From IMG/VR virus record IMGVR_UViG_3300037247_001689, positions 1-64,000 of that record: a DNA stretch of 64,000 bases; one strand, 5' to 3'. Shown in pieces: positions 1 to 64,000 of this stretch. Position numbers and translations under genes: made by a program. The notes under the pieces were generated by a model. That model did not search any database, had not been told where the DNA came from, and saw only the letters and a list, made by a program, of their open reading frames with translations. This stretch comes from a virus. Numbering within the stretch: position 1 is the first letter of the stretch; each line of letters opens with the position of its first letter.

Positions 1-20
1 AAAATTTAAAGGAGTTAAAT

Positions 21-281
21 ATGACATTTACAGAACTATATCAAAAGTACTTAGGACTCATCTGGAAAGCATTTGAATATGATATTAGCGTATTTTCACA
101 AGGATGGATTTATTATTGGTTATTAATACCAGCATCATTTTATTTCATGTTCTTCATAGTTAAATGGGCATTCTTAACAGCTCCATTATGGATACCAATA
201 GCAATTGTTTGGAGTTTTATATCTGAAATTTCCGGTAAGATTGTATATGCTGCAACAACTAAGAAAAAGGATAAAAGTTGA
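21..281 (+). CDS. Small two-helix membrane protein
   Basis: 86 residues with two hydrophobic stretches (about residues 28-50 and 53-72), so an inner-membrane protein is likely. AAGGAG lies just upstream of the ATG. The stop overlaps the TTG start of the next gene (TTGA), so the two are probably translated together. No family recognised. Confidence 0.6.
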   Translation: MTFTELYQKYLGLIWKAFEYDISVFSQGWIYYWLLIPASFYFMFFIVKWAFLTAPLWIPIAIVWSFISEISGKIVYAATTKKKDKS

Positions 282-772
282 GCAACTTCAAAACACACGC
301 AATAACAGGCTTATCCTCTGCTATTGCAATAACAATATCATGTATCTATTACGGGATAATTGGCGGTTTTAGTCAGTTAAAAATAGTGGCAACAGCCATA
401 TTCTTTGGAAGCCTTTTCCCTGATGTTGATACTAAGTCAACCCCTACACGGCTATACGCTATCGGATTAATTATAGCGACTGGATATCTTTTCTACATAG
501 ACCTTGATTTTAAATTAATCCTTATTCCATTAATCCCTTTTTTATTCGCTCAAGCAGGCATTCACAGGGGGTGGACACATAAAATTAAAACAGTTTTAAT
601 TTTATTCTTTACTGATTTTATATTAAAATGTATAACTTATATTATCAAACCAGAATACAGAAATGTTATCGACATAATATCGATGTATAGTCTGCATATA
701 CAGGCATTTGCTGTGGGTATGCTTGTTCATATATTTTTGGACAAAATTAGCACATTTTTTAAATTTAGATAG
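278..772 (+). CDS. DUF457/YdjM-like membrane-bound metal-dependent hydrolase
   Basis: 164 residues with several hydrophobic helices. Two motifs typical of the YdjM/DUF457 family are visible: a membrane-adjacent FPDVDTKST segment around residue 50 and HRGWTHK around residue 100. In that family the Asp/His residues are thought to bind metal; the substrate is unknown. The TTG start overlaps the previous stop. Such genes are common in large phages and their role there is unclear. Family assignment rests on the two motifs and hydrophobic layout. Confidence 0.65.
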   Translation: MSNFKTHAITGLSSAIAITISCIYYGIIGGFSQLKIVATAIFFGSLFPDVDTKSTPTRLYAIGLIIATGYLFYIDLDFKLILIPLIPFLFAQAGIHRGWTHKIKTVLILFFTDFILKCITYIIKPEYRNVIDIISMYSLHIQAFAVGMLVHIFLDKISTFFKFR

Positions 773-781
773 GGATGATAA

Positions 782-928
782 ATGAAACGATTTATAGAGA
801 TTTTAAAAGAGGAAGAAGAAAAAGCCCTTTCTCTTAAAACAAGTTGGGGTAGGAATGATTTAAAATTAGTTCTTGAACAAGCCAAAAATTCAGCTTTAAT
901 TCGGTATTATGAGGAGAATAACAAATGA
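782..928 (+). CDS. Short hypothetical protein, 48 aa
   Basis: A charged 48-residue ORF with a run of Glu/Lys near the N-terminus and a predicted helical character. It fills the gap between neighbours and ends in an ATGA overlap with the next gene, which supports it being translated. The upstream AGGGATGATAA provides a ribosome site. No family recognised. Confidence 0.5.
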   Translation: MKRFIEILKEEEEKALSLKTSWGRNDLKLVLEQAKNSALIRYYEENNK

Positions 929-1242
929 TAACAATAGATATGAAAAATGTGGTAATCCAAACAAAGGATGACCTTAAGGAACTTTTAGAACAAATAAATT
1001 ATATTCCATCTGTACATGATGAACAATACAAGGGAAGAACGGACAATCCAAATAAAGGTGATGCTTTACGTTGGGACTTGATTGATATTCTCATGGAAGA
1101 GTTTGATGGTTTTATTGGACTGAGACGGAATGATCCAAATCTTCAAGAAAGATTTGGATCTATAGTTGAGTTTTTTAAGAAAAAGAATGATGAATTCCAT
1201 AAAACTTATGAAGTCATTGATAAAAAGGAGAATAACCAATGA
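925..1242 (+). CDS. Hypothetical protein, 105 aa
   Basis: Soluble, acidic, mostly helical by composition, no cysteines. The start overlaps the stop of the 48-aa gene (ATGA) and its end overlaps the next start by four bases, so it sits inside a coupled operon. Function unknown. Confidence 0.55.
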   Translation: MITIDMKNVVIQTKDDLKELLEQINYIPSVHDEQYKGRTDNPNKGDALRWDLIDILMEEFDGFIGLRRNDPNLQERFGSIVEFFKKKNDEFHKTYEVIDKKENNQ

Positions 1243-2117
1243 AATACAAAGACATATTAGAATATGTACTGGCAGGGAAACAGGTTAGAGTTAATTGTGG
1301 TAAATGGTTTACCATGAAAGAGGGCGGGAATCTTTATTATGAAGGTGATGATAGCCCATTTACCCTAATGAAGGATCTTTATGACAACGCCACATGGGAA
1401 GTTAAAGCAGGTAACAGCGTTATTATGTCTGAGTATGAATTTAAACTGACAGAATGGCACTGCCATGAGTGTTTTAGAAATTGCCAAATGTTTTTTTCAG
1501 GGAGCCCAAAAGAAATATTTTCTGGATGTGAATATAATGACCGTATGGTGTGGTGGACTGCCTGTGAGTCAGAAACAGAGAAAGAATTAAAAAGAAACTG
1601 TGTTAAAGAGGAAGTAAAACAAGAAGTTGAAGAGCCGTACATCTTGTTAAAAGACAACTTTAAAACAGAACCGCCAACAACCCTAATCCAAGCAATCGAA
1701 CAGAAAAAGATTGTGCCATGTGATAAAATACGTTTTACCGGGACTGGTCACCTTATTCTTTCAGAAAAGTTTAATCTCACTGATATTAATGGTGTTGTTT
1801 TTGAAATGACGGCTAAAGACTGGATGTCAAAAAACTTTGAGATTATCAAGCAGCAACCGAAAATTAAAACGGCAGAAGATTGCCATAAAATTGATTATGG
1901 TTTTCAATACAATGATTCACATTTTAATATTTATAATTCTGGGTTCAAATCGGGTGAAGAGGTCGGAAAAGTAAAAGAACAACTAAGAATTAATCCAGCT
2001 ATCCTTTTAATTGACGAAATAGATACATCATTAGCATGTGATAATCTCGATAGAGTCAAAATAAGGAGTAAACTCGTTAAAATTCTCACCATCCTACAGT
2101 CAGAAGAAGAGGGATAA
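1239..2117 (+). CDS. Hypothetical protein, 292 aa, with N-terminal 'GKxVR...W' type domain
   Basis: The N-terminal 50 residues (LAGKQVRVNCGKWFT ... ATWEV) look like the small beta domain found at the start of many phage proteins of the DUF2829 kind; this is a weak resemblance. A Cys/His cluster follows (WHCHECFRNC, residues 73-82). The rest is unrecognised. It is coupled to both neighbours (ATGA before, TAATG after). Confidence 0.55.
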   Translation: MKYKDILEYVLAGKQVRVNCGKWFTMKEGGNLYYEGDDSPFTLMKDLYDNATWEVKAGNSVIMSEYEFKLTEWHCHECFRNCQMFFSGSPKEIFSGCEYNDRMVWWTACESETEKELKRNCVKEEVKQEVEEPYILLKDNFKTEPPTTLIQAIEQKKIVPCDKIRFTGTGHLILSEKFNLTDINGVVFEMTAKDWMSKNFEIIKQQPKIKTAEDCHKIDYGFQYNDSHFNIYNSGFKSGEEVGKVKEQLRINPAILLIDEIDTSLACDNLDRVKIRSKLVKILTILQSEEEG

Positions 2118-2539
2118 TGCCAACAATAAAAATAGATAAGAAACCTGAAATTTGGGACTCTGAATTTTGCAATGATGGGAAGAGCGGTTGTAAATTTGCG
2201 AGTCTTTTTAATAGAAAATGCGGGTATTTTGGTGAAAAATTAGAATTAAAAAATGGTAAAAAATATGATCTTTGGGATAGTAAGTTAATAAAATGCGATG
2301 AATGCAAGAAAGCATGGCAAAAAGTAAACGAAAAGAGAAAACAAAAAAGGGTCATTAGGTGTAATCAATGTAAGAAAGGCCCATGTTTATATGAATGGAA
2401 CTATAACGAGGGTAGCGATAAGTACGATGAATTCACAGGCGACAACGATTTAGTCAGGCATTTTGGGTGCCCTGATGAAGCAAGCCCTGTATGGTGCGAA
2501 CGAACATTAATAAACAAATCTTATTTTGATAAGGAATAA
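2117..2539 (+). CDS. Cysteine-rich hypothetical protein, probably zinc-binding
   Basis: 140 residues with paired cysteines (CDEC near residue 55, CNQC near residue 81) plus further Cys in CPDEASPVWC, suggesting one or two zinc ribbons. The ATG overlaps the preceding TAA (TAATG). Lys-rich between the CxxC pairs, compatible with nucleic-acid or protein binding. No named family. Confidence 0.55.
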   Translation: MPTIKIDKKPEIWDSEFCNDGKSGCKFASLFNRKCGYFGEKLELKNGKKYDLWDSKLIKCDECKKAWQKVNEKRKQKRVIRCNQCKKGPCLYEWNYNEGSDKYDEFTGDNDLVRHFGCPDEASPVWCERTLINKSYFDKE

Positions 2540-2542
2540 CCA

Positions 2543-2836
2543 GTGGCAAAAATGTATTTCAAAGGCTGTTCAGAAATCAAAAAACCGGCAGATGCAAACG
2601 GCAAAGAAATCAAAGTCGGAGATGAATTAACGTGGGATTTCCACGATGATTTAGATGAAATCAAAGACTGGATGCGTAAACCGATATTTAAAGTAGAATT
2701 ACACCCCAGCGGGAAAGGTTTATGCGCTAAAGGCATTCATAAAGATCTTTACTTGCATGATTTTAGATTCAAATATTGCGAAATAGTACATAAAATCAAC
2801 GACATAACAACATGCAAAATGCCTGATTGGGCGTAA
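2543..2836 (+). CDS. Hypothetical protein, 97 aa
   Basis: Probable GTG start. The central segment (DANGKEIKVGDELTWDF) resembles the small beta-barrel phage proteins in which GKEIKVGD-type phrases precede a short beta domain. Compact, soluble. Function not assignable. Confidence 0.5.
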   Translation: MAKMYFKGCSEIKKPADANGKEIKVGDELTWDFHDDLDEIKDWMRKPIFKVELHPSGKGLCAKGIHKDLYLHDFRFKYCEIVHKINDITTCKMPDWA

Positions 2837-2847
2837 GGAGATAATCA

Positions 2848-3048
2848 ATGTGGTATCAAAACTATTTCGTCCAGGCATCAATAATAATATTCACAATAGT
2901 TATAATTGTAAAAAGTATCACTATTGACAGGTGGGTGAGTTTCTATAAATACCTTCAAAATCTTCTTGATGAAATTGACAAGGATGATAATGAAAAATAT
3001 CAGAAAAATCTTAAAAAACGAAGAGATAAAATGGAAGGAGATAAATAA
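2848..3048 (+). CDS. Small single-pass membrane protein
   Basis: 66 residues: a hydrophobic segment at about residues 8-25 followed by a highly charged cytoplasmic tail rich in Lys, Asp and Glu. AAGGAG precedes the ATG. Confidence 0.55.
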   Translation: MWYQNYFVQASIIIFTIVIIVKSITIDRWVSFYKYLQNLLDEIDKDDNEKYQKNLKKRRDKMEGDK

Positions 3049-3050
3049 CC

Positions 3051-3245
3051 ATGGCATCTAAAAAACCATTGGAGTTAGATTTTACAAATTTAAAAAGTTA
3101 TCCAGATGCAGAAACGGAGGCCATAATAAAATTATCATTAACAAAGAAAGAGCTTTCAGACGCTATATCAAAAGGTGAAATACATATTATAACGTTCCTA
3201 TCAGATGTAAATATAATTAAGATTAAAAACCATTTACGGGGGTAA
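3051..3245 (+). CDS. Hypothetical protein, first of a tandem trio
   Basis: 64 residues. The C-terminal pattern (hydrophobic-Lys-hydrophobic then HL) parallels the ends of the next two genes, and all three start with Met-Ala-Ser. It is probably a short paralogue. Coupled closely to both neighbours (2-base gaps). Confidence 0.5.
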   Translation: MASKKPLELDFTNLKSYPDAETEAIIKLSLTKKELSDAISKGEIHIITFLSDVNIIKIKNHLRG

Positions 3246-3247
3246 CC

Positions 3248-3517
3248 ATGGCATCAATAGGACCGTTTGAACCGGATAGTATTATAGATATTTGTAAAAA
3301 GAATATTGAAGATACTACAAAAATGCACCAAGATGAAGATAAAATAACCCAAGACAAAACATTTAACGCCGTACAGTCATGCATAAGAGGAAACGCTATT
3401 CGACACATAAATAGAATTAAAATTCACGCCGAAAAAGCAAAAGAACTAAACCTTAAAATATTCCTTAACGAAACAGAGTTCAAAAGAATTGAAAAATATT
3501 TAAAATTAGGAGAATAA
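3248..3517 (+). CDS. Hypothetical protein, second of a tandem trio
   Basis: 89 residues, helical. It shares with the next ORF a start of Met-Ala-Ser, a segment IIDICKKNIEDT versus VITACEKYISET, and a similar C-terminal region, indicating gene duplication. Function unknown. Confidence 0.5.
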   Translation: MASIGPFEPDSIIDICKKNIEDTTKMHQDEDKITQDKTFNAVQSCIRGNAIRHINRIKIHAEKAKELNLKIFLNETEFKRIEKYLKLGE

Positions 3518-3520
3518 AAA

Positions 3521-3811
3521 ATGGCATCAGCACAAATTAGAGCAGATATCGTTATTACTGCTTGTGAAAAATATATCAGTGAAACAGAGCATGATATAAA
3601 AACAGACAAACAATATTGCAAGGATAATAATTTGCAAAAAAGAGAATTTATGTCTTTTTTCGGTAAAACACAACTGGACACTGTGTCAAAAATCAAAAAA
3701 CTAGCTGAGTATGTACTAAAAGGTGCGCCAGAAGCAATCATTTTTGATCCGTCTCCATATGTAATATCAATAACCCATAATGACTATGAACTGTTAGGGG
3801 AATTCTTATGA
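3521..3811 (+). CDS. Hypothetical protein, third of a tandem trio
   Basis: 96 residues; AGGAG precedes the ATG. It aligns loosely with the preceding 89-aa protein over most of its length and carries a C-terminal NDYELLGEFL segment. Its stop overlaps the next start (ATGA). Confidence 0.5.
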   Translation: MASAQIRADIVITACEKYISETEHDIKTDKQYCKDNNLQKREFMSFFGKTQLDTVSKIKKLAEYVLKGAPEAIIFDPSPYVISITHNDYELLGEFL

Positions 3812-4188
3812 GCAGAGAAGAGTTAAGAGAAAGTTTTGAATCATGGATGATGTCTGACACAAAATTACCTGACTTATTAGAGAGAACTAGTGGCGCTCCT
3901 GGAATTTTAAGAGATTATGCAAATCAAGAAACAGAGATACAATGGAGAGCATGTGTTGAATTCGCAGGAAAACAGCTTCCGAATAAAAAAACGGAAGATT
4001 GGATTAAAGATCTGGAAGAAAACTGCGACACTGCAATGTTTAGAGATTTAGATATAAAACTCCACAGAGAGTCATGCCCTGAAATAATCTATCGGGAAGG
4101 TTCCCCTCATATTTATGTAAAAGGAGATTTAACACTTCAGAAAATGAAAGCCTTGGTAAATTGGATGGAGAAACACAACGATGAATAA
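3808..4188 (+). CDS. Hypothetical protein with C-terminal module shared with the 54457 gene
   Basis: 126 residues, acidic, soluble. The last ~25 residues (GDLTLQKMKALVNWMEKHN) match the end of the 92-aa product at 54457-54735 (GEFTIEHLEALVSHMKKYN), so the two share a short helical C-terminal module. Function unknown. Confidence 0.55.
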   Translation: MSREELRESFESWMMSDTKLPDLLERTSGAPGILRDYANQETEIQWRACVEFAGKQLPNKKTEDWIKDLEENCDTAMFRDLDIKLHRESCPEIIYREGSPHIYVKGDLTLQKMKALVNWMEKHNDE

Positions 4189-4474
4189 GATAAAGAATTT
4201 ATCACCATATCTATACTTATCAGTAAGCCTATACCTTCTTTATCAAATACTTTCATTCTCAGGTGATATCGTAGACCTGATTAGTAAAATAATATGGTAT
4301 GTGATATCCTGCACGCTGCTATCTCTTTATTTTGAAAATAAAAGTCTGGATCAAAAGATATTCAATTTAAGAAATAAAGAGAGTTACCTTAAAAATGAAA
4401 TAATGAACGGGATCACTGAGCAGATAGGTATTGATTGTTTTATAACTCAGTTGATGGAGGAGGGGAAAACATAA
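4181..4474 (+). CDS. Membrane protein, 97 aa
   Basis: Two hydrophobic segments (about residues 10-30 and 33-50) are followed by a helical, charged tail. The start overlaps the previous gene by eight bases. Confidence 0.55.
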   Translation: MNKIKNLSPYLYLSVSLYLLYQILSFSGDIVDLISKIIWYVISCTLLSLYFENKSLDQKIFNLRNKESYLKNEIMNGITEQIGIDCFITQLMEEGKT

Positions 4475-4476
4475 TC

Positions 4477-5040
4477 ATGGAAATAAAAACAAGCGTTACA
4501 AAAAATGGTTTTGCCAAAGGCAGGACATGCAAAATATGCAGGTTACAAAGAACTAAACCAATTGCCTTTGATAAGATAACCGAAAAATTGTTGTCTGGCA
4601 GTGGAATATCAATGGCAAAGTTTGTTAAAAATATTGTAGAAGAATTTGGTATTGATATTATTCCAATGAATGTTTCAAGGCACAAAAAGCATATGTTTAA
4701 TTCAGATTTTGTCAAAGCATCTTTATTAGATAAGAACCAAAAAATATTTTTAAACAGGCATAATAGAGTTAAGGAAAATGCCAGTGGGGTAGTCTATTTT
4801 ATAAAAGTTGGTAAATATCATAAAATTGGCTCAAGCTTAGACTTCGAACAAAGAATGAAGATATATAAAACACATAACCCAGAGGATATCGTAGTTGTTT
4901 ACGTTAAGGAGTTAAAAAATTACCGGTATCATGAAAAAGTAATTCATGATAATATTTCTCACAAAAAAGTAAGAGGGGAATGGTTTAATCTTAATAATGG
5001 AGATATTGGGGATGTTATTAACTATCTAAGCAATTATTAA
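4477..5040 (+). CDS. GIY-YIG nuclease (T5orf172/MUG113-like) with N-terminal Cys/His DNA-binding-like module
   Basis: 187 residues from ATG 4477, chosen because GGAGGAGGGG lies just upstream; an in-frame upstream start would overlap the previous gene. Residues ~100-187 show the T5orf172 pattern: GVVYFIKVGKYHKIGSS, a conserved Arg, H in the middle, and GEWFNL near the end. Families with this domain cut DNA and often act as homing or defence nucleases. Residues 18-73 (CKIC ... SRHKKHM) match the N-terminus of the small terminase encoded next. That suggests both proteins recognise the same kind of DNA site, or that the nuclease captured the terminase module. Confidence 0.7.
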   Translation: MEIKTSVTKNGFAKGRTCKICRLQRTKPIAFDKITEKLLSGSGISMAKFVKNIVEEFGIDIIPMNVSRHKKHMFNSDFVKASLLDKNQKIFLNRHNRVKENASGVVYFIKVGKYHKIGSSLDFEQRMKIYKTHNPEDIVVVYVKELKNYRYHEKVIHDNISHKKVRGEWFNLNNGDIGDVINYLSNY

Positions 5041-5077
5041 CAATTTCTGTTTGAATATGCATTTTGCCTCATATAAA

Positions 5078-5153
5078 ATCAATTACGTAATCAATCAACC
5101 ACAATAGGCATAAGAAAAAGCCTAAATTAAACAATAACAATTACGTAATTGAT
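5078..5153. promoter_or_regulatory. 14-bp inverted repeat upstream of the small terminase
   Basis: ATCAATTACGTAAT (5078-5091) and its exact reverse complement ATTACGTAATTGAT (5140-5153) flank 48 bases. Inside lies a small hairpin, TAGGC...GCCTA (about 5105-5124). The right arm touches the ATG of the small terminase. No good Shine-Dalgarno is visible here. It could be an operator, a leader structure, or a terminase recognition (pac/cos-like) site; the sequence does not decide between them. Confidence 0.55.
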
Positions 5154-6068
5154 ATGGCAGGAAGACCGTGTAAAGTATGTGAATTAAAAAAGACACATTC
5201 AGAAGCATACAAGTTAATTAGTACAGAAATAAAGAAGGAAAAAGGAAAGGCGAAGATCAAACAATTGTTGTTCATCCTTAAAGAACGATTCAATCTAAAA
5301 GTCAATGGTGTTAATATACACCGCCACAAAGAACACCTCGCTAAAAACTCAGGGAAAGTAGTAAAAACGAAGAAAAAACAACCCGCCGAAATGGAAGTAT
5401 ATTCTCCTGAAGGGGAACTGCTATACACCAACATACAAGAAATAATCGATGATTTAACAGATAGCGAAGGTGCCTTCTGTGAGTTTTTTGTTAATACTCA
5501 TAATCACAATGGAACTTCATCATATATGCAAGCATTTCAGACAGATGTGTATAGTACAGCAGCAGTGAATGCCAGTAAATTACTAAAAAAGACTAATATA
5601 CAGCTTTATATATCACACCTGATCAATGAACGATCCAGAAATTTAAAGGTATCATCCTCTTTTGTCCTCACTGGATTGATGGAAAATTATTCAAGATGCA
5701 TGCAATCTGAGCCTGTTATTGGGAAGGATGGCGAACCTATCGGGATATATAAGCACGATTCCAATGCAGCTAATAAGGCACTTGAACTAATTGGGAAAAG
5801 CATTCAAATGTGGGAAAAGAAGCCAGACCCAACCAATCAAAAGCTATTCCAAGAGATTATGGAGAAACTTCTTATCAACAAGATAAATCCAATAACAGCA
5901 GGAATTGAACTTGAGAAAAATAATATTGGACTTCCCGAAGTTGTTAAAATAGCCATGCGTAAAGTTGACCCTAGCGTTCTTGATAAACCAGATATGACAG
6001 ATTCGGATGATATGAAAGAGTATACTGATGAAGAACTCGAACAGGTTTTATCTGGAGATGTGAATTGA
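5154..6068 (+). CDS. terS: Terminase small subunit
   Basis: 304 residues, longer than usual because of an N-terminal module (CKVC at 6-9, IHRHKEHL at ~55-62) shared with the adjacent GIY-YIG protein. Residues ~100-230 match the Terminase_2 pattern: a helix with FCEFFVNTHNHNGTSSYMQA, then A..NASKLLKK..IQLYISHL. Its job would be to recognise the packaging site and hand the DNA to the large subunit. An acidic C-terminus overlaps the large-subunit start (TTGA), the classic terS-terL pairing. Confidence 0.75.
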   Translation: MAGRPCKVCELKKTHSEAYKLISTEIKKEKGKAKIKQLLFILKERFNLKVNGVNIHRHKEHLAKNSGKVVKTKKKQPAEMEVYSPEGELLYTNIQEIIDDLTDSEGAFCEFFVNTHNHNGTSSYMQAFQTDVYSTAAVNASKLLKKTNIQLYISHLINERSRNLKVSSSFVLTGLMENYSRCMQSEPVIGKDGEPIGIYKHDSNAANKALELIGKSIQMWEKKPDPTNQKLFQEIMEKLLINKINPITAGIELEKNNIGLPEVVKIAMRKVDPSVLDKPDMTDSDDMKEYTDEELEQVLSGDVN

Positions 6069-7903
6069 TATCTAAATCACAGGCAAGACAAGAATTAAGA
6101 ATCAGAAAAGCCAAAAGAGAATTATCCAGGCGAAGCGTTTTCCACTTCCTAAAATATACCTTCCGGCATTACAAATATGAGAACTGGCACCATAAAGTAG
6201 TTTCCGATTTTTACAAATCACTTATTGAAAGAAAAATCACAAGAGGAATTATCGAATTACCTCCAAGACACAGCAAGACAGAGGGTTGCGAGAGGGCAAT
6301 GGCTTGGGCATATGGTAAAATGCACAAAGATAAAGACGGGAATATCATCAGAAAAGGATGTGATGAGAAAATAATCCACTGTTCTGCAACAATGCCAAGG
6401 GCAAGGAAAACGTCTGTAAATGTGAAAAGGATAGTAAAGGATAATTTGTTTACCGAGGTGTTCCCTAAATTCTTAAGAGAAGGTGTCAGCCGTACCAGGA
6501 CTTTAAAAGGTGTCAAAGATATAAAAGAAGATCAGAATACTTTCTGGGAACTGGGAAGCGGTACCCGGGGCAGTTTTTTAGCAGCAGGTGTTCAAGGTAG
6601 TATTACAGGTGAGGGGTTTACAATTGGAAATATCGATGATCCTACCGGTGGCGCTAAAGATGCAAATTCGCCCACTGTCCAAGAATCAGAAGAAGAGTGG
6701 TTTACTGGAACCTTTATGGATAGGCAGGACGATGAAGACAGCGTTATAATGCTTACAATGCAGCGTTGGGGCATTAAAGATATGATAGGCAGAAGGCTTT
6801 TGAATGAAGGGATGGCATCATACAACACACACAAGCCACAAAAAGGAGTTCCTGAATGGAATGGGATGGATGAGGGTGAATGGCATGTCCTTTGTTTGCC
6901 AAGGTTAATGGATGAAGAGGCTATGGAATGGAAGCATCCACTTGACCCACGAAAAATAGGGGAAGTGCTTTGGCCTCAAAGATACTCTTTAAAAATGGCC
7001 TTAAAGTTCAAAAAGAATTTGCCTCATTACATCTGGGAAGCCAAACACCAACAAAGACCAAAATTAAGAGGCGGTAATCTAATTAACAGAGCATGGTTTA
7101 AGGAACCTGTCTTAGACTTCCCTAGAGGTGGTAAACTAATCAGATTCTGGGATTTAGCATCAACACCAAAGGAAACCATTAAACAGAATAATCCCGATTT
7201 TACAGCAGGATCATTGCTCACTTTTGTTAATGGAATGATTTATATTATCGATATCGTAGCCACTCAAATTGCCACTAAAGCGAAGTATGATTTAATGAAA
7301 CAAACCGCTGTCCTTGATGATCAAATGTATGGATCGGTCATGCAGATTTGGGAAGAGGAAGGTGGCGCTTCCGGTAAAGATGTTACTGATACCCTGAATG
7401 ATTTACTAGTTGCCCACTTAAGAGCGCCATTGAGAGTTAGGAAGTCCAAAAACTTCTATATTGAACTCCTAGCAAACAAGGCAGAGACAGGAAACGTGAG
7501 AGTCGTCAAAGGCCCATGGCTACATGTAAAACGAGATAACGCGACATTCTTTGATTCAGCTGAAGCCTTCCCAAGCAAATTAGTCCATGACGATGATATT
7601 GATTCCACTGCAAAAGCCTGTTTTATGTTAACCGGTGGTGTAATTGATCCTGCAGATGGCAGAGACAGAGAACAAAACGAACACAAAACAACCGACCACA
7701 ACCCCGAAACCGAAAAGCAAACCCTTTTTCAAACCCTAGAAAAACAAATCCTCAAAGGAAAAGTAGACGAATCTAAAATAAAAGACATCGATTTAACCTT
7801 AAAAATCCTTGAAGAAATAAGCCGGAAATACGTTGATAAAGGGGATTCCGAGACGGCTGGATTAATATTTGATGAGATAGACCGGATAGAATTATTAAAA
7901 TAA
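6065..7903 (+). CDS. terL: Terminase large subunit (DNA-packaging ATPase/nuclease)
   Basis: 612 residues from a TTG start that overlaps the terS stop. The ATPase half has a terminase-type Walker A (PPRHSKTE, residues 66-73), an adjacent adenine-binding region and an acidic Walker B-like IDD near residue 191. The nuclease half has FWDLAS at ~360, an EEEGG segment and HDDDIDS near 525, matching the acidic residues of the RNase H-like nuclease in this family (TIGR01630-like). It drives ATP-powered DNA entry through the portal and cuts the concatemer. Confidence 0.88.
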   Translation: MISKSQARQELRIRKAKRELSRRSVFHFLKYTFRHYKYENWHHKVVSDFYKSLIERKITRGIIELPPRHSKTEGCERAMAWAYGKMHKDKDGNIIRKGCDEKIIHCSATMPRARKTSVNVKRIVKDNLFTEVFPKFLREGVSRTRTLKGVKDIKEDQNTFWELGSGTRGSFLAAGVQGSITGEGFTIGNIDDPTGGAKDANSPTVQESEEEWFTGTFMDRQDDEDSVIMLTMQRWGIKDMIGRRLLNEGMASYNTHKPQKGVPEWNGMDEGEWHVLCLPRLMDEEAMEWKHPLDPRKIGEVLWPQRYSLKMALKFKKNLPHYIWEAKHQQRPKLRGGNLINRAWFKEPVLDFPRGGKLIRFWDLASTPKETIKQNNPDFTAGSLLTFVNGMIYIIDIVATQIATKAKYDLMKQTAVLDDQMYGSVMQIWEEEGGASGKDVTDTLNDLLVAHLRAPLRVRKSKNFYIELLANKAETGNVRVVKGPWLHVKRDNATFFDSAEAFPSKLVHDDDIDSTAKACFMLTGGVIDPADGRDREQNEHKTTDHNPETEKQTLFQTLEKQILKGKVDESKIKDIDLTLKILEEISRKYVDKGDSETAGLIFDEIDRIELLK

Positions 7904-7915
7904 GTTATTTATTGC

Positions 7916-7944
7916 TTGACGGATTCCGACAAGTGGAATAATAT
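7916..7944 (+). promoter_or_regulatory. Sigma70-like promoter, copy 1 of the TTGACGGATTCCGACAA cassette
   Basis: TTGACG at 7916-7921, a 17-base spacer and TAATAT at 7939-7944. The first 17 bases (TTGACGGATTCCGACAA) recur at 39659-39643 (minus, one base different), 47878-47862 (minus) and 55702-55718. It directs transcription into the 46-aa gene and the accessory block. Confidence 0.75.
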
Positions 7945-7993
7945 TAAATCAAGAACTCAGCAACAAACCAAACACTCTTAAAAATGGAATAAA

Positions 7994-8134
7994 ATGGAAA
8001 ATTCAACTAAAAAACAAACTGAAACAGTAAATGATATAACAGCTAAAGAATTATTAGGGCTAACAAAAAAAATGAATCCTGGTAAAAAAATTAAAGTTTT
8101 AAAATATAGAGCTGAATTAAGAAGACTGAAATAA
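7994..8134 (+). CDS. Short hypothetical protein, 46 aa
   Basis: First ORF after the promoter; ATG 7994. Basic, Lys/Thr-rich, helical. GGAAT upstream gives a weak ribosome site. No family recognised. Confidence 0.45.
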   Translation: MENSTKKQTETVNDITAKELLGLTKKMNPGKKIKVLKYRAELRRLK

Positions 8135-8189
8135 CATTTTAACGGTCCCGATAGGTGGGCTTTTTTAAAACAAATAATCATGAGACAAA

Positions 8190-8402
8190 ATGACAAACTT
8201 AGAAAAACTCACACTACAAGAATTAAAAAGAGACGGGATTACAACCGAGACTCTAAAAAACCTGTCCGACTCTGACAGGACCGTTTTAATAATAGAATAC
8301 GCTAAATCAGCATCAAAAAGATTTCAACTATTCCATGAAAAATTAAATGTCTCGAAACTTGCAAGAGAAGCATTTAACATGAAAGTTTATTCAATAATTT
8401 AA
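8190..8402 (+). CDS. Hypothetical protein, 70 aa
   Basis: Small helical protein (start MTNLEKLTLQELKRDG). Polar and without cysteines. First of a run of similarly sized plus-strand genes with short spacers; the 55 bases before it hold a T-run but only a weak stem. Confidence 0.5.
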   Translation: MTNLEKLTLQELKRDGITTETLKNLSDSDRTVLIIEYAKSASKRFQLFHEKLNVSKLAREAFNMKVYSII

Positions 8403-8428
8403 TCAATATAATTACTAAGGGGTAAGAG

Positions 8429-8614
8429 ATGGATATTATAATTTCTATTATTGAAACTGGCTTATATGGTCTTCTGGTAGGGGCAAGTGTTTCATTTGTT
8501 TTATTTCTGACTTTAACTATGCCTTTTTTAATTCCTCTTTTGATATGTGAAACGGCGGATATATTGTTAACAATTCCGACTAAAATTAAAAACAGCTTAA
8601 CCGCTAACTATTAA
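8429..8614 (+). CDS. Small membrane protein, 61 aa
   Basis: Hydrophobic over about residues 8-45, probably two short helices, with a short polar tail. AAGGGGTAAGAG precedes the ATG. Confidence 0.5.
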   Translation: MDIIISIIETGLYGLLVGASVSFVLFLTLTMPFLIPLLICETADILLTIPTKIKNSLTANY

Positions 8615-8619
8615 TAAAA

Positions 8620-8838
8620 ATGGTTTCAAAAATGACCCCTGAACAAAAATGGTTTAACCGTATGAAAAAATGTCTTGAAGATATGCCAGAAGGGATTGAA
8701 TTTGGTATCTTTGACAGGACTATACTTTATTTAAAAGAGGGTGAATATAAAAAATGCATGGATGATAAAATGTTGATGGATGCTCAAATAGATAGCCAAC
8801 TTTTTGAGCGTATTTTTGGCAATGACTCTTTTTACTAA
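8620..8838 (+). CDS. Hypothetical protein, 72 aa
   Basis: Acidic and helical, with FGIFDRTILYLKEGEYKKC in the middle. It starts six bases after the previous stop. An internal ATG at residue 5 is an alternative start because no clear ribosome site is visible. Confidence 0.45.
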   Translation: MVSKMTPEQKWFNRMKKCLEDMPEGIEFGIFDRTILYLKEGEYKKCMDDKMLMDAQIDSQLFERIFGNDSFY

Positions 8839-8857
8839 CTATTAATTAGGAGATATA

Positions 8858-9151
8858 ATGAACATAGAAGAAGTACAAGAAATGATAGATTTAACCCCGA
8901 ATCAAGAAAAGGCTTGGAAATCATTAAAAAGGGCGTTTACCAAATGCGCTAAAGAAAATATTTATCTCTATCAGGTTCTGGACAGTTTAAGTGGGTTAAA
9001 TGGTAATAATATATCAAAAATATTAGAAAAGGCTGAGGTCGAGGATTCGAAAGGGTGGAACGACGAAAGAAATTTACAGAATTTAGCCTATGAAAGTGTA
9101 AAAACTACTGACGCGTGGGCAGATGATACCCACTTTGTTATATTAAAATAA
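8858..9151 (+). CDS. Hypothetical protein, 97 aa
   Basis: Soluble; TTAGGAGATATA precedes the ATG. The segment KAWKSLKRAFTKCAKENIYLYQVLDS resembles a helical pair seen in small phage proteins, but no function follows from it. Confidence 0.5.
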   Translation: MNIEEVQEMIDLTPNQEKAWKSLKRAFTKCAKENIYLYQVLDSLSGLNGNNISKILEKAEVEDSKGWNDERNLQNLAYESVKTTDAWADDTHFVILK

Positions 9152-9174
9152 CAATCATAACTACAGGATAAGAT

Positions 9175-9549
9175 ATGGAAGGAACAACGCTTGTATTAAA
9201 TGATAAACAACTTAAACGGGTAAGAATTTTAATTGATGATTATGTAAATCTTCGCGGTAATATCAGATGCCAAGATAGGGCTGAAATAGAAGAACTAAAC
9301 GATCATATTAAGTCCGTGTATGAAATTAAAGACAATAAAAAAATTGTCGATAAGCCAGTTATCTACGTACAACATCAAATGCTTAAAGCGTATAGGGGTC
9401 TCGGTAGAATAAAAGAATATGTCAAAAAAACGAAACGATTAACTAAAAATGAAATAAATGAACATATTAAAAACATAAATGAGCCACTATTGAGAGCTTT
9501 CATGGATGTTTTTCCAGACGAAGACAACACCGATTATGGCGAACTTTAA
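9175..9549 (+). CDS. Hypothetical protein, 124 aa
   Basis: Mostly helical and highly charged, with the start MEGTTLVLNDKQLKRVR. CAGGATAAGAT supplies the ribosome site. Unrecognised. Confidence 0.5.
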   Translation: MEGTTLVLNDKQLKRVRILIDDYVNLRGNIRCQDRAEIEELNDHIKSVYEIKDNKKIVDKPVIYVQHQMLKAYRGLGRIKEYVKKTKRLTKNEINEHIKNINEPLLRAFMDVFPDEDNTDYGEL

Positions 9550-9551
9550 TA

Positions 9552-9764
9552 ATGGGAAAAGACATGCCAAAATACAGCGTAACAATACCAATATACTCAT
9601 TTATGACAGTTGAGGTCGAAGCAGATAATAAAAAAGAGGCCATTAATAAAGCTTTAGACGATGCGATGCCGCCTTGTCTTTGTCATCAATGTTCGGATGA
9701 TTTGGAAGTCGGGGAAATTGCTGAAGATCTAATAAATGATAATAATGCTCATCAAATCGATTAA
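9552..9764 (+). CDS. Hypothetical protein, 70 aa, DpnD/PcfM-like fold possible
   Basis: The pattern YSVTIPIYSFMTVEVEADNKKEAINKALD (strand, strand, then a helix with EA..KA) is typical of small DpnD/PcfM-like phage proteins that read '...V.vEAdseeeA...A'. A CLCHQC cysteine cluster sits near residue 44. ATG 9564 is an alternative start. Family link is tentative. Confidence 0.5.
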   Translation: MGKDMPKYSVTIPIYSFMTVEVEADNKKEAINKALDDAMPPCLCHQCSDDLEVGEIAEDLINDNNAHQID

Positions 9765-9790
9765 CTAAACCTTCAATATTAAGACATATT

Positions 9791-10084
9791 ATGATCAGTA
9801 AAAACTATAGTGAACTATTTAAACCATCTTTAGAAGTTATATCAAACGCAGGAAAACCATATTATCACTTTGTTATGTTCGGAAATGAAGGTGTAGAAGG
9901 ATACAAAGTTGTCCGAGACGAATCTGAAATTAAGCCAGAAACAATCAGCAAGATGAAATTAAGAGCAAGGATTAACGCACATAGGAACGTCAGTGTTTTC
10001 GCATTTAAATCTGATTCAAAAGTTGATATGAATGATATTACCAAAAAGATGTTAAAAGGCGACCACGTTATAAAATTAAATTAA
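9791..10084 (+). CDS. Hypothetical protein, 97 aa
   Basis: Soluble, with alternating beta/helix character. No motif recognised. It is followed directly by a factor-independent terminator, so it ends this sub-operon. Confidence 0.5.
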   Translation: MISKNYSELFKPSLEVISNAGKPYYHFVMFGNEGVEGYKVVRDESEIKPETISKMKLRARINAHRNVSVFAFKSDSKVDMNDITKKMLKGDHVIKLN

Positions 10085-10098
10085 CAAACGACTTTTGC

Positions 10099-10120
10099 AC
10101 CTATCAAAATAGGTATTTTT
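10099..10120 (+). terminator. Factor-independent terminator
   Basis: ACCTAT (10099-10104), loop CAAA, ATAGGT (10109-10114), then TATTTTT. The stem is short but perfect and lies just after a stop codon. Confidence 0.6.
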
Positions 10121-10150
10121 ACATTCACTGCAGCGTACATTTTAAAATTT

Positions 10151-10417
10151 ATGGGGATTATGAAAACAGCAGAAGAAAGAGCAATTAAATTTGCAAAAAG
10201 AATAATTAAAATTGATTGCCAGGATAATAAGGCCGTTCAAAAATCTGACAGGTTGAATCAAAAATCATTAGCTGGTAAAATATTAATATTGCTAAAAGAA
10301 CAAGATAAAATAACCAAAGGAAGTATAATCATTGATCTCAATAAAAAAATCGCAGCTGGTGAAATGATACTATGTGCATACGCAATGGATATAGTCAGTG
10401 AATCCAAAACACTTTAA
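10151..10417 (+). CDS. Hypothetical protein, 88 aa
   Basis: Basic, helical. ATG 10160 (three residues in) is an alternative start because GGGGATT precedes it. No family recognised. Confidence 0.45.
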   Translation: MGIMKTAEERAIKFAKRIIKIDCQDNKAVQKSDRLNQKSLAGKILILLKEQDKITKGSIIIDLNKKIAAGEMILCAYAMDIVSESKTL

Positions 10418-10449
10418 AAACCTTATTAACTAATACATTGGAGATTGAT

Positions 10450-10620
10450 ATGAAACAATATACAGAAATCGGGACGTGTCATAGTTGCCCATTGAATCAT
10501 AAAACCATGGTTAAAATAAAATGCCCATGGGTTGATAATTTAGGTGAGTTGGATAATTTTGAACCATTTAATAAAATACATCCCGATTGCACTCTTGATG
10601 ATATACCGGTCAAGAAGTAA
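10450..10620 (+). CDS. Small Cys-containing phage protein ('HPDC' type), 56 aa
   Basis: ATG 10450 preferred because GGAGA lies five bases upstream. Cysteines sit in CHSCPL near the N-terminus and in KIHPDCTLDDIP at the end. The ending matches that of the minus-strand gene at 42504-42719 (KIHPDCPLED), a motif seen in many small phage proteins. Function unknown, probably a single metal site. Confidence 0.55.
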   Translation: MKQYTEIGTCHSCPLNHKTMVKIKCPWVDNLGELDNFEPFNKIHPDCTLDDIPVKK

Positions 10621-10665
10621 TTTCTTAACCACCTTATATAATATAACCTTTAACAAAAATTTAAA

Positions 10666-10983
10666 ATGAGCGATACAACAGAACTAGAATTAAAAGACGC
10701 ACCAGAATATGACGAACTAGCAAGATTATTAATAAAAAATTATCTTAAAGATGCTAACATCTACAAAGAAATGGGCGCTTGTATGACTGGCAAGATACAA
10801 GAATTAAAGGAACAAACAAAGACCTCTATATTAACCAAAACTAGAGGAAATTTAATTTTTCACGGTGGGTGCCTTAGTTGCTCAGAACAAAGTTTAAATA
10901 CATGCATAGGGTGCCAATTTTTAGATTTTGGTAGGAACTTCGGACCGGGTGGAATGTTACCGGATCTTTCAAATAAAAATTAA
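10666..10983 (+). CDS. Cysteine-cluster protein, 105 aa
   Basis: N-terminal 60 residues are helical. The C-terminal part has CLSCSEQSLNTCIGC, four cysteines spaced like a small zinc knuckle, followed by a Gly-rich tail. Unrecognised. Confidence 0.5.
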   Translation: MSDTTELELKDAPEYDELARLLIKNYLKDANIYKEMGACMTGKIQELKEQTKTSILTKTRGNLIFHGGCLSCSEQSLNTCIGCQFLDFGRNFGPGGMLPDLSNKN

Positions 10984-11013
10984 CCACCCATTAGGGTATT
11001 TAAGGATAATAAT

Positions 11014-11373
11014 ATGTATAAAGATATAAATAAAATGATAGACCGTGTTAAGGAAGTATTCCCAAAATCGTTTATTTATAAAGATAATGAATTGATAATT
11101 GAGAAAAAGAACAATATCTATTTTAGGATTGATAATATTGAAAATGATCTGGAATTTAATTGTAAAATGATCGAATTTCTTTCCAGACCATCGCATAAAG
11201 GGCTTACTAAAAAATGGCAAAAACATATTAGAGACGGGCTGAATAAATTTTTAGGAACGAAATTTACAGTCGAGGATTTGTCAACAATTTACACAAATTT
11301 AGGCGGTGGCTGTAGCAGAACAAAAACGAAAATGTTTATCAGACATGGGTATGATTTTAAAATGCTTATCTAA
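11014..11373 (+). CDS. Hypothetical protein, 119 aa
   Basis: Begins MYKDINKMIDRVKEVF and contains a beta-rich middle and KGLTKKWQKHI helix. TAAGGATAATAAT supplies the ribosome site. No family recognised. Confidence 0.5.
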   Translation: MYKDINKMIDRVKEVFPKSFIYKDNELIIEKKNNIYFRIDNIENDLEFNCKMIEFLSRPSHKGLTKKWQKHIRDGLNKFLGTKFTVEDLSTIYTNLGGGCSRTKTKMFIRHGYDFKMLI

Positions 11374-11388
11374 ATATTTTAATTAACC

Positions 11389-11409
11389 AAATACCCTCAC
11401 AGGGTATTT
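11389..11409. repeat. Intergenic hairpin
   Basis: AAATACCC (11389-11396), loop TCACA, GGGTATTT (11402-11409): a perfect 8-bp stem between two genes. It lacks a T-run, so it may be a processing or stability element rather than a terminator. A weaker ACCC...GGGT relative lies at about 10986-10997 before the preceding gene. Confidence 0.55.
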
Positions 11410-11421
11410 ATAGAAGATGTT

Positions 11422-11919
11422 ATGAAGAAATTAAGACTACTATTATTTGAAGATTGTGATCGTAATTGTAAAGGCTGTTGTAATAAGCAATGGGATTTAA
11501 AAAGGCTTCCAGTATGCACAACCTACAAAGGATATGATCAGATTATTCTAACAGGCGGGGAGCCAATGCTTAACCCGAATTTAATTAATAAAGTTATCGA
11601 TCAAATTAGATCAGCCAATAAATCTTGCAAAATTATTCTTTACACGGCTAAGGTTGATAATTATGAGGTGATGTACCAGTTAATCGAAAAGTTAGACGGG
11701 ATAACTGTCACACTCCATGAAGCCATGGATATAGCAAGCTTTAACAGATTTAATGATTATATCTACTGCAAAAATGTAAACGGTAAAAGTTTAAGACTAA
11801 ATGTGTTTAGAGAAGTAGGACCGATTCAAATTTATATGCTGTGGGAAACCAAGAAAAATATAGAATGGATTGAAGATTGCCCATTACCCAAAGATGAAAT
11901 ATTTATGAGATTTAACTAA
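11422..11919 (+). CDS. Minimal radical SAM protein
   Basis: 165 residues. Residues 12-20 read CDRNCKGCC, giving the CX3CX2C iron-sulfur motif of radical SAM enzymes, and TGGEPML at about 46-52 is the GGE motif that binds SAM. The family makes a 5'-deoxyadenosyl radical to modify RNA, peptides or proteins. The chain stops after about half a full (beta/alpha)8 barrel, as in activase-like and QueE-like short members. The substrate cannot be told; no queuosine or anaerobic reductase genes are seen nearby. Confidence 0.7.
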   Translation: MKKLRLLLFEDCDRNCKGCCNKQWDLKRLPVCTTYKGYDQIILTGGEPMLNPNLINKVIDQIRSANKSCKIILYTAKVDNYEVMYQLIEKLDGITVTLHEAMDIASFNRFNDYIYCKNVNGKSLRLNVFREVGPIQIYMLWETKKNIEWIEDCPLPKDEIFMRFN

Positions 11920-11948
11920 CCAAACATAGTATTAAACAGGAGGACAAA

Positions 11949-12113
11949 GTGAGCAAATCAATCATACTCCAAAATAAAATAACAGAGTTTAAAACTATCC
12001 TGATTGATTTAGATGAAACCGGATATTTTACAGGTAAAAGAAAGCTCATGAAACGGCACAATATCAAACTAAAAAATCTAATCAAGAAAAAATATTATTT
12101 CGAGAAAACTTAA
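11949..12113 (+). CDS. Short basic hypothetical protein, 54 aa
   Basis: GTG start after AGGAGGACAAA, a strong ribosome site. Lys-rich C-terminal half, suggesting nucleic-acid contact. Stop and next start overlap (TAATG), so it is probably co-translated with the HTH protein. Confidence 0.5.
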   Translation: MSKSIILQNKITEFKTILIDLDETGYFTGKRKLMKRHNIKLKNLIKKKYYFEKT

Positions 12114-12349
12114 TGACACCAGATAAAGTAAGAGCGTTCAGAGAGTCCCATTTCAAAAGCCGTCTACAAATGGCCGTTGAATTTAAAACCACTGAGAGAA
12201 CGATCAGAGCTTATGAATCAGGAGAGAATAAATCAATTCCTGGTATTTTTGTTAAGGCGGTTGAGTTGTGGTTGAAAGTTAATGAAGCGATCAGAGTTGC
12301 TGAGTATTCACCGAAAAATAGGGCTATTTTGAAGGTTTTAAAGAAGTAA
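12113..12349 (+). CDS. HTH DNA-binding protein, XRE/Cro-like
   Basis: 78 residues. Residues 1-45 follow the XRE layout: MTPDKVRAFRESHFKSRLQMA, then VEFKTTERTIRAYESGE as recognition-helix region with the typical 'R.YE.G' ending. Likely a small transcription regulator acting on the accessory region; its operator is not identified. Confidence 0.6.
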   Translation: MTPDKVRAFRESHFKSRLQMAVEFKTTERTIRAYESGENKSIPGIFVKAVELWLKVNEAIRVAEYSPKNRAILKVLKK

Positions 12350-12413
12350 ATGCTAAAGGCGTGATTTATAAGATTTTCCATTAAACTGTAATAATTAAAC
12401 AAAAGGAGACGTG

Positions 12414-12869
12414 ATGAGTAAATACATATTAAAAATTCCAAAAGATATAGAAGAAGATTTATTTACACTAGCACTCAGAAGTTATGAAGAAAGTGGTGAG
12501 ATTTTAACCGAAAACTGGGCATCATCAGGATATACTGTTACTGTAAGAGGTGTTGATTTTAAAGTACCTTCGATACAATTTAAGGATATTCCTAAAGAGT
12601 TTTTGGGAGAAATAAAGGACTCTGAGTTTGATAAATATTGTGATCTTATTCCGTTTGACAACAGGGTATTAGAAAAGATTAAACCTGATTTTTTAAATTG
12701 CTGGCAAGCCTCAGAGAAAAACACTCATTTATTGTATGCTAACTTATTCAACTTTGTAGCCTTAATTGGACAATACAAAAATAAAGAAACTGATCTGTTT
12801 GATAGTATCGACAAAGAATGGAAAAAGATATTAAAAATAAAGAAACAACAAAAGGAGAAAGATGACTAA
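12414..12869 (+). CDS. Hypothetical protein, 151 aa
   Basis: AAAGGAGACGTG precedes ATG 12414; a GTG three bases earlier is possible. Starts MSKYILKIPKDIEEDLFTLAL; the next gene starts with a similar LKINP...LLKNLALSGY pattern, so the pair may be distant duplicates. Overlaps the next gene by eight bases. Confidence 0.5.
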   Translation: MSKYILKIPKDIEEDLFTLALRSYEESGEILTENWASSGYTVTVRGVDFKVPSIQFKDIPKEFLGEIKDSEFDKYCDLIPFDNRVLEKIKPDFLNCWQASEKNTHLLYANLFNFVALIGQYKNKETDLFDSIDKEWKKILKIKKQQKEKDD

Positions 12870-13188
12870 AACAATCAAACTAAAAATAAACCCCTGCAAA
12901 GAGAGGGAAGAACTCCTAAAGAATCTTGCCTTATCAGGATATAAAACTTGGCAGGAAGAAGTTATCAGAGATAAGTGCATTCCAAGCAAAGGTCATGATT
13001 ATTATGTCTGCTTTGAAGTGGATGAATCGGAGATATCCCATAGTGATATTGATCAGCACGTTGATTTAATTACAGCAGTATCAGGGATAATGCAAACGTT
13101 GAGAGATGAAAACAACACTTACGAAACTGATACAACTATAATGATAGAAGAACTTGGTAAACTTGGGTATACGTTTCAAAAACACTAA
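12862..13188 (+). CDS. Hypothetical protein, 108 aa
   Basis: AAAGGAGAAAG gives a strong ribosome site inside the previous gene. Alternating strands and helices; possible relative of the preceding product through its N-terminal ~35 residues. Function unknown. Confidence 0.5.
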   Translation: MTKTIKLKINPCKEREELLKNLALSGYKTWQEEVIRDKCIPSKGHDYYVCFEVDESEISHSDIDQHVDLITAVSGIMQTLRDENNTYETDTTIMIEELGKLGYTFQKH

Positions 13189-13205
13189 TTAATATTAAAG
13201 GAATT

Positions 13206-13361
13206 ATGAGAATATTTCATATGGTATTTCTTCAGTTAACGGTATTAATGGGTGCCTTTAGACCCCTCGAATTAAAACAGTATGATTATTATATCGGTAT
13301 TTGCATTGGAATAATGATATCGGTTAATGTCTTCATGATATTCAAACTAACCAAAAAATAG
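13206..13361 (+). CDS. Small two-helix membrane protein, paralogue of the 53694 product
   Basis: 51 residues with two hydrophobic stretches linked by RPLELKQYDYYIG. The protein at 53694-53867 has RPDELKIYDYYIG at the same place and the same helix layout, so the two are paralogues about 40 kb apart. AAAGGAATT supplies the ribosome site. Confidence 0.6.
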   Translation: MRIFHMVFLQLTVLMGAFRPLELKQYDYYIGICIGIMISVNVFMIFKLTKK

Positions 13362-13369
13362 GAGCAAAA

Positions 13370-14236
13370 ATGTCAAAACTAAAAACAGCAATTGAAGAAA
13401 AAGACTGGCTAACAGCAAAGCGATTAATCTTAGATAACCCTGAGTATCTGGAAGAGAATGTTGATTTGGTATTGGGGATGATTGAGCGCCTTGATAAATT
13501 GAAGACTGAATATCAAATGGTGGGAAGAGGTATTCGAAGTGAGAAGATTAATATTATACCTACTCCGTGGCAAAAAAGTAAAAGAGGGGATTCGCCTTTT
13601 ATGAACTGGAAACACGACCCTGCAAGATTATTTAAACCGGAAGATTTGGATTACTTAAAACAAATGGTTAAAAATCCACGAGAATTTAAACAGCGATACT
13701 TAGGTGAATGGGAACCTATTGAAGAAACTGAAGAAGAACGTAATGAAAGAATATGGAGCCAATACCAATATAAGCGGACAGAGAATAGGCAAGAAAGATT
13801 TTGGATGACATCACCACTACCATCAATGAATATAAAATGGAAACGTGAAGACAATAAAGAGCTAGCCCATGAACAGGCATTAAGTGTTAATGAGTTTAAG
13901 GATGGGATGAAAAAATCTTGCCGTAAAATTATGACGGATTCTATTAGAATAGGTGACAGGTTAAAGGGTTTTGGTTTTGACCAGATTATCATAGACGACA
14001 CAATCCCCAAAGGCGAACTACAACTCATCGGTGAAAAGAATGCTGTTAAGATTATCGGAATTGATAAAGGTTCTCCCGAAGGTGACAAACATTGTGAATC
14101 TGTATGGGAGTGGGCAGGTGTAAAGCCGGTTATAACCAGTTTATCCTTTACGGTAGACAAAAGCGGCGGTAAAATTTCTGAGCCAAAATCAGCACCTAAA
14201 TTTAAAATAACCAACCCTTGGGAAGATTCAGAATAA
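13370..14236 (+). CDS. Unknown protein with a terminase-like linker motif
   Basis: 288 residues. Residues ~75-115 contain FKPEDLDYLKQMVK and then FKQRYLGEWEP, close to the 'F.Q.YLGEW' stretch that joins ATPase and nuclease domains in large terminases. No Walker A or B is present, so it is not a motor. The rest is unrecognised. The stop overlaps the next start (TAATG). Together with the next ORF it may represent remnants of, or a protein derived from, a second terminase. Confidence 0.45.
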   Translation: MSKLKTAIEEKDWLTAKRLILDNPEYLEENVDLVLGMIERLDKLKTEYQMVGRGIRSEKINIIPTPWQKSKRGDSPFMNWKHDPARLFKPEDLDYLKQMVKNPREFKQRYLGEWEPIEETEEERNERIWSQYQYKRTENRQERFWMTSPLPSMNIKWKREDNKELAHEQALSVNEFKDGMKKSCRKIMTDSIRIGDRLKGFGFDQIIIDDTIPKGELQLIGEKNAVKIIGIDKGSPEGDKHCESVWEWAGVKPVITSLSFTVDKSGGKISEPKSAPKFKITNPWEDSE

Positions 14237-14943
14237 TGAACCCCAAACAACTAAGAAAGGAACACCCAGAACTATTCCGGCTTTGGGTGGAAAGTAAAAA
14301 AGCCTTAAGATTTGGTGATTCAGATCCAGGTCCGATACCGCAAAAGGATAAAAACTATATTATCTCAATCGTCAATGACCAGCGGAAGTGCTTCTCAGTA
14401 ATTGAATACAACGATGGCTGGGCAACCGACGATCAAAAAGGAAAGGTTCAAGATGTCAACGTACCATCGCGGGAAGTAATCAGCTTTCAAAGCCAGGATA
14501 TTTCAGAGAATGAATTCATTGCTTTGCTAATCGATATCATGCGGGTCTATTCCTCATTTGAACTTGATAATGATTTAATTGCTTGCTTCAGGACAAACGG
14601 AGCGGGGAAGATCGTTTTTGATGCAGTTAAAAGTTATATACAATCAGACATGACCTTTGAAGATATCAAATATTTCCCGACAGCCAGGCGAACTAAAAGC
14701 GGTAAAGAATTATTCACAAGAACCGGACGAGGCTGGGAAATGACTGCAGCGCATGAAAAAGATTGTCTGGATTCCATGAAAACAGCCGAGGAACAACGGT
14801 ATTTTGTACTGGCCACGGACAATTCAAAAAACATGTTCCAGATGACCAGCGTAGATTATAGTGAACAGAAAGAGATCGATTCCTTTATGTATGTGTGGAT
14901 GATGATTAGTTTTATCCGGTTGAATATGGTGAATCTTTTTTAG
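14236..14943 (+). CDS. Possible inactive RNase H-like (terminase nuclease-like) protein
   Basis: 235 residues from ATG 14236 (overlaps the previous stop). The order of elements fits a terminase nuclease fold: strand YIISIVND, strand/helix VISFQSQDISENEFIALL, DLIACFRTNGAGKIVFDAV, then TRTGRGWEMTAAHEKDCLDSM. Where active nucleases have acidic residues in the first strand and before the 'NG.G' turn, this protein has ND and CF, so activity is doubtful. The assignment is inferred from pattern only. Confidence 0.4.
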   Translation: MNPKQLRKEHPELFRLWVESKKALRFGDSDPGPIPQKDKNYIISIVNDQRKCFSVIEYNDGWATDDQKGKVQDVNVPSREVISFQSQDISENEFIALLIDIMRVYSSFELDNDLIACFRTNGAGKIVFDAVKSYIQSDMTFEDIKYFPTARRTKSGKELFTRTGRGWEMTAAHEKDCLDSMKTAEEQRYFVLATDNSKNMFQMTSVDYSEQKEIDSFMYVWMMISFIRLNMVNLF

Positions 14944-14952
14944 GGAATAATT

Positions 14953-15252
14953 ATGTCAGTTGGTGGTATGGGGGAATTACTTTTTAATATTAAACATCGT
15001 AATACTGAGTGGGATAATTTTTATGAGATTGACACGACTGTCTATGAGAAATATGCTATCGTTTCAATTGTGAAACGTTCAAAAGTATGCTACACGATAA
15101 TGTCATGGCCAGTTAAGAGCGAGTTTGTTTACAGGCTAGGTGGATTCAAGTTTATCAATCGCATAGAAAAAGCGAAACTTAAAATGCAGAAAATTGCTGA
15201 CCGTAAAAACGAATCCATTATATATTTGAAGATGGTTAATGAGATTGTTTAA
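14953..15252 (+). CDS. Hypothetical protein, 99 aa
   Basis: Beta-rich start, then a helical basic C-terminus (NRIEKAKLKMQKIADRK). AGGGAATAATT supplies the ribosome site. Its end overlaps the end of the convergent minus-strand gene by four bases. Confidence 0.5.
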   Translation: MSVGGMGELLFNIKHRNTEWDNFYEIDTTVYEKYAIVSIVKRSKVCYTIMSWPVKSEFVYRLGGFKFINRIEKAKLKMQKIADRKNESIIYLKMVNEIV

Positions 15253-15491
15253 TCGTTAAGGTGTAGCGATACTTTTAGAATTCTAACGGGAATATTAGAA
15301 TCTTCTGTATACCATCCAGTGTTTTCGTTGAAAGAAAAATAACTTGAGTCACCACTGTAGTTGTCATCTTTTTTTGTTTTCAGACAAACACCATGATTCT
15401 CTTTATCTTTTATAAATTCAAAGAATTGTCCAATTTCAACCTTGGATATTGTTGTTTTATTAAACTCTCTTTTATCTACTATTTTTGTCAT
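15249..15491 (-). CDS. Hypothetical protein, 80 aa
   Basis: Predominantly beta (KVEIGQFFEFIKDKENHGVCLKTK), like small OB/SH3-type phage proteins. AAGGAGACGAAAT precedes the ATG, the signature ribosome site of this genome. Last gene of a three-gene minus cluster. Confidence 0.5.
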   Translation of the reverse strand: MTKIVDKREFNKTTISKVEIGQFFEFIKDKENHGVCLKTKKDDNYSGDSSYFSFNENTGWYTEDSNIPVRILKVSLHLND

Positions 15492-15529
15492 ATTTCGTCT
15501 CCTTAAATTAATTTTTATCTTTAATTTGT

Positions 15530-15802
15530 TTAAGAATTATTCAGTGCATCACCAATAGAACATTGACCATCGGTTATGTAATCCTTATTAATTAATTCTT
15601 CTTTAGAAAAAAGTGCCCATAAATCACTCTCATTGATTTCACTTTTAGGTATTTCAAACCCCGCAATTTGCCCGCCAGGATTAATGTTTAATCTATGCGA
15701 TTTCTTAACAGCTTCTACAAAATCTAATTCGTCTGATATTATAACCCCAAGAAATACATCGTCATCACCTGCAAAAGACATCCATAAATAATTATCATTC
15801 AT
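15530..15802 (-). CDS. Conserved phage hypothetical protein, 90 aa
   Basis: The pattern YLWMSFAGDDDVFLGVIIS ... DFVEAV ... INPGGQIAGFEIP is a frequently seen small phage family ('WMSFAD...FLG...NPGGEV...EIP') of unknown function. Preceded by AAGGAGAGTT. Confidence 0.6.
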   Translation of the reverse strand: MNDNYLWMSFAGDDDVFLGVIISDELDFVEAVKKSHRLNINPGGQIAGFEIPKSEINESDLWALFSKEELINKDYITDGQCSIGDALNNS

Positions 15803-15831
15803 AACTCTCCTTGTAATTAATATTAGTTTAA

Positions 15832-16170
15832 TTACGGTTTAACATAACGTGATAATTTTACATCCCATACAGCTTCAATAGCTAATCTGTTTAAATCTTC
15901 GGTAGCCTTGGGGTCTTCTTTGGGGCATTTAACCCAACCTTTGCCCTCAACAAACTTTGAATACCATCCAAATTCCCTGCATTCTTTTTTACCAGGCCAT
16001 TCTCCATTCCATTTGATCCGTTTTTCAGGTGATTCATTGCAGTCATAATCGCAATCACAACTTATATATTGCCCACCACAAACAGGACATCTTTCAACGT
16101 CACAACCATCCTGATGATATTCATCGACTGCAACACCACAATCGTTACATGATTCCATATCTTTCTCCAA
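15832..16170 (-). CDS. Zinc-ribbon-like hypothetical protein, 112 aa
   Basis: N-terminal CNDCGVAVDEYHQDGC and CPVCGGQYISCDCDYDC carry many paired cysteines, suggesting two metal sites. The C-terminal half is helical. TTGGAGAAAGAT precedes the ATG. It is the first gene of a minus cluster transcribed away from the RHH operator. Confidence 0.55.
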   Translation of the reverse strand: MEKDMESCNDCGVAVDEYHQDGCDVERCPVCGGQYISCDCDYDCNESPEKRIKWNGEWPGKKECREFGWYSKFVEGKGWVKCPKEDPKATEDLNRLAIEAVWDVKLSRYVKP

Positions 16171-16202
16171 TTAATATTAGTTAATACTTGATTTAAATAT
16201 CA

Positions 16203-16223
16203 TAGGTGTATAATATACACCTA
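16203..16223. promoter_or_regulatory. Palindromic operator overlapping a -10 box
   Basis: TAGGTGTAT (16203-16211), AAT, ATACACCTA (16215-16223): perfect 9-base arms. TATAAT at 16209-16214 sits in the centre and TTGATT-like -35 sequence lies at about 16188. The site lies between the minus-strand cluster and the RHH gene 23 bases downstream. It is very likely where that regulator binds to repress itself. Confidence 0.65.
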
Positions 16224-16245
16224 AACACTAAATTACAAGGAGTTA

Positions 16246-16383
16246 ATGAAAAGAACTAATATTTATCTTACTGAGCAGCTTATTAAACTTTTAAAAGAAG
16301 AGTCTAAAAAAACGGGTGAATCTATAGCCTCTATTATTAGACTTGCTGTGGGTACTTTTTTTAATGAGAAGAAAGGAGGGTAA
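16246..16383 (+). CDS. Ribbon-helix-helix (CopG-like) transcription regulator
   Basis: 45 residues from ATG 16246 after AAGGAG. The RHH layout is clear: a strand (KRTNIYLTEQ), helix (LIKLLKEESKKTG) and helix (SIASIIRLAVGTFF). Such proteins dimerise to put a two-strand ribbon into the DNA major groove and bind palindromes like the one at 16203-16223. Its stop directly precedes the next ATG. Confidence 0.7.
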   Translation: MKRTNIYLTEQLIKLLKEESKKTGESIASIIRLAVGTFFNEKKGG

Positions 16384-16989
16384 ATGATCTATATAGTTAT
16401 TGTTATATACTTTATTTCAATAACCCTTATTGCCAAAAAATATCATAACCATAGAATAATGGAAGAAATATTTCAGAGGTGCAATAAGGATATAAAAACT
16501 AATCTACACCACCACCAAAAGAAATATTCAGAATGGCACAACTGGTATGTTATTTTTTCGAAAGAAAAGCCTGTATGTGCAAAGTGTAAAAAAGAAGTTG
16601 ATTTTTTTGGTCCTATATATTTTATCGGCAGAGGGAATGACCACTTTATACACTCTATATGCCATGGTGAAGTTGAAATAAGAAGAATGGTTCCAGAGTA
16701 TAGGCGATATAGTGGAGAATATTATGAAACACATCCCACTAAGGAGCAATTTGATAGAATGGGGACGTCTTTTTTTGGGGAATTTTTTGTTGAAAATATA
16801 AGTATGTGGCGAGGTATCCCCCATCCGCATATCTGGAGATATAACAACGATGACAGAGAGACGAGGACATGCGCAATATGCCAAGTAAAACACGAAAAAA
16901 AGCATATTGGGGGAAGATGGAGGATAGGGTACGATAGCTTTTATAGATGTAAAATTAAAATAAAAGGAAACTCTTATAGAATGTATTAA
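16384..16989 (+). CDS. Membrane-anchored cysteine-rich protein, 201 aa
   Basis: An N-terminal hydrophobic segment (residues 1-18) anchors a soluble domain with CAKCKKEVDFFG, a His/Cys pair (HFIHSIC) and CAICQVKHEKKH, which suggests two zinc sites. AAAGGAGGG lies directly upstream. Function unknown. Confidence 0.55.
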   Translation: MIYIVIVIYFISITLIAKKYHNHRIMEEIFQRCNKDIKTNLHHHQKKYSEWHNWYVIFSKEKPVCAKCKKEVDFFGPIYFIGRGNDHFIHSICHGEVEIRRMVPEYRRYSGEYYETHPTKEQFDRMGTSFFGEFFVENISMWRGIPHPHIWRYNNDDRETRTCAICQVKHEKKHIGGRWRIGYDSFYRCKIKIKGNSYRMY

Positions 16990-17010
16990 TCAACTAACAC
17001 AGGAGAAGAA

Positions 17011-17187
17011 ATGAAGCTGTTAACCAAAGCAAAACAGAAAATTAAAAGCGCCATCCTTGAAAAAATTGGGGGTGTATATATTAAAAATCTGGTAGGATTT
17101 ATTAGGTCTGATAATCAAAAAATATCATTTTCAGGATCAGAAGACCTTTTTAAATGGCAGATAGCTGAAAAATTTAGGGCGTTTTAA
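17011..17187 (+). CDS. Short hypothetical protein, 58 aa
   Basis: ATG after AGGAGAAGAA. Basic N-terminus (KLLTKAKQKIKSAI), then a beta-like middle. No family recognised. Confidence 0.45.
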   Translation: MKLLTKAKQKIKSAILEKIGGVYIKNLVGFIRSDNQKISFSGSEDLFKWQIAEKFRAF

Positions 17188-17189
17188 AC

Positions 17190-17315
17190 ATGGAAACAGA
17201 AATAACAAACCTAATAATAGAATTCTCTGATGATTTCGGAACTCTGAATGATTCTATTATGATTATTATGTATTTAATTGAGAATGGGATTGATGGCGAA
17301 AGTATTCGGATTTAA
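17190..17315 (+). CDS. Short hypothetical protein, 41 aa
   Basis: Acidic and hydrophobic, starting METEITNLIIEFSDDFG. It overlaps the next ORF in another frame by about 20 bases. Support is position and reading-frame continuity only. Confidence 0.35.
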   Translation: METEITNLIIEFSDDFGTLNDSIMIIMYLIENGIDGESIRI

Positions 17316-17559
17316 GGGAATAATATTTAATAGAATCCCTGTTTATTTCTTTAATGGTGAATGGCGGCTGGCTATACACTGCAAAAATCAAGAGTTTGCT
17401 AAATACTGGCAAGACATTGCATGGTTGTCATTGATAACGACAAATACCTGTAAAAATGTAAAGGTTTTTAATAGTGAGTTTGGAAGCGAAGTTACTGAAC
17501 GTGTTATAGAATACCTTAAAGCTAATAATGATAGATTAAATAAAAAGGGGACGACTTGA
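17293..17559 (+). CDS. Hypothetical protein, 88 aa
   Basis: ATG 17293 is the most likely start; upstream in-frame codons lie deeper inside the previous ORF. Aromatic-rich beta region (VYFFNGEWRLAI) then helix. Stop overlaps the next TTG start. Confidence 0.45.
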   Translation: MAKVFGFKGIIFNRIPVYFFNGEWRLAIHCKNQEFAKYWQDIAWLSLITTNTCKNVKVFNSEFGSEVTERVIEYLKANNDRLNKKGTT

Positions 17560-17831
17560 CCATATATAAAAACTACGATGAGCTTTGCCGTAAAACAGAG
17601 CAGATGCCACCTGATACAGATCTGTTAGCTTTTACTAATCTTTACAAGAGGTTTGGAATTGAGTGTAGGATATCAGATTGTGATGAAGGTTTTAAGGTAG
17701 TTCTACTTACTTCTGGCTCTTATCCAGTAGCAATTTACACGATGGATGAAAGAATACACGGGTTTAAAGGATGCACCAGTGGTATTGTTTTTGATAAAGA
17801 AGGTAATTTTTTAAAACAAGGTATTTGGTAA
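17556..17831 (+). CDS. Hypothetical protein, 91 aa
   Basis: TTG start overlapping the previous stop (TTGA) after AAAAGGGG. Contains an alpha/beta pattern (LLAFTNLYKRFGIECRISDC ... VVLLTSG). No family recognised. Confidence 0.5.
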   Translation: MTIYKNYDELCRKTEQMPPDTDLLAFTNLYKRFGIECRISDCDEGFKVVLLTSGSYPVAIYTMDERIHGFKGCTSGIVFDKEGNFLKQGIW

Positions 17832-17842
17832 TCAGGAGACGA

Positions 17843-18205
17843 ATGGATTTTAAAGTAAGAATTCAAAAAACATTAGTAGAAAAAAAGAATCGCTTAATTG
17901 TCGTGGCAATTGAAAAAAATGAGATAGTTGGATCGTGTATTGTTGATTACTTTTCTGCAACGCCGCTTCTTTATAATCTGTATGTGGATGAAGACGCAAG
18001 ATTATTCGGTGTTGCTACAGGAATAATTAACAAAGTGATTGAGTATTGTAAAATTGGTGATAAGATAAGTTTATGTCTAAATGTTTCTGGAGACAATTCT
18101 GCAAAAGAGATGTATAAAAAGATCGGGTTCAAAACTATTTACGACTATCCAGATGATGATGAAGTGATGATGTGTATTTTAATGAAAAAGGAGACGAATG
18201 GATAA
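17843..18205 (+). CDS. GNAT-family acetyltransferase
   Basis: 120 residues from ATG 17843, chosen because AGGAGACGA precedes it. GNAT hallmarks: strand IVGSCIVDYF, strand LLYNLYVDEDAR followed by LFGVATGIINKVIEYC (acetyl-CoA pyrophosphate loop and helix), then LCLNVS and EMYKKIGFK near the end. The family acetylates amino groups of proteins, drugs or small molecules. The substrate is unknown. Overlaps the next gene by eight bases. Confidence 0.7.
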   Translation: MDFKVRIQKTLVEKKNRLIVVAIEKNEIVGSCIVDYFSATPLLYNLYVDEDARLFGVATGIINKVIEYCKIGDKISLCLNVSGDNSAKEMYKKIGFKTIYDYPDDDEVMMCILMKKETNG

Positions 18206-18452
18206 GCCAATTGATCACGATACAATAAGTATCATCAAAGGAGCGCACTGCAAAGATTGTGGATGGCCTATAATAGATGCTTGCTGTAATGGAAGTTTTA
18301 CAGATCACAAAGATGCAAAAGAATGGGACTGGTGGAATTATTGTTCTAATAAAGGATGTAATAACCATGAAGGCGAAGGGATTTTTCAAGATCGTCTTGA
18401 TTGGATTGTTTACGATGATGAAAATATAAAGCAGGAGACGAATGGATCATAA
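18198..18452 (+). CDS. Zinc-cluster hypothetical protein, 84 aa
   Basis: Contains HCKDCGW, ACC, and NYCSNKGCNNHEG: at least three Cys pairs with a His. AAGGAGACGA precedes the ATG. Probably a metal-binding protein; unrecognised. Confidence 0.5.
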   Translation: MDKPIDHDTISIIKGAHCKDCGWPIIDACCNGSFTDHKDAKEWDWWNYCSNKGCNNHEGEGIFQDRLDWIVYDDENIKQETNGS

Positions 18453-18894
18453 ACTATGTAAAGACTGCAAAGGATATTGTTGTGATGATATTGGCTTTAC
18501 ATTATCACCTGAAGATTTAAAGGAAAGGTTTAATAATAGATATTCAATTTTTATTTTCACCCATAAAGATAATATTCATCCAGATGGGGAAGTTAAAGAA
18601 TATAAAAGACAGGTGTATCATTACCGCTGTACTGAGCATAATAAGGAAACAGGGAAATGCAACATATATGGCGGGAGACCTGAATTATGTAGAACGTACC
18701 CTGATAACGGGTTTTGTGGGTATGAATCTGTCAAAATAAAAGCCGTTATCGAGGATAGACCAAAATGGTTTGGTTTTGGAATGAAAGCAGAAGACTGGAG
18801 AAGTGGCATGGGTGGTAGTGAAAGATTTACAAAAGGAATAAAGCGTAAAAACCCGTATAATGATATTGACAAGAAATTAAACGAAGCAATTTAA
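18442..18894 (+). CDS. YkgJ-family cysteine-cluster protein
   Basis: 150 residues after AGGAGACGA. The CxxCxxxCC cluster (CKDCKGYCC, residues 5-13) with later C.IYGGRPELCRTYP is the signature of YkgJ/UPF0153 (PF03692), a family proposed to bind an Fe-S cluster or zinc and related to flagellin lysine methylase. Follows a GNAT gene, hinting at a protein-modification theme, which is inference. Confidence 0.7.
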   Translation: MDHKLCKDCKGYCCDDIGFTLSPEDLKERFNNRYSIFIFTHKDNIHPDGEVKEYKRQVYHYRCTEHNKETGKCNIYGGRPELCRTYPDNGFCGYESVKIKAVIEDRPKWFGFGMKAEDWRSGMGGSERFTKGIKRKNPYNDIDKKLNEAI

Positions 18895-18914
18895 TAAAAA
18901 AGAATAAACACCCC

Positions 18915-18944
18915 TTGACAGAATAAAATTGTATAAGTTATATT
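18915..18944 (+). promoter_or_regulatory. Consensus sigma70-type promoter for the co-chaperonin gene
   Basis: TTGACA at 18915-18920, 18-base spacer ending ATAAGT, TATATT at 18939-18944 (or TTATAT with 17). It lies in the first real gap before the GroES-like gene and is the best -35 match in the window. Confidence 0.7.
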
Positions 18945-19012
18945 AAAATCTAATTCAACAAATACAAAAAAGAAGATTTTCTAAACTAAAAACAGGAGAC
19001 GAGGATGAAAAA

Positions 19013-19300
19013 ATGGTAAAAACTTTTAAACCTTTAAATGGGAAAGTGACCGTCAGAGAATTTGATCCAAAAGCAGTAATAACTGCTGCGGGGATTGAAC
19101 TGTCAAAAGAAGAACATGCGCCTGCTGTCTTATATGGTGAAATTGTTCATGTTTGTTCATTCAAAGAAGATGATAAGAATGCCGTTAAGGTAGGTGATAA
19201 AATTGCATATCCGGTAACAGATGGCAGGCACATCTACATTAACAATGAAGAATTTAAACTTCTAAGTTCTGACCAGATCATTGGTGTTTACACAGATTAA
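19013..19300 (+). CDS. GroES-like co-chaperonin (Cpn10)
   Basis: 95 residues, the usual length. The Cpn10 pattern runs throughout: KPLNGKVTVREFD, TAAGIELSKE (mobile-loop region), GEIVHVC, VGDKIAYPV, IYINNEEFKLLSSDQIIGVY. It would cap the host GroEL ring, as T4 gp31 does for folding of capsid protein. It has its own promoter and a following terminator, so it is a single-gene unit. No GroEL partner is in this window. Confidence 0.85.
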   Translation: MVKTFKPLNGKVTVREFDPKAVITAAGIELSKEEHAPAVLYGEIVHVCSFKEDDKNAVKVGDKIAYPVTDGRHIYINNEEFKLLSSDQIIGVYTD

Positions 19301-19308
19301 ATCGGGAT

Positions 19309-19348
19309 GAGGGCAGCATTCAACTTGGATTTTCCAGACTGCTCTTTT
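19309..19348 (+). terminator. Terminator after the co-chaperonin gene
   Basis: GAGGGCAG (19309-19316) pairs with CTGCTCTT (19339-19346) using two G-T pairs, 22-base loop, then T-run. Moderate strength. Confidence 0.5.
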
Positions 19349-19376
19349 TCCTGTAAATATTATCAGGAGGTGAAAG

Positions 19377-19583
19377 TTGGAAAAGGGATTAGAGGAAAAA
19401 CTTGATAATGAAAAGTCAATAAGCGTAGAATCATACGCTGGAGGTTTTATTCTTGCTGATTATTCGGGGAAAAGAGGTGAAGCTTCATATTGCGGAATAT
19501 CAATGTCTTGGTCCACACAGCCAGTAGTTAAAGACCCATTTAGTACGAAAAGCGAAGCTATTAAAGCAGGTTTTGAATCGTAA
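19377..19583 (+). CDS. Hypothetical protein, 68 aa
   Basis: TTG start after the strong site AGGAGGTGAAAG. Small beta-rich domain (ESYAGGFILADYSG, SYCGISMSW). No family recognised. Confidence 0.5.
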   Translation: MEKGLEEKLDNEKSISVESYAGGFILADYSGKRGEASYCGISMSWSTQPVVKDPFSTKSEAIKAGFES

Positions 19584-19712
19584 TAAAAACAATTATTCGG
19601 GAAAAACAATGGATCCGCCACCAATCAATTAAAACCCTGATTACATGGTATAAAACTAATCACAGGAAGGTAGGAACTGCCGATACTGTAAAACAACATC
19701 GAAACGGGTTAA

Positions 19713-19739
19713 ACATTCAGACCTAAGATAAATGAATGT
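19713..19739. repeat. Hairpin in leader of secreted-protein ORF
   Basis: ACATTCA (19713-19719) and TGAATGT (19733-19739), loop 13 bases, extendable with a bulge. Lies in the 180-base gap 19584-19763, which otherwise shows no ORF. Confidence 0.4.
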
Positions 19740-19763
19740 AACAGAATAACCATAGAGGCAAAT

Positions 19764-20084
19764 TTGAAAATATCCATAATCTTGTTACTTGCTAGTATTT
19801 TTATGGCAGTATCAACGTTTGCGGCAACAGAAACGATTCAGGAGGCATTGAACCCGCCTGATAACTTTGTTGCGATTTCTACACCGGCTGTAATGGCTGA
19901 ATTTATATACGCGATAGACCGATCAACGGCTCTTTCAAATAACGTATTGAGTCAATTTAATATTATTAAGAATTTACACGAGACAGGTTTAAATACCACT
20001 TATGAAATTGCCGGTTTTTGGGACAAATCCTTGGAGGTTGAAACTGTCCTTAAGTTTCCCTGCTTGATACAAATCATAAGTTAA
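19764..20084 (+). CDS. Small secreted protein, 106 aa
   Basis: TTG start after AGAGGCAAA. Residues 1-21 form a signal peptide (basic start, ILLLASIFMAVSTFA, then cleavage before ATET). The mature part is polar and unrecognised. Followed by a strong terminator. Confidence 0.5.
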   Translation: MKISIILLLASIFMAVSTFAATETIQEALNPPDNFVAISTPAVMAEFIYAIDRSTALSNNVLSQFNIIKNLHETGLNTTYEIAGFWDKSLEVETVLKFPCLIQIIS

Positions 20085-20113
20085 AAACACCTGGCAGAAA
20101 GAAATCAAATATA

Positions 20114-20147
20114 AAAAGCTCATAATTGTTACTAATTATGAGCTTTT
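20114..20147. terminator. Strong terminator hairpin
   Basis: AAAAGCTCATAATT (20114-20127), loop GTTACT, AATTATGAGCTTTT (20134-20147): a perfect 14-bp stem ending in TTTT, usable in both directions. Confidence 0.8.
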
Positions 20148-21019
20148 GGCAGTATCAGAGCGAGAACTCGTTAAACTAATTGAAGTACATTGACGGCTAA
20201 TCGGTGCCATTTCTGCAAATTCCGATTTGGTATAACGATAAGCAATATAAAAGAAAGATCAAAATAGAAAGATTTAAATCACAGTAACTAATAAGGAGAA
20301 AAATGATAAAGCTAAGTCTATAACCACCGCCAAGTGTAAAATAGATTAGGCTAAAAATAAAAAATGATTTCCGATTGCCTATCGTTCGGAGTCGCCCTAA
20401 TTGGGTTATCAAATGTAGGCTTCATGGAGTAAACCACAAAGAAAGAAATCAAACAGAGGTTGCCGTTAGGGTATCGCCAGTGAGATAGAAATATGGTGCA
20501 AATACAGGCGTTTAAGTTGCCAGTTCGAAATATGAGGCTATAAATTCCAATTTGGTGCCCACAGAGTACGTGACCGTAACGTTTTTCCGGCTAGTCAATA
20601 AACTAAGAAGCCATCTGTACACAGTTTAAGTCTGTGCCTCTGTTTTTGAAAAATGAATAATAACACCATACAGACCTATACGGGAACCATAAGCGGTTAA
20701 TCGGAAATAGAAAGCTCTCCGATCCTTAAAATTAAAAAACGTATAGAGATGGTATGGTATTAAGCAGGGATTAAATTGGTTGCTGAATATTAGGTAAGGT
20801 ATGACCGGATACAGCTTTACCGGGTAACTATTGCTAAAAGGAATAGATAATGCAAGTTTATTTACTGGCATAAATTATAGTCTGAAAAGATGAGTCCCTG
20901 CTTTTCAATAATAGTAAGTTGCAGTTAAATTTATTGCATGATAATTGATCATTTGATTGCAGGTTTTTACCCAAAAAAGTGTATTGTAAAATGTAGAAAT
21001 ACCCTTGGTAAATTTAACT
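20148..21019. other. Long non-coding stretch with scattered hairpins
   Basis: About 870 bases without a convincing ORF on either strand; the longest open frames are minus-strand, without ribosome sites. Visible elements: AATCGG...CCGATT around 20197-20225, and CACAG(TTTAAGT)CTGTG at 20620-20636 shortly before a T-run. It may encode structured RNAs or be decayed sequence. Confidence 0.5.
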
Positions 21020-21087
21020 GTTTCAATAATAGTAATAAATGTACATTAAATGTTTATTTAGTGTACATTGTTTAGTGTTATTGAAAC
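21020..21087. repeat. Large two-tier inverted repeat
   Basis: Outer arms GTTTCAATAA (21020-21029) and TTATTGAAAC (21078-21087); inner arms AATGTACATTAAAT (21038-21051) and ATTTAGTGTACATT (21056-21069) around GTTT. The tiers are separated by symmetrical 8-base internal loops. As RNA this is one long hairpin. Confidence 0.7.
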
Positions 21088-21144
21088 CTCGTTTATGATC
21101 ACCTGAAAAGGTTAGATCAAGGCATGGGTCAATCATAACATTAA

Positions 21145-21181
21145 GGCGGTGGGTTTATTGATGCTATATATGACCACCGCT
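21145..21181. repeat. Inverted repeat GCGGTGG/CCACCGC
   Basis: GCGGTGG and CCACCGC enclose about 20 bases in the same non-coding block, a short distance before a possible 46-aa ORF. Confidence 0.5.
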
Positions 21182-21232
21182 AAACATTTTATTAATAATA
21201 TTTTTCTTTTAAAAAATTTAATAGAGTCCATT

Positions 21233-21373
21233 ATGAAATCAAAAATTGAAGAAGCCATTAAAACGCTTCTGGAAAAGATCAAAGAAGATACTAAACCAAA
21301 TGATGCGGTTAGTATCTCGATAGCTGTTTTAAATTTAGCTAATGCTAGAGCAGTACCGGTGCCAGAAAAATGA
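21233..21373 (+). CDS. Possible 46-aa protein
   Basis: ATG 21233 opens a 46-residue helical frame (MKSKIEEAIKTLLEKIKEDTKPNDA...). Composition is protein-like, but the ribosome site (AGAG) is weak and the surroundings are RNA-like. Uncertain. Confidence 0.35.
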   Translation: MKSKIEEAIKTLLEKIKEDTKPNDAVSISIAVLNLANARAVPVPEK

Positions 21374-21504
21374 TACCGAACAGCGGTTGAAAACGTACTA
21401 TTCCATGTTAACCCTCCCTGTAATTGCACAACGTAAACCCCTAATACGGTGGTTGGTGAAAACAACTTACATAGGAAGTCATAACAATATAACTAAAATA
21501 TGAG

Positions 21505-21527
21505 CGTGACTGTCGTGAGAGAGCGGC
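21505..21527. repeat. Hairpin family member 1 (loop TGAGAGAG)
   Basis: GTGACT then GTCG (21512-21515), loop TGAGAGAG, CGGC (21524-21527). Relatives lie at 21728-21743 and 21807-21825; stem bases differ while pairing is kept. Confidence 0.5.
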
Positions 21528-21543
21528 GTTTTAATAAATATAT

Positions 21544-21618
21544 TCTGTCGTACTCAATAGGTGAGTTGCTTCCGTTGGCCAACGGAGTATCTAAGTTCAA
21601 TTCTTAGCGACAGAGCCA
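21544..21618 (+). tRNA. tRNA-like element with 8-base anticodon loop, CCA encoded
   Basis: Acceptor TCTGTCG (21544-21550) pairs perfectly with CGACAGA (21608-21614); discriminator G and CCA follow (21615-21618). D-arm ACTC/GAGT with AATAGGT loop. T-arm CTAAG-TTCAATT-CTTAG (21591-21607) fits the consensus loop exactly. The anticodon arm is odd: TTCCG/CGGAG closes an 8-base loop TTGGCCAA, and the sequence CCGTTGGCCAACGG is itself a palindrome. Amino-acid identity is therefore unclear; it may be a degenerate, frameshifting or mimic tRNA. Confidence 0.55.
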
Positions 21619-21620
21619 AA

Positions 21621-21661
21621 CAAATGATACCAGTAACGGTGGTTCAATTCCACCTCGTTTG
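21621..21661 (+). ncRNA. tRNA acceptor/T-arm minihelix-like element
   Basis: CAAATGA (21621-21627) pairs with TCGTTTG (21655-21661). A T-arm GGTGG-TTCAATT-CCACC (21638-21654) stacks on it exactly as in tRNA, but only ten bases replace the D and anticodon arms. No CCA follows (CCGA instead). It starts two bases after the preceding tRNA-like element. Confidence 0.45.
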
Positions 21662-21681
21662 CCGAGACTTGGTAGGAGCAA

Positions 21682-21698
21682 GATGGTTCGATTCCATC
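21682..21698 (+). ncRNA. Third T-arm-like hairpin
   Basis: GATGG-TTCGATT-CCATC: perfect 5-bp stem with consensus T-loop. Flanks CAA/TTG can extend it with one bulged C. No matching acceptor arm found, so it may be a remnant. Confidence 0.4.
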
Positions 21699-21727
21699 CT
21701 TGACTTGTTGGTACAAGGGGCATGACT

Positions 21728-21743
21728 GGCGTGAAAGAGCGCC
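21728..21743. repeat. Hairpin family member 2 (loop TGAAAGAG)
   Basis: GGCG, loop TGAAAGAG, CGCC, preceded by ATGACT as in member 1. The stem differs from member 1 by changes that keep pairing. Confidence 0.5.
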
Positions 21744-21806
21744 ACCCAAATGATAAGAATGTGTCTAAACGTACACCGACCATGGCAAGGCTAAATGGGT
21801 GCGTGG

Positions 21807-21825
21807 CGGAGGTGAGAGGACTTCG
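21807..21825. repeat. Hairpin family member 3 (loop GTGAGAGGA)
   Basis: CGGAG, loop GTGAGAGGA, CTTCG. Looser relative of the two hairpins upstream. The remaining bases up to 21920 show no ORF. Confidence 0.4.
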
Positions 21826-21920
21826 TAAAATCATGTAAAGTGCCATTGATCGTCCTGTTTTTATCTTAACAGTAATAAGTGGCCTTATTGTCAATGGTAC
21901 TTTAGATGGTTTTAAAATGT

Positions 21921-21995
21921 GGGGGCGTAGCTCAGAGGTAGAGTACCTGTTTTGCAAGCAGGGTGTCGGGATTTCGAAATTCCCCGCTTCCACCA
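21921..21995 (+). tRNA. tRNA-Ala (TGC)
   Basis: Cloverleaf: acceptor GGGGGCG with CGCTTCC (two G-T pairs), D-arm GCTC/GAGT, anticodon arm CCTGT-TTTGCAA-GCAGG with anticodon TGC, T-loop TTCGAAA, discriminator A and encoded CCA. The inner T-stem pair is a T-T mismatch, a small departure from the norm. Confidence 0.85.
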
Positions 21996-22029
21996 CAAAT
22001 CCACCCGATTAATTAACGGGTTAACAACA

Positions 22030-22063
22030 GGCTGGATAGGCTTTTTTAGCGGATAGTCCAGCC
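22030..22063. terminator. Inverted repeat after tRNA-Ala
   Basis: GGCTGGA (22030-22036) and TCCAGCC (22057-22063) with a T-rich 20-base loop. Probably a terminator or processing hairpin for the RNA block, although the T-run lies inside the loop. Confidence 0.45.
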
Positions 22064-22135
22064 TCTCATGCAGAAAGATTGGCAGTTGTTCTAGATTGTT
22101 GCCATTCAACACTATATGATGAAATCTTGCGAACA

Positions 22136-22315
22136 ATGGAAATAAGCTTAGGATTCTGGTCAATATTAGGATTGATAGTTATTGCTGCAAAGCTTTTTAA
22201 GTTCATTAATTGGCCGTGGAAATGGATATTATTACCATTGTGGGGACCATTTGTCTTAGGCTTTATCGGTTGGATTATAATAATCGCTGGTGCTGTAATG
22301 ATGAGCAGTGTATGA
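22136..22315 (+). CDS. Small membrane protein, 59 aa
   Basis: ATG 22136 chosen; two hydrophobic helices with a Trp-rich link (INWPWKWILLPLWGP). Stop overlaps the next ATG. Ribosome site weak. Confidence 0.5.
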   Translation: MEISLGFWSILGLIVIAAKLFKFINWPWKWILLPLWGPFVLGFIGWIIIIAGAVMMSSV

Positions 22316-22524
22316 GCTATTTCATTAAAAAACAGACAGGATATAAAGGTCAAGGCACTCGAAAATACCCATGTAAATATGGTCACTTAACAATGATCGA
22401 ATTGAAGGAGAAAACAGGGCTTAGTGAATCTCAGATGCAATACAGAATGAAGTTTAAAACAGTTGATCAGATTCTTGAATCATTAGAAAAACAGGAAAAC
22501 CCTCTTGCACAAGGAAGTGCTTAA
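22312..22524 (+). CDS. Small HTH-like DNA-binding protein, 70 aa
   Basis: ATG 22312 overlaps the previous stop (ATGA). Residues ~25-60 read LTMIELKEKTGLSESQMQYRMK...TVDQILES, like the 'ia..~Gis..tl..Rl..GWsveeAl' HTH found in many phage nucleases and regulators. A Lys/Arg-rich N-terminus precedes it. Confidence 0.5.
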   Translation: MSYFIKKQTGYKGQGTRKYPCKYGHLTMIELKEKTGLSESQMQYRMKFKTVDQILESLEKQENPLAQGSA

Positions 22525-22543
22525 ACTTTAAATGAGAAGATAA

Positions 22544-23323
22544 ATGGAAGAACAAGGCAAAATAAAAGTTAAAATAACACAGTTCCCAGGTAGAAATTAT
22601 TGGTATAGCGAAAAGCTAGGGGAAGAATTTGTAGTGTATGGTCATGATGGAGAAAATTATACACTCGCTGATGACCACACAAAAATTATATCAATTAAGG
22701 ATTGTGTGGAGATTCTTTATATTGAAAGTAAAGAAGAGTTAGATCCCGATAATAACAAGTATCCAAAAGGTAAGGTAAGATATTTTAAAGAAAAACCAAC
22801 AACCGAGATAGACCCAGAAGATATTTGGTTAGAAAAAAGACGGGCCGAGTTATCAAAAACGATTGTAAAATATGTCAATTCTGGATTAACAATACCGATT
22901 GAGTGGGTAAACGAGTTCAATGAGTTCGTTAAAGGTGATGAGAATATTGAAAAATGGAAGGAATTTGTGGATGAAAATTCACCAGATACCACAATTAAAA
23001 AGATAAGGTGTTTTTATTATAAAGGTGGTATTATATCAACCGCCCTATATAATGTTGACAATGAAAATAAAAAATTTAACGAATTGAACAGTTTTGAGCG
23101 TAAAGTTTTACCATTGAACGCTTATTCGGAAATTGTAGATGTACTTAAAGGTGAAAATAGACACGTTGAACAATGGTTTTGCAGGGAGTTCAATAAAATA
23201 GGGAAAGATTCTTTACAAGATTTTGTCACAAATTTGATGCTACATTTCAAATGTTTTATATTTGATAATGACATAGAAAAAGATTATTTCTCAGGAAATT
23301 ACATAAAAGGAGATGAAATTTGA
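22544..23323 (+). CDS. Hypothetical protein, 259 aa
   Basis: N-terminal ~70 residues are beta-rich (small barrel-like); the remainder is helical and acidic. GAGAAGATAA precedes the ATG. Followed by an overlapping TTG start. No family recognised. Confidence 0.5.
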   Translation: MEEQGKIKVKITQFPGRNYWYSEKLGEEFVVYGHDGENYTLADDHTKIISIKDCVEILYIESKEELDPDNNKYPKGKVRYFKEKPTTEIDPEDIWLEKRRAELSKTIVKYVNSGLTIPIEWVNEFNEFVKGDENIEKWKEFVDENSPDTTIKKIRCFYYKGGIISTALYNVDNENKKFNELNSFERKVLPLNAYSEIVDVLKGENRHVEQWFCREFNKIGKDSLQDFVTNLMLHFKCFIFDNDIEKDYFSGNYIKGDEI

Positions 23324-23970
23324 AAACAGACTCAATAACAATAGCCACAACAAACTCAGATAAGCACCTCAATAAACTATCAAAAGAACTTCTCTTTGAT
23401 ATCTGCCGACAAATCAACAATGATCCTAAGCCAATTTATATCAATAATACGAAAATCGGTGAAACAGCTCATGCAAAAGTGAAAGTTGGCAACAGGTTGT
23501 CAGTCCAAATGGATTTAACAGAACCAATGGCAATCAAAGGTAAAAAATGTTTTTTCATCCCTGCTTTTGATGGTGCGATTTCCGAAAACAAAAACGGATT
23601 TGAAATTGTTCAAGAAGCAAAACTTATCGGGATATGCATGGTCAAAGAACACCACGACAAATCAATAAAACCAACGATATTCGAATACACGATAGGCACT
23701 GATTACTTCGTGTTCGACGCCGAATTTATAGGAAAAGATATCATTGAGACATTTAAAGAAGTGAATAAACCGGTTTATATATTTTATCCTGGCGCTAAAT
23801 GGTCAGAAGAAGCATGTAAAAATAATGCCAGAGAAAAAGGCATGATGCATGAAAAGCTTGACCAGTCAATTCAACCGTTTTCAATTTGTCACGATCCCCC
23901 TGAGAAAACCCTCACTGAATTTAAAAACAAAATTGAAACAGATATAAAACATGGACAAATCGATCTTTGA
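23320..23970 (+). CDS. Hypothetical protein, 216 aa
   Basis: TTG start (TTGA overlap) after AAAAGGAGATG. Mixed alpha/beta, no cysteine pattern. Overlaps the next gene by 20 bases, so translation is coupled. Unknown function. Confidence 0.5.
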   Translation: MKTDSITIATTNSDKHLNKLSKELLFDICRQINNDPKPIYINNTKIGETAHAKVKVGNRLSVQMDLTEPMAIKGKKCFFIPAFDGAISENKNGFEIVQEAKLIGICMVKEHHDKSIKPTIFEYTIGTDYFVFDAEFIGKDIIETFKEVNKPVYIFYPGAKWSEEACKNNAREKGMMHEKLDQSIQPFSICHDPPEKTLTEFKNKIETDIKHGQIDL

Positions 23971-24427
23971 GACAATCAGTAAACTCGGAAAGCCGAAACC
24001 AGAAACTGAGCGACAAAAAATAACAAGGCTAACTGAAGATGTTATGTTCCAAGCCAAAAAGAAACATAAGAATCAGTACGTATTAGACGAAATAGAAAAA
24101 GCGGCAAGGGAGATAACGGATAGAGATGGTCATTTTATTTGTTCCAGAGAAGGTATTGGCAATAAAATGTTTGGATTTGAAGACCATGAAAACCCAATTA
24201 TCGGGTTGCATATCGGGGTAATGCCAAGCGTTAATTCAAGTTGCCTCAATATCTTCACCAGTAAGATATCAAATATCATTCATGAAAATGGTGACAAGGA
24301 TTTGATTGTTGATATCATCGTTTCTATCATTGTGACAGAGCTAAAAGAAAGATTTGGTAAATCTAAAGAGTATATTTTTACCGGAAGCGTCGACAACAAA
24401 AACGAAGGGATTGTAAAGAAAAGGTGA
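23951..24427 (+). CDS. Hypothetical protein, 158 aa
   Basis: Helical N-terminus (ETERQKITRLTEDVMFQAKKKH), then an alpha/beta region. No catalytic motif recognised. Confidence 0.5.
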   Translation: MDKSIFETISKLGKPKPETERQKITRLTEDVMFQAKKKHKNQYVLDEIEKAAREITDRDGHFICSREGIGNKMFGFEDHENPIIGLHIGVMPSVNSSCLNIFTSKISNIIHENGDKDLIVDIIVSIIVTELKERFGKSKEYIFTGSVDNKNEGIVKKR

Positions 24428-24428
24428 T

Positions 24429-24944
24429 ATGTCTAAAAAAAACGTTGATTCAGGATATTGGAAAGTCACGATATTTAACACTGATGTTCCCCATAATTTG
24501 TCTTACGACCCGGGGCATATTGAATTCACACATGATCAATTTCCGCATGTAGTGAGGAAACAGAACACATGGCTAAAAGGGGAAGGCGCTTATGCAAGGG
24601 ATGACTTTGTGGCTCCGAAAGTACTGGACGTGTGGAATATGATGTACGGAAAATTCCCTTGTAAAAGCTTTATTTTTGAGCGGTGGGTAATCCAAAAGGA
24701 ATATGAGTGCTTTAAATACAAACTAATGGGTTACGATAACGAAGAAATAAAAGTCATCCATGAAAATATGATTGGCGATGACTTGGCTTTGAAAACTCAT
24801 TTTATTGAATTCCTTTACATGCTCAGGAAGATTAAATCAGACTTAACAGAAGATAAAACAATTAAACTGATTGATTATAAACGAGGAAAAGAAGAACAGA
24901 TAAAAAGAATGATGGATAATCTTGATTCAGTGTTAGGTAGTTAA
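24429..24944 (+). CDS. Hypothetical protein, 171 aa
   Basis: Aromatic-rich first half, helical second half ending in a charged KRGKEEQIKRMMDNL segment. AAAGGTGAT precedes the ATG. Its stop lies within the palindrome at 24941-24954. Confidence 0.5.
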   Translation: MSKKNVDSGYWKVTIFNTDVPHNLSYDPGHIEFTHDQFPHVVRKQNTWLKGEGAYARDDFVAPKVLDVWNMMYGKFPCKSFIFERWVIQKEYECFKYKLMGYDNEEIKVIHENMIGDDLALKTHFIEFLYMLRKIKSDLTEDKTIKLIDYKRGKEEQIKRMMDNLDSVLGS

Positions 24945-24954
24945 TACGTATTAA
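24941..24954. promoter_or_regulatory. Palindrome TTAATACGTATTAA upstream of an RHH-like gene
   Basis: Perfect 14-bp palindrome ending seven bases before the GGAG... start region of the next gene. The core AATACGTATT returns at 25247-25256 and a relaxed form (AATATGTAT) at 26158-26166, each upstream of a gene. Probable operator family. Confidence 0.6.
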
Positions 24955-24963
24955 GGAGAATTA

Positions 24964-25194
24964 ATGACTAAAAAGATAAAAGTCACAATGGAATTATCGC
25001 TAAAAGATATTAAAATTGCAGATGAACTTAAATTACGGCTTGATGCCCGTAGCCGTACTGCAGCAATTTCCTTATCCTTGCGTGTTACAGGCTTTTTATC
25101 TGAGCTAATCATCTCAGGCAAAGAGATTTTTGTTAAAGACAAGAACGGGAACGTCAGTCAGTTTTATATTGTTGGTCTGAATGATGATTCTTAG
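24964..25194 (+). CDS. Ribbon-helix-helix-like DNA-binding protein
   Basis: 76 residues after AAGGAG. The pattern 'L..RLDARSRTAAISLSLRVTGFLSELI.SGKEIFVKDKNGN' fits phage RHH proteins, in which a short strand is followed by SR..AI..A....L..L and a G.. l.D.dG hairpin. Likely regulator of the palindromes around it, including its own. Confidence 0.5.
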   Translation: MTKKIKVTMELSLKDIKIADELKLRLDARSRTAAISLSLRVTGFLSELIISGKEIFVKDKNGNVSQFYIVGLNDDS

Positions 25195-25473
25195 ATGTAG
25201 GCATTTTCTAAACAATTTTAAACACAAACATAATGGATAGGTATTTAATACGTATTCAAACAGTTGGCTATATGCCTTTTTATGTCTATCTGTTTTCGAA
25301 GAACAGGACAATTGTTCATAAACCTAATCATGGGGTATCCGGCAATTGAGACATAAGATTAGAATAATGGAAGCGGATAGATTGAAATTAAACGCCAATA
25401 AAAGTAAATCTGGTTTAATGCGTGGACATGTATAGCCAACTGGCAAATTTAAAAACATTTAGAAGGAGACAGG
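25195..25473. promoter_or_regulatory. Intergenic region with AATACGTATT and hairpins
   Basis: 279 bases without an ORF. AATACGTATT palindrome at 25247-25256; GAACA...TGTTC hairpin near 25300-25316; then an AGAAGGAGACAGG ribosome site before the next gene. Likely control region for the 25474 gene. Confidence 0.5.
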
Positions 25474-26079
25474 ATGAAATTAGATTCAAATCACGAAAAT
25501 GCAGCGTTTATAGTTGTCTATGACACCGATTATGATTGCAAAATTGAAAATGTGATACGCGCTGACGATGAAAAAAATGAATATACATGCTATGACCATG
25601 ATCCAAAAACTGGTGAATTCATCAGAGACAAAGATGGACTTGTTATTCAAAAAACAGCAACAGCGAACATAAGATTTCTGGATAGAAGGCTTCCAAAAAA
25701 CAAAGATATCTTAGATAGAATTGGTGAAAAAACAATTATTCCTAATTGCAAAGTTTTGGGTAATAATATTGTTGAAATGTTTGGGATACAATTCAAACAA
25801 TACAGTGGACCTTCTGAAGAATTTTATACTATTGATGATATAGCGGCCAGAAATGATTTAAAAAAACAATCAATTGAGGCTTGTCTTATTAAATATGGGA
25901 TTATGACAAAAACCCTTGAATGGTCAGAGTACGAGCATGAAGTTGGTGGCGTAGAAGAATGGAATGGAAAGTGTGTTGCTATATCTGGCTTTGTTATCCG
26001 TAATATCATGACAGAACCAGATAAATATGAATCGCATATACATGAGGAATTTATATTAGAGTTAATGGAAAAACCCTAA
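25474..26079 (+). CDS. Hypothetical protein, 201 aa, paralogue of next gene
   Basis: Acidic. The last ~80 residues parallel the 128-aa neighbour (IDDIA..., ...KYGIMTKTLEW, and the ending EEFILELMEKP versus EKFILELMKLP). Gene and 3' flank (CCCACGTTTG) appear duplicated together. Unknown function. Confidence 0.5.
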   Translation: MKLDSNHENAAFIVVYDTDYDCKIENVIRADDEKNEYTCYDHDPKTGEFIRDKDGLVIQKTATANIRFLDRRLPKNKDILDRIGEKTIIPNCKVLGNNIVEMFGIQFKQYSGPSEEFYTIDDIAARNDLKKQSIEACLIKYGIMTKTLEWSEYEHEVGGVEEWNGKCVAISGFVIRNIMTEPDKYESHIHEEFILELMEKP

Positions 26080-26204
26080 TAACACCCACGTTTGCAAAGA
26101 GTTCACTGGTAAAGTAAAAAACAATTAATAATGATTGATATCTTCCGATATGTATTTAATATGTATCTTTTAATCGTTATTTTATAACTAATAATGGAGT
26201 AAAA

Positions 26205-26591
26205 ATGAATGTAGCATGGCTTTCTATTAAGCATAATTCAACATCACCGATTCCAGTTGACTTTAATTTTAATGAGAAGGAAAAAGTTTTTTCAATGTAC
26301 GGGATAAAGATCCGATATGATGATTTGCGTTTTAGCCAATTAACCCATATATCAGAATCTATTGGAGTTAGCGTGTCAGACATAAGGGAAAAGTTAGTCA
26401 AGTATGATTTAATGACAGATGATTTTACCTTTACATGGCATATGAAATACAAAGTCACTATAGACGGTAATGATACGGAAATAAACCCTGCAAGTTTAGT
26501 ATTACCAAGATTTTTTATCAGCGACAACCCGCCTTGGAACGGGATATATTCAGATGAAAAATTCATCCTTGAATTGATGAAACTGCCATAA
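26205..26591 (+). CDS. Hypothetical protein, 128 aa, paralogue of previous gene
   Basis: Shares C-terminal organisation with the 201-aa product. Preceded by a gap (26080-26204) with an AATATGTAT palindrome-like element and by AATGGAG. Unknown function. Confidence 0.5.
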   Translation: MNVAWLSIKHNSTSPIPVDFNFNEKEKVFSMYGIKIRYDDLRFSQLTHISESIGVSVSDIREKLVKYDLMTDDFTFTWHMKYKVTIDGNDTEINPASLVLPRFFISDNPPWNGIYSDEKFILELMKLP

Positions 26592-26622
26592 ACAACCCAC
26601 GTTTGAACTTACCTCACCGATA

Positions 26623-26667
26623 GTGCAATATACGAGGAAAACAAGTCACAAACCTCAAATATTGCAC
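26623..26667. promoter_or_regulatory. Leader hairpin at the patatin-like gene
   Basis: GTGCAATAT (26623-26631) pairs with ATATTGCAC (26659-26667); inside, GAGG (26634-26637) pairs with CCTC (26653-26656). The hairpin ends four bases before the ATG and no Shine-Dalgarno lies between. The only GAGG is buried in the stem, suggesting translational control. Confidence 0.6.
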
Positions 26668-26671
26668 AGTC

Positions 26672-28102
26672 ATGAAAAAAATCATATCCGAACGAGAGCA
26701 TACCATCCCTATAAACAGGGTGATTAAGCTTGAAGAAGAAAAGACAAAGATCAACGGTAACTATAAAATAATATTAAAAATCACACACCCAAAAGGATTT
26801 AATCAGGATCTTCAAGCACTGGTCAGGGGCGGTATGCCAATGGTCACCATCCCCAGATTTATTGGTGACAAAAGACTCCAGACAAACAGAATTACCCTCA
26901 AAATTTGGCAGGATGTACCCGATGAAATCCCAGTCAAAAAAGAAACACCTATAGAAATTCCAAAGGCAAAAAATCCAGTCCCTCTTAAAAAGAAGAAAAC
27001 AAAATTTCTCTCTAATATCATTGATTACCATGAAATAGCATTAAAGAGAAGTATTGAGAGGGACGAAATCATTGCATCAAAAAGACATCACGTCAAAGAA
27101 TCGGTTGCGTTAAAACCTGTTGGATTAGATGGATTACGGATATTAACCGCTGATGACTGTGATTATTCAAGAGGCGTGACGATCATTCAGAACTTAATCA
27201 CGGCACTGAAAAAGCACAATAAGGCTGATGGGATTACAGTGATCGCTCAAAGAAAATTGCTTTGTGAATATTACGATGTTTTATCATTTTCAGGAGCTTC
27301 CACAATTATCGGGTTATATATCGCACTTGGTGAAAAAGCCTATGAAAAAGGAAATCTGGAAGCGTTTCTAAAATGGTATCAAACAGAACTATCAAAAGTT
27401 TATTCTCCAACTAGTAAAGGTGAACTATTCGAAAAAGGGAAAAGATTTTTACAAGGAATGAAGCCATTTAAGAAAATGCGTAAAAATCCGAATACTGGTT
27501 TTTCTCTGAAAAATGTAGAGAAAATAATTGGGGCGTTTTTCACTAATGAAAACACAGGCGAACCGTTCAGGATGGAAGATTTGCATTGTGAAGTCTACCA
27601 GCCTCTATTTCTTGATGATGAGCGAACTTTCGTTTACTCAAAAGCGGAAACTCCAAAACTAAAACTAGTTGATTTAGTCATCAATACTGCTTTGGATCCT
27701 AATTATTTCCAGACCAGAAAGATTGAAGACATGGGCATATCTCTTGGGCCTCTCAGAAGATCTTTTGATTTACCATTGGCACAAAACAACAATAATATAG
27801 AATTGGTTTCATTCGGTGCAGATTTAACGTATCAGGAATCAGAAGGAGAATTCGAGGGCATAACACCTGCTCAAAATTCATTCTTGCAGAAGCGAAAAGC
27901 ATACCGGATCGATCATGAAGACACACAGACCTATATGAATAACAATTCACATAAAGTAAAATATATGAGAATTGAGTCGCCACAAATTCCAGAGGTTTCT
28001 GAAAATTCAGTACTAGAAGGAGATCTTATCAGATGCAGAATGAGCGCAAAAGATACAGTTGTTATAACAAATGGTCAAAAAACATTATTAACGTGGAGTT
28101 AG
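26672..28102 (+). CDS. Patatin-like phospholipase-fold protein with altered active site
   Basis: 476 residues. The C-terminal ~330 follow the patatin order: LDG (about 151-153), FSGASTIIGLYIAL with candidate nucleophile Ser210, LVDLVINTALDPNYF, then EDMG with candidate Asp353, and IELVSFGAD. Usual motifs are GxSxG and DG(G/A); here they are G-A-S-T-I and D-M-G, so activity is uncertain. Residues 1-145 are an unrecognised beta/Lys-rich extension. Active patatins cleave membrane lipids. Position directly before the portal operon suggests a virion or lysis role; both are inference. Confidence 0.5.
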   Translation: MKKIISEREHTIPINRVIKLEEEKTKINGNYKIILKITHPKGFNQDLQALVRGGMPMVTIPRFIGDKRLQTNRITLKIWQDVPDEIPVKKETPIEIPKAKNPVPLKKKKTKFLSNIIDYHEIALKRSIERDEIIASKRHHVKESVALKPVGLDGLRILTADDCDYSRGVTIIQNLITALKKHNKADGITVIAQRKLLCEYYDVLSFSGASTIIGLYIALGEKAYEKGNLEAFLKWYQTELSKVYSPTSKGELFEKGKRFLQGMKPFKKMRKNPNTGFSLKNVEKIIGAFFTNENTGEPFRMEDLHCEVYQPLFLDDERTFVYSKAETPKLKLVDLVINTALDPNYFQTRKIEDMGISLGPLRRSFDLPLAQNNNNIELVSFGADLTYQESEGEFEGITPAQNSFLQKRKAYRIDHEDTQTYMNNNSHKVKYMRIESPQIPEVSENSVLEGDLIRCRMSAKDTVVITNGQKTLLTWS

Positions 28103-28103
28103 C

Positions 28104-28994
28104 ATGGAAACATTTTTAATTCTTATCGCGATTGCATCATTGTGTGCGATTGCATACTTTGCTTTTTTTAGGAAAATGAAGGATGAGCAAGAGCCTATAT
28201 TAACGGATGAATCATACAAAGATGTAGAATTACCGTCAAAAGAACCGGCAATGCGACCACATATGGACTATCAAAAAAGGATTGATAGTCTTTGGTTTCT
28301 GATCGTTAGAAGTGGACCTAAGATGATATTTAAAGCATTGATTAGTTTTGCTATCGTATCAGTTCTTACAGGTTATATATCAATTAAAAACGCAGAAAGA
28401 TTTGCAAAAATCGGTTCAGATATAGCGAGTGGTAATATAGTCGGGGCGATCAGTTCAACTTTCGCATTTGGCAGAGAACCGACACTGGAATTTATAAATG
28501 TATCTACTGGCAAGAATTCATACTTATCAGATAACGGGTTGAATGAATTTGCTTATATCGGTCAGAAAGATGGTACCGGATATGCGGTTATGAAAACTGT
28601 TTATTTAATGCAACATCATGATCCAGAACTATCTGTTGACAGTAATATATATAATAAGCCGATGACAGATATGACGGTTAGCGAATCAAGAAATCTTTGC
28701 CAGGAAAAATACAAGAAACATAATGGTGATTTAGTATCAATTGAAGAATGGGAATGGAGCCAATCGAATTATTTAGGCAGTAACCATTTTGACATCCCTA
28801 AAAGCCCTGAATGGACACGAACAGCAAATGAAAAAGATGATGATGATTTTAAAGTAATCCCCCATGAATTTAACGTCAAAAAGTATGTTAAGGACAACAA
28901 AATAGACAACGAAGAAAACGGTCAATGGGTTGATGGTGATGATTCGGATATATTTCTTCTAAGGTGCTCAATTAACTGGAAAATTAAAGAATAA
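28104..28994 (+). CDS. Membrane protein with possible formylglycine-enzyme/C-lectin-like domain
   Basis: 296 residues. Hydrophobic segments at about 3-20 and 78-98 place the C-terminal ~180 residues outside or in the periplasm. That part reads PMTDMTVSESRNLC... PEWTRTAN... DIFLLRCS, resembling the 'MS..EVTN..F', 'EWT' and 'GFRC' landmarks of the FGE-sulfatase/C-type-lectin fold seen in phage receptor-binding proteins. Weak but ordered similarity. It sits between the patatin-fold gene and the portal. Confidence 0.45.
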   Translation: METFLILIAIASLCAIAYFAFFRKMKDEQEPILTDESYKDVELPSKEPAMRPHMDYQKRIDSLWFLIVRSGPKMIFKALISFAIVSVLTGYISIKNAERFAKIGSDIASGNIVGAISSTFAFGREPTLEFINVSTGKNSYLSDNGLNEFAYIGQKDGTGYAVMKTVYLMQHHDPELSVDSNIYNKPMTDMTVSESRNLCQEKYKKHNGDLVSIEEWEWSQSNYLGSNHFDIPKSPEWTRTANEKDDDDFKVIPHEFNVKKYVKDNKIDNEENGQWVDGDDSDIFLLRCSINWKIKE

Positions 28995-28999
28995 ACAAT

Positions 29000-30868
29000 A
29001 TGCCACAAGACAATGAAGAAAAGGCTTTAGTCTATGGCCCACCAGCTATCAGGCAGGGAAGGAAAAAGAAACTTGAGAAACTAGAGGTTGATTTTTCGGA
29101 TTATAAAAATCAAATAAATTCATTAGTTGATCAGATATCCAAGAAATCATCTGACAATTATCAATACTCTGCAGCGTTCGATTATTACAGACAAACCAGT
29201 ACGACCGGGCCAAATTCAAATGTTTTAGAACAGCTTTACGGTAGAAATCTATCATTTTTAAGACAATATTATCACGTCAACTCACCGATCGATAAAATAA
29301 TATTTGGGAAACGTAACGAGCAAATGCGTATTTTATCGGATTGTGTGGCCGATGTTCCTGGGAAAATTGGCTGGCGTGTCGTTCATAAAGATAGTGATTC
29401 TCCTAAATTCAAAACAACACCTGAAATTGAAAAACAATGTCGATGGTATGAAGAACTAATCAAAAGTCCAAACCGAACCAGGCACCCGGGAAGACATCAA
29501 GATGCATTTATTTCAATGTTAGAATCAAAAATGTTATTTGACCGGATCCCAATTGAAAAATTAGAACATTTAGATTATCGAGGCAGTGGAGCTCCTGCAA
29601 GTTGGTTAGTCCCTGACGCTGCGACAATCAAGCCGACAACATGGGTATTACAAGCAATGGGTGGCGCTCCAGGCTATACGGGTAAAAACCAGCGTGACCA
29701 GGTTCAAAGATCAGTACACAATAGCCAAACAACAGCCAAGCAATTATTAGCGTACAACACAGAAGTGTACGCTAAAAATATGGCCAAAAAGAATGGCACC
29801 TCAGAGGCACATGAACTGTATAGACTTAATTCAGGACTCATAAAATGGGTTCAGGAGATGCCGGACCATCAAATTTCGGCAGGTTACACTGACAATGATA
29901 TCTCTGTTTTTATCGGGAATCCGAGTCCTCAAGTCAATGCGTGGGGATGGTCATCTGGATCCGCTTTCGAAAGATCGTTCGCTTTCGGTGAAGTGATATT
30001 TAAAATGACCGGTTATAATGCTGAGATATTCGACTCTAAAATGCCAGAGGGGATTATATCAATTAATGATTCAGGCCGGGATAAAAGAGGAAAGCAACAA
30101 TTCCACCAAAGAATGCTGGAAGAAGGTTCGGATAGATACAATAACATCATGGTTCAATTTGTCGGGGATCCTGAAAAAGATGTTAAATATCTAAAGATCA
30201 AAGATAAACCGACTGACATGCAATTCCAGCAATTGTTTATACTCTATGTAAAAATTAAATGCGCGGCATATGGTTTCGATTATCGCTTATTAAACCTTGA
30301 AGACGGAAAATCAGGTGGAATGGGTGGGTCAGGTGCCGCTGAAAAGCAAATGGATTTACAGAATGAAATGGGCATCGTTAGTGACACGAAATATATTGCC
30401 CATTGTTTAACACTTGCTTTAATTGATCCGTGGTCTCCTGATTTCAGAATGGAATTTGTGTATGATGTTTCGGATTCTGAAGAAAAGCTTAAAATATTAA
30501 AGAGCAAACTTGAGGTATCCAGTTCTGTATCTGAAATCAGAAAATCAGAAAATCTTGAAGCTGATTTTTGGAAAGCGGCACCGAAAGAACATCAGGAAAA
30601 GCTTAAGAAATTTTCATGGCCTCTATACTTCCCAACCATGACAAATGCACAGGTGGTCCAAATCGTACTGAAAGAAATGGATATCGAGCAGCAAGACAAA
30701 GCCATGGAACAAGAGCAAAAAATGGCAGATCAAGAACAGCCTGAAGGAGAAGAACCAGTTAAAGAAGACAAGGAAATAGCCGATTTACGTTCAGCAATCG
30801 GCAATCAGGAAGAAGAAAACGAGAAAATGGGAAAGAGTTGGAGTATTGATGTTAACCATCATTATTGA
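29000..30868 (+). CDS. Portal protein
   Basis: 622 residues. Start region with coiled segments, then the portal-type order: NSPIDKIIFGKRNEQMRILSD, PDAATIKP, a stem/wing region, LFILYVKIKCAAYGFDYRLLNLED, GGMGGSGAAEKQMDLQNEMG and an acidic C-terminus. The dodecameric portal sits at one capsid vertex and is the channel used by the terminase. Placed about 21 kb from terL, farther than usual. Confidence 0.78.
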   Translation: MPQDNEEKALVYGPPAIRQGRKKKLEKLEVDFSDYKNQINSLVDQISKKSSDNYQYSAAFDYYRQTSTTGPNSNVLEQLYGRNLSFLRQYYHVNSPIDKIIFGKRNEQMRILSDCVADVPGKIGWRVVHKDSDSPKFKTTPEIEKQCRWYEELIKSPNRTRHPGRHQDAFISMLESKMLFDRIPIEKLEHLDYRGSGAPASWLVPDAATIKPTTWVLQAMGGAPGYTGKNQRDQVQRSVHNSQTTAKQLLAYNTEVYAKNMAKKNGTSEAHELYRLNSGLIKWVQEMPDHQISAGYTDNDISVFIGNPSPQVNAWGWSSGSAFERSFAFGEVIFKMTGYNAEIFDSKMPEGIISINDSGRDKRGKQQFHQRMLEEGSDRYNNIMVQFVGDPEKDVKYLKIKDKPTDMQFQQLFILYVKIKCAAYGFDYRLLNLEDGKSGGMGGSGAAEKQMDLQNEMGIVSDTKYIAHCLTLALIDPWSPDFRMEFVYDVSDSEEKLKILKSKLEVSSSVSEIRKSENLEADFWKAAPKEHQEKLKKFSWPLYFPTMTNAQVVQIVLKEMDIEQQDKAMEQEQKMADQEQPEGEEPVKEDKEIADLRSAIGNQEEENEKMGKSWSIDVNHHY

Positions 30869-31205
30869 TTATCGGGAAATCAAACCTTTTCATTATATCA
30901 GGGAAAGCTGTTTTATTAATTTGTATCATTTGTTCAAATGTTCGGACACCTTCAGAAAAAAATATGCTATTACTCCCAGGGCGATGATCAATTGAGTAGT
31001 CCCAAAAAGACAAGGCGGTCCAATTATCTTTATGATGTAATTTAGCAATTCCAGCTTTGTTTGTTCTTTTAGGTGCAAGTTTCCCGTCAAAATTTTTCCA
31101 AGGAAGTTCATTGTTGTAAAATGAAATCCCAACTCTGTTTTCATTTTTTAGATAGTGTCCTTTAATTCCATCACAACAACCAAAATAATATGTTTTCAAA
31201 ATCAC
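30852..31205 (-). CDS. Hypothetical protein, 117 aa
   Basis: GTG start overlapping the ParB-like gene's stop (GTGA). Contains YYFGCCDGIKGHYL and WTALSFWDYSIDHRPGSNS; compact, aromatic-rich. The end overlaps the end of the portal gene on the other strand by 17 bases. Confidence 0.5.
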   Translation of the reverse strand: MILKTYYFGCCDGIKGHYLKNENRVGISFYNNELPWKNFDGKLAPKRTNKAGIAKLHHKDNWTALSFWDYSIDHRPGSNSIFFSEGVRTFEQMIQINKTAFPDIMKRFDFPIINNDG

Positions 31206-32830
31206 ATCTCCATTAGTTCAGATTCATTATTATTAGTAATCAATTCAAGTTTAGGTTTATTATTAAATAAATCAGGACAATAATCAGAAATATCGTTTAA
31301 CTCAGCTATCATTTTTTTATCATTCCGCTTATTCCATTTTAGATATATTTTAGACATTTTCCTGTAAATATCTTCGTGTCCTCTGTAAGGTAGATTCAAT
31401 ACTTTATTTAGCATTCCTTTGTATATTTTTTCGAATTTATAAGATTTCTTTTTCTTTTTTGGGAATAGTTGAGCTTTGGCTTTTGAAATTGTAAGTTTCC
31501 CCGATATTATTTTTTGGAGTGTTTCAGGTGATTTTTCTTTGATGGATTTGCAATCAAAAATATAAGCATGGTTTACATTTCTATCCCTTGATAGTAATTC
31601 GCAAGCTCTCCCTTTTTTTGCGTAGTCAACTTTTTGACTATGCATAGAATTCATGTTTTTAGATTTAGAATTTACGCCATTCATGTTAGTTTTTAATCTC
31701 TCTTGTGCTAATGCTTCGTATTCCTCAAGAAATTGGTCAACTGCGATAGCTGCTCTTTGTGATTTAGATAAATGCCTTCTATTGTCACCCATTGCATGGA
31801 CAAATGATCTCGCAGATCCAGGGCCTTTAAACGCCCTAAATTCTGGCTTTTTGTCATATTTTAAAGCAGACTTAAAACGATGTCTCCCATCTAATATTTT
31901 TCCTTCATATAACCACAACGGCTCATAGACTCCATTCTTTTCAACACTCTTATCAATTGCTTCTTGCTCTTCAATTGTCGCCTCTGGTATTAAATGAGCG
32001 AGTGGATGAATCTCTAATTTCTTCCAATTGAATTCTGTTGTTTTAGGTTTCTCATGTGTTTGGTAAAATTCAGCTTTGGCTTTGGCTATTTGTAGAAGTT
32101 CAGTATTTTCTTTTTTCTTCTCAGTTGCAGGTTCAACTCTGTGATTTTCTCTCTTTGAAATTTTACTGCTTGGTTCCCATTTTCCTTTTTTAGACCATTC
32201 TCCTTTTACCCATGCGTTTTTTACATAGTCGTATACTTCATTTAAAATTATCCAATTTCGTCTCGGCTTGTTCGGATTTTTAAGGTGGAATATGATACTA
32301 ATCTTTCCTTCATCTTCTTTTGGGCAACAAACAAAATAATGAGCGTCCTTATCAAGTTCAGCAATAATTCCAGTTTCTGATTCAGCTTGTTTCCTATTTT
32401 TGTCCAATGAAAAACCAACTCTATCAAAATATTCTTCAGTGAGTACTTTTGAATAACATCTGAGTTTGTAAATGATTTCATTCCATGGCGGGTTTTCTTG
32501 CGGCAGTATTGTGTAAGTATTTATATATTCAAGGATATCGTCACTCGACATTATCTTTTCAGGGACATTCACAATTTGCTGTCTAATTTCACCAATCCTA
32601 TTGTAAATTGGGTAAACACCATCTTCAATAAATAGAGGTTTTAAATAATCCAATAATGTACTTTGAAGTCTCATATCTCGTTCTATCACTTCCAGTTTTT
32701 TATACTTTTCATCCTCAACCGAAGTTGCATAAAAAACCATACTCACACTTTCAGGGGGTATCGAGTCACAATTTAGAGACGATATTGCATATGATCCTTT
32801 GTTACTTTTCCAGATTTGGTGCTTTTTCAA
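31202..32830 (-). CDS. ParB/Spo0J-like nuclease-domain protein
   Basis: 542 residues, TTG start after AGGAGACAATT. Residues ~275-360 hold the ParB N-terminal fold: HPLAHLIPE, IDKSVEKNGVYEPLWLYEGK, ILDGRHRFKSAL, and a following HLSKSQRAAIAV helix. The first ~250 residues are an unrecognised domain. Phage members of this family bind DNA or act as nucleases/CTP switches; partition without a ParA gene nearby is unlikely. Part of a six-gene minus operon. Confidence 0.65.
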   Translation of the reverse strand: MKKHQIWKSNKGSYAISSLNCDSIPPESVSMVFYATSVEDEKYKKLEVIERDMRLQSTLLDYLKPLFIEDGVYPIYNRIGEIRQQIVNVPEKIMSSDDILEYINTYTILPQENPPWNEIIYKLRCYSKVLTEEYFDRVGFSLDKNRKQAESETGIIAELDKDAHYFVCCPKEDEGKISIIFHLKNPNKPRRNWIILNEVYDYVKNAWVKGEWSKKGKWEPSSKISKRENHRVEPATEKKKENTELLQIAKAKAEFYQTHEKPKTTEFNWKKLEIHPLAHLIPEATIEEQEAIDKSVEKNGVYEPLWLYEGKILDGRHRFKSALKYDKKPEFRAFKGPGSARSFVHAMGDNRRHLSKSQRAAIAVDQFLEEYEALAQERLKTNMNGVNSKSKNMNSMHSQKVDYAKKGRACELLSRDRNVNHAYIFDCKSIKEKSPETLQKIISGKLTISKAKAQLFPKKKKKSYKFEKIYKGMLNKVLNLPYRGHEDIYRKMSKIYLKWNKRNDKKMIAELNDISDYCPDLFNNKPKLELITNNNESELMEM

Positions 32831-33111
32831 ATTGTCTCCTTTAAAATCATCTCAGATATGTCATCATAAACTTCTTGGCTCATTTCTGCATAATATCCTG
32901 TTTTACCGCCAGGGATCATTCCATTTTTAACTAAGTTTTCAGCTACTTCCCTGAAAACATCTATGGGCATAAACTCAGAATCACACATTGTAATTGCATT
33001 AGGCACACAACTATCAAGATTAACCATTGCTATCCCGTCAATTTTATTTATCACAGGAGCAGTGCAAACGAAAGCTATTGCTTGTATGAATTTTCTTCTG
33101 GTGAATTTCAA
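32827..33111 (-). CDS. Small protein with twin-arginine (Tat) signal
   Basis: 94 residues, TTG start. The N-terminus KFTRRKFIQ then AIAFVCTAPVI fits the S/T-R-R-x-F-L-K Tat motif and a mild hydrophobic core. Tat exports folded, often cofactor-bearing proteins. The mature part (~65 residues) has two cysteines and no recognised fold. Stop overlaps the ParB-like start. Confidence 0.55.
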   Translation of the reverse strand: MKFTRRKFIQAIAFVCTAPVINKIDGIAMVNLDSCVPNAITMCDSEFMPIDVFREVAENLVKNGMIPGGKTGYYAEMSQEVYDDISEMILKETI

Positions 33112-33112
33112 T

Positions 33113-33493
33113 TTAGCCTCTTGATTTATAAAATACTACAGTTGTGTAAAAACCACTTCTAAAACCTTTGTCTAAAACGTAGCAATGTTTAAATTCTTCA
33201 CTTATGATAACATGTTTTTTAATTTCTTCAGATGTATCTGTTTCAGAAAAGAAACTAACCGTGTCACACCCATCTTCAGGCCCGAAAGAAAAGTCAATCA
33301 TTGTCACATGATCTGTTAGATAATTTAGTAGAAAACCGACACTTACACATCTTTCTTTTGAGGGTAGAACGCAACCAAACCCTCCTGGAATAACTTTTTC
33401 AATTTTGCTGGGTTGAAGATTTATTTTGCAGAGTTCTTTAAGTGCATTTTTCTTTTCATTCGCAGGTGCCATTTCAGCTTTGAAGTTTTTCAT
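33113..33493 (-). CDS. Hypothetical protein, 126 aa
   Basis: TAGGAGACC precedes the ATG. N-terminal helix, then beta-rich part with conserved-looking aromatic residues at the end. No family recognised. Confidence 0.5.
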   Translation of the reverse strand: MKNFKAEMAPANEKKNALKELCKINLQPSKIEKVIPGGFGCVLPSKERCVSVGFLLNYLTDHVTMIDFSFGPEDGCDTVSFFSETDTSEEIKKHVIISEEFKHCYVLDKGFRSGFYTTVVFYKSRG

Positions 33494-33533
33494 GGTCTCC
33501 TAATCAATATATTCAATTGGTGTTAATGGTTGG

Positions 33534-33812
33534 TTAAGTCTTTTTATAATTTAAAAGAGATTTATGTATTGCTTGGCGTGAAACACCATATATATTCGCT
33601 ATGTAAGAAAAAGTTTTGCCTTGTTTCCTGAGAGTGTATATTGCTTTTATGTTCTTACCTTTTTTACTGCCACGCCTTCGTAAAATAATCTTTTCCTTTA
33701 GTAGCCTGTTACGTATTGGGGATATTGAACAGTTAAATATTTTTGCTATTTTAAATATCCCTGTGCCAGATTCGTACATCTTTTTAATCAGTTTTGAATC
33801 AAGATTTAGCAT
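33534..33812 (-). CDS. Double-HTH DNA-binding protein
   Basis: 92 residues with two similar HTH units: LIKKMYESGTGIFKIAKIFNCSISPIRNRL and AIYTLRKQGKTFSYIANIYGVSRQAIHKSL (split by Lys/Arg-rich linker). Each resembles resolvase/Hin-type or homeodomain-like HTHs; no recombinase catalytic domain is present. Possible regulator of this minus operon. Confidence 0.6.
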   Translation of the reverse strand: MLNLDSKLIKKMYESGTGIFKIAKIFNCSISPIRNRLLKEKIILRRRGSKKGKNIKAIYTLRKQGKTFSYIANIYGVSRQAIHKSLLNYKKT

Positions 33813-33864
33813 TTTATATTCTTTATAATTAAACAGCCAACAACATGTTAACTGTTTTTATGGT

Positions 33865-34179
33865 TTATTTATCGGCAATTGTTCCCGCAACTTTTTCTGC
33901 CTGTTCAAAAGTCATCGTCATCAATGCAAAAGCTTGCGGTTTGGTGAATCCTTTTTTAACTAAATCTTCATACATCCGCCAGTATAGATCGGTTAAAACA
34001 TCACTAATCTTGTTGGTAATCTTTGATTCTTTCACGACATCCAGAACAATATTACCTATGTCAATAACAGTTTTAATTTCCAGTCTTTGTCGTTCTACCT
34101 GTTGAGTAGAATAGTCTTCTTGTGCAAAACAAAAAGTTGATGCGAGAAGTAATATTAACAGTAAAATTAACTTTTTCAA
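33865..34179 (-). CDS. Small secreted protein, 104 aa
   Basis: TTG start after AGGAGACGA. Residues 1-20 are a signal peptide (KKLILLLILLLASTFCFA, cleavage before QED). Mature part is helical with DVLTDLYWRMYEDLVKKGFTKPQAFALM. First gene after a promoter. Function unknown. Confidence 0.6.
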   Translation of the reverse strand: MKKLILLLILLLASTFCFAQEDYSTQQVERQRLEIKTVIDIGNIVLDVVKESKITNKISDVLTDLYWRMYEDLVKKGFTKPQAFALMTMTFEQAEKVAGTIADK

Positions 34180-34224
34180 TTCGTCTCCTGATTAAATTTA
34201 ATAAAAAAATAACATCCAGACTTT

Positions 34225-34253
34225 AAAATAATAAATAACTTATAACCTGTCAA
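34225..34253 (-). promoter_or_regulatory. Promoter of the minus operon 34179-30852
   Basis: On the minus strand TTGACA (34253-34248), 17 bases containing ATAAGTTAT, TATTTT (34230-34225). Lies upstream of the secreted-protein gene. Confidence 0.55.
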
Positions 34254-34343
34254 GATAATAAATTACATCTTTGCTAAGTCCTCCTATATATGCAACTATA
34301 AACGCAAAACAGACTATTATCTACATATTCCCACGGAAAAGCT

Positions 34344-37300
34344 ATGCCAAAAGCAATCACAGTAAGCAGCCTATCGAATTACACCCCCATGTTTAAAGCG
34401 ATCAAAACCAAGATAAAAGAACCCACATTTAAGTTACAAGGCAGTTATATCTTCCAAGGATTACCTATTTCAGTTGAAAATAAAGCCGGTTCAATGCGTC
34501 GAAGTATGCCAGGAGAAAAACCGGTCTGGTCGACTAAAATGGGTTATGATTATGGTTATATCCGCAATACTGAAGCAAAAGACAAAGAAGCGGTTGATGT
34601 TTATGTGAGACGGAAGTCAAAAGGTAAAAAACCTCCTTATCATGACATTTCGGGCGGGGAACTCGTTGACCAAGCGGTTTACGTCATCCATCAAAAACAA
34701 ATCTGGAAAACCTCAAAATGGCATAATGGTATCTGTCCTGATTGTCATAAGCACCATACAGAATGTAAACACGCTTACGATGAAGATAAAGTGATGTTGG
34801 GTTTCGATTCTAAAGAAGATGCTATTAAAGCATATCTTGGTCAATACGATTCATCACGCTTTTTAGGTCCAGTGTCCACTTACACACTATCTGAATTCAA
34901 AGCTTCTCTAAAAAATTCATGGGGTAAGAAATTACCCTATAAAAATAGTAAACATGAACATTGGGTGGGCGTTGATTTAGACGGGACATCAGCAATTGAC
35001 GATGGATGGAAAGGGAAAGAACACATTGGCGAACCGATTGAGAAAATATGGAAAAGAATAGATAAGATACTTAGTCAAGGCGGGAAAGTTAAAATTCTTA
35101 CTGCCAGGGCATGGGATAAAAAAGCAATCAAACCGATTCAAGATTGGATGAAGTTGAACAACAAACCCATATTAGAAATCACCAACAAAAAAGATCCCGG
35201 CATGGTTGAAATTTGGGATGATCGAGCGAGAAGAATTGGGAAGAATACCGGAAATTTAGTGAAAAGCTTTTACGTTGATTTAGACAAATCATATCTTGGA
35301 CAATCAGGAGATAAATTCGGGAGTACAGCAATGTTACAGGAAAACCTAAGCAAGAAAAATTCAAAGGCTGTTATTGTTTCAATGGGTGATAATAAAAAAG
35401 ATAGAATGGAATGGATACGGCAACATAATGCAAGAATGTTAGGTGTTAAACTTGATAAAGGTTGCATGAAGAAAATGTTTGTTAGTAATCAAATGAAAGA
35501 TGAAGACCAGTATGATTACGATGTTTGTTCAAAATATGCAGCTTTTCAAGCCGAAATTGAGGATAAATACCACAAAAATAAATTCCCCAACGAAACCAAA
35601 CACGAATACATTGAGCGCACTAAAAAAGAAACCATCGCCAAACAAAACCAAATGATAACCGGTTATATGCAGAAAGCCGTTATCATCAAACGTGAGGACA
35701 TGGAAAAAGGATTTGTTAAGCAGCATACCCGGAAAGGAAAAGTTGTCGCTTCCTATTTCACTAAAACAAAAAAGAAAATTGCCGGTGTAAAACACAAAAG
35801 ATTGCACCGCTTGGACATGAGCGAAAAGCAAGCTCAGGAGAAAATAAAACTAATCGAGAAAGCCAAAACATTACACGATGATCATATCAGACTTGCAAAG
35901 GACCATAAAAAGGAAGCTGAAGCGGCCAAATCTGACGGTAAAGAACACTATGAAAAGCATGGCAGGAAGTATCTGATTGATCCAGCAATCAGTCACCTAA
36001 ACGACCACATCAAACATCATGAGAATAAACTTGAATCCCATAACAATCATATCAAAAAGATTGAACAACGCCACGAAACAGATGCAGCGTATTTTGATAA
36101 AAAACGGGAAAAGTCCAAGGCCAAAAAGCAAGAGAAAGCCCCTAAAAAGGATGGATTAACTTTCTCTGATCAAAAAGAATACATGTCATGGTACCGTAAG
36201 CAATCAAAACACGATCAAGAAAATCATAAGTTAGATAGGAAGGACGGTAAGCTGGTTGTTACAATGACAGGTAAAGAACCGGTTAAGAAAGAGGAACCAG
36301 TTAAGAAAGTTGTGGTTGCCAAAAAAGAAGAAAAGCGCCTTCCCAAAAAAGCAGTTATTGTTAAACGGGAAATCATCGACGTTCCAACGAAGTATACTGA
36401 TAATAGTAACAGGAATAATTCAGATGTAAATAGATCTAAAGAATCAATAAATGAAGGCTTAATGATATTGAAAGCTGGAAAATTGCCGCCAGGAAAACAG
36501 GAATCTATTGAACGGGCCATTAAAAATTCAATGGATAGGATTGATGGTATTCTTGAACCTAAAAAAGATAGCATTGGAGAATTGGAGAACCGCAATAAAA
36601 CCCTGATTGAAACAATGAAAAATTTGTCTTCTGAAAGTGCGTTCAGAGGCGGGAAAGTAACTGAAGAAGGTGAAAAGTTAAAGGATGAATGGCGAGCAGC
36701 ACAACAGGAAAGTGCTGGGATAGTAAAAAAGATTAATGAGTTGAAAGATAAAAAAATAAAAACCGAAAAGGATAGCAAGGGTAGTTTGATATCAAGATCG
36801 GCACTAAAAACGCTAAGTACCGCAGAGGAAGATTTAAAAGAACACAGTTATAAACTTGGAACAATTCATTTAGATAGGATATCAAGCCATCTTAAGTTTG
36901 CAAAAGAGAAAAAATTACTTCCTGAATCCAAATTGGAAAATATAGAAAATGCATTAAATGATGCTAAAAGAAGCCGTTCCGAAGCCCTAAAAGGAAACAA
37001 GAACGCTTACAAGGGCGGTCCAAAAGAAGAGGCTAAAAAAGTAATTGTCAAAAAAGAAGAAGATAAGAAGCCGATTTCTAAAAAAGCGGTGATTGTTCCT
37101 CGTGAGAAGATCACTGATTTTGGAGAGAAAATTGGTGGTGCGAGAAAGGATGAGTGGAAGAATAAATACCTAAAAGGGAAAGACATTTTTGAGTTAAATG
37201 ATCGTGAAATTGTAAAACATGTTAAGAAGGATAAAATTTGGCCAAAACCCGATTACGAGAAAATGATAAAAGAAGGAAAAGATCCAGTTGTAGCACATCT

Positions 37301-39266
37301 GATTAAAAAAGTCAGAGATGGATTACCCGCAAAATTAAATCTTCCTTCTTATAAAGAATCTCAATTAAAAGAATATGCCCAAAAATATGTTCAATTTATA
37401 CAGGATGCCAGAGAAACATTGTTGAAAGTAAAAACTGTTGATGATTTCAAAGATGTCATATCTAAAATATTTCATGATGAATATGAAAAAGGAAAAGGCT
37501 GGACTGTGACGGGTGCAGATCCAAGCAAGGCGTATTTCTATAATAGTAGAGTTAGAAAAGCTATGAGTATTTCAACTTGGGATATAAGTAGGTCTAAAAA
37601 AGAAGTTGATAAAGGGTGGGGTCTGTCCGAACCATGGATGAAAGACCTTACTATAAAAGAATATCCAATTAATCTTGCCACAATGAAACGTGATGATCCA
37701 CACACATTCATGGTAAAAGGCGAAGGCGTGACCAGCCCTTATTTTGAGTCAGAAAAAGAAGCAACAGATTGGGCAAAAACAAGACACGAGGCATTAAAGG
37801 ATCACAAAGTAACGCATGGTGAAGTCTCCAAGAAAAATAAGGAAACAGGCGAATGGGAAAAGAAAAGCGGGTGGTTTGCTACAAAAGGTAGCACAATCAT
37901 GTCAGAAGTAATGGGAACCAAAAAAGCAGTTGAAGATTATTTAATGCTCCAGCATACACTAAAACCAGAAGCAGGAAAGAAAAAGCAAAAACCTAAATTT
38001 ATCAGACCCCAATTAAGAACCATTGAAAGAACTGGCAAGGAACACCGGAAAGGTGAAAGTACAACCACTAAAGATTTTCATGAAACGTTCGGATTTAAAG
38101 GTGGTGAATTTGGAAATTGGAATACTCAGTCCGATAGACAGCAAACGATGGACCATGCCAGTGATGCAATGAATGATTTAGCTGATGCTATCGGCATTGA
38201 TCCAAAAGAGATATCATTCAACGGCGACCTGTCAATTGCCTTTGGCGCAAGAGGTCAGGGTTTTAGTGGTGCTTCTGCTCATTATGAACCGGATAGAAAA
38301 GTAATTAATCTTACTAAAATGAAAGGGGCAGGTTCACTCGCGCATGAGTGGGGGCATGGTTTAGATGATTATATTAGAAAAGTATCCGGCACCCAAACTG
38401 TAAAAAGTAAAATGGCGACTGATGCATTACACCCTAAAGAGGGGGGATTGTCGGCGGAGCAGGTAAAAGCCTTTAATAATATAGTTGAAACTATGACGAG
38501 AAAAAAACTTCCATTATCAGAGCATCAAGAAAACCTTAAAAAAGAGATTGAGAAGCATACTAAAGGATTAAAAAGCACTCTTGCGGGGATAAGAGAAGAT
38601 TTAGTAAAAAGTAAAGAGTCTGGTAACAAGTTAATCACTGATGCAGGTTTAAAAGAATTTGATAAAGAAATCGTCCCAAATATTCTAAAAGGGCCATCTA
38701 AAGGTGACAAACAAATTCAAGATGGTAAGAAAAAATATGATTTTATCCATGAAAAATTGCATTATTTAACAAATGAATTCTACAAAGATAGAATAGGCAG
38801 GAACGAAAGCCGGTATAAAAATAACCTTCAATATTATTACAACAATATAGGCTATTCAAAAGAAAGCCTGGCTAAAGGTAGTGATGTCACACTTCCAAAA
38901 AGAGATAGCAATTTCAAGAAAGGCGCAAGGAAAATGGGTGACCTTTTCGGGAAATCTTCATACTGGCCAAGCAATGTTGAAATGTTCGGGAGAGCATTTG
39001 AATCATATGTTCATGACAAGGTGAAAGCTAAAGGTAATAAATCAGATTATCTTGTTCACAGTACCAGTAATGATAATTATCAAGTGTATACTGATCCAAA
39101 AACAGGTGAATATCCACAACCATATCCTGAAGGGAAAGAAAGAGTAGAAATAAACAAAGCATTTGATAATTTTTTCAAACATTTCAAGAAAGGAAGCCAG
39201 TTTCAGAAACCTTCTAAGAATATGAAGAAGGCTTTTAAGGGGGTTATCATTAAACGAGTTAGTTAA
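34344..39266 (+). CDS. Giant polyvalent protein: pyrophosphatase-like, HAD phosphatase, LPD1 zincin
   Basis: 1640 residues. In order: inorganic-pyrophosphatase-like domain (~44-190; ENKAGSMRR, DYGYI, EAVDVYV); HAD-type phosphatase (~205-310; DLDGT, LTAR, WDDRA); FVKQHTRKGK module (~457); Lys/Glu-rich linkers; SEALKGNKNAYKGG (~878-891); an LPD-type region near 1120; and LPD1 (~1220-1360) with FGFKGGEFGNW, ISFNGDLSIAFGARG and zincin motif HEWGH (1334-1338). Polyvalent proteins are thought to ride in the virion and act early in the host cell. GGAAAAGCT precedes the ATG. Confidence 0.75.
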   Translation: MPKAITVSSLSNYTPMFKAIKTKIKEPTFKLQGSYIFQGLPISVENKAGSMRRSMPGEKPVWSTKMGYDYGYIRNTEAKDKEAVDVYVRRKSKGKKPPYHDISGGELVDQAVYVIHQKQIWKTSKWHNGICPDCHKHHTECKHAYDEDKVMLGFDSKEDAIKAYLGQYDSSRFLGPVSTYTLSEFKASLKNSWGKKLPYKNSKHEHWVGVDLDGTSAIDDGWKGKEHIGEPIEKIWKRIDKILSQGGKVKILTARAWDKKAIKPIQDWMKLNNKPILEITNKKDPGMVEIWDDRARRIGKNTGNLVKSFYVDLDKSYLGQSGDKFGSTAMLQENLSKKNSKAVIVSMGDNKKDRMEWIRQHNARMLGVKLDKGCMKKMFVSNQMKDEDQYDYDVCSKYAAFQAEIEDKYHKNKFPNETKHEYIERTKKETIAKQNQMITGYMQKAVIIKREDMEKGFVKQHTRKGKVVASYFTKTKKKIAGVKHKRLHRLDMSEKQAQEKIKLIEKAKTLHDDHIRLAKDHKKEAEAAKSDGKEHYEKHGRKYLIDPAISHLNDHIKHHENKLESHNNHIKKIEQRHETDAAYFDKKREKSKAKKQEKAPKKDGLTFSDQKEYMSWYRKQSKHDQENHKLDRKDGKLVVTMTGKEPVKKEEPVKKVVVAKKEEKRLPKKAVIVKREIIDVPTKYTDNSNRNNSDVNRSKESINEGLMILKAGKLPPGKQESIERAIKNSMDRIDGILEPKKDSIGELENRNKTLIETMKNLSSESAFRGGKVTEEGEKLKDEWRAAQQESAGIVKKINELKDKKIKTEKDSKGSLISRSALKTLSTAEEDLKEHSYKLGTIHLDRISSHLKFAKEKKLLPESKLENIENALNDAKRSRSEALKGNKNAYKGGPKEEAKKVIVKKEEDKKPISKKAVIVPREKITDFGEKIGGARKDEWKNKYLKGKDIFELNDREIVKHVKKDKIWPKPDYEKMIKEGKDPVVAHLIKKVRDGLPAKLNLPSYKESQLKEYAQKYVQFIQDARETLLKVKTVDDFKDVISKIFHDEYEKGKGWTVTGADPSKAYFYNSRVRKAMSISTWDISRSKKEVDKGWGLSEPWMKDLTIKEYPINLATMKRDDPHTFMVKGEGVTSPYFESEKEATDWAKTRHEALKDHKVTHGEVSKKNKETGEWEKKSGWFATKGSTIMSEVMGTKKAVEDYLMLQHTLKPEAGKKKQKPKFIRPQLRTIERTGKEHRKGESTTTKDFHETFGFKGGEFGNWNTQSDRQQTMDHASDAMNDLADAIGIDPKEISFNGDLSIAFGARGQGFSGASAHYEPDRKVINLTKMKGAGSLAHEWGHGLDDYIRKVSGTQTVKSKMATDALHPKEGGLSAEQVKAFNNIVETMTRKKLPLSEHQENLKKEIEKHTKGLKSTLAGIREDLVKSKESGNKLITDAGLKEFDKEIVPNILKGPSKGDKQIQDGKKKYDFIHEKLHYLTNEFYKDRIGRNESRYKNNLQYYYNNIGYSKESLAKGSDVTLPKRDSNFKKGARKMGDLFGKSSYWPSNVEMFGRAFESYVHDKVKAKGNKSDYLVHSTSNDNYQVYTDPKTGEYPQPYPEGKERVEINKAFDNFFKHFKKGSQFQKPSKNMKKAFKGVIIKRVS

Positions 39267-39269
39267 TAA

Positions 39270-39580
39270 TTAAATATCATTTTGGCAGGAATGATCTCCA
39301 CATTTACACTTTTCAAAAGGGAAAAGAATTGGTTGTAAAAACGAAATACTCATCCCATTATCGAAGAACATAAGATGGTTAGTTTCTAAAACTTCTCTGC
39401 CAGTATTAACTTTACTGACATCAACTTCTGGTTTCCAATCTAAACCGGTTAAAGAAGCAATCTGGACCTTATCAGAATCAATATTGTACTCACCATATGA
39501 GATATTAATGTTCCAAAATGTTCTTCATAATCGCCATTAAATTGTGTTCCTTCATAATAAAATTTATAAGTTGCATCCAT
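39270..39580 (-). pseudogene. Frameshifted small gene
   Basis: ATG 39580 follows GGGGAATTAAG and promoter copy 2. The frame MDATYKFYYEGTQFNGDYEEHF breaks near 39520; one extra T in a TTTT run would join it to WNINISYGEYNIDSD and onward to a stop at 39270-39272. The continued frame ends with CKCGDHSC. It is either a real 1-base deletion, a sequencing error, or a programmed slip. Function unknown. The leader resembles that of the 55783 gene. Confidence 0.6.
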
Positions 39581-39630
39581 CTTAATTCCCCAATTTTGAT
39601 GTTATGGTTTAATTCCGATTTCTTGATCCA

Positions 39631-39659
39631 AATATATTTTATCTGTCGGAATCCGTCAA
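39631..39659 (-). promoter_or_regulatory. TTGACGGATTCCGACA promoter cassette, copy 2
   Basis: Minus strand: TTGACG (39659-39654), 17-base spacer, TATATT (39636-39631). Faces the frameshifted gene. The divergent plus side leads to 39753. The upstream flank (ATAAGTTATTATTTAC) is shared with copies 3 and 4. Confidence 0.75.
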
Positions 39660-39752
39660 GTAAATAATAACTTATTTTATTAAACACCCAAACGTTTGCC
39701 ATTCCCCTACATAAATAGTACCTTTCAATAAACCACTATCAAAAGGAACCAA

Positions 39753-39992
39753 ATGAAAAACTACACAATCACAATCTTAGGCAAAGAAACAATTGTCATT
39801 TCAAAGACTAAAAAACTGGAAATCGTCAACGGCGAAATCGGTCATGCCATTAAAATCATCGAATCACCGATTTTAACAAGATACATCCCCCTTATAAACA
39901 TTACCTCAATGGTCATTGAAGACTTAGATAAAAAGTCAGATATGGCGAAGAAGCAACAAAAACACATTGATAAATTGAAAGGGAAAAAATAA
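39753..39992 (+). CDS. Hypothetical protein, 79 aa
   Basis: AAAAGGAACCAA precedes the ATG. Beta-rich first half, charged helical C-terminus. Directly coupled to the minor head protein gene (1-base overlap), so probably a late structural or accessory protein. Confidence 0.5.
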   Translation: MKNYTITILGKETIVISKTKKLEIVNGEIGHAIKIIESPILTRYIPLINITSMVIEDLDKKSDMAKKQQKHIDKLKGKK

Positions 39993-41005
39993 TGTGCGAA
40001 GCTTGCGGAGATTCAGAACACCAAAAAGTTGAGATAATGAAAGCCGGAATACAAACCGGAATTTATCACATGGATTCATATTCAGATTACTACCCGGGAT
40101 TAAATATCTACGACATAGAATATGACAGCATGGCTAAGGCAATCAACATCTCAACTCAAATCACGCAACACGGTGAAGCCTCATTCGATGACTATATGCA
40201 GGAACTACTGCTGGATTTAAGCACAGAAATGCGCACGAATCCAAAAGAGCATATAAGCATGATATTAAGGCGTTTTAGCGAGAGGAAATTTAAAGACAAG
40301 GATTGGTGGGGCAATCTCACTAAAGATGAAATAAACGAGCTTTTGAGTGGAATCAGGGAATATTATGCGACTCACACGCTACTTTTAGAAAGCGGGTTAG
40401 CTGAAGCCTATAAATTCGGAAAGTTTCACACGCTTTTAACAGAATCAATGACCTTAAAGCAAGCAAAGAATAAGGTTAAAACCCTTAAATTAAACCCTTA
40501 TGATAAAGCGAGATTAGACACAATTCAACAAACATCCGGTCTATTTATGGATCGGGTTATCCAGAGACAAGTCGATACTGCAGCGATAAAAATTCTGGAA
40601 CGTAACAGAGATTTTATCACAAAAGTACTTGTAAATAATGATGAAAAATCATGGCGCTCACTGGCAAGTGATATCTACCATGGAATGGAAAGAGACGCTA
40701 AAGTCGTAGTGAGGGATATTGACCGGATTACCAGGACAGAGATTGCTCATTCTCAGAATTATGCTATCTTAATGGATGGCAAAGATCGAGGGAAGAAATA
40801 CGCAATTGTCAGAGTGAGAGATACGGCCTGTCCACTTTGTAAAGGGATGTATTTGAATAAGGATGGAACCCCAAAGAAGTTTTTGCTGGATGATTTAATT
40901 GGCGTTCCGAGGGATGTTAATTGGGGTAAGAAGCCTAAAGATTTCAAGCTACAAGCACCGGTTTTGCATCCATATTGCTTCTGTGTTCTTTTAGTTTTAG
41001 CTTAA
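39992..41005 (+). CDS. Minor head protein, Mu-F/SPP1-gp7-like
   Basis: 337 residues. The C-terminal ~110 carry the head-morphogenesis signature: RDIDRITRTEIAHSQNYAI, then DTACPLCKGMYL, and HPYCFCVLL, the R..RTE / C..C / HP.C.C pattern of PF04233. An N-terminal CEAC pair is extra. Such proteins are present in a few copies inside the head and act in assembly or DNA delivery. Confidence 0.75.
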   Translation: MCEACGDSEHQKVEIMKAGIQTGIYHMDSYSDYYPGLNIYDIEYDSMAKAINISTQITQHGEASFDDYMQELLLDLSTEMRTNPKEHISMILRRFSERKFKDKDWWGNLTKDEINELLSGIREYYATHTLLLESGLAEAYKFGKFHTLLTESMTLKQAKNKVKTLKLNPYDKARLDTIQQTSGLFMDRVIQRQVDTAAIKILERNRDFITKVLVNNDEKSWRSLASDIYHGMERDAKVVVRDIDRITRTEIAHSQNYAILMDGKDRGKKYAIVRVRDTACPLCKGMYLNKDGTPKKFLLDDLIGVPRDVNWGKKPKDFKLQAPVLHPYCFCVLLVLA

Positions 41006-41125
41006 TGATATCAAGTACTTGCAACATTTGATTGATTAGTTCACGAAATCACTACATTATTGTTTATTGAATACCCTCTTTACATTCCCACTTGAATCTG
41101 TTTCAAATTTGTACCAAATATTCGA

Positions 41126-41275
41126 TTATATACAAATAACATCATTAATTTTGTTAAATGCTTCTATCATTAAACCCTCTAAAACTCCAGTTGTTCTCAA
41201 TACTGATTGTTTGTGCTGCAATTTCCAGTCTTTGATAATTGCTTCAATCAACTTAACCTTTTCTTTATCTTCCAT
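41126..41275 (-). CDS. Short hypothetical protein, 49 aa
   Basis: ATG 41275 after AAGGAAT. Helical: MEDKEKVKLIEAIIKDW then LEGLMIEAFNKI. Last gene of the minus cluster; 41006-41125 shows nothing further. Confidence 0.45.
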   Translation of the reverse strand: MEDKEKVKLIEAIIKDWKLQHKQSVLRTTGVLEGLMIEAFNKINDVICI

Positions 41276-41300
41276 ATTATTCCTTTACGAAATCACTAAT

Positions 41301-41474
41301 CTACAAATTCCCTTGAACAAATCCCAACCGGATAGATTGACCTGCGATAAATTCGAGTGATTGTTCCTTGATCTTTCTCTTATCAATTGGAATTGTACTT
41401 GCAACCCCATTTTCGATTAGAACCGTACTCCAAAATATTCCAGGTACGGTTGCAATGTTTTTAGTTTTTGTCAT
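41301..41474 (-). CDS. Short hypothetical protein, 57 aa
   Basis: ATG 41474 lies inside the end of the YopX-like gene, with GGAGAAATT upstream. Beta-like, basic. Chosen over the overlapping plus-strand frames because it fits the minus operon. Confidence 0.45.
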   Translation of the reverse strand: MTKTKNIATVPGIFWSTVLIENGVASTIPIDKRKIKEQSLEFIAGQSIRLGFVQGNL

Positions 41475-41814
41475 AGAATTTCTCCGCCATTTCAGGGTTT
41501 TCGTATTTATTACCTATTTCAGTCCAATTTTCAACACCTTTATCAAGAGCGATAGAAACACCACCCGTAAAAATTCGCCAATCTGGACCATGTTTTGTGA
41601 TTATTCCGTTAATAGCTCCATTAGTTATGATATCACCTTGGTAAAGTTCTGTTTTGTCCTTGTCGTGCCTTTCTGAGGATAGGATTAGGATTAAATGTTT
41701 ATCAGCTTTTTCAATCCACCCCCTTAAGTCAAAATGCATTAATTCGCCGATTTCATTAATATAAAAATCAAGATTACTTAATCTATTCTTTTTATCATCC
41801 CAAACCTTAAACAT
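41461..41814 (-). CDS. YopX-family protein
   Basis: 117 residues from ATG 41814 (AAGGAGAAAAG upstream). The YopX (PF09643) pattern is clear: MFKVWDDKKNRL, then TELYQGDIITN, GIITKHGPDWRIFTGG and IGNKYENPEM. Common in phages and prophages of many hosts; a small beta protein of unknown biochemical role. Confidence 0.75.
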   Translation of the reverse strand: MFKVWDDKKNRLSNLDFYINEIGELMHFDLRGWIEKADKHLILILSSERHDKDKTELYQGDIITNGAINGIITKHGPDWRIFTGGVSIALDKGVENWTEIGNKYENPEMAEKFYDKN

Positions 41815-41824
41815 CTTTTCTCCT

Positions 41825-42298
41825 TTATTGACTGAGACTCCTATAGCATGTCTCAATATATTTACTTCCTATGTTTACCCTAACAACCATATTATTAAAC
41901 ACATAATTGACAAATTCAGCGCCCATAATTAGAACGAGCTTCCCGTTCAATATTGTTTTTTCAATATCTTTGACGGTTATTTCTCTTTGACACATTCTTA
42001 ATACGCAGTGCCTATGTAATTTATATTGAGAATGTTCTTTTCTGTCAGGCGAAGATTTTCTTAGTACCAAATCATGTCCAGTGTTGATATGCTCTGTTGG
42101 TATTTTAATTTTAACAGACCTCAATGGTACTACATGATTGCATTTTATACACCATTTGAACCCTTTATTAATTATTTCATATTCATGTTCACATGCGTCA
42201 CTTAATGATATCGCGTGGTCACATTTTAGGCATCTATAATAAAAATTACCTTTCTTTTTTCTTGATGGTGTTAATTTGTAATCATGCTCGCATTCCAT
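41825..42298 (-). CDS. Zinc-ribbon plus DUF4258-like protein
   Basis: 157 residues. N-terminal half has two Cys/His pairs of ribbon type (CLKC, CIKC with CEHE/CEHD). The C-terminal ~60 residues (HCVLRMCQREITVKDIEKTILNGK ... RVNIGSKYIETCY) resemble DUF4258, a small RelE-like/BECR-related fold found in toxins. Whether this one is a nuclease is unknown. Confidence 0.5.
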   Translation of the reverse strand: MECEHDYKLTPSRKKKGNFYYRCLKCDHAISLSDACEHEYEIINKGFKWCIKCNHVVPLRSVKIKIPTEHINTGHDLVLRKSSPDRKEHSQYKLHRHCVLRMCQREITVKDIEKTILNGKLVLIMGAEFVNYVFNNMVVRVNIGSKYIETCYRSLSQ

Positions 42299-42306
42299 AA
42301 TCCCTC

Positions 42307-42495
42307 TTATCCTTTTGCCACAATTTCGGTTTTATTAACCTCAACCATGCAATCGTTGACGAATTCCATATCAGAAGCCAATTGTTCCTGATTATCTGGC
42401 TCTTCATCCCATCGTTGGTCAAATCTCTCACGGGCATGAGTCAGCATATTTTTAAACGCCATGAACTCAGATACTGTGTCACATTGAATTTTCAT
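42307..42495 (-). CDS. Hypothetical protein, 62 aa
   Basis: Helical, acidic (FMAFKNMLTHARERFDQRWDEEPDNQ). AAAAGAAATT upstream. In the middle of a co-directional minus cluster. Confidence 0.5.
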   Translation of the reverse strand: MKIQCDTVSEFMAFKNMLTHARERFDQRWDEEPDNQEQLASDMEFVNDCMVEVNKTEIVAKG

Positions 42496-42503
42496 AATTT
42501 CTT

Positions 42504-42719
42504 TTATTCTTTTAGTGAATCATTAACACTTTTTATTTCATCGAATACATTGGAATTAACATCTTTTTTACACAACTTGTAATCTTCAAGCGGACAATCA
42601 GGATGTATTTTATCAATGTTAAATTTTGGATCTGCTGGGATTGGACAGCCTTCTATTTTTAAATACAGCTCAATATAAATACACTCCCTGCAAAATTCTA
42701 TTTTTAATGCTCTAGCCAT
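42504..42719 (-). CDS. Small Cys-containing phage protein ('HPDC' type), 71 aa
   Basis: ATG 42719. CREC near the N-terminus, then CPIPADPKF...IDKIHPDCPLEDY, the same metal-site-like motif as in the 10450 gene. Part of a widely distributed small phage protein type without known role. Confidence 0.55.
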   Translation of the reverse strand: MARALKIEFCRECIYIELYLKIEGCPIPADPKFNIDKIHPDCPLEDYKLCKKDVNSNVFDEIKSVNDSLKE

Positions 42720-42787
42720 AATAAACCAAATATAAAGTATGTTATCCACCCCTATCTTTTTAATTACAGAGGTAGTGGATGGGGTTA

Positions 42788-42964
42788 TTAATAGTCTGGG
42801 TGCATTACTATAAAAATATGAGGGCAATAGTCACATTCGACTGTTTGAACTTGTTTTTTATCTTTGTTGAACTCAAAATTATCCACATCAATGTCAAAAT
42901 AATCATGACATTTTGGACATTCAACCTCAAATGTTTCTACTTTTTCGCATTTCACTGTTTCCAT
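42788..42964 (-). CDS. Zinc-ribbon protein, 58 aa
   Basis: ATG 42964 preferred (GAGGGGTGTT upstream). CPKCHDYF and CDYCPHIF give a classic two-knuckle zinc ribbon. Probably a small nucleic-acid or protein adaptor. Confidence 0.6.
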   Translation of the reverse strand: METVKCEKVETFEVECPKCHDYFDIDVDNFEFNKDKKQVQTVECDYCPHIFIVMHPDY

Positions 42965-43009
42965 AACACCCCTCTCAAATAATATATATAGTATATTCAG
43001 CAATGAATT

Positions 43010-43228
43010 TTAATTAAAACCTTCGATAAAATTACGCATTTTATCCTGAGTATCCAAATTGTTTGTTATCAATAATTGCATACCCATTTGAATCGCAATA
43101 TGCCCTGCTGTTTCGGGATGATTGCCTAAGTCAGAAGCCATTGAAGTGTACGCTCCTGTCGTATCTCCTGTGTCTAAAATCTCAATAGCTCTTTTCTTGC
43201 TCCAATCTAAATGCTCTTGCCTTGTCAT
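43010..43228 (-). CDS. Conserved phage hypothetical protein, 72 aa
   Basis: ATG 43228 after GGAGACGAAATA. The pattern TRQEHLDWSKKRAIEILDTGD...SMASDLGNHPET...MRNFIEGFN is a frequently encountered small phage family of unknown function. Confidence 0.65.
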   Translation of the reverse strand: MTRQEHLDWSKKRAIEILDTGDTTGAYTSMASDLGNHPETAGHIAIQMGMQLLITNNLDTQDKMRNFIEGFN

Positions 43229-43262
43229 TATTTCGTCTCCTGAAGTTAAAATACTATATTCA

Positions 43263-43293
43263 CCCACGACTCCGATTTTTTGAAAGCCGTGGG
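43263..43293. terminator. Hairpin between minus-strand genes
   Basis: CCCACG (43263-43268) and CGTGGG (43288-43293). On the minus strand no T-run follows, so attenuation or processing is as likely as termination. Confidence 0.4.
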
Positions 43294-43303
43294 AGCGATG
43301 TTT

Positions 43304-43603
43304 TTAGATATTTCTTGTCTTAACCGAGTTAGCAATATAGCAAAACCGGATTGCTTTTTTAACGCTTGTATATTTTCTTAAAATAAAACCAACCTGACCG
43401 GCTCTATTAGCCCCGATTAAAACAACATTTGTCTTTAGTCCCATGGATGGTACAATTCTGCACTTGTTAATTTTACCAGTTACCGTTCTCTTTTTCCTGT
43501 TAACCGGCTTTTGATGATCAGTTGGATTTGTTTGTCCGATCATGTTATTTTTGTGTTTTTTTGATTGCAAAGTAAACATTTTCCCTCTCAAAATAAGTTT
43601 CAA
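43304..43603 (-). CDS. Basic hypothetical protein, 99 aa
   Basis: Lys/Arg-rich N-terminal half, hydrophobic C-terminal half. ATG at 43579 is an alternative start. First gene after a promoter; unrecognised. Confidence 0.45.
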   Translation of the reverse strand: MKLILRGKMFTLQSKKHKNNMIGQTNPTDHQKPVNRKKRTVTGKINKCRIVPSMGLKTNVVLIGANRAGQVGFILRKYTSVKKAIRFCYIANSVKTRNI

Positions 43604-43675
43604 ATTCCTACGATATCCAACCTCTAACAGTGACCTTTTGACCCATGCGGGTAGGTATGTTTTAGTTGTTGATTG

Positions 43676-43705
43676 AATATATAACTTATATTAATTAAAT
43701 GTCAA
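43676..43705 (-). promoter_or_regulatory. Promoter of the minus cluster 43603-41126
   Basis: Minus strand TTGACA (43705-43700), 18-base spacer containing ATAAGT, TATATT (43681-43676). Same layout as the co-chaperonin promoter at 18915. Confidence 0.65.
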
Positions 43706-43741
43706 GTATTTATTTTCCCTGATAAATTTTGGACAAAAAAA

Positions 43742-43767
43742 ATGCGTACCGTTTTACCGATACGCAT
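43742..43767 (-). terminator. Terminator of the outer-membrane protein gene
   Basis: ATGCGTA (43742-43748) and TACGCAT (43761-43767) with inner CG pairs, flanked by A and T runs. On the minus strand an eight-T run follows the stem; it is 67 bases after the stop at 43834. Confidence 0.75.
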
Positions 43768-43833
43768 TTTTAAATCTTAATGCCGATTCAATTGCAAAAA
43801 CTATATACTTAACTAAGTTGGATAATTTGTCAA

Positions 43834-44580
43834 CTAATAATCTGATTGGCTAAATGGAATTCTAATACCGATTGAAATCATATTGGCACTCATATTCCCG
43901 TGAGTGTATTCAATCCCCTTTCTTTTATTAGGAGCATTAATATTTTTATATTCAAGCGAAATCATCATTCCTTCAGGATGACTTTGATCCCAAGATATAT
44001 CTATTTTAGCCCCTTTAATAGTGGCTTGATCAATCTTAGCCTTGTTACCGTTTTTATCCTCAGCCTCTACCATTCCAAATCCCCCAAATATAGCAAAATT
44101 CCAATCTGATCTTGTTGTCAGATACAGCCCTGCTAAAAGAGAGTACATTTGGACCTCCCATTCATGGTGAAAAGCCGACCCTTCGAGTTTTCTTTTCTGT
44201 ATTTTTGTAAAATTAGAATATTGGAATTGCAAATAAACCCATTTATTAAAGTTTGTTCTGATTCCAAGCTCATAGTTTGTCATCTCAAACTGTTCTTCAC
44301 CGTTAGAAGGTGTCATGATCATAGGAAACATAATTTCGCCTTCCCAATTAGATCTCTCATAATCAATATTAGATTGAGTACCTGCTTCACATGTAAAATC
44401 ACATGTTTTACATACAGGACATGCCTTTTGTGTATCTTCACAAACAAATGATTCAGATTCAACAGGCGCAGGGCAAAACTTTTCCTGAACAAAATTAAGT
44501 TTTTTTGGTGCTGGCGGTTCTGCAAGACAAATCCCCGAAACAAAAAACATCATCGTAAATAAAATCAATAACTTTTTCAT
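43834..44580 (-). CDS. Secreted beta-barrel-like outer-membrane protein
   Basis: 248 residues. Signal peptide 1-20 (KKLLILFTMMFFVSGICLA). A Cys-rich region follows (CEDTQKACPVCKTCDFTC). From ~75 on there are amphipathic strands alternating aromatic and polar residues (WVYLQFQYSNF, YSLLAGLYLTT, WNFAIFGGFGM, MMISLEYKNI) and a last strand ISIGIRIPF, typical of 8-stranded barrels. A monocistronic lysogenic-conversion-type gene (compare lambda Lom) is plausible; so is superinfection exclusion. Confidence 0.6.
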   Translation of the reverse strand: MKKLLILFTMMFFVSGICLAEPPAPKKLNFVQEKFCPAPVESESFVCEDTQKACPVCKTCDFTCEAGTQSNIDYERSNWEGEIMFPMIMTPSNGEEQFEMTNYELGIRTNFNKWVYLQFQYSNFTKIQKRKLEGSAFHHEWEVQMYSLLAGLYLTTRSDWNFAIFGGFGMVEAEDKNGNKAKIDQATIKGAKIDISWDQSHPEGMMISLEYKNINAPNKRKGIEYTHGNMSANMISIGIRIPFSQSDY

Positions 44581-44712
44581 ACTTTCTCCAAATGGAATTT
44601 AAAATTAACTAGTTGAAATATTATTAAAAATGACAGGTATTAAGTCAAATAGCCCTGTTTGACCATAAAACAGCTTTCAATTAGGATAAAATTAAATTTA
44701 AACGAGGTTATT

Positions 44713-44868
44713 ATGTTCGAGAAAGGCATTTACGCCCTTTTCTTCCTGATCGGTCTATATTATATGATTGGTGTGACATGCTTTAGTACAGATGAGAATA
44801 TCGTATGGCTTAGAGATTTTGTCGGAGTAGAAGAAAAGTGCTCAATTGTGCTTAAAAATAAATTATAA
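44713..44868 (+). CDS. Small membrane protein, 51 aa
   Basis: ATG 44713 preferred. One hydrophobic segment (~residues 5-25), then a short polar tail with two Cys. First gene of a plus-strand membrane cassette. Confidence 0.45.
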   Translation: MFEKGIYALFFLIGLYYMIGVTCFSTDENIVWLRDFVGVEEKCSIVLKNKL

Positions 44869-44876
44869 AGGTTAAA

Positions 44877-45302
44877 ATGGCAAATAACGATCAAAAATTG
44901 AAGAAAGATTTTGAAGAACTGAAGATAACAAATACCGATCTTGGCAAAAAATTGGGTGTTGTTTCAGGTGAGTTGACAAAGGCGAATAAGAAAATTGAAG
45001 AAGATTCAAAACTGTCAGATCAGCTAAAAACAGCAAATGAAAAAATCCAGGCTTTGGAATCTGAAAAATCAAAACTTGAAAAAGTAGTTGGTAAAGTTTC
45101 TGGTACATTTCCAAAATTACCACTTATAAAAGACCAAATCACAGAAAATATCAAAATTTGTGAAGCCGGTTTCGGGCAAAATGATGACATGAGAAAAGTA
45201 GTCTTTCTTTTGACTACTAAAAAAGAAGGGAAAATAATGATGACAGCAACATACAAAGACGGAAAATGTGTTGATGTTAATTTCCAACCGATACTAAAAT
45301 AA
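44877..45302 (+). CDS. Coiled-coil protein, 141 aa
   Basis: AAAGGTTAAA precedes the ATG. Residues 5-80 are a long heptad-rich coiled coil; the C-terminal 60 form a small beta domain. Could be a structural or lysis-associated protein. Not recognised. Confidence 0.5.
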   Translation: MANNDQKLKKDFEELKITNTDLGKKLGVVSGELTKANKKIEEDSKLSDQLKTANEKIQALESEKSKLEKVVGKVSGTFPKLPLIKDQITENIKICEAGFGQNDDMRKVVFLLTTKKEGKIMMTATYKDGKCVDVNFQPILK

Positions 45303-45829
45303 TGGAAGCAGAAGAAATTTTTGAACGGGAACATGGGCCAAAAAAACCTGTAAAAGAAGAACATAAATCGCCAATTGTGGATGGACGGATATTGGCTGTT
45401 GATGAGAAACTTACAAAGATTCAGGTTTTTGCAACAAAGTGGCAACGTCAGTTAGTTAAAAATGAAACATTGCTATCCTTTGTCTGTTTTTTTTTAGGTG
45501 TCATATACTCCTACGCCATAAATAAATGCACAGGGGATTTTAATGTTGCTTGGTATACATATGTTTTAGCTATTGGATGGGGGATATCGTTTTCTCTTTT
45601 ACTTATCAGAGAGGGCAGTCTCCCACTTTCAATTATTGCTAAATTTATATTAATATTCCTTGTTGGACATGTATCGTTAATGTTTTTTGTTGCGGCTGAT
45701 TCCCAAACATTTCATTTATTCACTGTTAATGTTTGTCGCATCCCTTTCGGGTGGAATGAATTAACATGGTGGACTTTGGGATTATTAAGCGGGTACTTAA
45801 TAATTAATTTATACAGAATTAAAAGATGA
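45302..45829 (+). CDS. Multi-pass membrane protein, 175 aa
   Basis: An acidic N-terminal tail of ~55 residues, then four hydrophobic segments (about 60-78, 88-105, 110-132, 150-170). Overlaps neighbours at both ends. Holin-like size but no holin family recognised. Confidence 0.5.
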   Translation: MEAEEIFEREHGPKKPVKEEHKSPIVDGRILAVDEKLTKIQVFATKWQRQLVKNETLLSFVCFFLGVIYSYAINKCTGDFNVAWYTYVLAIGWGISFSLLLIREGSLPLSIIAKFILIFLVGHVSLMFFVAADSQTFHLFTVNVCRIPFGWNELTWWTLGLLSGYLIINLYRIKR

Positions 45830-46266
45830 AGTATATTTTTATATTATTGATATTATCAGCATGTAGTGGGGAACTTAAAAACCCTGAAAAAGTTGAAAAG
45901 TTCGAATTCCCAGAAAAGCCAGTGATAGAAATAATTCCAGCTTTAGTTCTAAGTGATGTCATTGGTGATGATGTCGAAATGATCACAGAGCCGAAAGGTG
46001 ATAATGATGAATTGTTAAAAAAGATTGATCAACTGGTTTTAGATATGAAAGATATCCAAGAAAAATCAGTTTCCAAAATTGAACACAAGAAGCAGATACC
46101 AATTTCAGAAGTATTAAAAGACAAAAGCATCAAGCATACTGGACATTACGGCGGTGGAACGAATTGCAGGGGTAAGATATATCGAAAAGAATATTATGAA
46201 TCGTGGTTGTATTTTCATGTTGATTGCAACGGAAATTATACAGAACAACAAGTAAGGAGAAGATAA
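45826..46266 (+). CDS. Lipoprotein, 146 aa
   Basis: Short signal with lipobox LSAC (Cys13), predicting lipidation and outer-membrane anchoring. Middle part is acidic and helical; C-terminal part has two Cys (GGTNCRG, HVDCNG). Flanked by membrane-protein genes; an outer-membrane spanin-like role is possible but unproven. Confidence 0.6.
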   Translation: MKYIFILLILSACSGELKNPEKVEKFEFPEKPVIEIIPALVLSDVIGDDVEMITEPKGDNDELLKKIDQLVLDMKDIQEKSVSKIEHKKQIPISEVLKDKSIKHTGHYGGGTNCRGKIYRKEYYESWLYFHVDCNGNYTEQQVRRR

Positions 46267-46547
46267 TGTTTTTTGGATGGGAGGAGGTAGTTGCATTTTG
46301 GTTGGCTTTCGGAGGAATATGGTCAGTAGCTTTAATTGCGTTATTGATGGTGGTAGGCCAATTGTCTTTAAACAAATTAAAAACACCTACTGATATTGTT
46401 CAGAGAAGGAATTATAAAGACAGCATTTCCAACGCAAATTTGGGGAAAACGAATCTAAGAAGGTTTGCTGAAGCATCAAGGATGTTAGTTATAAATTTTA
46501 TTATTGTCGTCTCATTTTTAGTAATTCTGTATAAGATTTTTTCATGA
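46266..46547 (+). CDS. Two-helix membrane protein, 93 aa
   Basis: ATG 46266 overlaps the lipoprotein stop (TAATG). Hydrophobic helices at about 8-30 and 72-90 with a basic loop between. Overlaps the next gene start (ATGA). Confidence 0.5.
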   Translation: MFFGWEEVVAFWLAFGGIWSVALIALLMVVGQLSLNKLKTPTDIVQRRNYKDSISNANLGKTNLRRFAEASRMLVINFIIVVSFLVILYKIFS

Positions 46548-47467
46548 ATCAAATAATTATCCCTCGCAGCGAATTCTTCCAGAAAGGATTCGTGAAAGCG
46601 CACACGAGAAAGGGCAAGCAAGTCGCCTCGTACTTCACTAAAACCAAGAAAAACGTAGCCATTGTTCGCCACAAAACCAAGACCAGAATGGATTTAAGCG
46701 GTGACCAAGCGAAGGCGAAAATCAAAGCTTTGGAATCGAAAAAACAGCGCCATTCAGAGCATATCGACCACGCCACGATTTTAAAAGCAGAGGTTGAAAA
46801 GCACAAAGCACAAGGAAATACCCATTTTAAAGTAGGGAAAACAGAGCATCATGTGGATAAAGTCTTGAAAGATTTAAAAGACCATATCGACCATCATTCC
46901 AATGAAAAAAAGTCCCATGATAATCATATAAATAAAATCAAAGATCGGCACGAAACGGAGGCGAAACACTGGGAGAAGAAAGCGGTGGTAATTGAGTCTA
47001 AGAAAAAGCTTCCTAAGAAGGCAGTGACGATCTCTGGTAAAAAAATTAAGGGTAACAGCGGGAAAACAAAAACATATGAAATAAGTACAAGAGAAAAGGT
47101 GAGTCAAACAACTGGGAATTTAGATTATACTCTTGAAAAACTAAAAGGTAATGAAATAATTGATATCAAAGATGTTAAGGAATATGGTGAGACTTTAAAA
47201 CTTGTAAAATACTGGAAAACAAGATCAGCCATAGTTGAATCAAAAACCAAAGAAGATGCAATCAGTAAGATAGAATCAAATAGGTTCGGACTCGGAGCAT
47301 CTACTATTGAAATTGTAAGCGTAAAAGAGATTGATAGCAAAAGAAGTAAACAGAGTAAACAACCTATTATTGAAGCTGAGGAAATACTTTATGAAATGGA
47401 TGCAAAAGGGGTAGATAGATATTTGGGGTACACAAGAAAAGAGCTTATGGACAGCCTTGGTTTGTAA
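46544..47467 (+). CDS. Polyvalent-type protein, 307 aa
   Basis: Starts with IIPRSEFFQKGFV and then KAHTRKGKQVASYFTK, a module also present in the 1640-aa and 966-aa proteins. His/Lys-rich helices follow (residues ~50-145), then two small beta/alpha repeats. Probably carried with the virion like its relatives. Ends on a strong terminator. Confidence 0.55.
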   Translation: MNQIIIPRSEFFQKGFVKAHTRKGKQVASYFTKTKKNVAIVRHKTKTRMDLSGDQAKAKIKALESKKQRHSEHIDHATILKAEVEKHKAQGNTHFKVGKTEHHVDKVLKDLKDHIDHHSNEKKSHDNHINKIKDRHETEAKHWEKKAVVIESKKKLPKKAVTISGKKIKGNSGKTKTYEISTREKVSQTTGNLDYTLEKLKGNEIIDIKDVKEYGETLKLVKYWKTRSAIVESKTKEDAISKIESNRFGLGASTIEIVSVKEIDSKRSKQSKQPIIEAEEILYEMDAKGVDRYLGYTRKELMDSLGL

Positions 47468-47492
47468 AGCCTGTAAGGAAAACAGGCTTTAC
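47464..47492. terminator. Bidirectional terminator between convergent genes
   Basis: GTAAAGCCTGT (47464-47474), loop AAGGAAA, ACAGGCTTTAC (47482-47492): 11-bp perfect stem overlapping the stop of the 307-aa gene. Confidence 0.75.
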
Positions 47493-47498
47493 TTACTA

Positions 47499-47801
47499 CT
47501 ATTCCCAATCATTGAGAGCGCTTTTAAGATAATTTATCTCAGATTCAAAAAATGCCTTTGCAGTTTTATTTTCCACGAAAGTTTCTTGATCAGCGTCAAC
47601 TTTGTCTAACAGAATATAATGCAAATATCTATCAGCACAAGCGTCTGACATATTTGAATAAGCTTTTTGGATTTCGACCAACTCAACGTCCCATTGCCCA
47701 TCTTTAAAAAGATATTCGCTATCGGACGGGATAAAGTTTTCAATAAGCTCATATCTTTCTTCATCTGATAAATTCACTTCCATGTTTGTTGTTGTTTCCA
47801 T
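47499..47801 (-). CDS. Hypothetical protein, 100 aa
   Basis: AAGGAGACGAA precedes the ATG. Acidic, helical, with SDEERYELIENFIP and CADRYLHYILLDK. Served by promoter copy 3. Unrecognised cargo-type gene lying between virion genes. Confidence 0.5.
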   Translation of the reverse strand: METTTNMEVNLSDEERYELIENFIPSDSEYLFKDGQWDVELVEIQKAYSNMSDACADRYLHYILLDKVDADQETFVENKTAKAFFESEINYLKSALNDWE

Positions 47802-47849
47802 TTCGTCTCCTTAAAGTTTCAATTAAAAATACCCTCACTCGTTAAATTT

Positions 47850-47878
47850 AGAATCACAAACTTGTCGGAATCCGTCAA
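47850..47878 (-). promoter_or_regulatory. TTGACGGATTCCGACAA promoter cassette, copy 3
   Basis: Minus strand: TTGACG (47878-47873) with full GATTCCGACAA; the -10 at correct spacing is poor (GATTCT, 47855-47850). The whole region resembles 39631-39752, suggesting a duplicated divergent control region. Confidence 0.6.
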
Positions 47879-47943
47879 GTAAATAATAACTTATTTTAAA
47901 ATAAAAACAAATCACCCCCTGTTTGCCTTTCTACTACCTTTAA

Positions 47944-47971
47944 TAGTATAGATAAACAAACCCATATACTA
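47944..47971. promoter_or_regulatory. Inverted repeat TAGTATA/TATACTA before the 966-aa gene
   Basis: TAGTATA (47944-47950) and TATACTA (47965-47971), each followed by GATAAA. It ends ten bases before the ATG and no Shine-Dalgarno is visible. Could be an operator or a late promoter region. Confidence 0.45.
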
Positions 47972-47980
47972 TAGATAAAA

Positions 47981-50881
47981 ATGCAAATAGTCATTCCAAG
48001 ATCAGAATTTTTCCAAAAAGGTTTTGTCCATCAGCATACACGTAAAGGCAAAACTGTTGGTCCTTATTTCACTAAAAGATTACCCGGCAAGGTTAAGGAA
48101 AAACATACCCGTGAACGATTCCATGATCATGATAAAGCGAGCGCAAAAAAAGCCCATGACGAACTTGAATCTAAAAAAGAAAAATCTAAACTAATCCTTC
48201 AAGCCCTGAAAACGGAGCATAAAAAGCTTACTAAAGAAGGACCAATCAAAGATGAAAAAATTCCCCATGGTGATAAATTATCGCATTTAAAACAGCATAT
48301 CAAAAACGAAGAACAACACATAGATAACCATTCTCGCAAGCAAGGACATATTAAAAACCGCTATGTAATCGCAGGAAAACAGCACGAAGCCAAACGGGCT
48401 AAATCCGAACTTGAAAAGAAGATAGAACCACATTCTGAGGCTCAAAAAGAAACGATTCGAAAAATCCATGAACATGGGAAAGATACCCACGAAACCGGCA
48501 GAGTCTTATCAGGAAAAGATAAAGATCATGTCTACCTTGAACGAAAAAACAAAGAGACCGGTGAAACCAAACATATTGCCATTCATAAAGATGGTGAGAT
48601 TAAAGACCCTAATATTTTACATGAAGGGAAGTTTGATTCTAAAACGTTGACCGATAAACAAGCACAGGCAGAAAAGAAACAAGTAGTCGTCAAAATGCCT
48701 GAGAAAAAAGAAGCTAAAACATCAAAAGATCATAAAGTATTCCCTAAAAAAATGACATTCCCCGCAATCCAAAAATACTTTCATGAAAACGATGTCAAAA
48801 AAGGAATGACATTTCAATTAGGCGATGCAAAGGGAACTAAAATAAACAAGGTGGTATCCGTTGACGATAATAAAGTCGTTATTCAGATGGAAAACGGGAT
48901 TAAGCACGAAATCAAAGTTGACCCGAAAGTAAAGAAGGAAATTAAATCCACCAGTGAAAAAGTAGCTCAGATTAAAAAAGAAATTGAGACGGTTAAGAAA
49001 ACTGAAGCCGAGGAAAAAGAAAATCGGTCTCAGGCGATGAAAGGCAATAAGAACGCTTACAAAGGAGGACCGGAAGATAGGGAAATTACAAAAGCTATCA
49101 AGAAAGAGTTAAAGATTAAGCCCGTCTTAAAAGGAATGGCAATAAGCACTGATTTACTGGATAATGGTCGGGCTGAATTAATGGGTAGAAGTATTAAGGA
49201 TTCAAGAGAAATGGCTGCTATCGCCCAAGTGTTCCGTGATCCAAGATATGAAACAATACGGTATGTTTTAACAAAAAAAGATAAAGTAGTTGCTCATTTA
49301 GCCGTTACCAGTAAAATGCCAGCTTTAGCGTTAGTGTCTCCCAAAAAACCTGGCGAAAAACAAACAAGCGCAGTAGATTTTTTAAGTGGAAAGATGAAAG
49401 AGCATTCAGCTGATGGATATTATCTAATACACAATCATCCATCAGGGGATCCGAATGCATCAGATGCGGATATAAACATAACAGGAGTTTTAGCTTCAGC
49501 CGTTCTGGGGTTCAAAGATCATATAATTATAAATTCTAACAAATATGCCAGTATTAAAAGAGGAAAAGGTGGTAGATTTATGCAAGAAATCAATGATCTA
49601 AATGGAGGCAAAGATGAGATATTAAAACCATCGTTAGATCATCCATTATTAGGACAATTAGTAAATAGCCAACAATCTCTTGCAGAAATTTCAAAAGATT
49701 TTCAAAATAGTGATAAATATTTTACCTTAGTCGGCGCTGATAATAAGTTAAAAACACGAACAATTCTTGAAATGCCAATGGATATGACTAAAAATAACCC
49801 AGCATCCAGAAAAGCATTTGAAAGTTTTTTAAGAACACACACAAGGGAAACTGGATCAAATCATTTCTTTATTGCAGGACTTGATAATAACGCGAGTAAT
49901 AGAAAGTTTTTAGCTAATGCAGAACATCATGGGTTGATATTGGATGCACATTTTAATGACAATAAAATTCTTTCTGAAATGGGTCAGGAGAAACATACGC
50001 TTATTGATGGGGATAAAACATTTTCCGATTTACCAGAAAAAGAAGTAACTGGTTATTTAACTGAAGAAAAACCGAAAGAACCTAAAAAAGTAACAGTGCA
50101 GAAACAAGTTAAGAGTGAGAAAAAGTCAGGAAACATATTTGATAAGGAATTTTCTGAAATTAAAGAGTTAGCCGAATCAAAAAAAATCACTCCAGAGCAA
50201 ATAGCGGAGGATCAAAAAAAATCGTCATATGACCATAAGGGATATAAAATATATCCATCTTTGTACCGTGACGGTATAAAATGGGTCGCTCAATCAACTG
50301 ATCATAAAGAAAAAAATACCCCTGTTGGCGAAGGGATGGGGGACTCTGTTCATAAATCAAAAAAAGAAGCAGAGGAACAAATCGATTGGAATATAAAAAG
50401 CTCAAAATCTAAGAAAAAAGCAGAGGAATCATTAAATGATCAAGAAAAAAAACAGATCGAAAGGGAAAAAGAATATAAAAACATTGATGGATTTGCCGAT
50501 AAGGAAGAAAAATTAAAAAAAGGTAGAATTTTAAAATACTTAAATGAAAGTATGAATTATCAAGGAAAGCCGTATATCAGGAAAGAGCTTATCAGGGAAA
50601 AGATAAAAAAAGGATGGAAAATAGGCAAGTCACAAAGGCATGGAAAAATATTAGAGGATGAAGAAGGAAGCTCATTTTTGACAAAAAAAGATATTACAAA
50701 AACGGCTATTGATTATGCTGAATATCTAATTAGTAGAAAAGACTTGGAAAAATCTATAAAACAAAAATCACCCCAACTAAAATCCCTAGAACAAAAAGAA
50801 GAACTATCAAAATCACTAGAAAAACAAAAAGCGTTAAAGGAAAAACGAAAACGTAGGAAAAAACGTAAAGGTAAAAAATAA
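47981..50881 (+). CDS. Polyvalent protein with JAB/RadC-like metalloprotease domain
   Basis: 966 residues. N-terminal IVIPRSEFFQKGFV and HQHTRKGKTVGPYFTK module; His/Lys-rich coils; QAMKGNKNAYKGG at ~351-363 as in the 1640-aa protein. A JAMM domain spans ~380-530 with HNHPSGDPNASDAD (H484, H486, Ser and Asp in place for zinc), as in RadC/JAB proteins. After ~720 a long Lys/Glu-rich tail. Possibly removes ubiquitin-like tags or acts in DNA metabolism; likely delivered with the virion. Confidence 0.65.
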   Translation: MQIVIPRSEFFQKGFVHQHTRKGKTVGPYFTKRLPGKVKEKHTRERFHDHDKASAKKAHDELESKKEKSKLILQALKTEHKKLTKEGPIKDEKIPHGDKLSHLKQHIKNEEQHIDNHSRKQGHIKNRYVIAGKQHEAKRAKSELEKKIEPHSEAQKETIRKIHEHGKDTHETGRVLSGKDKDHVYLERKNKETGETKHIAIHKDGEIKDPNILHEGKFDSKTLTDKQAQAEKKQVVVKMPEKKEAKTSKDHKVFPKKMTFPAIQKYFHENDVKKGMTFQLGDAKGTKINKVVSVDDNKVVIQMENGIKHEIKVDPKVKKEIKSTSEKVAQIKKEIETVKKTEAEEKENRSQAMKGNKNAYKGGPEDREITKAIKKELKIKPVLKGMAISTDLLDNGRAELMGRSIKDSREMAAIAQVFRDPRYETIRYVLTKKDKVVAHLAVTSKMPALALVSPKKPGEKQTSAVDFLSGKMKEHSADGYYLIHNHPSGDPNASDADINITGVLASAVLGFKDHIIINSNKYASIKRGKGGRFMQEINDLNGGKDEILKPSLDHPLLGQLVNSQQSLAEISKDFQNSDKYFTLVGADNKLKTRTILEMPMDMTKNNPASRKAFESFLRTHTRETGSNHFFIAGLDNNASNRKFLANAEHHGLILDAHFNDNKILSEMGQEKHTLIDGDKTFSDLPEKEVTGYLTEEKPKEPKKVTVQKQVKSEKKSGNIFDKEFSEIKELAESKKITPEQIAEDQKKSSYDHKGYKIYPSLYRDGIKWVAQSTDHKEKNTPVGEGMGDSVHKSKKEAEEQIDWNIKSSKSKKKAEESLNDQEKKQIEREKEYKNIDGFADKEEKLKKGRILKYLNESMNYQGKPYIRKELIREKIKKGWKIGKSQRHGKILEDEEGSSFLTKKDITKTAIDYAEYLISRKDLEKSIKQKSPQLKSLEQKEELSKSLEKQKALKEKRKRRKKRKGKK

Positions 50882-52383
50882 TGGCTGAAATAACAATCAA
50901 ATTTCTAAAATCAGAGTTCTGCAGATTCGAACCAGGATTTAAAGATCTAAAAGTAAGAATCAAAATAACTGACGTCTGGGATATCGGGGAAGATAATATT
51001 TTTACTGCCAAAATAACAGATATTCACGGCATGGAATACCCGATAACTGACTGGACTGAAACAATCGTAGAATCCACAACAAAACTAACAAAAGAGTACG
51101 ATCTAAATCTGGTAGGGTTTACAGAAAATGATATCCAAGAAAACTCAGGTAAGACAGGCAGCTATGATAATGAAAGATTTTGTATCCCCTTAAATATCGG
51201 AAAAAACACACTCACGGTCCAAATAAACGATACCATAGCCAGCGCAGAATTTGATTTAGTCCCGATTACCGTGGCATCAATTAAAAATCAATACCTTTTA
51301 GGGGTCGATTTACAGTCCAGAACGCAGCTTACTATCCAGCAGGAATTAAGAGAGATAACAGGTGTTGAATTCACTGAAATTTCAAATGATACGACTGTAG
51401 GTGCTAAAGATCTTGTCTGGGATGCAACGGCTAAAACTTTGCAGTGGGATAACGGAAAACCAATTAAAATTGTAGATGCTGAAATTGAGTACCTTTTACC
51501 ATCATACCTTATGATAGCGGGACTTGGAGGTGGCGATTACGTAAGAATCATAGTGGAAGATGTTGACGATTTGCCGAGTTTGAACGTTACGGAAGAATTG
51601 ATTGTGGACGTTAAGCAATTCGGAAACTCTGATTTTCAATATTGGATCAACAATGGATATCAAGTAGCACTTCAGACAATCGCTATGGTCGATTTGGAAC
51701 CAACTCTTTATACATCTGATAAACTACTGGTTGAGAATAACAATTATAAATACCTTGATCCAATTCAACTAGTCACAAAAAGGCAGACCAGAACTCAAAA
51801 CTTTTCCTTTGAGACCCCTATTAATATGCTTCAAAAGGTTATAGAACTTTGGGGGCACTATTCAGGAGAAAACAGGGTTGTTATTGATAATGAAAGGATA
51901 GAAATTGGAACGGACGGAAACATTGTAATTCGCGGTTTTCCTTTGGGTTTTGGTAGCCGTGGTGGTTTTTCTGCTATCGGATTTGCGGGATTAATCGATA
52001 GAACAATTAACGCTGAAACTTACCCGGGATCGAGAAATCCGACTAATAATTTTTGGCAAATGACCGGTACTTTTGGGGTAATCGACAAAGGAATCCGAGA
52101 TTTATTTATCTCAGTAGCAGGAAAAATTGCATCTATCGATCTACTTCTAATAGCAGGAGTCTCTAAAGGACAAGGAATCGCAAGCCAGTCATTCAGTGTT
52201 GACGGGGTGTCCAGCGCATACACAACAACCGAGTCAGCCGAGAACTCGCTGTACAGTGGGGTCTTGACCGATTTACAAAGAGGACTTGGTGTTGGAAAAG
52301 CAACCAAAGAGGAACGAGAAACCGGTTTAGTTAATAAATTAAGAAAAAAGATTGAGGGTGGGTCTCTCGTATTTAAGTTTTAA
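50881..52383 (+). CDS. Large virion structural protein
   Basis: 500 residues, beta-rich, low Lys compared with neighbours. The C-terminal 120 include IDLLLIAGVSKGQGIASQSFS and a DGVSSAYTTTESAENSLYSG segment, similar in style to 'siDGlSqs..t..Sa...~ys' ends of head-neck or tail proteins in large phages. Starts at the stop of the polyvalent gene (TAATG). Exact place in the particle unknown. Confidence 0.55.
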   Translation: MAEITIKFLKSEFCRFEPGFKDLKVRIKITDVWDIGEDNIFTAKITDIHGMEYPITDWTETIVESTTKLTKEYDLNLVGFTENDIQENSGKTGSYDNERFCIPLNIGKNTLTVQINDTIASAEFDLVPITVASIKNQYLLGVDLQSRTQLTIQQELREITGVEFTEISNDTTVGAKDLVWDATAKTLQWDNGKPIKIVDAEIEYLLPSYLMIAGLGGGDYVRIIVEDVDDLPSLNVTEELIVDVKQFGNSDFQYWINNGYQVALQTIAMVDLEPTLYTSDKLLVENNNYKYLDPIQLVTKRQTRTQNFSFETPINMLQKVIELWGHYSGENRVVIDNERIEIGTDGNIVIRGFPLGFGSRGGFSAIGFAGLIDRTINAETYPGSRNPTNNFWQMTGTFGVIDKGIRDLFISVAGKIASIDLLLIAGVSKGQGIASQSFSVDGVSSAYTTTESAENSLYSGVLTDLQRGLGVGKATKEERETGLVNKLRKKIEGGSLVFKF

Positions 52384-52664
52384 TCCAATGCCATGTATTC
52401 TTTCCATGGCATATTTGTAAAAAAATCTATACTCCCAACGGGGACACTAACTCCGTCATTTGAATGGCCGTAAAATGTTTCTTCTATCTCATACCCATAA
52501 AGTTTTAATATCTCTCTTAGTAAAATTTTCTCAATGTTGGCCGTTTTTAAATCACAAACAAAACAAGCCTTATCACCATCACCAAAGATCATATCTCTTC
52601 CATATACTGTATGCCCGATATTCTTAATATCTGATTTATAAACAGATATATATTTCGATTCCAT
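52380..52664 (-). CDS. Hypothetical protein, 94 aa
   Basis: AAAGGAGATTAAG precedes the ATG. Alpha/beta. Its last codons contain a hairpin ATGCCATG...CATGGCAT (52388-52412) that may also stop transcription of the convergent virion gene. Confidence 0.5.
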   Translation of the reverse strand: MESKYISVYKSDIKNIGHTVYGRDMIFGDGDKACFVCDLKTANIEKILLREILKLYGYEIEETFYGHSNDGVSVPVGSIDFFTNMPWKEYMALD

Positions 52665-52686
52665 TCTTAATCTCCTTTTTTAATAG

Positions 52687-52716
52687 TTGACTTTATAATT
52701 TAATATAAGTTATAAA
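52687..52716 (+). promoter_or_regulatory. Promoter for the small-membrane-protein operon
   Basis: TTGACT (52687-52692), 18-base spacer ending ATAAGT, TATAAA (52711-52716). The ATAAGT-TATA junction repeats the layout of promoters at 18915 and 43705. Confidence 0.6.
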
Positions 52717-52759
52717 TAATTAAAGATATAGTCAATGTTTAATTTATAGAGAGGGTTAT

Positions 52760-53047
52760 ATGTCTGAATTAGAAGTAGGGTGTAAGGCTATTGTGATTGG
52801 TGGTATGCCTGATAATGTTGGTAAAATAGTAACCATTTTATTGTTTATTGGGACTGACGACAAAGAAGATGGGATCAAAGGCAACGATATCTGGGAAACG
52901 GACACCAAACTAACGGTTGGTCATTTTGATAATATAAATATACCTGATGGTAAATCAGTTTTGGAAAATGCCGTAAATATGCGTCGAATCGACGACCACA
53001 ACACAGACGAATATTTCCAAAAAGAATTAAGTCTAACAACACATTAA
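52760..53047 (+). CDS. Hypothetical protein, 95 aa
   Basis: AGAGAGGGTTAT precedes the ATG. Beta-rich start (VGCKAIVIGGMPDNVGKIVTI) typical of small SH3-like phage proteins. First gene of the operon. Confidence 0.5.
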   Translation: MSELEVGCKAIVIGGMPDNVGKIVTILLFIGTDDKEDGIKGNDIWETDTKLTVGHFDNINIPDGKSVLENAVNMRRIDDHNTDEYFQKELSLTTH

Positions 53048-53054
53048 GGATATT

Positions 53055-53174
53055 ATGAACAAATACGCAATTGCTTTTTATGTGATTATAATTGGCGTGA
53101 TGTTGTATTTCCTGCCTGATTTGATAAGATTAAGAATAAAATTTGACACATGGATTTTAGGATTTTTTAGCTAA
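53055..53174 (+). CDS. Tiny membrane protein, 39 aa
   Basis: One hydrophobic segment (residues ~5-22) and a basic patch. AAGGATATT supplies the ribosome site. Tiny, but in frame with the operon layout. Confidence 0.5.
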   Translation: MNKYAIAFYVIIIGVMLYFLPDLIRLRIKFDTWILGFFS

Positions 53175-53192
53175 CAATACATTAAAAAACAA

Positions 53193-53426
53193 ATGGCACT
53201 TATCGAAATTGGAAAATACAATAAACTGCCCCATTACGAATTAATCGGGAAAGGAACGGATTTTTATGTATGGATTAATGAAGACGGTAGAGGTGAATCT
53301 TCAAAGTGGATTAAGGGGAGAACAGCGTCAAAAGAATACTATAAAATAAAGAATGAAAAAGATAAAAATAAACAGATTCAAATGATAAAAGAACTTTACG
53401 CTCGGTATGAAAAAATAACACACTAA
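53193..53426 (+). CDS. Hypothetical protein, 77 aa
   Basis: A small beta domain (YELIGKGTDFYVWINEDG) then a Lys-rich helix. No ribosome site stands out. Unrecognised. Confidence 0.45.
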   Translation: MALIEIGKYNKLPHYELIGKGTDFYVWINEDGRGESSKWIKGRTASKEYYKIKNEKDKNKQIQMIKELYARYEKITH

Positions 53427-53439
53427 TAAAGGATGATAT

Positions 53440-53697
53440 ATGAGAACAGTATGGAAATGTGACTTCTGTCATAAAACAAATGATGATTCAAATTATATGG
53501 CTGATCATGAGGAAGAATGTAGTTACAACCCTAAAAATAAACTATGTTGGACGTGTTATCACGCGAAAGATAATCCAAATCAATACCCTTTCGGTGGCAC
53601 ACTGTTTCTATGCCTGAATAAAAAAGTCGAGTCCGATTATATGCACGATGTTATTGAAGAAAATAAACCATGTAATTATTGGGAGACTAAGCAATGA
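53440..53697 (+). CDS. Zinc-finger-like hypothetical protein, 85 aa
   Basis: CDFCHKTNDD...HEEEC forms a C2HC-like site; CWTCYH and C-terminal C..NYW add more. AAAGGATGATA upstream. Stop overlaps the next start (ATGA). Confidence 0.55.
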   Translation: MRTVWKCDFCHKTNDDSNYMADHEEECSYNPKNKLCWTCYHAKDNPNQYPFGGTLFLCLNKKVESDYMHDVIEENKPCNYWETKQ

Positions 53698-53867
53698 AAA
53701 GTCAGACAATAACACTTATTATATTACAACTAGTTTTAATCTTTATCGGGGCTTGTAGACCAGATGAGCTAAAAATATATGATTATTACATAGGTTCTTT
53801 GCTTGGGGCAGTGCTATCCTTCTCAAATATGGCTATTTATAAAATTCAAAACAGGGCGGGTAAATGA
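53694..53867 (+). CDS. Small two-helix membrane protein, paralogue of the 13206 product
   Basis: 57 residues; two hydrophobic helices joined by RPDELKIYDYYIG, closely matching the 51-aa product at 13206. ATGA overlaps at both ends. Function unknown. Confidence 0.6.
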   Translation: MKSQTITLIILQLVLIFIGACRPDELKIYDYYIGSLLGAVLSFSNMAIYKIQNRAGK

Positions 53868-54139
53868 AAAAACTCTTAATTTTAATTATTATATTAATGG
53901 TTCCTTTGGTTGGATTTGGAAATTGCGGGACAATAGAACATAATTACAAAAAGTATACTAGCGTCATTTCAGTCTATTGGGTTAGGGCAATCAATATGGA
54001 GAAAGGTAAGAAAACCATTAATGTGTTTACTACGGACACGATGTCTAGTTGGGTAAGGCTCGATTTCAAAACAAAAAAAGAGACAGTGGCGTATTTTGAT
54101 AATTTGGTGATAAAAATGAATCAGTGCAAATTCAAATAA
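53864..54139 (+). CDS. Small secreted protein, 91 aa
   Basis: Signal peptide (KKLLILIIILMVPLVGFG, cleavage near residue 19). Mature ~70 residues with two Cys (NCGT, NQCKF), beta-like. Function unknown. Confidence 0.55.
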   Translation: MKKLLILIIILMVPLVGFGNCGTIEHNYKKYTSVISVYWVRAINMEKGKKTINVFTTDTMSSWVRLDFKTKKETVAYFDNLVIKMNQCKFK

Positions 54140-54149
54140 AAGGATAACT

Positions 54150-54320
54150 ATGAGAATGTGTATAATAATATCATGTATTTTATATTGGTTTATTGGTGGG
54201 TTTGACAGCCAGATTTACAATAATGATTTTTATAACGCTTTTAAGCCCGCTACGTTGATATATTGCTTTGTCTGTTTCATTCAAGCTATTGAAAAAGATT
54301 TCTCACAAATAAAAGGATAA
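54150..54320 (+). CDS. Small membrane protein, 56 aa
   Basis: Two hydrophobic stretches (residues ~3-16 and 34-46). The leader AAATAAAAGGATAACTATG is repeated before the next gene. Confidence 0.5.
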   Translation: MRMCIIISCILYWFIGGFDSQIYNNDFYNAFKPATLIYCFVCFIQAIEKDFSQIKG

Positions 54321-54322
54321 CT

Positions 54323-54454
54323 ATGTCACAAAGTAAATTAGTAAAAGCGATTGATATTCTAGCGTGTAAATGGATGGCGTTTGGATTTATGACAGGTATG
54401 TCCTGTGGTGGCATGTTGGTATTTATTGCTATCCATTATTTAGGAAAAGGATAA
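54323..54454 (+). CDS. Tiny membrane protein, 43 aa
   Basis: One hydrophobic segment with Gly/Met/Cys (residues ~18-38). Same AAAGGATAACT ribosome site as the preceding gene. Too short to classify. Confidence 0.5.
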   Translation: MSQSKLVKAIDILACKWMAFGFMTGMSCGGMLVFIAIHYLGKG

Positions 54455-54456
54455 AT

Positions 54457-54735
54457 ATGGATAAATCAAAAATAGGTGTTAACGAAAGGCCAATGCCGAC
54501 AACAAAATGTCCAACGTCAAGACCAAATAAAACTATGGATAAATGGATTAAAGAATCAGAAAACAATGCAAGGGTATACGGCCCGATATATGATGAAGGT
54601 GATTTAATAAGCAGAAAACCTTCCGTTGTTTACGCAGTGAGTGATAGTACAAACGAAATAGACTTAAAGGGAGAATTTACAATTGAACATCTAGAGGCTT
54701 TAGTTTCACACATGAAAAAATATAATAAGGAGTGA
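54457..54735 (+). CDS. Hypothetical protein, 92 aa, shares C-terminal module with the 3808 gene
   Basis: ATG 54457 after AAAAGGATAA. Basic N-terminus with VNERPMPTTKCPTSRPNKTM. The last ~22 residues (GEFTIEHLEALVSHMKKYN) match the end of the product at 3808-4188. Confidence 0.55.
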   Translation: MDKSKIGVNERPMPTTKCPTSRPNKTMDKWIKESENNARVYGPIYDEGDLISRKPSVVYAVSDSTNEIDLKGEFTIEHLEALVSHMKKYNKE

Positions 54736-54884
54736 GTATATTTTTAAAACGAAAATTATAATCACGGTGCAGTAAGCGAGACTTATTTTACGGCGCTACC
54801 CAATTGAACTAGTCGAGCCTATGTTGGTATAAAAAATTGCTTTGGGGACTGCACTTAATTATTAAATGTAAACAGTGGATATTT

Positions 54885-55679
54885 ATGAAAACAATCCTAA
54901 CAATAATCATAATACTAATTTCAAGTAGTTCATCAGCCTTTGAAATCCCCAAAAATAAAAGAATTGATCATTGGGTTAATTATTTCCAAGGCAGACATTT
55001 CTTCCAAAAAGCATTGAATAAATCAGCACTATACCGTCCTAAAATCGTCTCTATTTTCGAGAAAAAAGGATTACCTAGCGAATTATCGTGGTTACCACTT
55101 ATCGAATCAGTTTATGATTGTTCGGCACTTAGTGAAGCGAAAGCGGCGGGATGTTGGCAAATTATGGATAAAACAGGCAAGTCGCTTGGTTTAAAAAATG
55201 GTCCGTGGGAAGACCAGAGATACAACTTTGAAAAGTCCACCAACGCAGCGGCAGTCTATTTAAAAAAATTACACAGACGATTCGGAAGGTGGGAATTAGC
55301 AATTGCAGCTTACAACTATGGGCCGACAGCATTACATAAGAAAGTAAAAAAGATTGGCAACGATTTCTGGGAATTGAAATTACCACAAGAGACAATGGAT
55401 TATGTACCGAAATTTTACGCAGTGATCGTGATTGTTTCGGATTTACAAAAATACGGATTTACAAAACCAAAGAACCGGTTCGTCACGGTAAAATTAAAGA
55501 AAGGCTCTCATAATTTACGGTATATTGCAAAACTTTTGAGGGTTAAATATAGAGATTTTGAGAACTTAAATCCAGGTTTTAAGGTCGGGTATACTTCACC
55601 AGATAGGCAGATAACTCTGTTTTTACGGAAGGATTGGAATTATAAGGTGCTTAATAATTTCGGGTTTTTGGAGAATTAA
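54885..55679 (+). CDS. MltD-like lytic transglycosylase with LysM
   Basis: 264 residues from ATG 54885. Signal peptide 1-18. The SLT domain has the catalytic Glu74 in LPLIESVYD, then GCWQIM (~88) and AAYNYGP (~145), in the family order. A C-terminal LysM-like repeat (~205-250; LRYIAKLLRVKYRDFENLNPG) would bind peptidoglycan. It cuts the glycan between MurNAc and GlcNAc in the periplasm, for lysis or for local wall opening at DNA entry. Confidence 0.82.
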   Translation: MKTILTIIIILISSSSSAFEIPKNKRIDHWVNYFQGRHFFQKALNKSALYRPKIVSIFEKKGLPSELSWLPLIESVYDCSALSEAKAAGCWQIMDKTGKSLGLKNGPWEDQRYNFEKSTNAAAVYLKKLHRRFGRWELAIAAYNYGPTALHKKVKKIGNDFWELKLPQETMDYVPKFYAVIVIVSDLQKYGFTKPKNRFVTVKLKKGSHNLRYIAKLLRVKYRDFENLNPGFKVGYTSPDRQITLFLRKDWNYKVLNNFGFLEN

Positions 55680-55701
55680 AATTAAATAACTTATTATTTA
55701 C

Positions 55702-55730
55702 TTGACGGATTCCGACAAATTAAATAATAT
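55702..55730 (+). promoter_or_regulatory. TTGACGGATTCCGACAA promoter cassette, copy 4
   Basis: TTGACG (55702-55707), 17-base spacer, TAATAT (55725-55730). The following leader, with TTGGGGAATTAAG at the ribosome site, resembles the leader of the frameshifted gene at 39580. Confidence 0.75.
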
Positions 55731-55782
55731 TGAGACAAGTTAAACGAATTAAACCAAAAACACTTAATTGGGGAATTAAGAA

Positions 55783-56058
55783 ATGACTAAAAAAATAAGA
55801 ATTTATGTAAGCCAGTATGGAAGTATTTACTCTCTAAAAATAAATGAATGGGTTAGTATTGTAAAAGAAGCTGTTAAGACTGGAAGTTATGAATTAACAA
55901 GTAAAAGATTAAAGTCAAAGCCAGCTTGTTTAAGAATTGATGGATATGGTCATTATTATTCTATACAATCGGATAAAGAATTAATTGAACCGCTTGACTG
56001 GGATTGTGAAGATTTTAAAAACTGGGCGGAGTCACACTATGAAGAAATGGCTGCTTAG
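55783..56058 (+). CDS. Hypothetical protein, 91 aa
   Basis: GGGGAATTAAG precedes the ATG. Begins KKIRIYVSQYGSIYSL with beta structure, then a helix; acidic C-terminus. First gene after promoter copy 4. Confidence 0.5.
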   Translation: MTKKIRIYVSQYGSIYSLKINEWVSIVKEAVKTGSYELTSKRLKSKPACLRIDGYGHYYSIQSDKELIEPLDWDCEDFKNWAESHYEEMAA

Positions 56059-56341
56059 CTTAACCGGCAACGAAAAACCGCTGAAAATAGTAGGCGGTTT
56101 AACTTTTAAAATTGAGAATAAAATGATTAAAGATGATAAAAACGAAAAGACAACACCAAAGAAAAAAGCTCAGGATATTTTAATGGACAAGGTTTCTGTG
56201 GCACTTGGATATTGGACAGAAGGCGATTATGATTCAGAAGTCATGACAGTAAAAGAAAGGGTTGAGGTACAAAGGCAAATGAAAATTCAGGCTGACAGAA
56301 TAGCTAAAATGTTTGGTTTTGACGAAGCGTGGGAAAGCTAA
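56039..56341 (+). CDS. Hypothetical protein, 100 aa
   Basis: ATG 56039 overlaps the previous gene; ATG 56124 is an alternative start. Residues 13-23 (PLKIVGGLTFK) match residues 15-25 of the 56574 gene (PLNIVGGLTFK). The DNA of that stretch also forms an AAACCGC/GCGGTTT hairpin, so it could be a repeated leader instead of protein. The rest is helical and charged. Confidence 0.45.
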   Translation: MKKWLLSLTGNEKPLKIVGGLTFKIENKMIKDDKNEKTTPKKKAQDILMDKVSVALGYWTEGDYDSEVMTVKERVEVQRQMKIQADRIAKMFGFDEAWES

Positions 56342-56580
56342 TGATAAAATTAAAAAAATATAAAACATGTAAATTTACATCTGGGTCTTATCATTGTTGG
56401 GAATATAAAGTATGTTCTGGTGAAGATGAAAAAGAAGAAAAAAGGGCATGCATATTGATGAAATTAATTAAAAAAAATAAAATTATTGGGCTAAGTCTCC
56501 GTGAATGGAAATATTTTAAACATCAAAATTTCATGTATCATATTTCAGGAATGGAAATGAGGGAATTGTCAAAATGGTAG
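56341..56580 (+). CDS. Hypothetical protein, 79 aa
   Basis: ATG overlaps the previous stop (TAATG). Four Cys (YKTCKF, HCWEY, KVCSG, RACILM), basic. Unrecognised. Confidence 0.45.
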   Translation: MIKLKKYKTCKFTSGSYHCWEYKVCSGEDEKEEKRACILMKLIKKNKIIGLSLREWKYFKHQNFMYHISGMEMRELSKW

Positions 56581-56867
56581 AATGGATTAATGAAATTATA
56601 AACAACAACCAACCGCTGAATATAGTTGGCGGCTTAACTTTTAAAACTGGGTGTAAAATGGCTATAGTATTTAAGAAAACATCAAAAGGATATGAATACA
56701 GAACAAGCTACAAAAAGCATATTACGTCAGAGTGGAAACTTGATATTTATAAATCGAGTGATTTAAAAGGGTGGATAGTTTATTTTTACAAGTATGGAGA
56801 ATTTTTTAAAAAACAGCCATTAAATAAACTGACAGCAGTAAAAGAATTTATAAAAAATAATATCTAA
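56574..56867 (+). CDS. Hypothetical protein, 97 aa
   Basis: Overlaps the previous gene by seven bases. Carries the PLNIVGGLTFK element; an alternative start at ATG 56658 would leave a 69-aa beta/alpha protein (AIVFKKTSKGYEYRTSY). Last gene before a strong terminator. Confidence 0.45.
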   Translation: MVEWINEIINNNQPLNIVGGLTFKTGCKMAIVFKKTSKGYEYRTSYKKHITSEWKLDIYKSSDLKGWIVYFYKYGEFFKKQPLNKLTAVKEFIKNNI

Positions 56868-56873
56868 CAATTC

Positions 56874-56905
56874 CCCTACGGTAACGGATAAAGCCGACCG
56901 TAGGG
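56874..56905. terminator. Bidirectional terminator
   Basis: CCCTACGG (56874-56881) and CCGTAGGG (56898-56905), a perfect 8-bp stem with an inner CGG/CCG hairpin, between convergent genes. Confidence 0.7.
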
Positions 56906-56916
56906 TTCTAATCTAA

Positions 56917-57597
56917 TTAAGGACCAATCTTAATCGCCGACTGCTCAGTAAAACCAATTTTCTTCCTAACAGTTGGCGTTTGAACAATATCATTTGAAGT
57001 CTTAACCGATATCTTTAAATCCATAAATCTAGATCCAAAGCTTTCCGTTTCGGTTCCAGATACAAGCAACCTAAAATATTGAAAAGTATCCATCTCAGCC
57101 AGTAACAATATTTGATCATCCCCGCCAGCTTCTCCATCGCCTCTGTCAGTCACATTTGAAGTTGCTTTATAGATCGTGGTCGTTCCATCTGTTAATTCAA
57201 TGGAAACTTTTAAGCCGGACGAGTTAGAATCAATTCTGAATTCTGGTTGCCAGTCATCTGCTTTATTTACTGTTTGCTCCCAGATATTAATATCGAAAGG
57301 AATTTGTAGGAATGTGCTTGGTATACTTGCGAAGGAATCAATATCAATTTGTTTTGCATTCAACTGATTTGTCATTGTCCAAGTATACTCTTCATATCCT
57401 ACTGGAAATGAATCAAGGTTAGCATAGGGCCATTGAAAAATACCCGTTGTTCCAAATTGTACGCATACCGTGTCTGCTAATAATGCTGGGGTAACATCAT
57501 TCCTTTCTTTATCAAATAATTGAATAGTCACGGTGTCCCCATTTGCGAACAAAGCTTGAGCATGTGCATCTTGAATGTCTTTTAGATTGAGTTCCAT
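56917..57597 (-). CDS. Tail-fibre-associated virion protein, 226 aa
   Basis: AAAAGGAAACA precedes the ATG. Beta-rich, low charge, with phrases such as FRIDSNSSGLKVSIELTDG and FQYFRLLVSG that recall carbohydrate-binding or fibre-tip domains. Ten bases downstream of the fibre gene, hence probably part of the fibre or its tip. Confidence 0.5.
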   Translation of the reverse strand: MELNLKDIQDAHAQALFANGDTVTIQLFDKERNDVTPALLADTVCVQFGTTGIFQWPYANLDSFPVGYEEYTWTMTNQLNAKQIDIDSFASIPSTFLQIPFDINIWEQTVNKADDWQPEFRIDSNSSGLKVSIELTDGTTTIYKATSNVTDRGDGEAGGDDQILLLAEMDTFQYFRLLVSGTETESFGSRFMDLKISVKTSNDIVQTPTVRKKIGFTEQSAIKIGP

Positions 57598-57606
57598 TGT
57601 TTCCTT

Positions 57607-60600
57607 TTAGGTTGTCACTTTACTGGTTCTTATGATTGGGTGATCAGCGCTATCAGTGATATCTTCCCAATCTTCCCCGACGAATAAACCGCTTGGTGGT
57701 GTAATCAAAGTTCCTGTTTTTCTAGATACAAATTCCATGGCTGTTTCAGATTCGTTAACATATAAAACCTTCCCTTTTTGCCCTGTATAACTTGATGGCG
57801 TATCGGTTAACCCTGGTAATGTTAAAACTCCTGTTCCTCCAGCACCGCCTCCTGCTGTCGTATTCGGTATTTTCCCCCTGAGATCTTCAGTGTCATATAA
57901 TGACCATGATGTCCCGCCTGGCTGTAATACAAATGTAAACCTTGCGATTAAAAACCCGACACCTCTAAAACCGATAGGGATATCATAAACGGAAAAATTA
58001 GAAGCGTCTGATACTGCATTTGCAGGTATATTTTTTGAATAAGACCCAACGGGCAAATTTAACATTAAATGGGATGTTTGTCCTGTTCTGTTTTGGACTC
58101 CCCACACCACAAAACTAAAACTTGAATTTGATAATGTTGCGCCTAACGCATCTAAAATTTCACTGTTAAGATTATTTATGGTTAAATAAGGTGTCACAGA
58201 ATGATTAATAACATGCATGTCGTCACCTGTCTGCATGTCAAAAGATGGAAAATCTTGTTTATGAATTTGGTATGCCTTCCCAGATGTGGTCGAAACCCAA
58301 ACGTCATCTGGAGTAGAACCTTCGTCAATCGTAACTGATCCTTCTACACCGCTATGGTAAACAGATTGCATTTGGCGCATTCTTTCTGTGATATGTGAAA
58401 GATGGCCTTGAAAAGAAGTAGTGCTTTCTATGTGATCATTCCAATTGTGATTTTTCAGAGCATCATCAGTTTGAGTTGTCGCGGCAGTTCTTAAGATAAC
58501 AGAAGCTACTTTTATGTGTTCTGCTGTCGGCCAGTCAGATGTGCTGGTCGTTAAAACCTTTGTGCTTTTAGGAATGTATATAAAATTCTCTTGTGGTATG
58601 TCATCTGTACCAGGAGTTAAAACTATTGTTGCAGAAGGGGTCGCGGTAAACATCGTAAACCCGTCACTAAATATCATAGTTATATCAGGGTGCCCGTTTT
58701 CAGGGGAAAGACTACCCGTGATGACTGCACCATTGCTTGAGACTGTAAAATTAATTGCCTCTCTGAATGTTCCGTTCCAAAAATTTACTACTGTATCCTC
58801 TGGCTCTCCGTTGGCATTAATAAAGAAAGATCCAGTCACAGCGTCAGTCTTAGTTACTCCCCCCATCATGATTGAATAATCTGGGAATTCTGGCTTTGTG
58901 TCCGTTAAGTCACCCGCGACTGTAGAGCTTACCCAAATTGGCGAACCCTCAGTTAGCGATGATGTATCAACGCCACGAACTCTCCCAAAACGTGTTGCTA
59001 ATCCGAAAGATTCATCTGGAATATCCATGGTTGTAACATATTTTGAAACAGATATGGTTTCGTGAGTGTCTGATATCATTTTTTCAATCGAAGGGCGTTC
59101 CATAAAAGTAGTAACTGGATATACAGCCTTCCCATTTTCAATCAAACTTCCAGAATCGTTATAGACAATAGTGTATAATTCTTGACCGACTTGAAGAACC
59201 GGACCTAACCCTGTTATTATATCAATCGTGAAATCGTCAGAATTCCATGATAATACGTCATCAGGAGCACCTGTTAATTTTACAGAATCAAAAACATGTG
59301 CTTCAACTTTTTCTTCTGTATAATACTTATTTATTCCTTCCGTTATATCGTCAGTATCGAGGGTTATGATACCTGTTTTGCCGGATACGCTTTGAACCAG
59401 ATCTTCACTTGGTATTTTTTCCCAAATTAACCCTGAGTAAATCAAGGCATCGCCAGGTGCGACTTTAATATTTCCAGACCCGAAATCATGCGTACCGGAA
59501 ACTGAGTTTTTATAAAAATCTCCTAAATCGCCTGTTCCATCAATTAAAGTTGGCGTATTTGTAATGATATTATAGGCACCTTTATAATCCATTACTGAAG
59601 CTGGTAATTGTGCAGCTGGGATTTTACTTCCAGAATCTAAAGTTGCCACACCATTTGCGGATCCTTTTTGTGAAAGTGGTATTTGCTGAACGTTGTCAAC
59701 ATTCCCAAGGTCGACTTGTGTTTTCGTAACATTGTGGGGATCGTCGGTCGCGATTCTATGTGCGTTATTTAACACCACGTCAGAGTGGTTTTTACCATCA
59801 GAAGTACGATGCGTATCATTTAGAGCGACATTAGTATGGTCAGACCCATTCCCTGCTCTATGAGAATTATTTAGAACAACATCAGAGTGATCTTTACCAT
59901 CACTTCCTGTGTGGGTCGTGTTTAATGCGACATTAGTATGGTCAGACCCATTCCCATTGCGGTGAGTATTGTTTAACACAACATCACCATGACTTTTTCC
60001 GTCTGCGTCTCTGTGAAGGGTATTTGAGTTAACATTCGTATTGCTGTTAACCCGTGATTCTGTATAATAAAGATTAACATTTTCATCGATATCATTTGTG
60101 TCGAGGACAACCGCCCCTGTTTGTTCATTAACTGATTGAACAGATGCAGGAGAAGGGATGTCTTCCCAAATCAAACCATTGTATATTAATGAATCACCTT
60201 CTGATACTGCAACATTACCTGACCCAAAGTCTCTTGTACCTGCGACACTACAGATAAAATAGTCCCCGTTAGTTCCTGTTCCATCTATAACAGTAGGTGT
60301 GTTCGTGACAATATTATATGTACCTAAATAAGTCTGTGGGGATGTCGGTAGTAATGCGATTGGAACCTTGCCGTCTCCACCAAGAGGTGTATATCCGTTT
60401 GCTTGACCTTTTTCAGCTAGATTCTCAGCAGTATATCCAAGTGCATCTTGTTTACCATTCCAAGTTGATTTCTCAGAATCTGAGACGAACCGGTTATTTA
60501 AATCTTGAGTGATAATTGCAGGGGGATGGTTAACGGGGTGAGAATAATTATTAGCATTTTCATCAATATCTGCCAGTTTAGTTTCTTCTTCAGTCGTATA

Positions 60601-60759
60601 ACTTGCAGTGTCGCCGTCCAATATCGCTTTATTTGTGTGTGAATGCCCTAATGCTTCCTCCCATGCAACATCGCCGGGATTTGATGATTGTTTGACCAAA
60701 TGCTCACCAGTATTCCCGTCTTGGGGTAGTTCTTTTGATCCTAACGTCGGTCTACTCAT
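57607..60759 (-). CDS. Tail fibre protein
   Basis: 1050 residues. Fibre hallmarks: DTNDIDENVNLYYTESR-type and DTDDITEGINKYYTEEK segments, short Gly/Asn/Asp/His repeats in the middle, beta-rich C-terminus. A ~92-residue module (GTYNIVTNTPTVIDGTG ... NLYYTE) occurs twice, and between the copies the repeat VVLNN.HR.(G)NGSDHTNVALN occurs in tandem. Fibres bind the host surface. Ribosome site is weak, with TATATATA just upstream. Confidence 0.7.
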   Translation of the reverse strand: MSRPTLGSKELPQDGNTGEHLVKQSSNPGDVAWEEALGHSHTNKAILDGDTASYTTEEETKLADIDENANNYSHPVNHPPAIITQDLNNRFVSDSEKSTWNGKQDALGYTAENLAEKGQANGYTPLGGDGKVPIALLPTSPQTYLGTYNIVTNTPTVIDGTGTNGDYFICSVAGTRDFGSGNVAVSEGDSLIYNGLIWEDIPSPASVQSVNEQTGAVVLDTNDIDENVNLYYTESRVNSNTNVNSNTLHRDADGKSHGDVVLNNTHRNGNGSDHTNVALNTTHTGSDGKDHSDVVLNNSHRAGNGSDHTNVALNDTHRTSDGKNHSDVVLNNAHRIATDDPHNVTKTQVDLGNVDNVQQIPLSQKGSANGVATLDSGSKIPAAQLPASVMDYKGAYNIITNTPTLIDGTGDLGDFYKNSVSGTHDFGSGNIKVAPGDALIYSGLIWEKIPSEDLVQSVSGKTGIITLDTDDITEGINKYYTEEKVEAHVFDSVKLTGAPDDVLSWNSDDFTIDIITGLGPVLQVGQELYTIVYNDSGSLIENGKAVYPVTTFMERPSIEKMISDTHETISVSKYVTTMDIPDESFGLATRFGRVRGVDTSSLTEGSPIWVSSTVAGDLTDTKPEFPDYSIMMGGVTKTDAVTGSFFINANGEPEDTVVNFWNGTFREAINFTVSSNGAVITGSLSPENGHPDITMIFSDGFTMFTATPSATIVLTPGTDDIPQENFIYIPKSTKVLTTSTSDWPTAEHIKVASVILRTAATTQTDDALKNHNWNDHIESTTSFQGHLSHITERMRQMQSVYHSGVEGSVTIDEGSTPDDVWVSTTSGKAYQIHKQDFPSFDMQTGDDMHVINHSVTPYLTINNLNSEILDALGATLSNSSFSFVVWGVQNRTGQTSHLMLNLPVGSYSKNIPANAVSDASNFSVYDIPIGFRGVGFLIARFTFVLQPGGTSWSLYDTEDLRGKIPNTTAGGGAGGTGVLTLPGLTDTPSSYTGQKGKVLYVNESETAMEFVSRKTGTLITPPSGLFVGEDWEDITDSADHPIIRTSKVTT
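59735..60030 (-). repeat. Tandem repeats inside the tail fibre gene
   Basis: Units of about 54 bases (18 residues) alternate between two types, giving a ~108-base period: one type with GNGSDHTNVALN, the other with SDGK.HSDVVLNN. Five to six units are visible. Such repeats can change in number by recombination. Confidence 0.65.
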
Positions 60760-60831
60760 GTCGTATATATATAGAAGGTTAACGATTTAGTTTTCTTCTA
60801 ATATTTCACTACATATATATAGAATCAAACG

Positions 60832-61032
60832 CTATATCGATTCTAATTTAGATAAAACCCTCTGATCACTACTTTTTAACCTCGTTTTTACCCACGAAAG
60901 GGAACGTGGTTCCTTTGTTTCCGAATTTATAAAAACATTGTCGTTTAAAGCTTTCCTGATCAATTTCTCTAAAGACATATCCTTTTTGACTGCTAATATT
61001 TTTGCTTTTTGATGTACGCTTAATTCATCCAT
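60832..61032 (-). CDS. Small basic hypothetical protein, 66 aa
   Basis: Helical (LSVHQKAKILAVKKDMSLEKLIRKAL), resembling the helices of small DNA-binding proteins, but no strand ribbon is evident. The region 60780-60831 before the fibre gene carries two ATATATATAGAA repeats that may be promoter elements. Confidence 0.45.
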   Translation of the reverse strand: MDELSVHQKAKILAVKKDMSLEKLIRKALNDNVFINSETKEPRSLSWVKTRLKSSDQRVLSKLESI

Positions 61033-61124
61033 AAATATCTGTGTTTGCGGTTAGTGTTACGTTTACGTTTTAAATAATCCAAATTTACCGCTTATCCGTT
61101 TGCATTTCAAACAGCATTTATAGA

Positions 61125-61130
61125 TATAAT
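61125..61130 (+). promoter_or_regulatory. Possible -10 box for the capsid gene cluster
   Basis: TATAAT 26 bases before ATG 61156; the matching -35 is weak (TTGCAT at 19 bases). Could be a late promoter needing a phage factor. Confidence 0.4.
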
Positions 61131-61155
61131 ACAGAAAAACTTAACAGATAGGACT

Positions 61156-61875
61156 ATGAACAAATTAAACATCATACCGAGAAGAGACCAGCAACGGTTT
61201 ATAAAGGATACAAAGGGAATCGTTTTGCATTATGCGATTCGGTCCTGTCCTTGTGACGGTGTTAATTGTTCTGTTTGTGGCGGTAAAATGAAATATTATG
61301 ATGACCCTGTTCCGATTAATGCCGCAATTTTAGCTGGTAACAATTCTAGCAAAAAAGAAGCGAGAATGGCAAATATTGATATGGGGAATTATCAGTTAAT
61401 TGTAGAAGGTAGATTTGCACTTGCGAAACATGATCGTGTTAAACCATTTGGAACCAGAGAATTTGAACAATTGGATGAGATATTATTGGTCGAACAATCC
61501 ATTTTAACATTCACCCCAATTCATCCACGATTAGTAACAATTAGTTTTGTAAATCAGAGTAGCGGTGTTTTAAGCTATGAAGGTGATAAAGATTTTACAT
61601 TTGATCTTGAGTCAAAAAATGGTGGACCACCTGTCTATTCGAAAGAAATTAAATGGTTAACGGATCCGGCAATTGGTCAGAAAAAATTCTCAGTTAGATA
61701 TCAACATTATCCTGAATATGAAATTCAAGAGATTCCTTCAGCGAGATTTAGCGAAGGCCAAAAATTAATGCAAAAAATACCACTGTCAAAAATAACGCTG
61801 ACGGGGAATATAAAAACAAAATCAAATGAGAAGTCAGTAGATGCAGTTATCGGCGGGGGTATGAAATATGTTTGA
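61156..61875 (+). CDS. Virion-associated protein, 239 aa
   Basis: N-terminal CPCDGVNCSVCGG gives a zinc-binding site; the rest is beta-rich with an Ig-like or tail-completion character. GATAGGACT precedes the ATG. Overlaps the protease gene by eight bases, so it belongs to the head/neck cluster. No family recognised. Confidence 0.5.
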   Translation: MNKLNIIPRRDQQRFIKDTKGIVLHYAIRSCPCDGVNCSVCGGKMKYYDDPVPINAAILAGNNSSKKEARMANIDMGNYQLIVEGRFALAKHDRVKPFGTREFEQLDEILLVEQSILTFTPIHPRLVTISFVNQSSGVLSYEGDKDFTFDLESKNGGPPVYSKEIKWLTDPAIGQKKFSVRYQHYPEYEIQEIPSARFSEGQKLMQKIPLSKITLTGNIKTKSNEKSVDAVIGGGMKYV

Positions 61876-62572
61876 TGATAGCAATGTTATGCTTAATTTC
61901 TGGATTACAGATATCGGGGATTTAGAACTTGAAAAAAGTCTTGGAAGCGGTGCAAGGATACTTGGTGGTTACGCAGCTGGAACCACGAAAGATTTTCAAG
62001 ATGAACAAATGATAATGAAAGGGATGGATTTTAATTATTTGAAATCTAATCAGGGCGTTATTAACTGGGATCATCAAAAACGAATGATCATTGGAAAGCC
62101 AATACCTTCGTTCGTCGGGATGGTAGCAGGAAAAGGACTGTATGTAAAAGGTATTTTATCTCAAAAATCTGATTATCCAAATCCAAACCATCCAGATACA
62201 CAAAAAGCATTAGAGCAAGCTGAGTGGGCATGGGATCATGCAATGAGATATAAAAGCAATCCTAATTCAGTACCACCCTTGGCATGGTCAATCGAAGGTC
62301 AGATGGTTAAAAAAGGTAACATGATTTATAAGTCAATGGCAACAGCAGTCGCTTTGACCGATAAAGCGATTAACCCTCATGATTGTACAGTAACAGCACT
62401 TGCGAAATCATTTGCTGAACAGGAAAAAGAGGACACGACGAACATTTTAGTTTCAAAAGGTTTTGATCCTTCGGATATTACAAACCATAGAAAATATCAA
62501 TTATTTTGTAAAAGCATCGGCTTGTCAGTCGATCAATCAGAAATCCTTTTATTTAAAATAAGGAGTTTATAA
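61868..62572 (+). CDS. Prohead protease, HK97/S78-like
   Basis: 234 residues. Fits the herpesvirus-assemblin-like fold: GYAAGTT..., GVINWDHQ with catalytic His69, GLYVKGILS, then LAWSIEGQ with nucleophile Ser141, and VALTDKAINPHDCTV after it. It cleaves scaffold and capsid N-termini during head maturation. Directly followed by the scaffold and capsid genes, the usual order. Confidence 0.78.
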   Translation: MFDDSNVMLNFWITDIGDLELEKSLGSGARILGGYAAGTTKDFQDEQMIMKGMDFNYLKSNQGVINWDHQKRMIIGKPIPSFVGMVAGKGLYVKGILSQKSDYPNPNHPDTQKALEQAEWAWDHAMRYKSNPNSVPPLAWSIEGQMVKKGNMIYKSMATAVALTDKAINPHDCTVTALAKSFAEQEKEDTTNILVSKGFDPSDITNHRKYQLFCKSIGLSVDQSEILLFKIRSL

Positions 62573-63393
62573 TGGCTGATAAGTTAACAGCAGAAGAAGA
62601 AGCAAAGGCTAGAGAGCTTAAGCAAAAAACGAGTACGGAAAAGTCAAAACTGGATCAAATCGTTGATGGTGTTTCTGAAATGACAGACCTGTTAAAATCA
62701 CAGGCCGGTGAAAAAAAGCCTGACGAAGATCCAAAAAAAGATGATTTGGACATGGATTTAAGTGTTGAGGATATGGCTAAAGCGATTATGGCTTCTGAAG
62801 ATCCTAACAAAATGTTCAAAAGTTTGCTGGAGCATTGTGATGTTGGTCTTGAAAACATTTTGGATGAGAATCAAGAACGATATTACAGTGATGAAATGCT
62901 GAAATCGCTGGAAGATTCTACTGAAAAAACCGACTTAGTGTTAAATGGCGTTATTCAGGCTGGCAAGGCTGCAAATGAAAGATACGCGAAAGCGTATTCT
63001 GTGAACGCAAAGATAATGCTGAGTATGATGAAGTCTTTTGGCGGCATGGTCTCAGAAATGTCCGAAATGAAAAAATCAATGACCCCTCCCGTAGCAGCAG
63101 ATCCGGTCATTGAAAAAGAAATTGACACACCGTTAGGTGATGGAGCGGCAGTGCCTCCAAAATCACTTGATACTGATCTAAATGCAACAGGGGCGAAGTA
63201 CACAACGGATCAGATGACATCTGCATTGAAAAAATCTTTCCAAGATACGGATCCTGTAAAGTATCACACGTATACCAAGCAGCTGCGTAAACTTGGCGGT
63301 GATGCAGATTTATTTTATTCACATCTGGATGGATCTAACAGTCCATCAATCAGAGACGATGCATCAACGATGTTCATACATCTAATTAATTAA
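62572..63393 (+). CDS. Scaffolding protein
   Basis: 273 residues between protease and capsid genes, overlapping the protease stop by one base. Highly acidic and Lys-rich with coiled-coil stretches (10-60, 80-130), typical of scaffolds that are later degraded by the protease. Assigned by position and composition. Confidence 0.6.
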   Translation: MADKLTAEEEAKARELKQKTSTEKSKLDQIVDGVSEMTDLLKSQAGEKKPDEDPKKDDLDMDLSVEDMAKAIMASEDPNKMFKSLLEHCDVGLENILDENQERYYSDEMLKSLEDSTEKTDLVLNGVIQAGKAANERYAKAYSVNAKIMLSMMKSFGGMVSEMSEMKKSMTPPVAADPVIEKEIDTPLGDGAAVPPKSLDTDLNATGAKYTTDQMTSALKKSFQDTDPVKYHTYTKQLRKLGGDADLFYSHLDGSNSPSIRDDASTMFIHLIN

Positions 63394-63405
63394 AAAGAGG
63401 AAGAT

Positions 63406-64000
63406 ATGGCACCAACTCCACAAGTGCAAAAAACCCCTGATGTTGTTACCAGAGAAGAGTTTGAATTTCAAGCAAATCAGCTTAGTAGCTTAATGAAGGC
63501 TAATAAGCTACAGGGTAGTCAGATTGAGTTCATGAAACATTCTCATGAAATGCAAAAAGGGATGAAACCATCATTTATAATGCCAGAAACATCAAAAACA
63601 TTTGATGATATGTTGGCAGAGAGTGGCTTCACCAGTGAAGAATGGTTTAACGAAGTTTCAGAAAACCTTGCTCGTGAAAAAGGCGTTCAGGGTCCGGCAT
63701 TACATTCGATGCAAAAGTCCTTATCTGAATCAGCACGTTTAAAAACAGCTGAAAAGGACATGATGACTAATCATCCTGAGATATCAGCACAGCTTGCGAA
63801 ATCATGGGGAACACCTGAATATGAAAATGTGTTAAGCATGAACAAAGCAATTTTGGGTGATCCAGCAGATCCAAGCGCACCTGGTTCATGGTTTACATTT
63901 TTAGAAGAAAACCTTTCTCCTGACATTCAGCGTATTATCTTTGAGAGACAAGATGCAACCGCGATGATGAGCGTCCCGACTGCCATTACTACTTCAGTTA
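63406..64000 (+). CDS. Major capsid protein, N-terminal part (runs off the window)
   Basis: ATG 63406 after AAAGAGGAAGAT; 198 residues are visible, open to the end. Begins with a helical region (VVTREEFEFQANQLSSLM) that may be cut by the protease, then MPETSKTFDDMLAESG and ILGDPADPSAPGSWFTFLEENL...IFERQDATAMMSVP, in style with large-phage capsid proteins. Identification rests mainly on gene order. Confidence 0.65.
   Translation, partial: MAPTPQVQKTPDVVTREEFEFQANQLSSLMKANKLQGSQIEFMKHSHEMQKGMKPSFIMPETSKTFDDMLAESGFTSEEWFNEVSENLAREKGVQGPALHSMQKSLSESARLKTAEKDMMTNHPEISAQLAKSWGTPEYENVLSMNKAILGDPADPSAPGSWFTFLEENLSPDIQRIIFERQDATAMMSVPTAITTSV

Follow-up and report, generated by a model that had tools for sequence, protein, structure and literature searches.

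A structured, gene-poor block in a viral genome appears to end in a diverged array of a new class of cis-acting RNA, set within a decaying tRNA cluster. The class, as we cautiously favor it, comprises a pseudoknot followed by a GAGAGA hairpin, is shared by unrelated phages and by plasmids, forms arrays after head genes and before tRNAs, and would set transcript ends or stability.

Setting and Contents of the Block

The block (positions 20085–22063) lies in a window of 64,000 nucleotides, the whole stretch of DNA analyzed here, which belongs to a 116,332-base viral record (IMGVR_UViG_3300037247_001689) and includes genes for a terminase large subunit, a portal protein, and a GroES-like protein. 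Searches with the GroES-like protein, the terminase, and a third protein returned no close relatives and gave matches just to identical fragments of the sample itself, and the evidence was therefore drawn from the repeats within the block and their relatives elsewhere. Gaps between ORFs outside the block measure at most 377 bp in the window, making the ~1.8 kb gap in the block an outlier. The first-pass annotation, made from the sequence alone, had described almost no ORFs here, which agrees with the size of the gap and slightly overstates the case given a plausible 46-codon ORF within a 74-codon one. The block folds better than the rest of the window (mean folding z −1.3 vs. −0.16, 120-nt windows); longer block segments gave z values of −2.1 to −7.8 and 12 control segments −1.0 to +1.8, with the strongest signals in the block at 21020–21087 and 21800–21920. 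The block as a broken protein gene, an outcome that the annotation had named as refuting, was rejected, as the tested ORFs of the block had no match in PHROGs (E < 0.1) or Pfam. The Rfam 15 covariance models that it had proposed as a check recognized the tRNA-Ala and matched nothing else in the block. The block is not one single RNA, and its features are as follows:

20114–20147 (+), terminator-like perfect hairpin of 14 bp, for both strands, closing the ORF at 19764–20084
20150–21019 (+), structured non-coding DNA, by folding z
21020–21087 (+), two-tier 68-nt hairpin, by inverted-repeat and folding analysis
21233–21373 (+), plausible small gene of 46 aa (MKSKIEEAIK...), an ORF inside a 74-codon ORF
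21504–21527 (+), probable element copy W1, 3′ half only: GUGAC and P3 (GUCG / UGAGAGAG / CGGC), by models R1 and R2
21544–21618 (+), putative degenerate tRNA-Asn-like cloverleaf with encoded CCA, by shuffles (0/200) and similarity to contig L063
21638–21654 (+), isolated T-arm (apparent tRNA remnant), by T-arm scan
21682–21698 (+), isolated T-arm (apparent tRNA remnant), by T-arm scan
21720–21743 (+), probable element copy W2, 3′ half only: AUGAC and P3 (GGCG / UGAAAGAG / CGCC), by model R1
21763–21825 (+), probable element copy W3, GAC replaced by GGC, by R1 (3′ half) and a string shared with locus L017
21826–21914 (+), imperfect long hairpin in the gap from W3 to tRNA-Ala, 24-nt arms, 88%
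21921–21995 (+), intact tRNA-Ala (TGC), by ARAGORN and Rfam

The structures that the annotation had listed were recovered among these: a 14-bp terminator (20114–20147, 100% complementary, 6-nt loop), a 68-base two-tier hairpin (21020–21087, 32-nt arms, 84% complementary, z about −7.6 to −7.8), three related small hairpins (21504–21525, 21720–21741, and 21801–21822, with 100, 86, and 68% identity), three consensus T-arms, and one normal tRNA.

The tRNA Gene and tRNA Relics

The sole tRNA in the window according to ARAGORN and Rfam is the tRNA-Ala(TGC) at 21921–21995. Shortly after it, we noted by eye a AGGCTGGA...TCCAGCCT hairpin with a T-run in its loop (22029–22064). Exactly three T-arms, defined by a perfect 5-bp stem and a TTCRANY loop, occur in the 64 kb, all of them in the block (TTC at 21596, 21643, and 21687), against 0.095 expected per strand by chance (shuffles). 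A cloverleaf at 21544–21614, followed by GCCA, has a 7-bp acceptor stem with a T-arm in register, a combination found once in the window and in none of 200 shuffles. It also has an 8-nt anticodon loop and a shortened D-loop, and was missed by both ARAGORN and the Rfam tRNA model. Over 86 columns, it shares 70% identity (E = 5e-5) with a tRNA-like sequence in a tRNA-rich phage contig (L063, 3183–3266), in which a GTT anticodon can be seen by inspection. From these features, we read 21544–21618 as a degenerate tRNA-Asn-like gene that may still function. No complete tRNA surrounds the T-arms at 21638–21654 and 21682–21698, which resemble the 3′ remnants of tRNAs. The tRNA-Ala, the degenerate tRNA-Asn-like gene, and the T-arm remnants resemble phage tRNA clusters with degenerate tRNAs, whereas here they are interleaved with tandem copies of the element described below.

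A Widespread Pseudoknot and Hairpin Element

The repeat GCRTGACTGNCGTGARAGAGCG served as the starting query and was scanned against the IMG/VR and GTDB genomes. Several of its matches were extragenic and shared a longer form, from which a 32-nt consensus was derived as the second query; its matches lay in unannotated DNA of several plasmids and of the phages MD18, PS3, and RcXuper. At least 120 viral stretches contain the element in its full form, CGACACCTGC-N(0-25)-AGTGGTGTGAC. An alignment of 42 copies (A1) gave the covariance model R1, built without any window sequence, and led to 142 copies at 100 loci. As the family search started from W1 and W2, later agreement between the window and the family is partly circular. 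Host chromosomes rarely carry the element: 1 of 143 Gammaproteobacteria genomes was positive, and that one was the seed itself. Matches to the window-derived repeat were also found in coding DNA (L023, L024, and L025), which show that matches by chance do occur.

The element is laid out as NGCGACACCUGCN–linker–AGUGGUGUGAC–stem–GAGAGA–stem. In the predicted fold, the loop of a short stem (P1) forms a pseudoknot (P2) with the bases immediately 5′ of an invariant GAC, and a hairpin with a GAGAG(A) loop (P3) lies 3′ of P2; the usual P1 loop in the family is GACACCU, and its P2 partner GGUGU. Across 142 aligned copies, 93% of the paired cells are paired, and covariation reached 0.307 vs. 0.067 in shuffled alignments (0/500), being strong in the outer pair of P1 and in P3. 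P2 is nearly invariant across the copies, in part an effect of the scan pattern, by which it was fixed. Compensatory double changes were seen in three model-found copies at two P2 pairs, which we count as two events since the L100 and L103 copies may share ancestry. Variation in P2 among the half-type copies, such as ACGCC/GGCGU in the Caulobacter phage CcrColossus, agrees by eye with the pairing, and shuffle tests on single half-type copies were weak. The middle P2 pair is nearly invariant, as a search for compensated double mutants gave only two stretches; these candidates, one a true member without complementarity at that pair and one a probable chance match, were rejected. Taken as comparative evidence, the pattern of covariation shows the predicted fold to be one of the RNA.

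Two further readings were discarded. A short peptide encoded by the repeat (V-T-x-V-R/K-E-R) was rejected as P3 covaries family-wide and most copies are intergenic. An RNase P RNA-like reading of L013 and L019 was rejected as none of the six viral records searched had a match to RF00010. The L019 record also has a c4-2 antisense RNA match (7241–7314) that falls below threshold, at 30 bits against a gathering score of 41, and lies a short way upstream of a half-type element. On the Escherichia coli plasmid p2010C_5028-1, a divergent element lies between tRNA-Ile and dnaB (L168, about 1970–2026), with P1 GGAU/AUCC and P2 CACC/GGUG by eye.

Genomic Placement of the Element

Copies are usually intergenic, often directly after a stop codon or directly before a tRNA, and occur singly or in tandem, with arrays of up to five. 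The ORF ending 6–12 nt upstream encoded a major head protein (about 350–410 aa) in 10 of the 10 loci tested, nine of which match one family (phrog_1328) and so do not amount to ten independent lineages. Among the other genes found upstream is one for a gp2.5-like single-strand-binding protein. For 7 of 110 copies, a tRNA starts 21–28 nt after the GAC, where chance would give 0.87. At L017, a half-type copy lies 5 nt before tRNA-Arg, and the same array holds a shortened 60-nt tRNA (1029–1088), scored at 39.2 bits by Rfam, with ARAGORN silent. A permuted tmRNA match in the CcrColossus phage is followed downstream by half-type copies set among tRNA-Met genes. This match (L170, 1102–1485; permuted and alphaproteobacterial tmRNA models at 83.8 and 53.5 bits, both above gathering) adjoins the tRNAs and half-type elements, and the record lists no feature there. 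The flanking genes are co-directional only about 3:1, a rough figure from simple ORF rules and crude gene calls. Terminator-like hairpins were found downstream of 9 of 100 copies vs. upstream of 3, a weak enrichment that is not decisive.

The Probable Window Copies W1–W3

In a search of the entire window without filters, R1 placed its best match at W1 (21506–21527, E = 0.0084), its second best at W2 (21723–21743, E = 0.11), and its fourth at the 3′ half of W3 (21803–21824, E = 8.6); a second model, R2, also ranked the W1 and W2 sites first (E = 0.014 and 0.46). Compared with a pattern of GUGAC followed by P3 with a GAGAG loop, W1 has every part, W2 has AUGAC and a GAAAG loop, and W3 has GUGGC. 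A looser descriptor, written after W1–W3 were known, found four sites on the + strand, of which three are the W copies, against 0.655 expected per strand. The predicted helices of W3 are P1 GUC/GAC, P2 ACGUAC/GUGCGU, and P3 CGGAG/CUUCG, with GAGAG in the loop. In the P1/P2 shuffle test, W3 gave p = 0.04 with a 6-bp P2 of non-family sequence, and W1 (p = 0.26) and W2 (p = 0.75) were unsupported. The 5′ half of W3 has a 14-nt string, CTAAACGTACACCG, in common with L017, a locus found by its 3′ half only, outside of which the string lies; P1 is GUC/GAC in W3 and GGC/GCC in L017.

Judging from these resemblances, all three copies are probably diverged members of the family, and they look partly degenerate. 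It is doubtful that they are instead unrelated to it, as chance look-alikes or as tRNA D-arm debris in a decaying tRNA cluster. This would fit the 3′-half-only matches of W1 and W2, the modest E-values (0.0084, 0.11, and 8.6), and the coding-DNA cases (L023, L024, and L025), which show that chance matches occur; however, three copies within 320 nt rank first, second, and fourth in 64 kb, a compensatory T-G to G-C change separates W1 from W2, W3 and L017 share a second string, and the tRNA-adjacent position is typical of the family.

With the copies taken as family members, the 3′ third of the block would, on the whole, seem best described by the identity of its parts: a decaying tRNA cluster with three diverged tandem copies of the element. 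The earlier suggestion of a cluster of tRNA-derived RNAs thus stands for 21370–21995 (the tRNA-Asn-like cloverleaf, the T-arm remnants, and tRNA-Ala). That of a new phage RNA class holds insofar as the small hairpins probably derive, as diverged copies, from a covarying element that is absent from Rfam and present in more than 100 other viral contigs; it does not extend to the block as one RNA. The large 5′ structures (20150–21230) are without homologues.

Possible Function and Relation to Known RNAs

The element is apparently a large, undescribed phage RNA family, absent from Rfam 15 and from the open-access full text. Searches of canonical copies and arrays against Rfam 15 returned no family, with chance-level matches only at E up to 10; a motif-string search, covering open-access full text only, found nothing beyond apparently unrelated primer or gene sequences, and topic searches of open-access papers gave no obvious match. 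The novelty lies in the element as an RNA family and not in the tRNA relics.

We tentatively propose that the element acts in cis, within the transcript, where a compact RNA knot could stop 3′ exonucleases or mark a processing point, and in this way might protect the upstream mRNA and help define the 5′ ends of tRNAs located downstream. This possible exonuclease block or cut mark is suggested by the position of the element right after the stop codon of a head gene and right before tRNAs. The REP/BIME elements of enterobacteria, which are thought to shield upstream mRNA from 3′ exonucleases, are likewise tandem, intergenic, and located after stop codons, but the present element differs in its sequence and fold (a pseudoknot and a GAGAGA hairpin) and is found mostly in phages and plasmids.

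Processive antitermination and self-cleavage are live rivals to protection or processing. The former, which we consider unlikely, would have the element bind the polymerase while being transcribed itself and permit readthrough of untranslated stretches such as tRNA arrays. The put RNA of the HK022 phage consists of two stem-loops of about 70 nt that act without protein (PMC9378689), and the element is similarly a short cis RNA with two adjacent structured parts, carried in phage (and plasmid) operons; it precedes untranslated tRNAs, and some copies are followed by terminator-like hairpins (9/100 downstream vs. 3 upstream). However, the terminator enrichment is weak, and put lies near early promoters, whereas the element is set apart by its pseudoknot and its placement mostly after late genes and before tRNAs. 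The family model also found no match in HK022 24000–40751 (best E 1.3), a stretch covering 16.8 of 40.8 kb, with the coordinates of put not located.

A small self-cleaving ribozyme that separates the genes of a polycistronic transcript and cuts ahead of tRNAs is improbable. The topology of the pistol ribozyme is broadly similar, and such an activity would suit the stem-loop that is pseudoknotted through its loop and succeeded by a hairpin, the core bases that hardly vary, and the tight spacing before tRNAs, but the element matches no Rfam ribozyme model, its hairpin loop is conserved and of fixed size, and it has no conserved bases outside the fold to mark a cleavage site.

GOLLD and ROOL RNAs are often found near tRNAs. 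Both are structured phage-associated RNAs (PMC12286853), much larger than the element and of other structure. That 20150–22063 is one giant ornate RNA of this type ending in a tRNA is very improbable despite its size, structure, phage origin, and 3′-end tRNA, as the GOLLD and ROOL models have no match in the block at E up to 10, a plausible ORF interrupts the stretch, and tRNA relics together with the new element already account for the 3′ third.

If the reading of a new RNA family is right, the structural operons of many tailed phages contain a folded RNA that has no name, and the element would account for some of the "empty" yet structured DNA in phage tRNA clusters. Its placement after a head gene and before tRNAs predicts an effect on transcript ends or stability, which could be tested in carriers such as the Phaeobacter phage MD18, the Marinobacter phage PS3, and CcrColossus.

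Other Structures of the Block and Neighboring Genes

In the 5′ part of the block, 20150–20999 gave a folding z of −2.1 on the + strand and −4.1 on the − strand, and a search for homologues of the structures at 20150–21230 found none. The 46-aa product (21233–21373) had no relatives in PHROGs or Pfam. No homologues were found here for the long hairpin at 21826–21914, which is spanned by a 120-nt window (21800–21919) with a folding z of −5.3. Elsewhere in the window, a protein with a CxxCxxCC zinc/iron-chelating domain (18442–18894; Pfam E = 1.4e-9) is encoded adjoining the GroES-like gene, and 34344–39266 encodes a 1640-aa polyvalent phage protein with inorganic pyrophosphatase-like (PF18823) and LPD1 (PF18796) domains.
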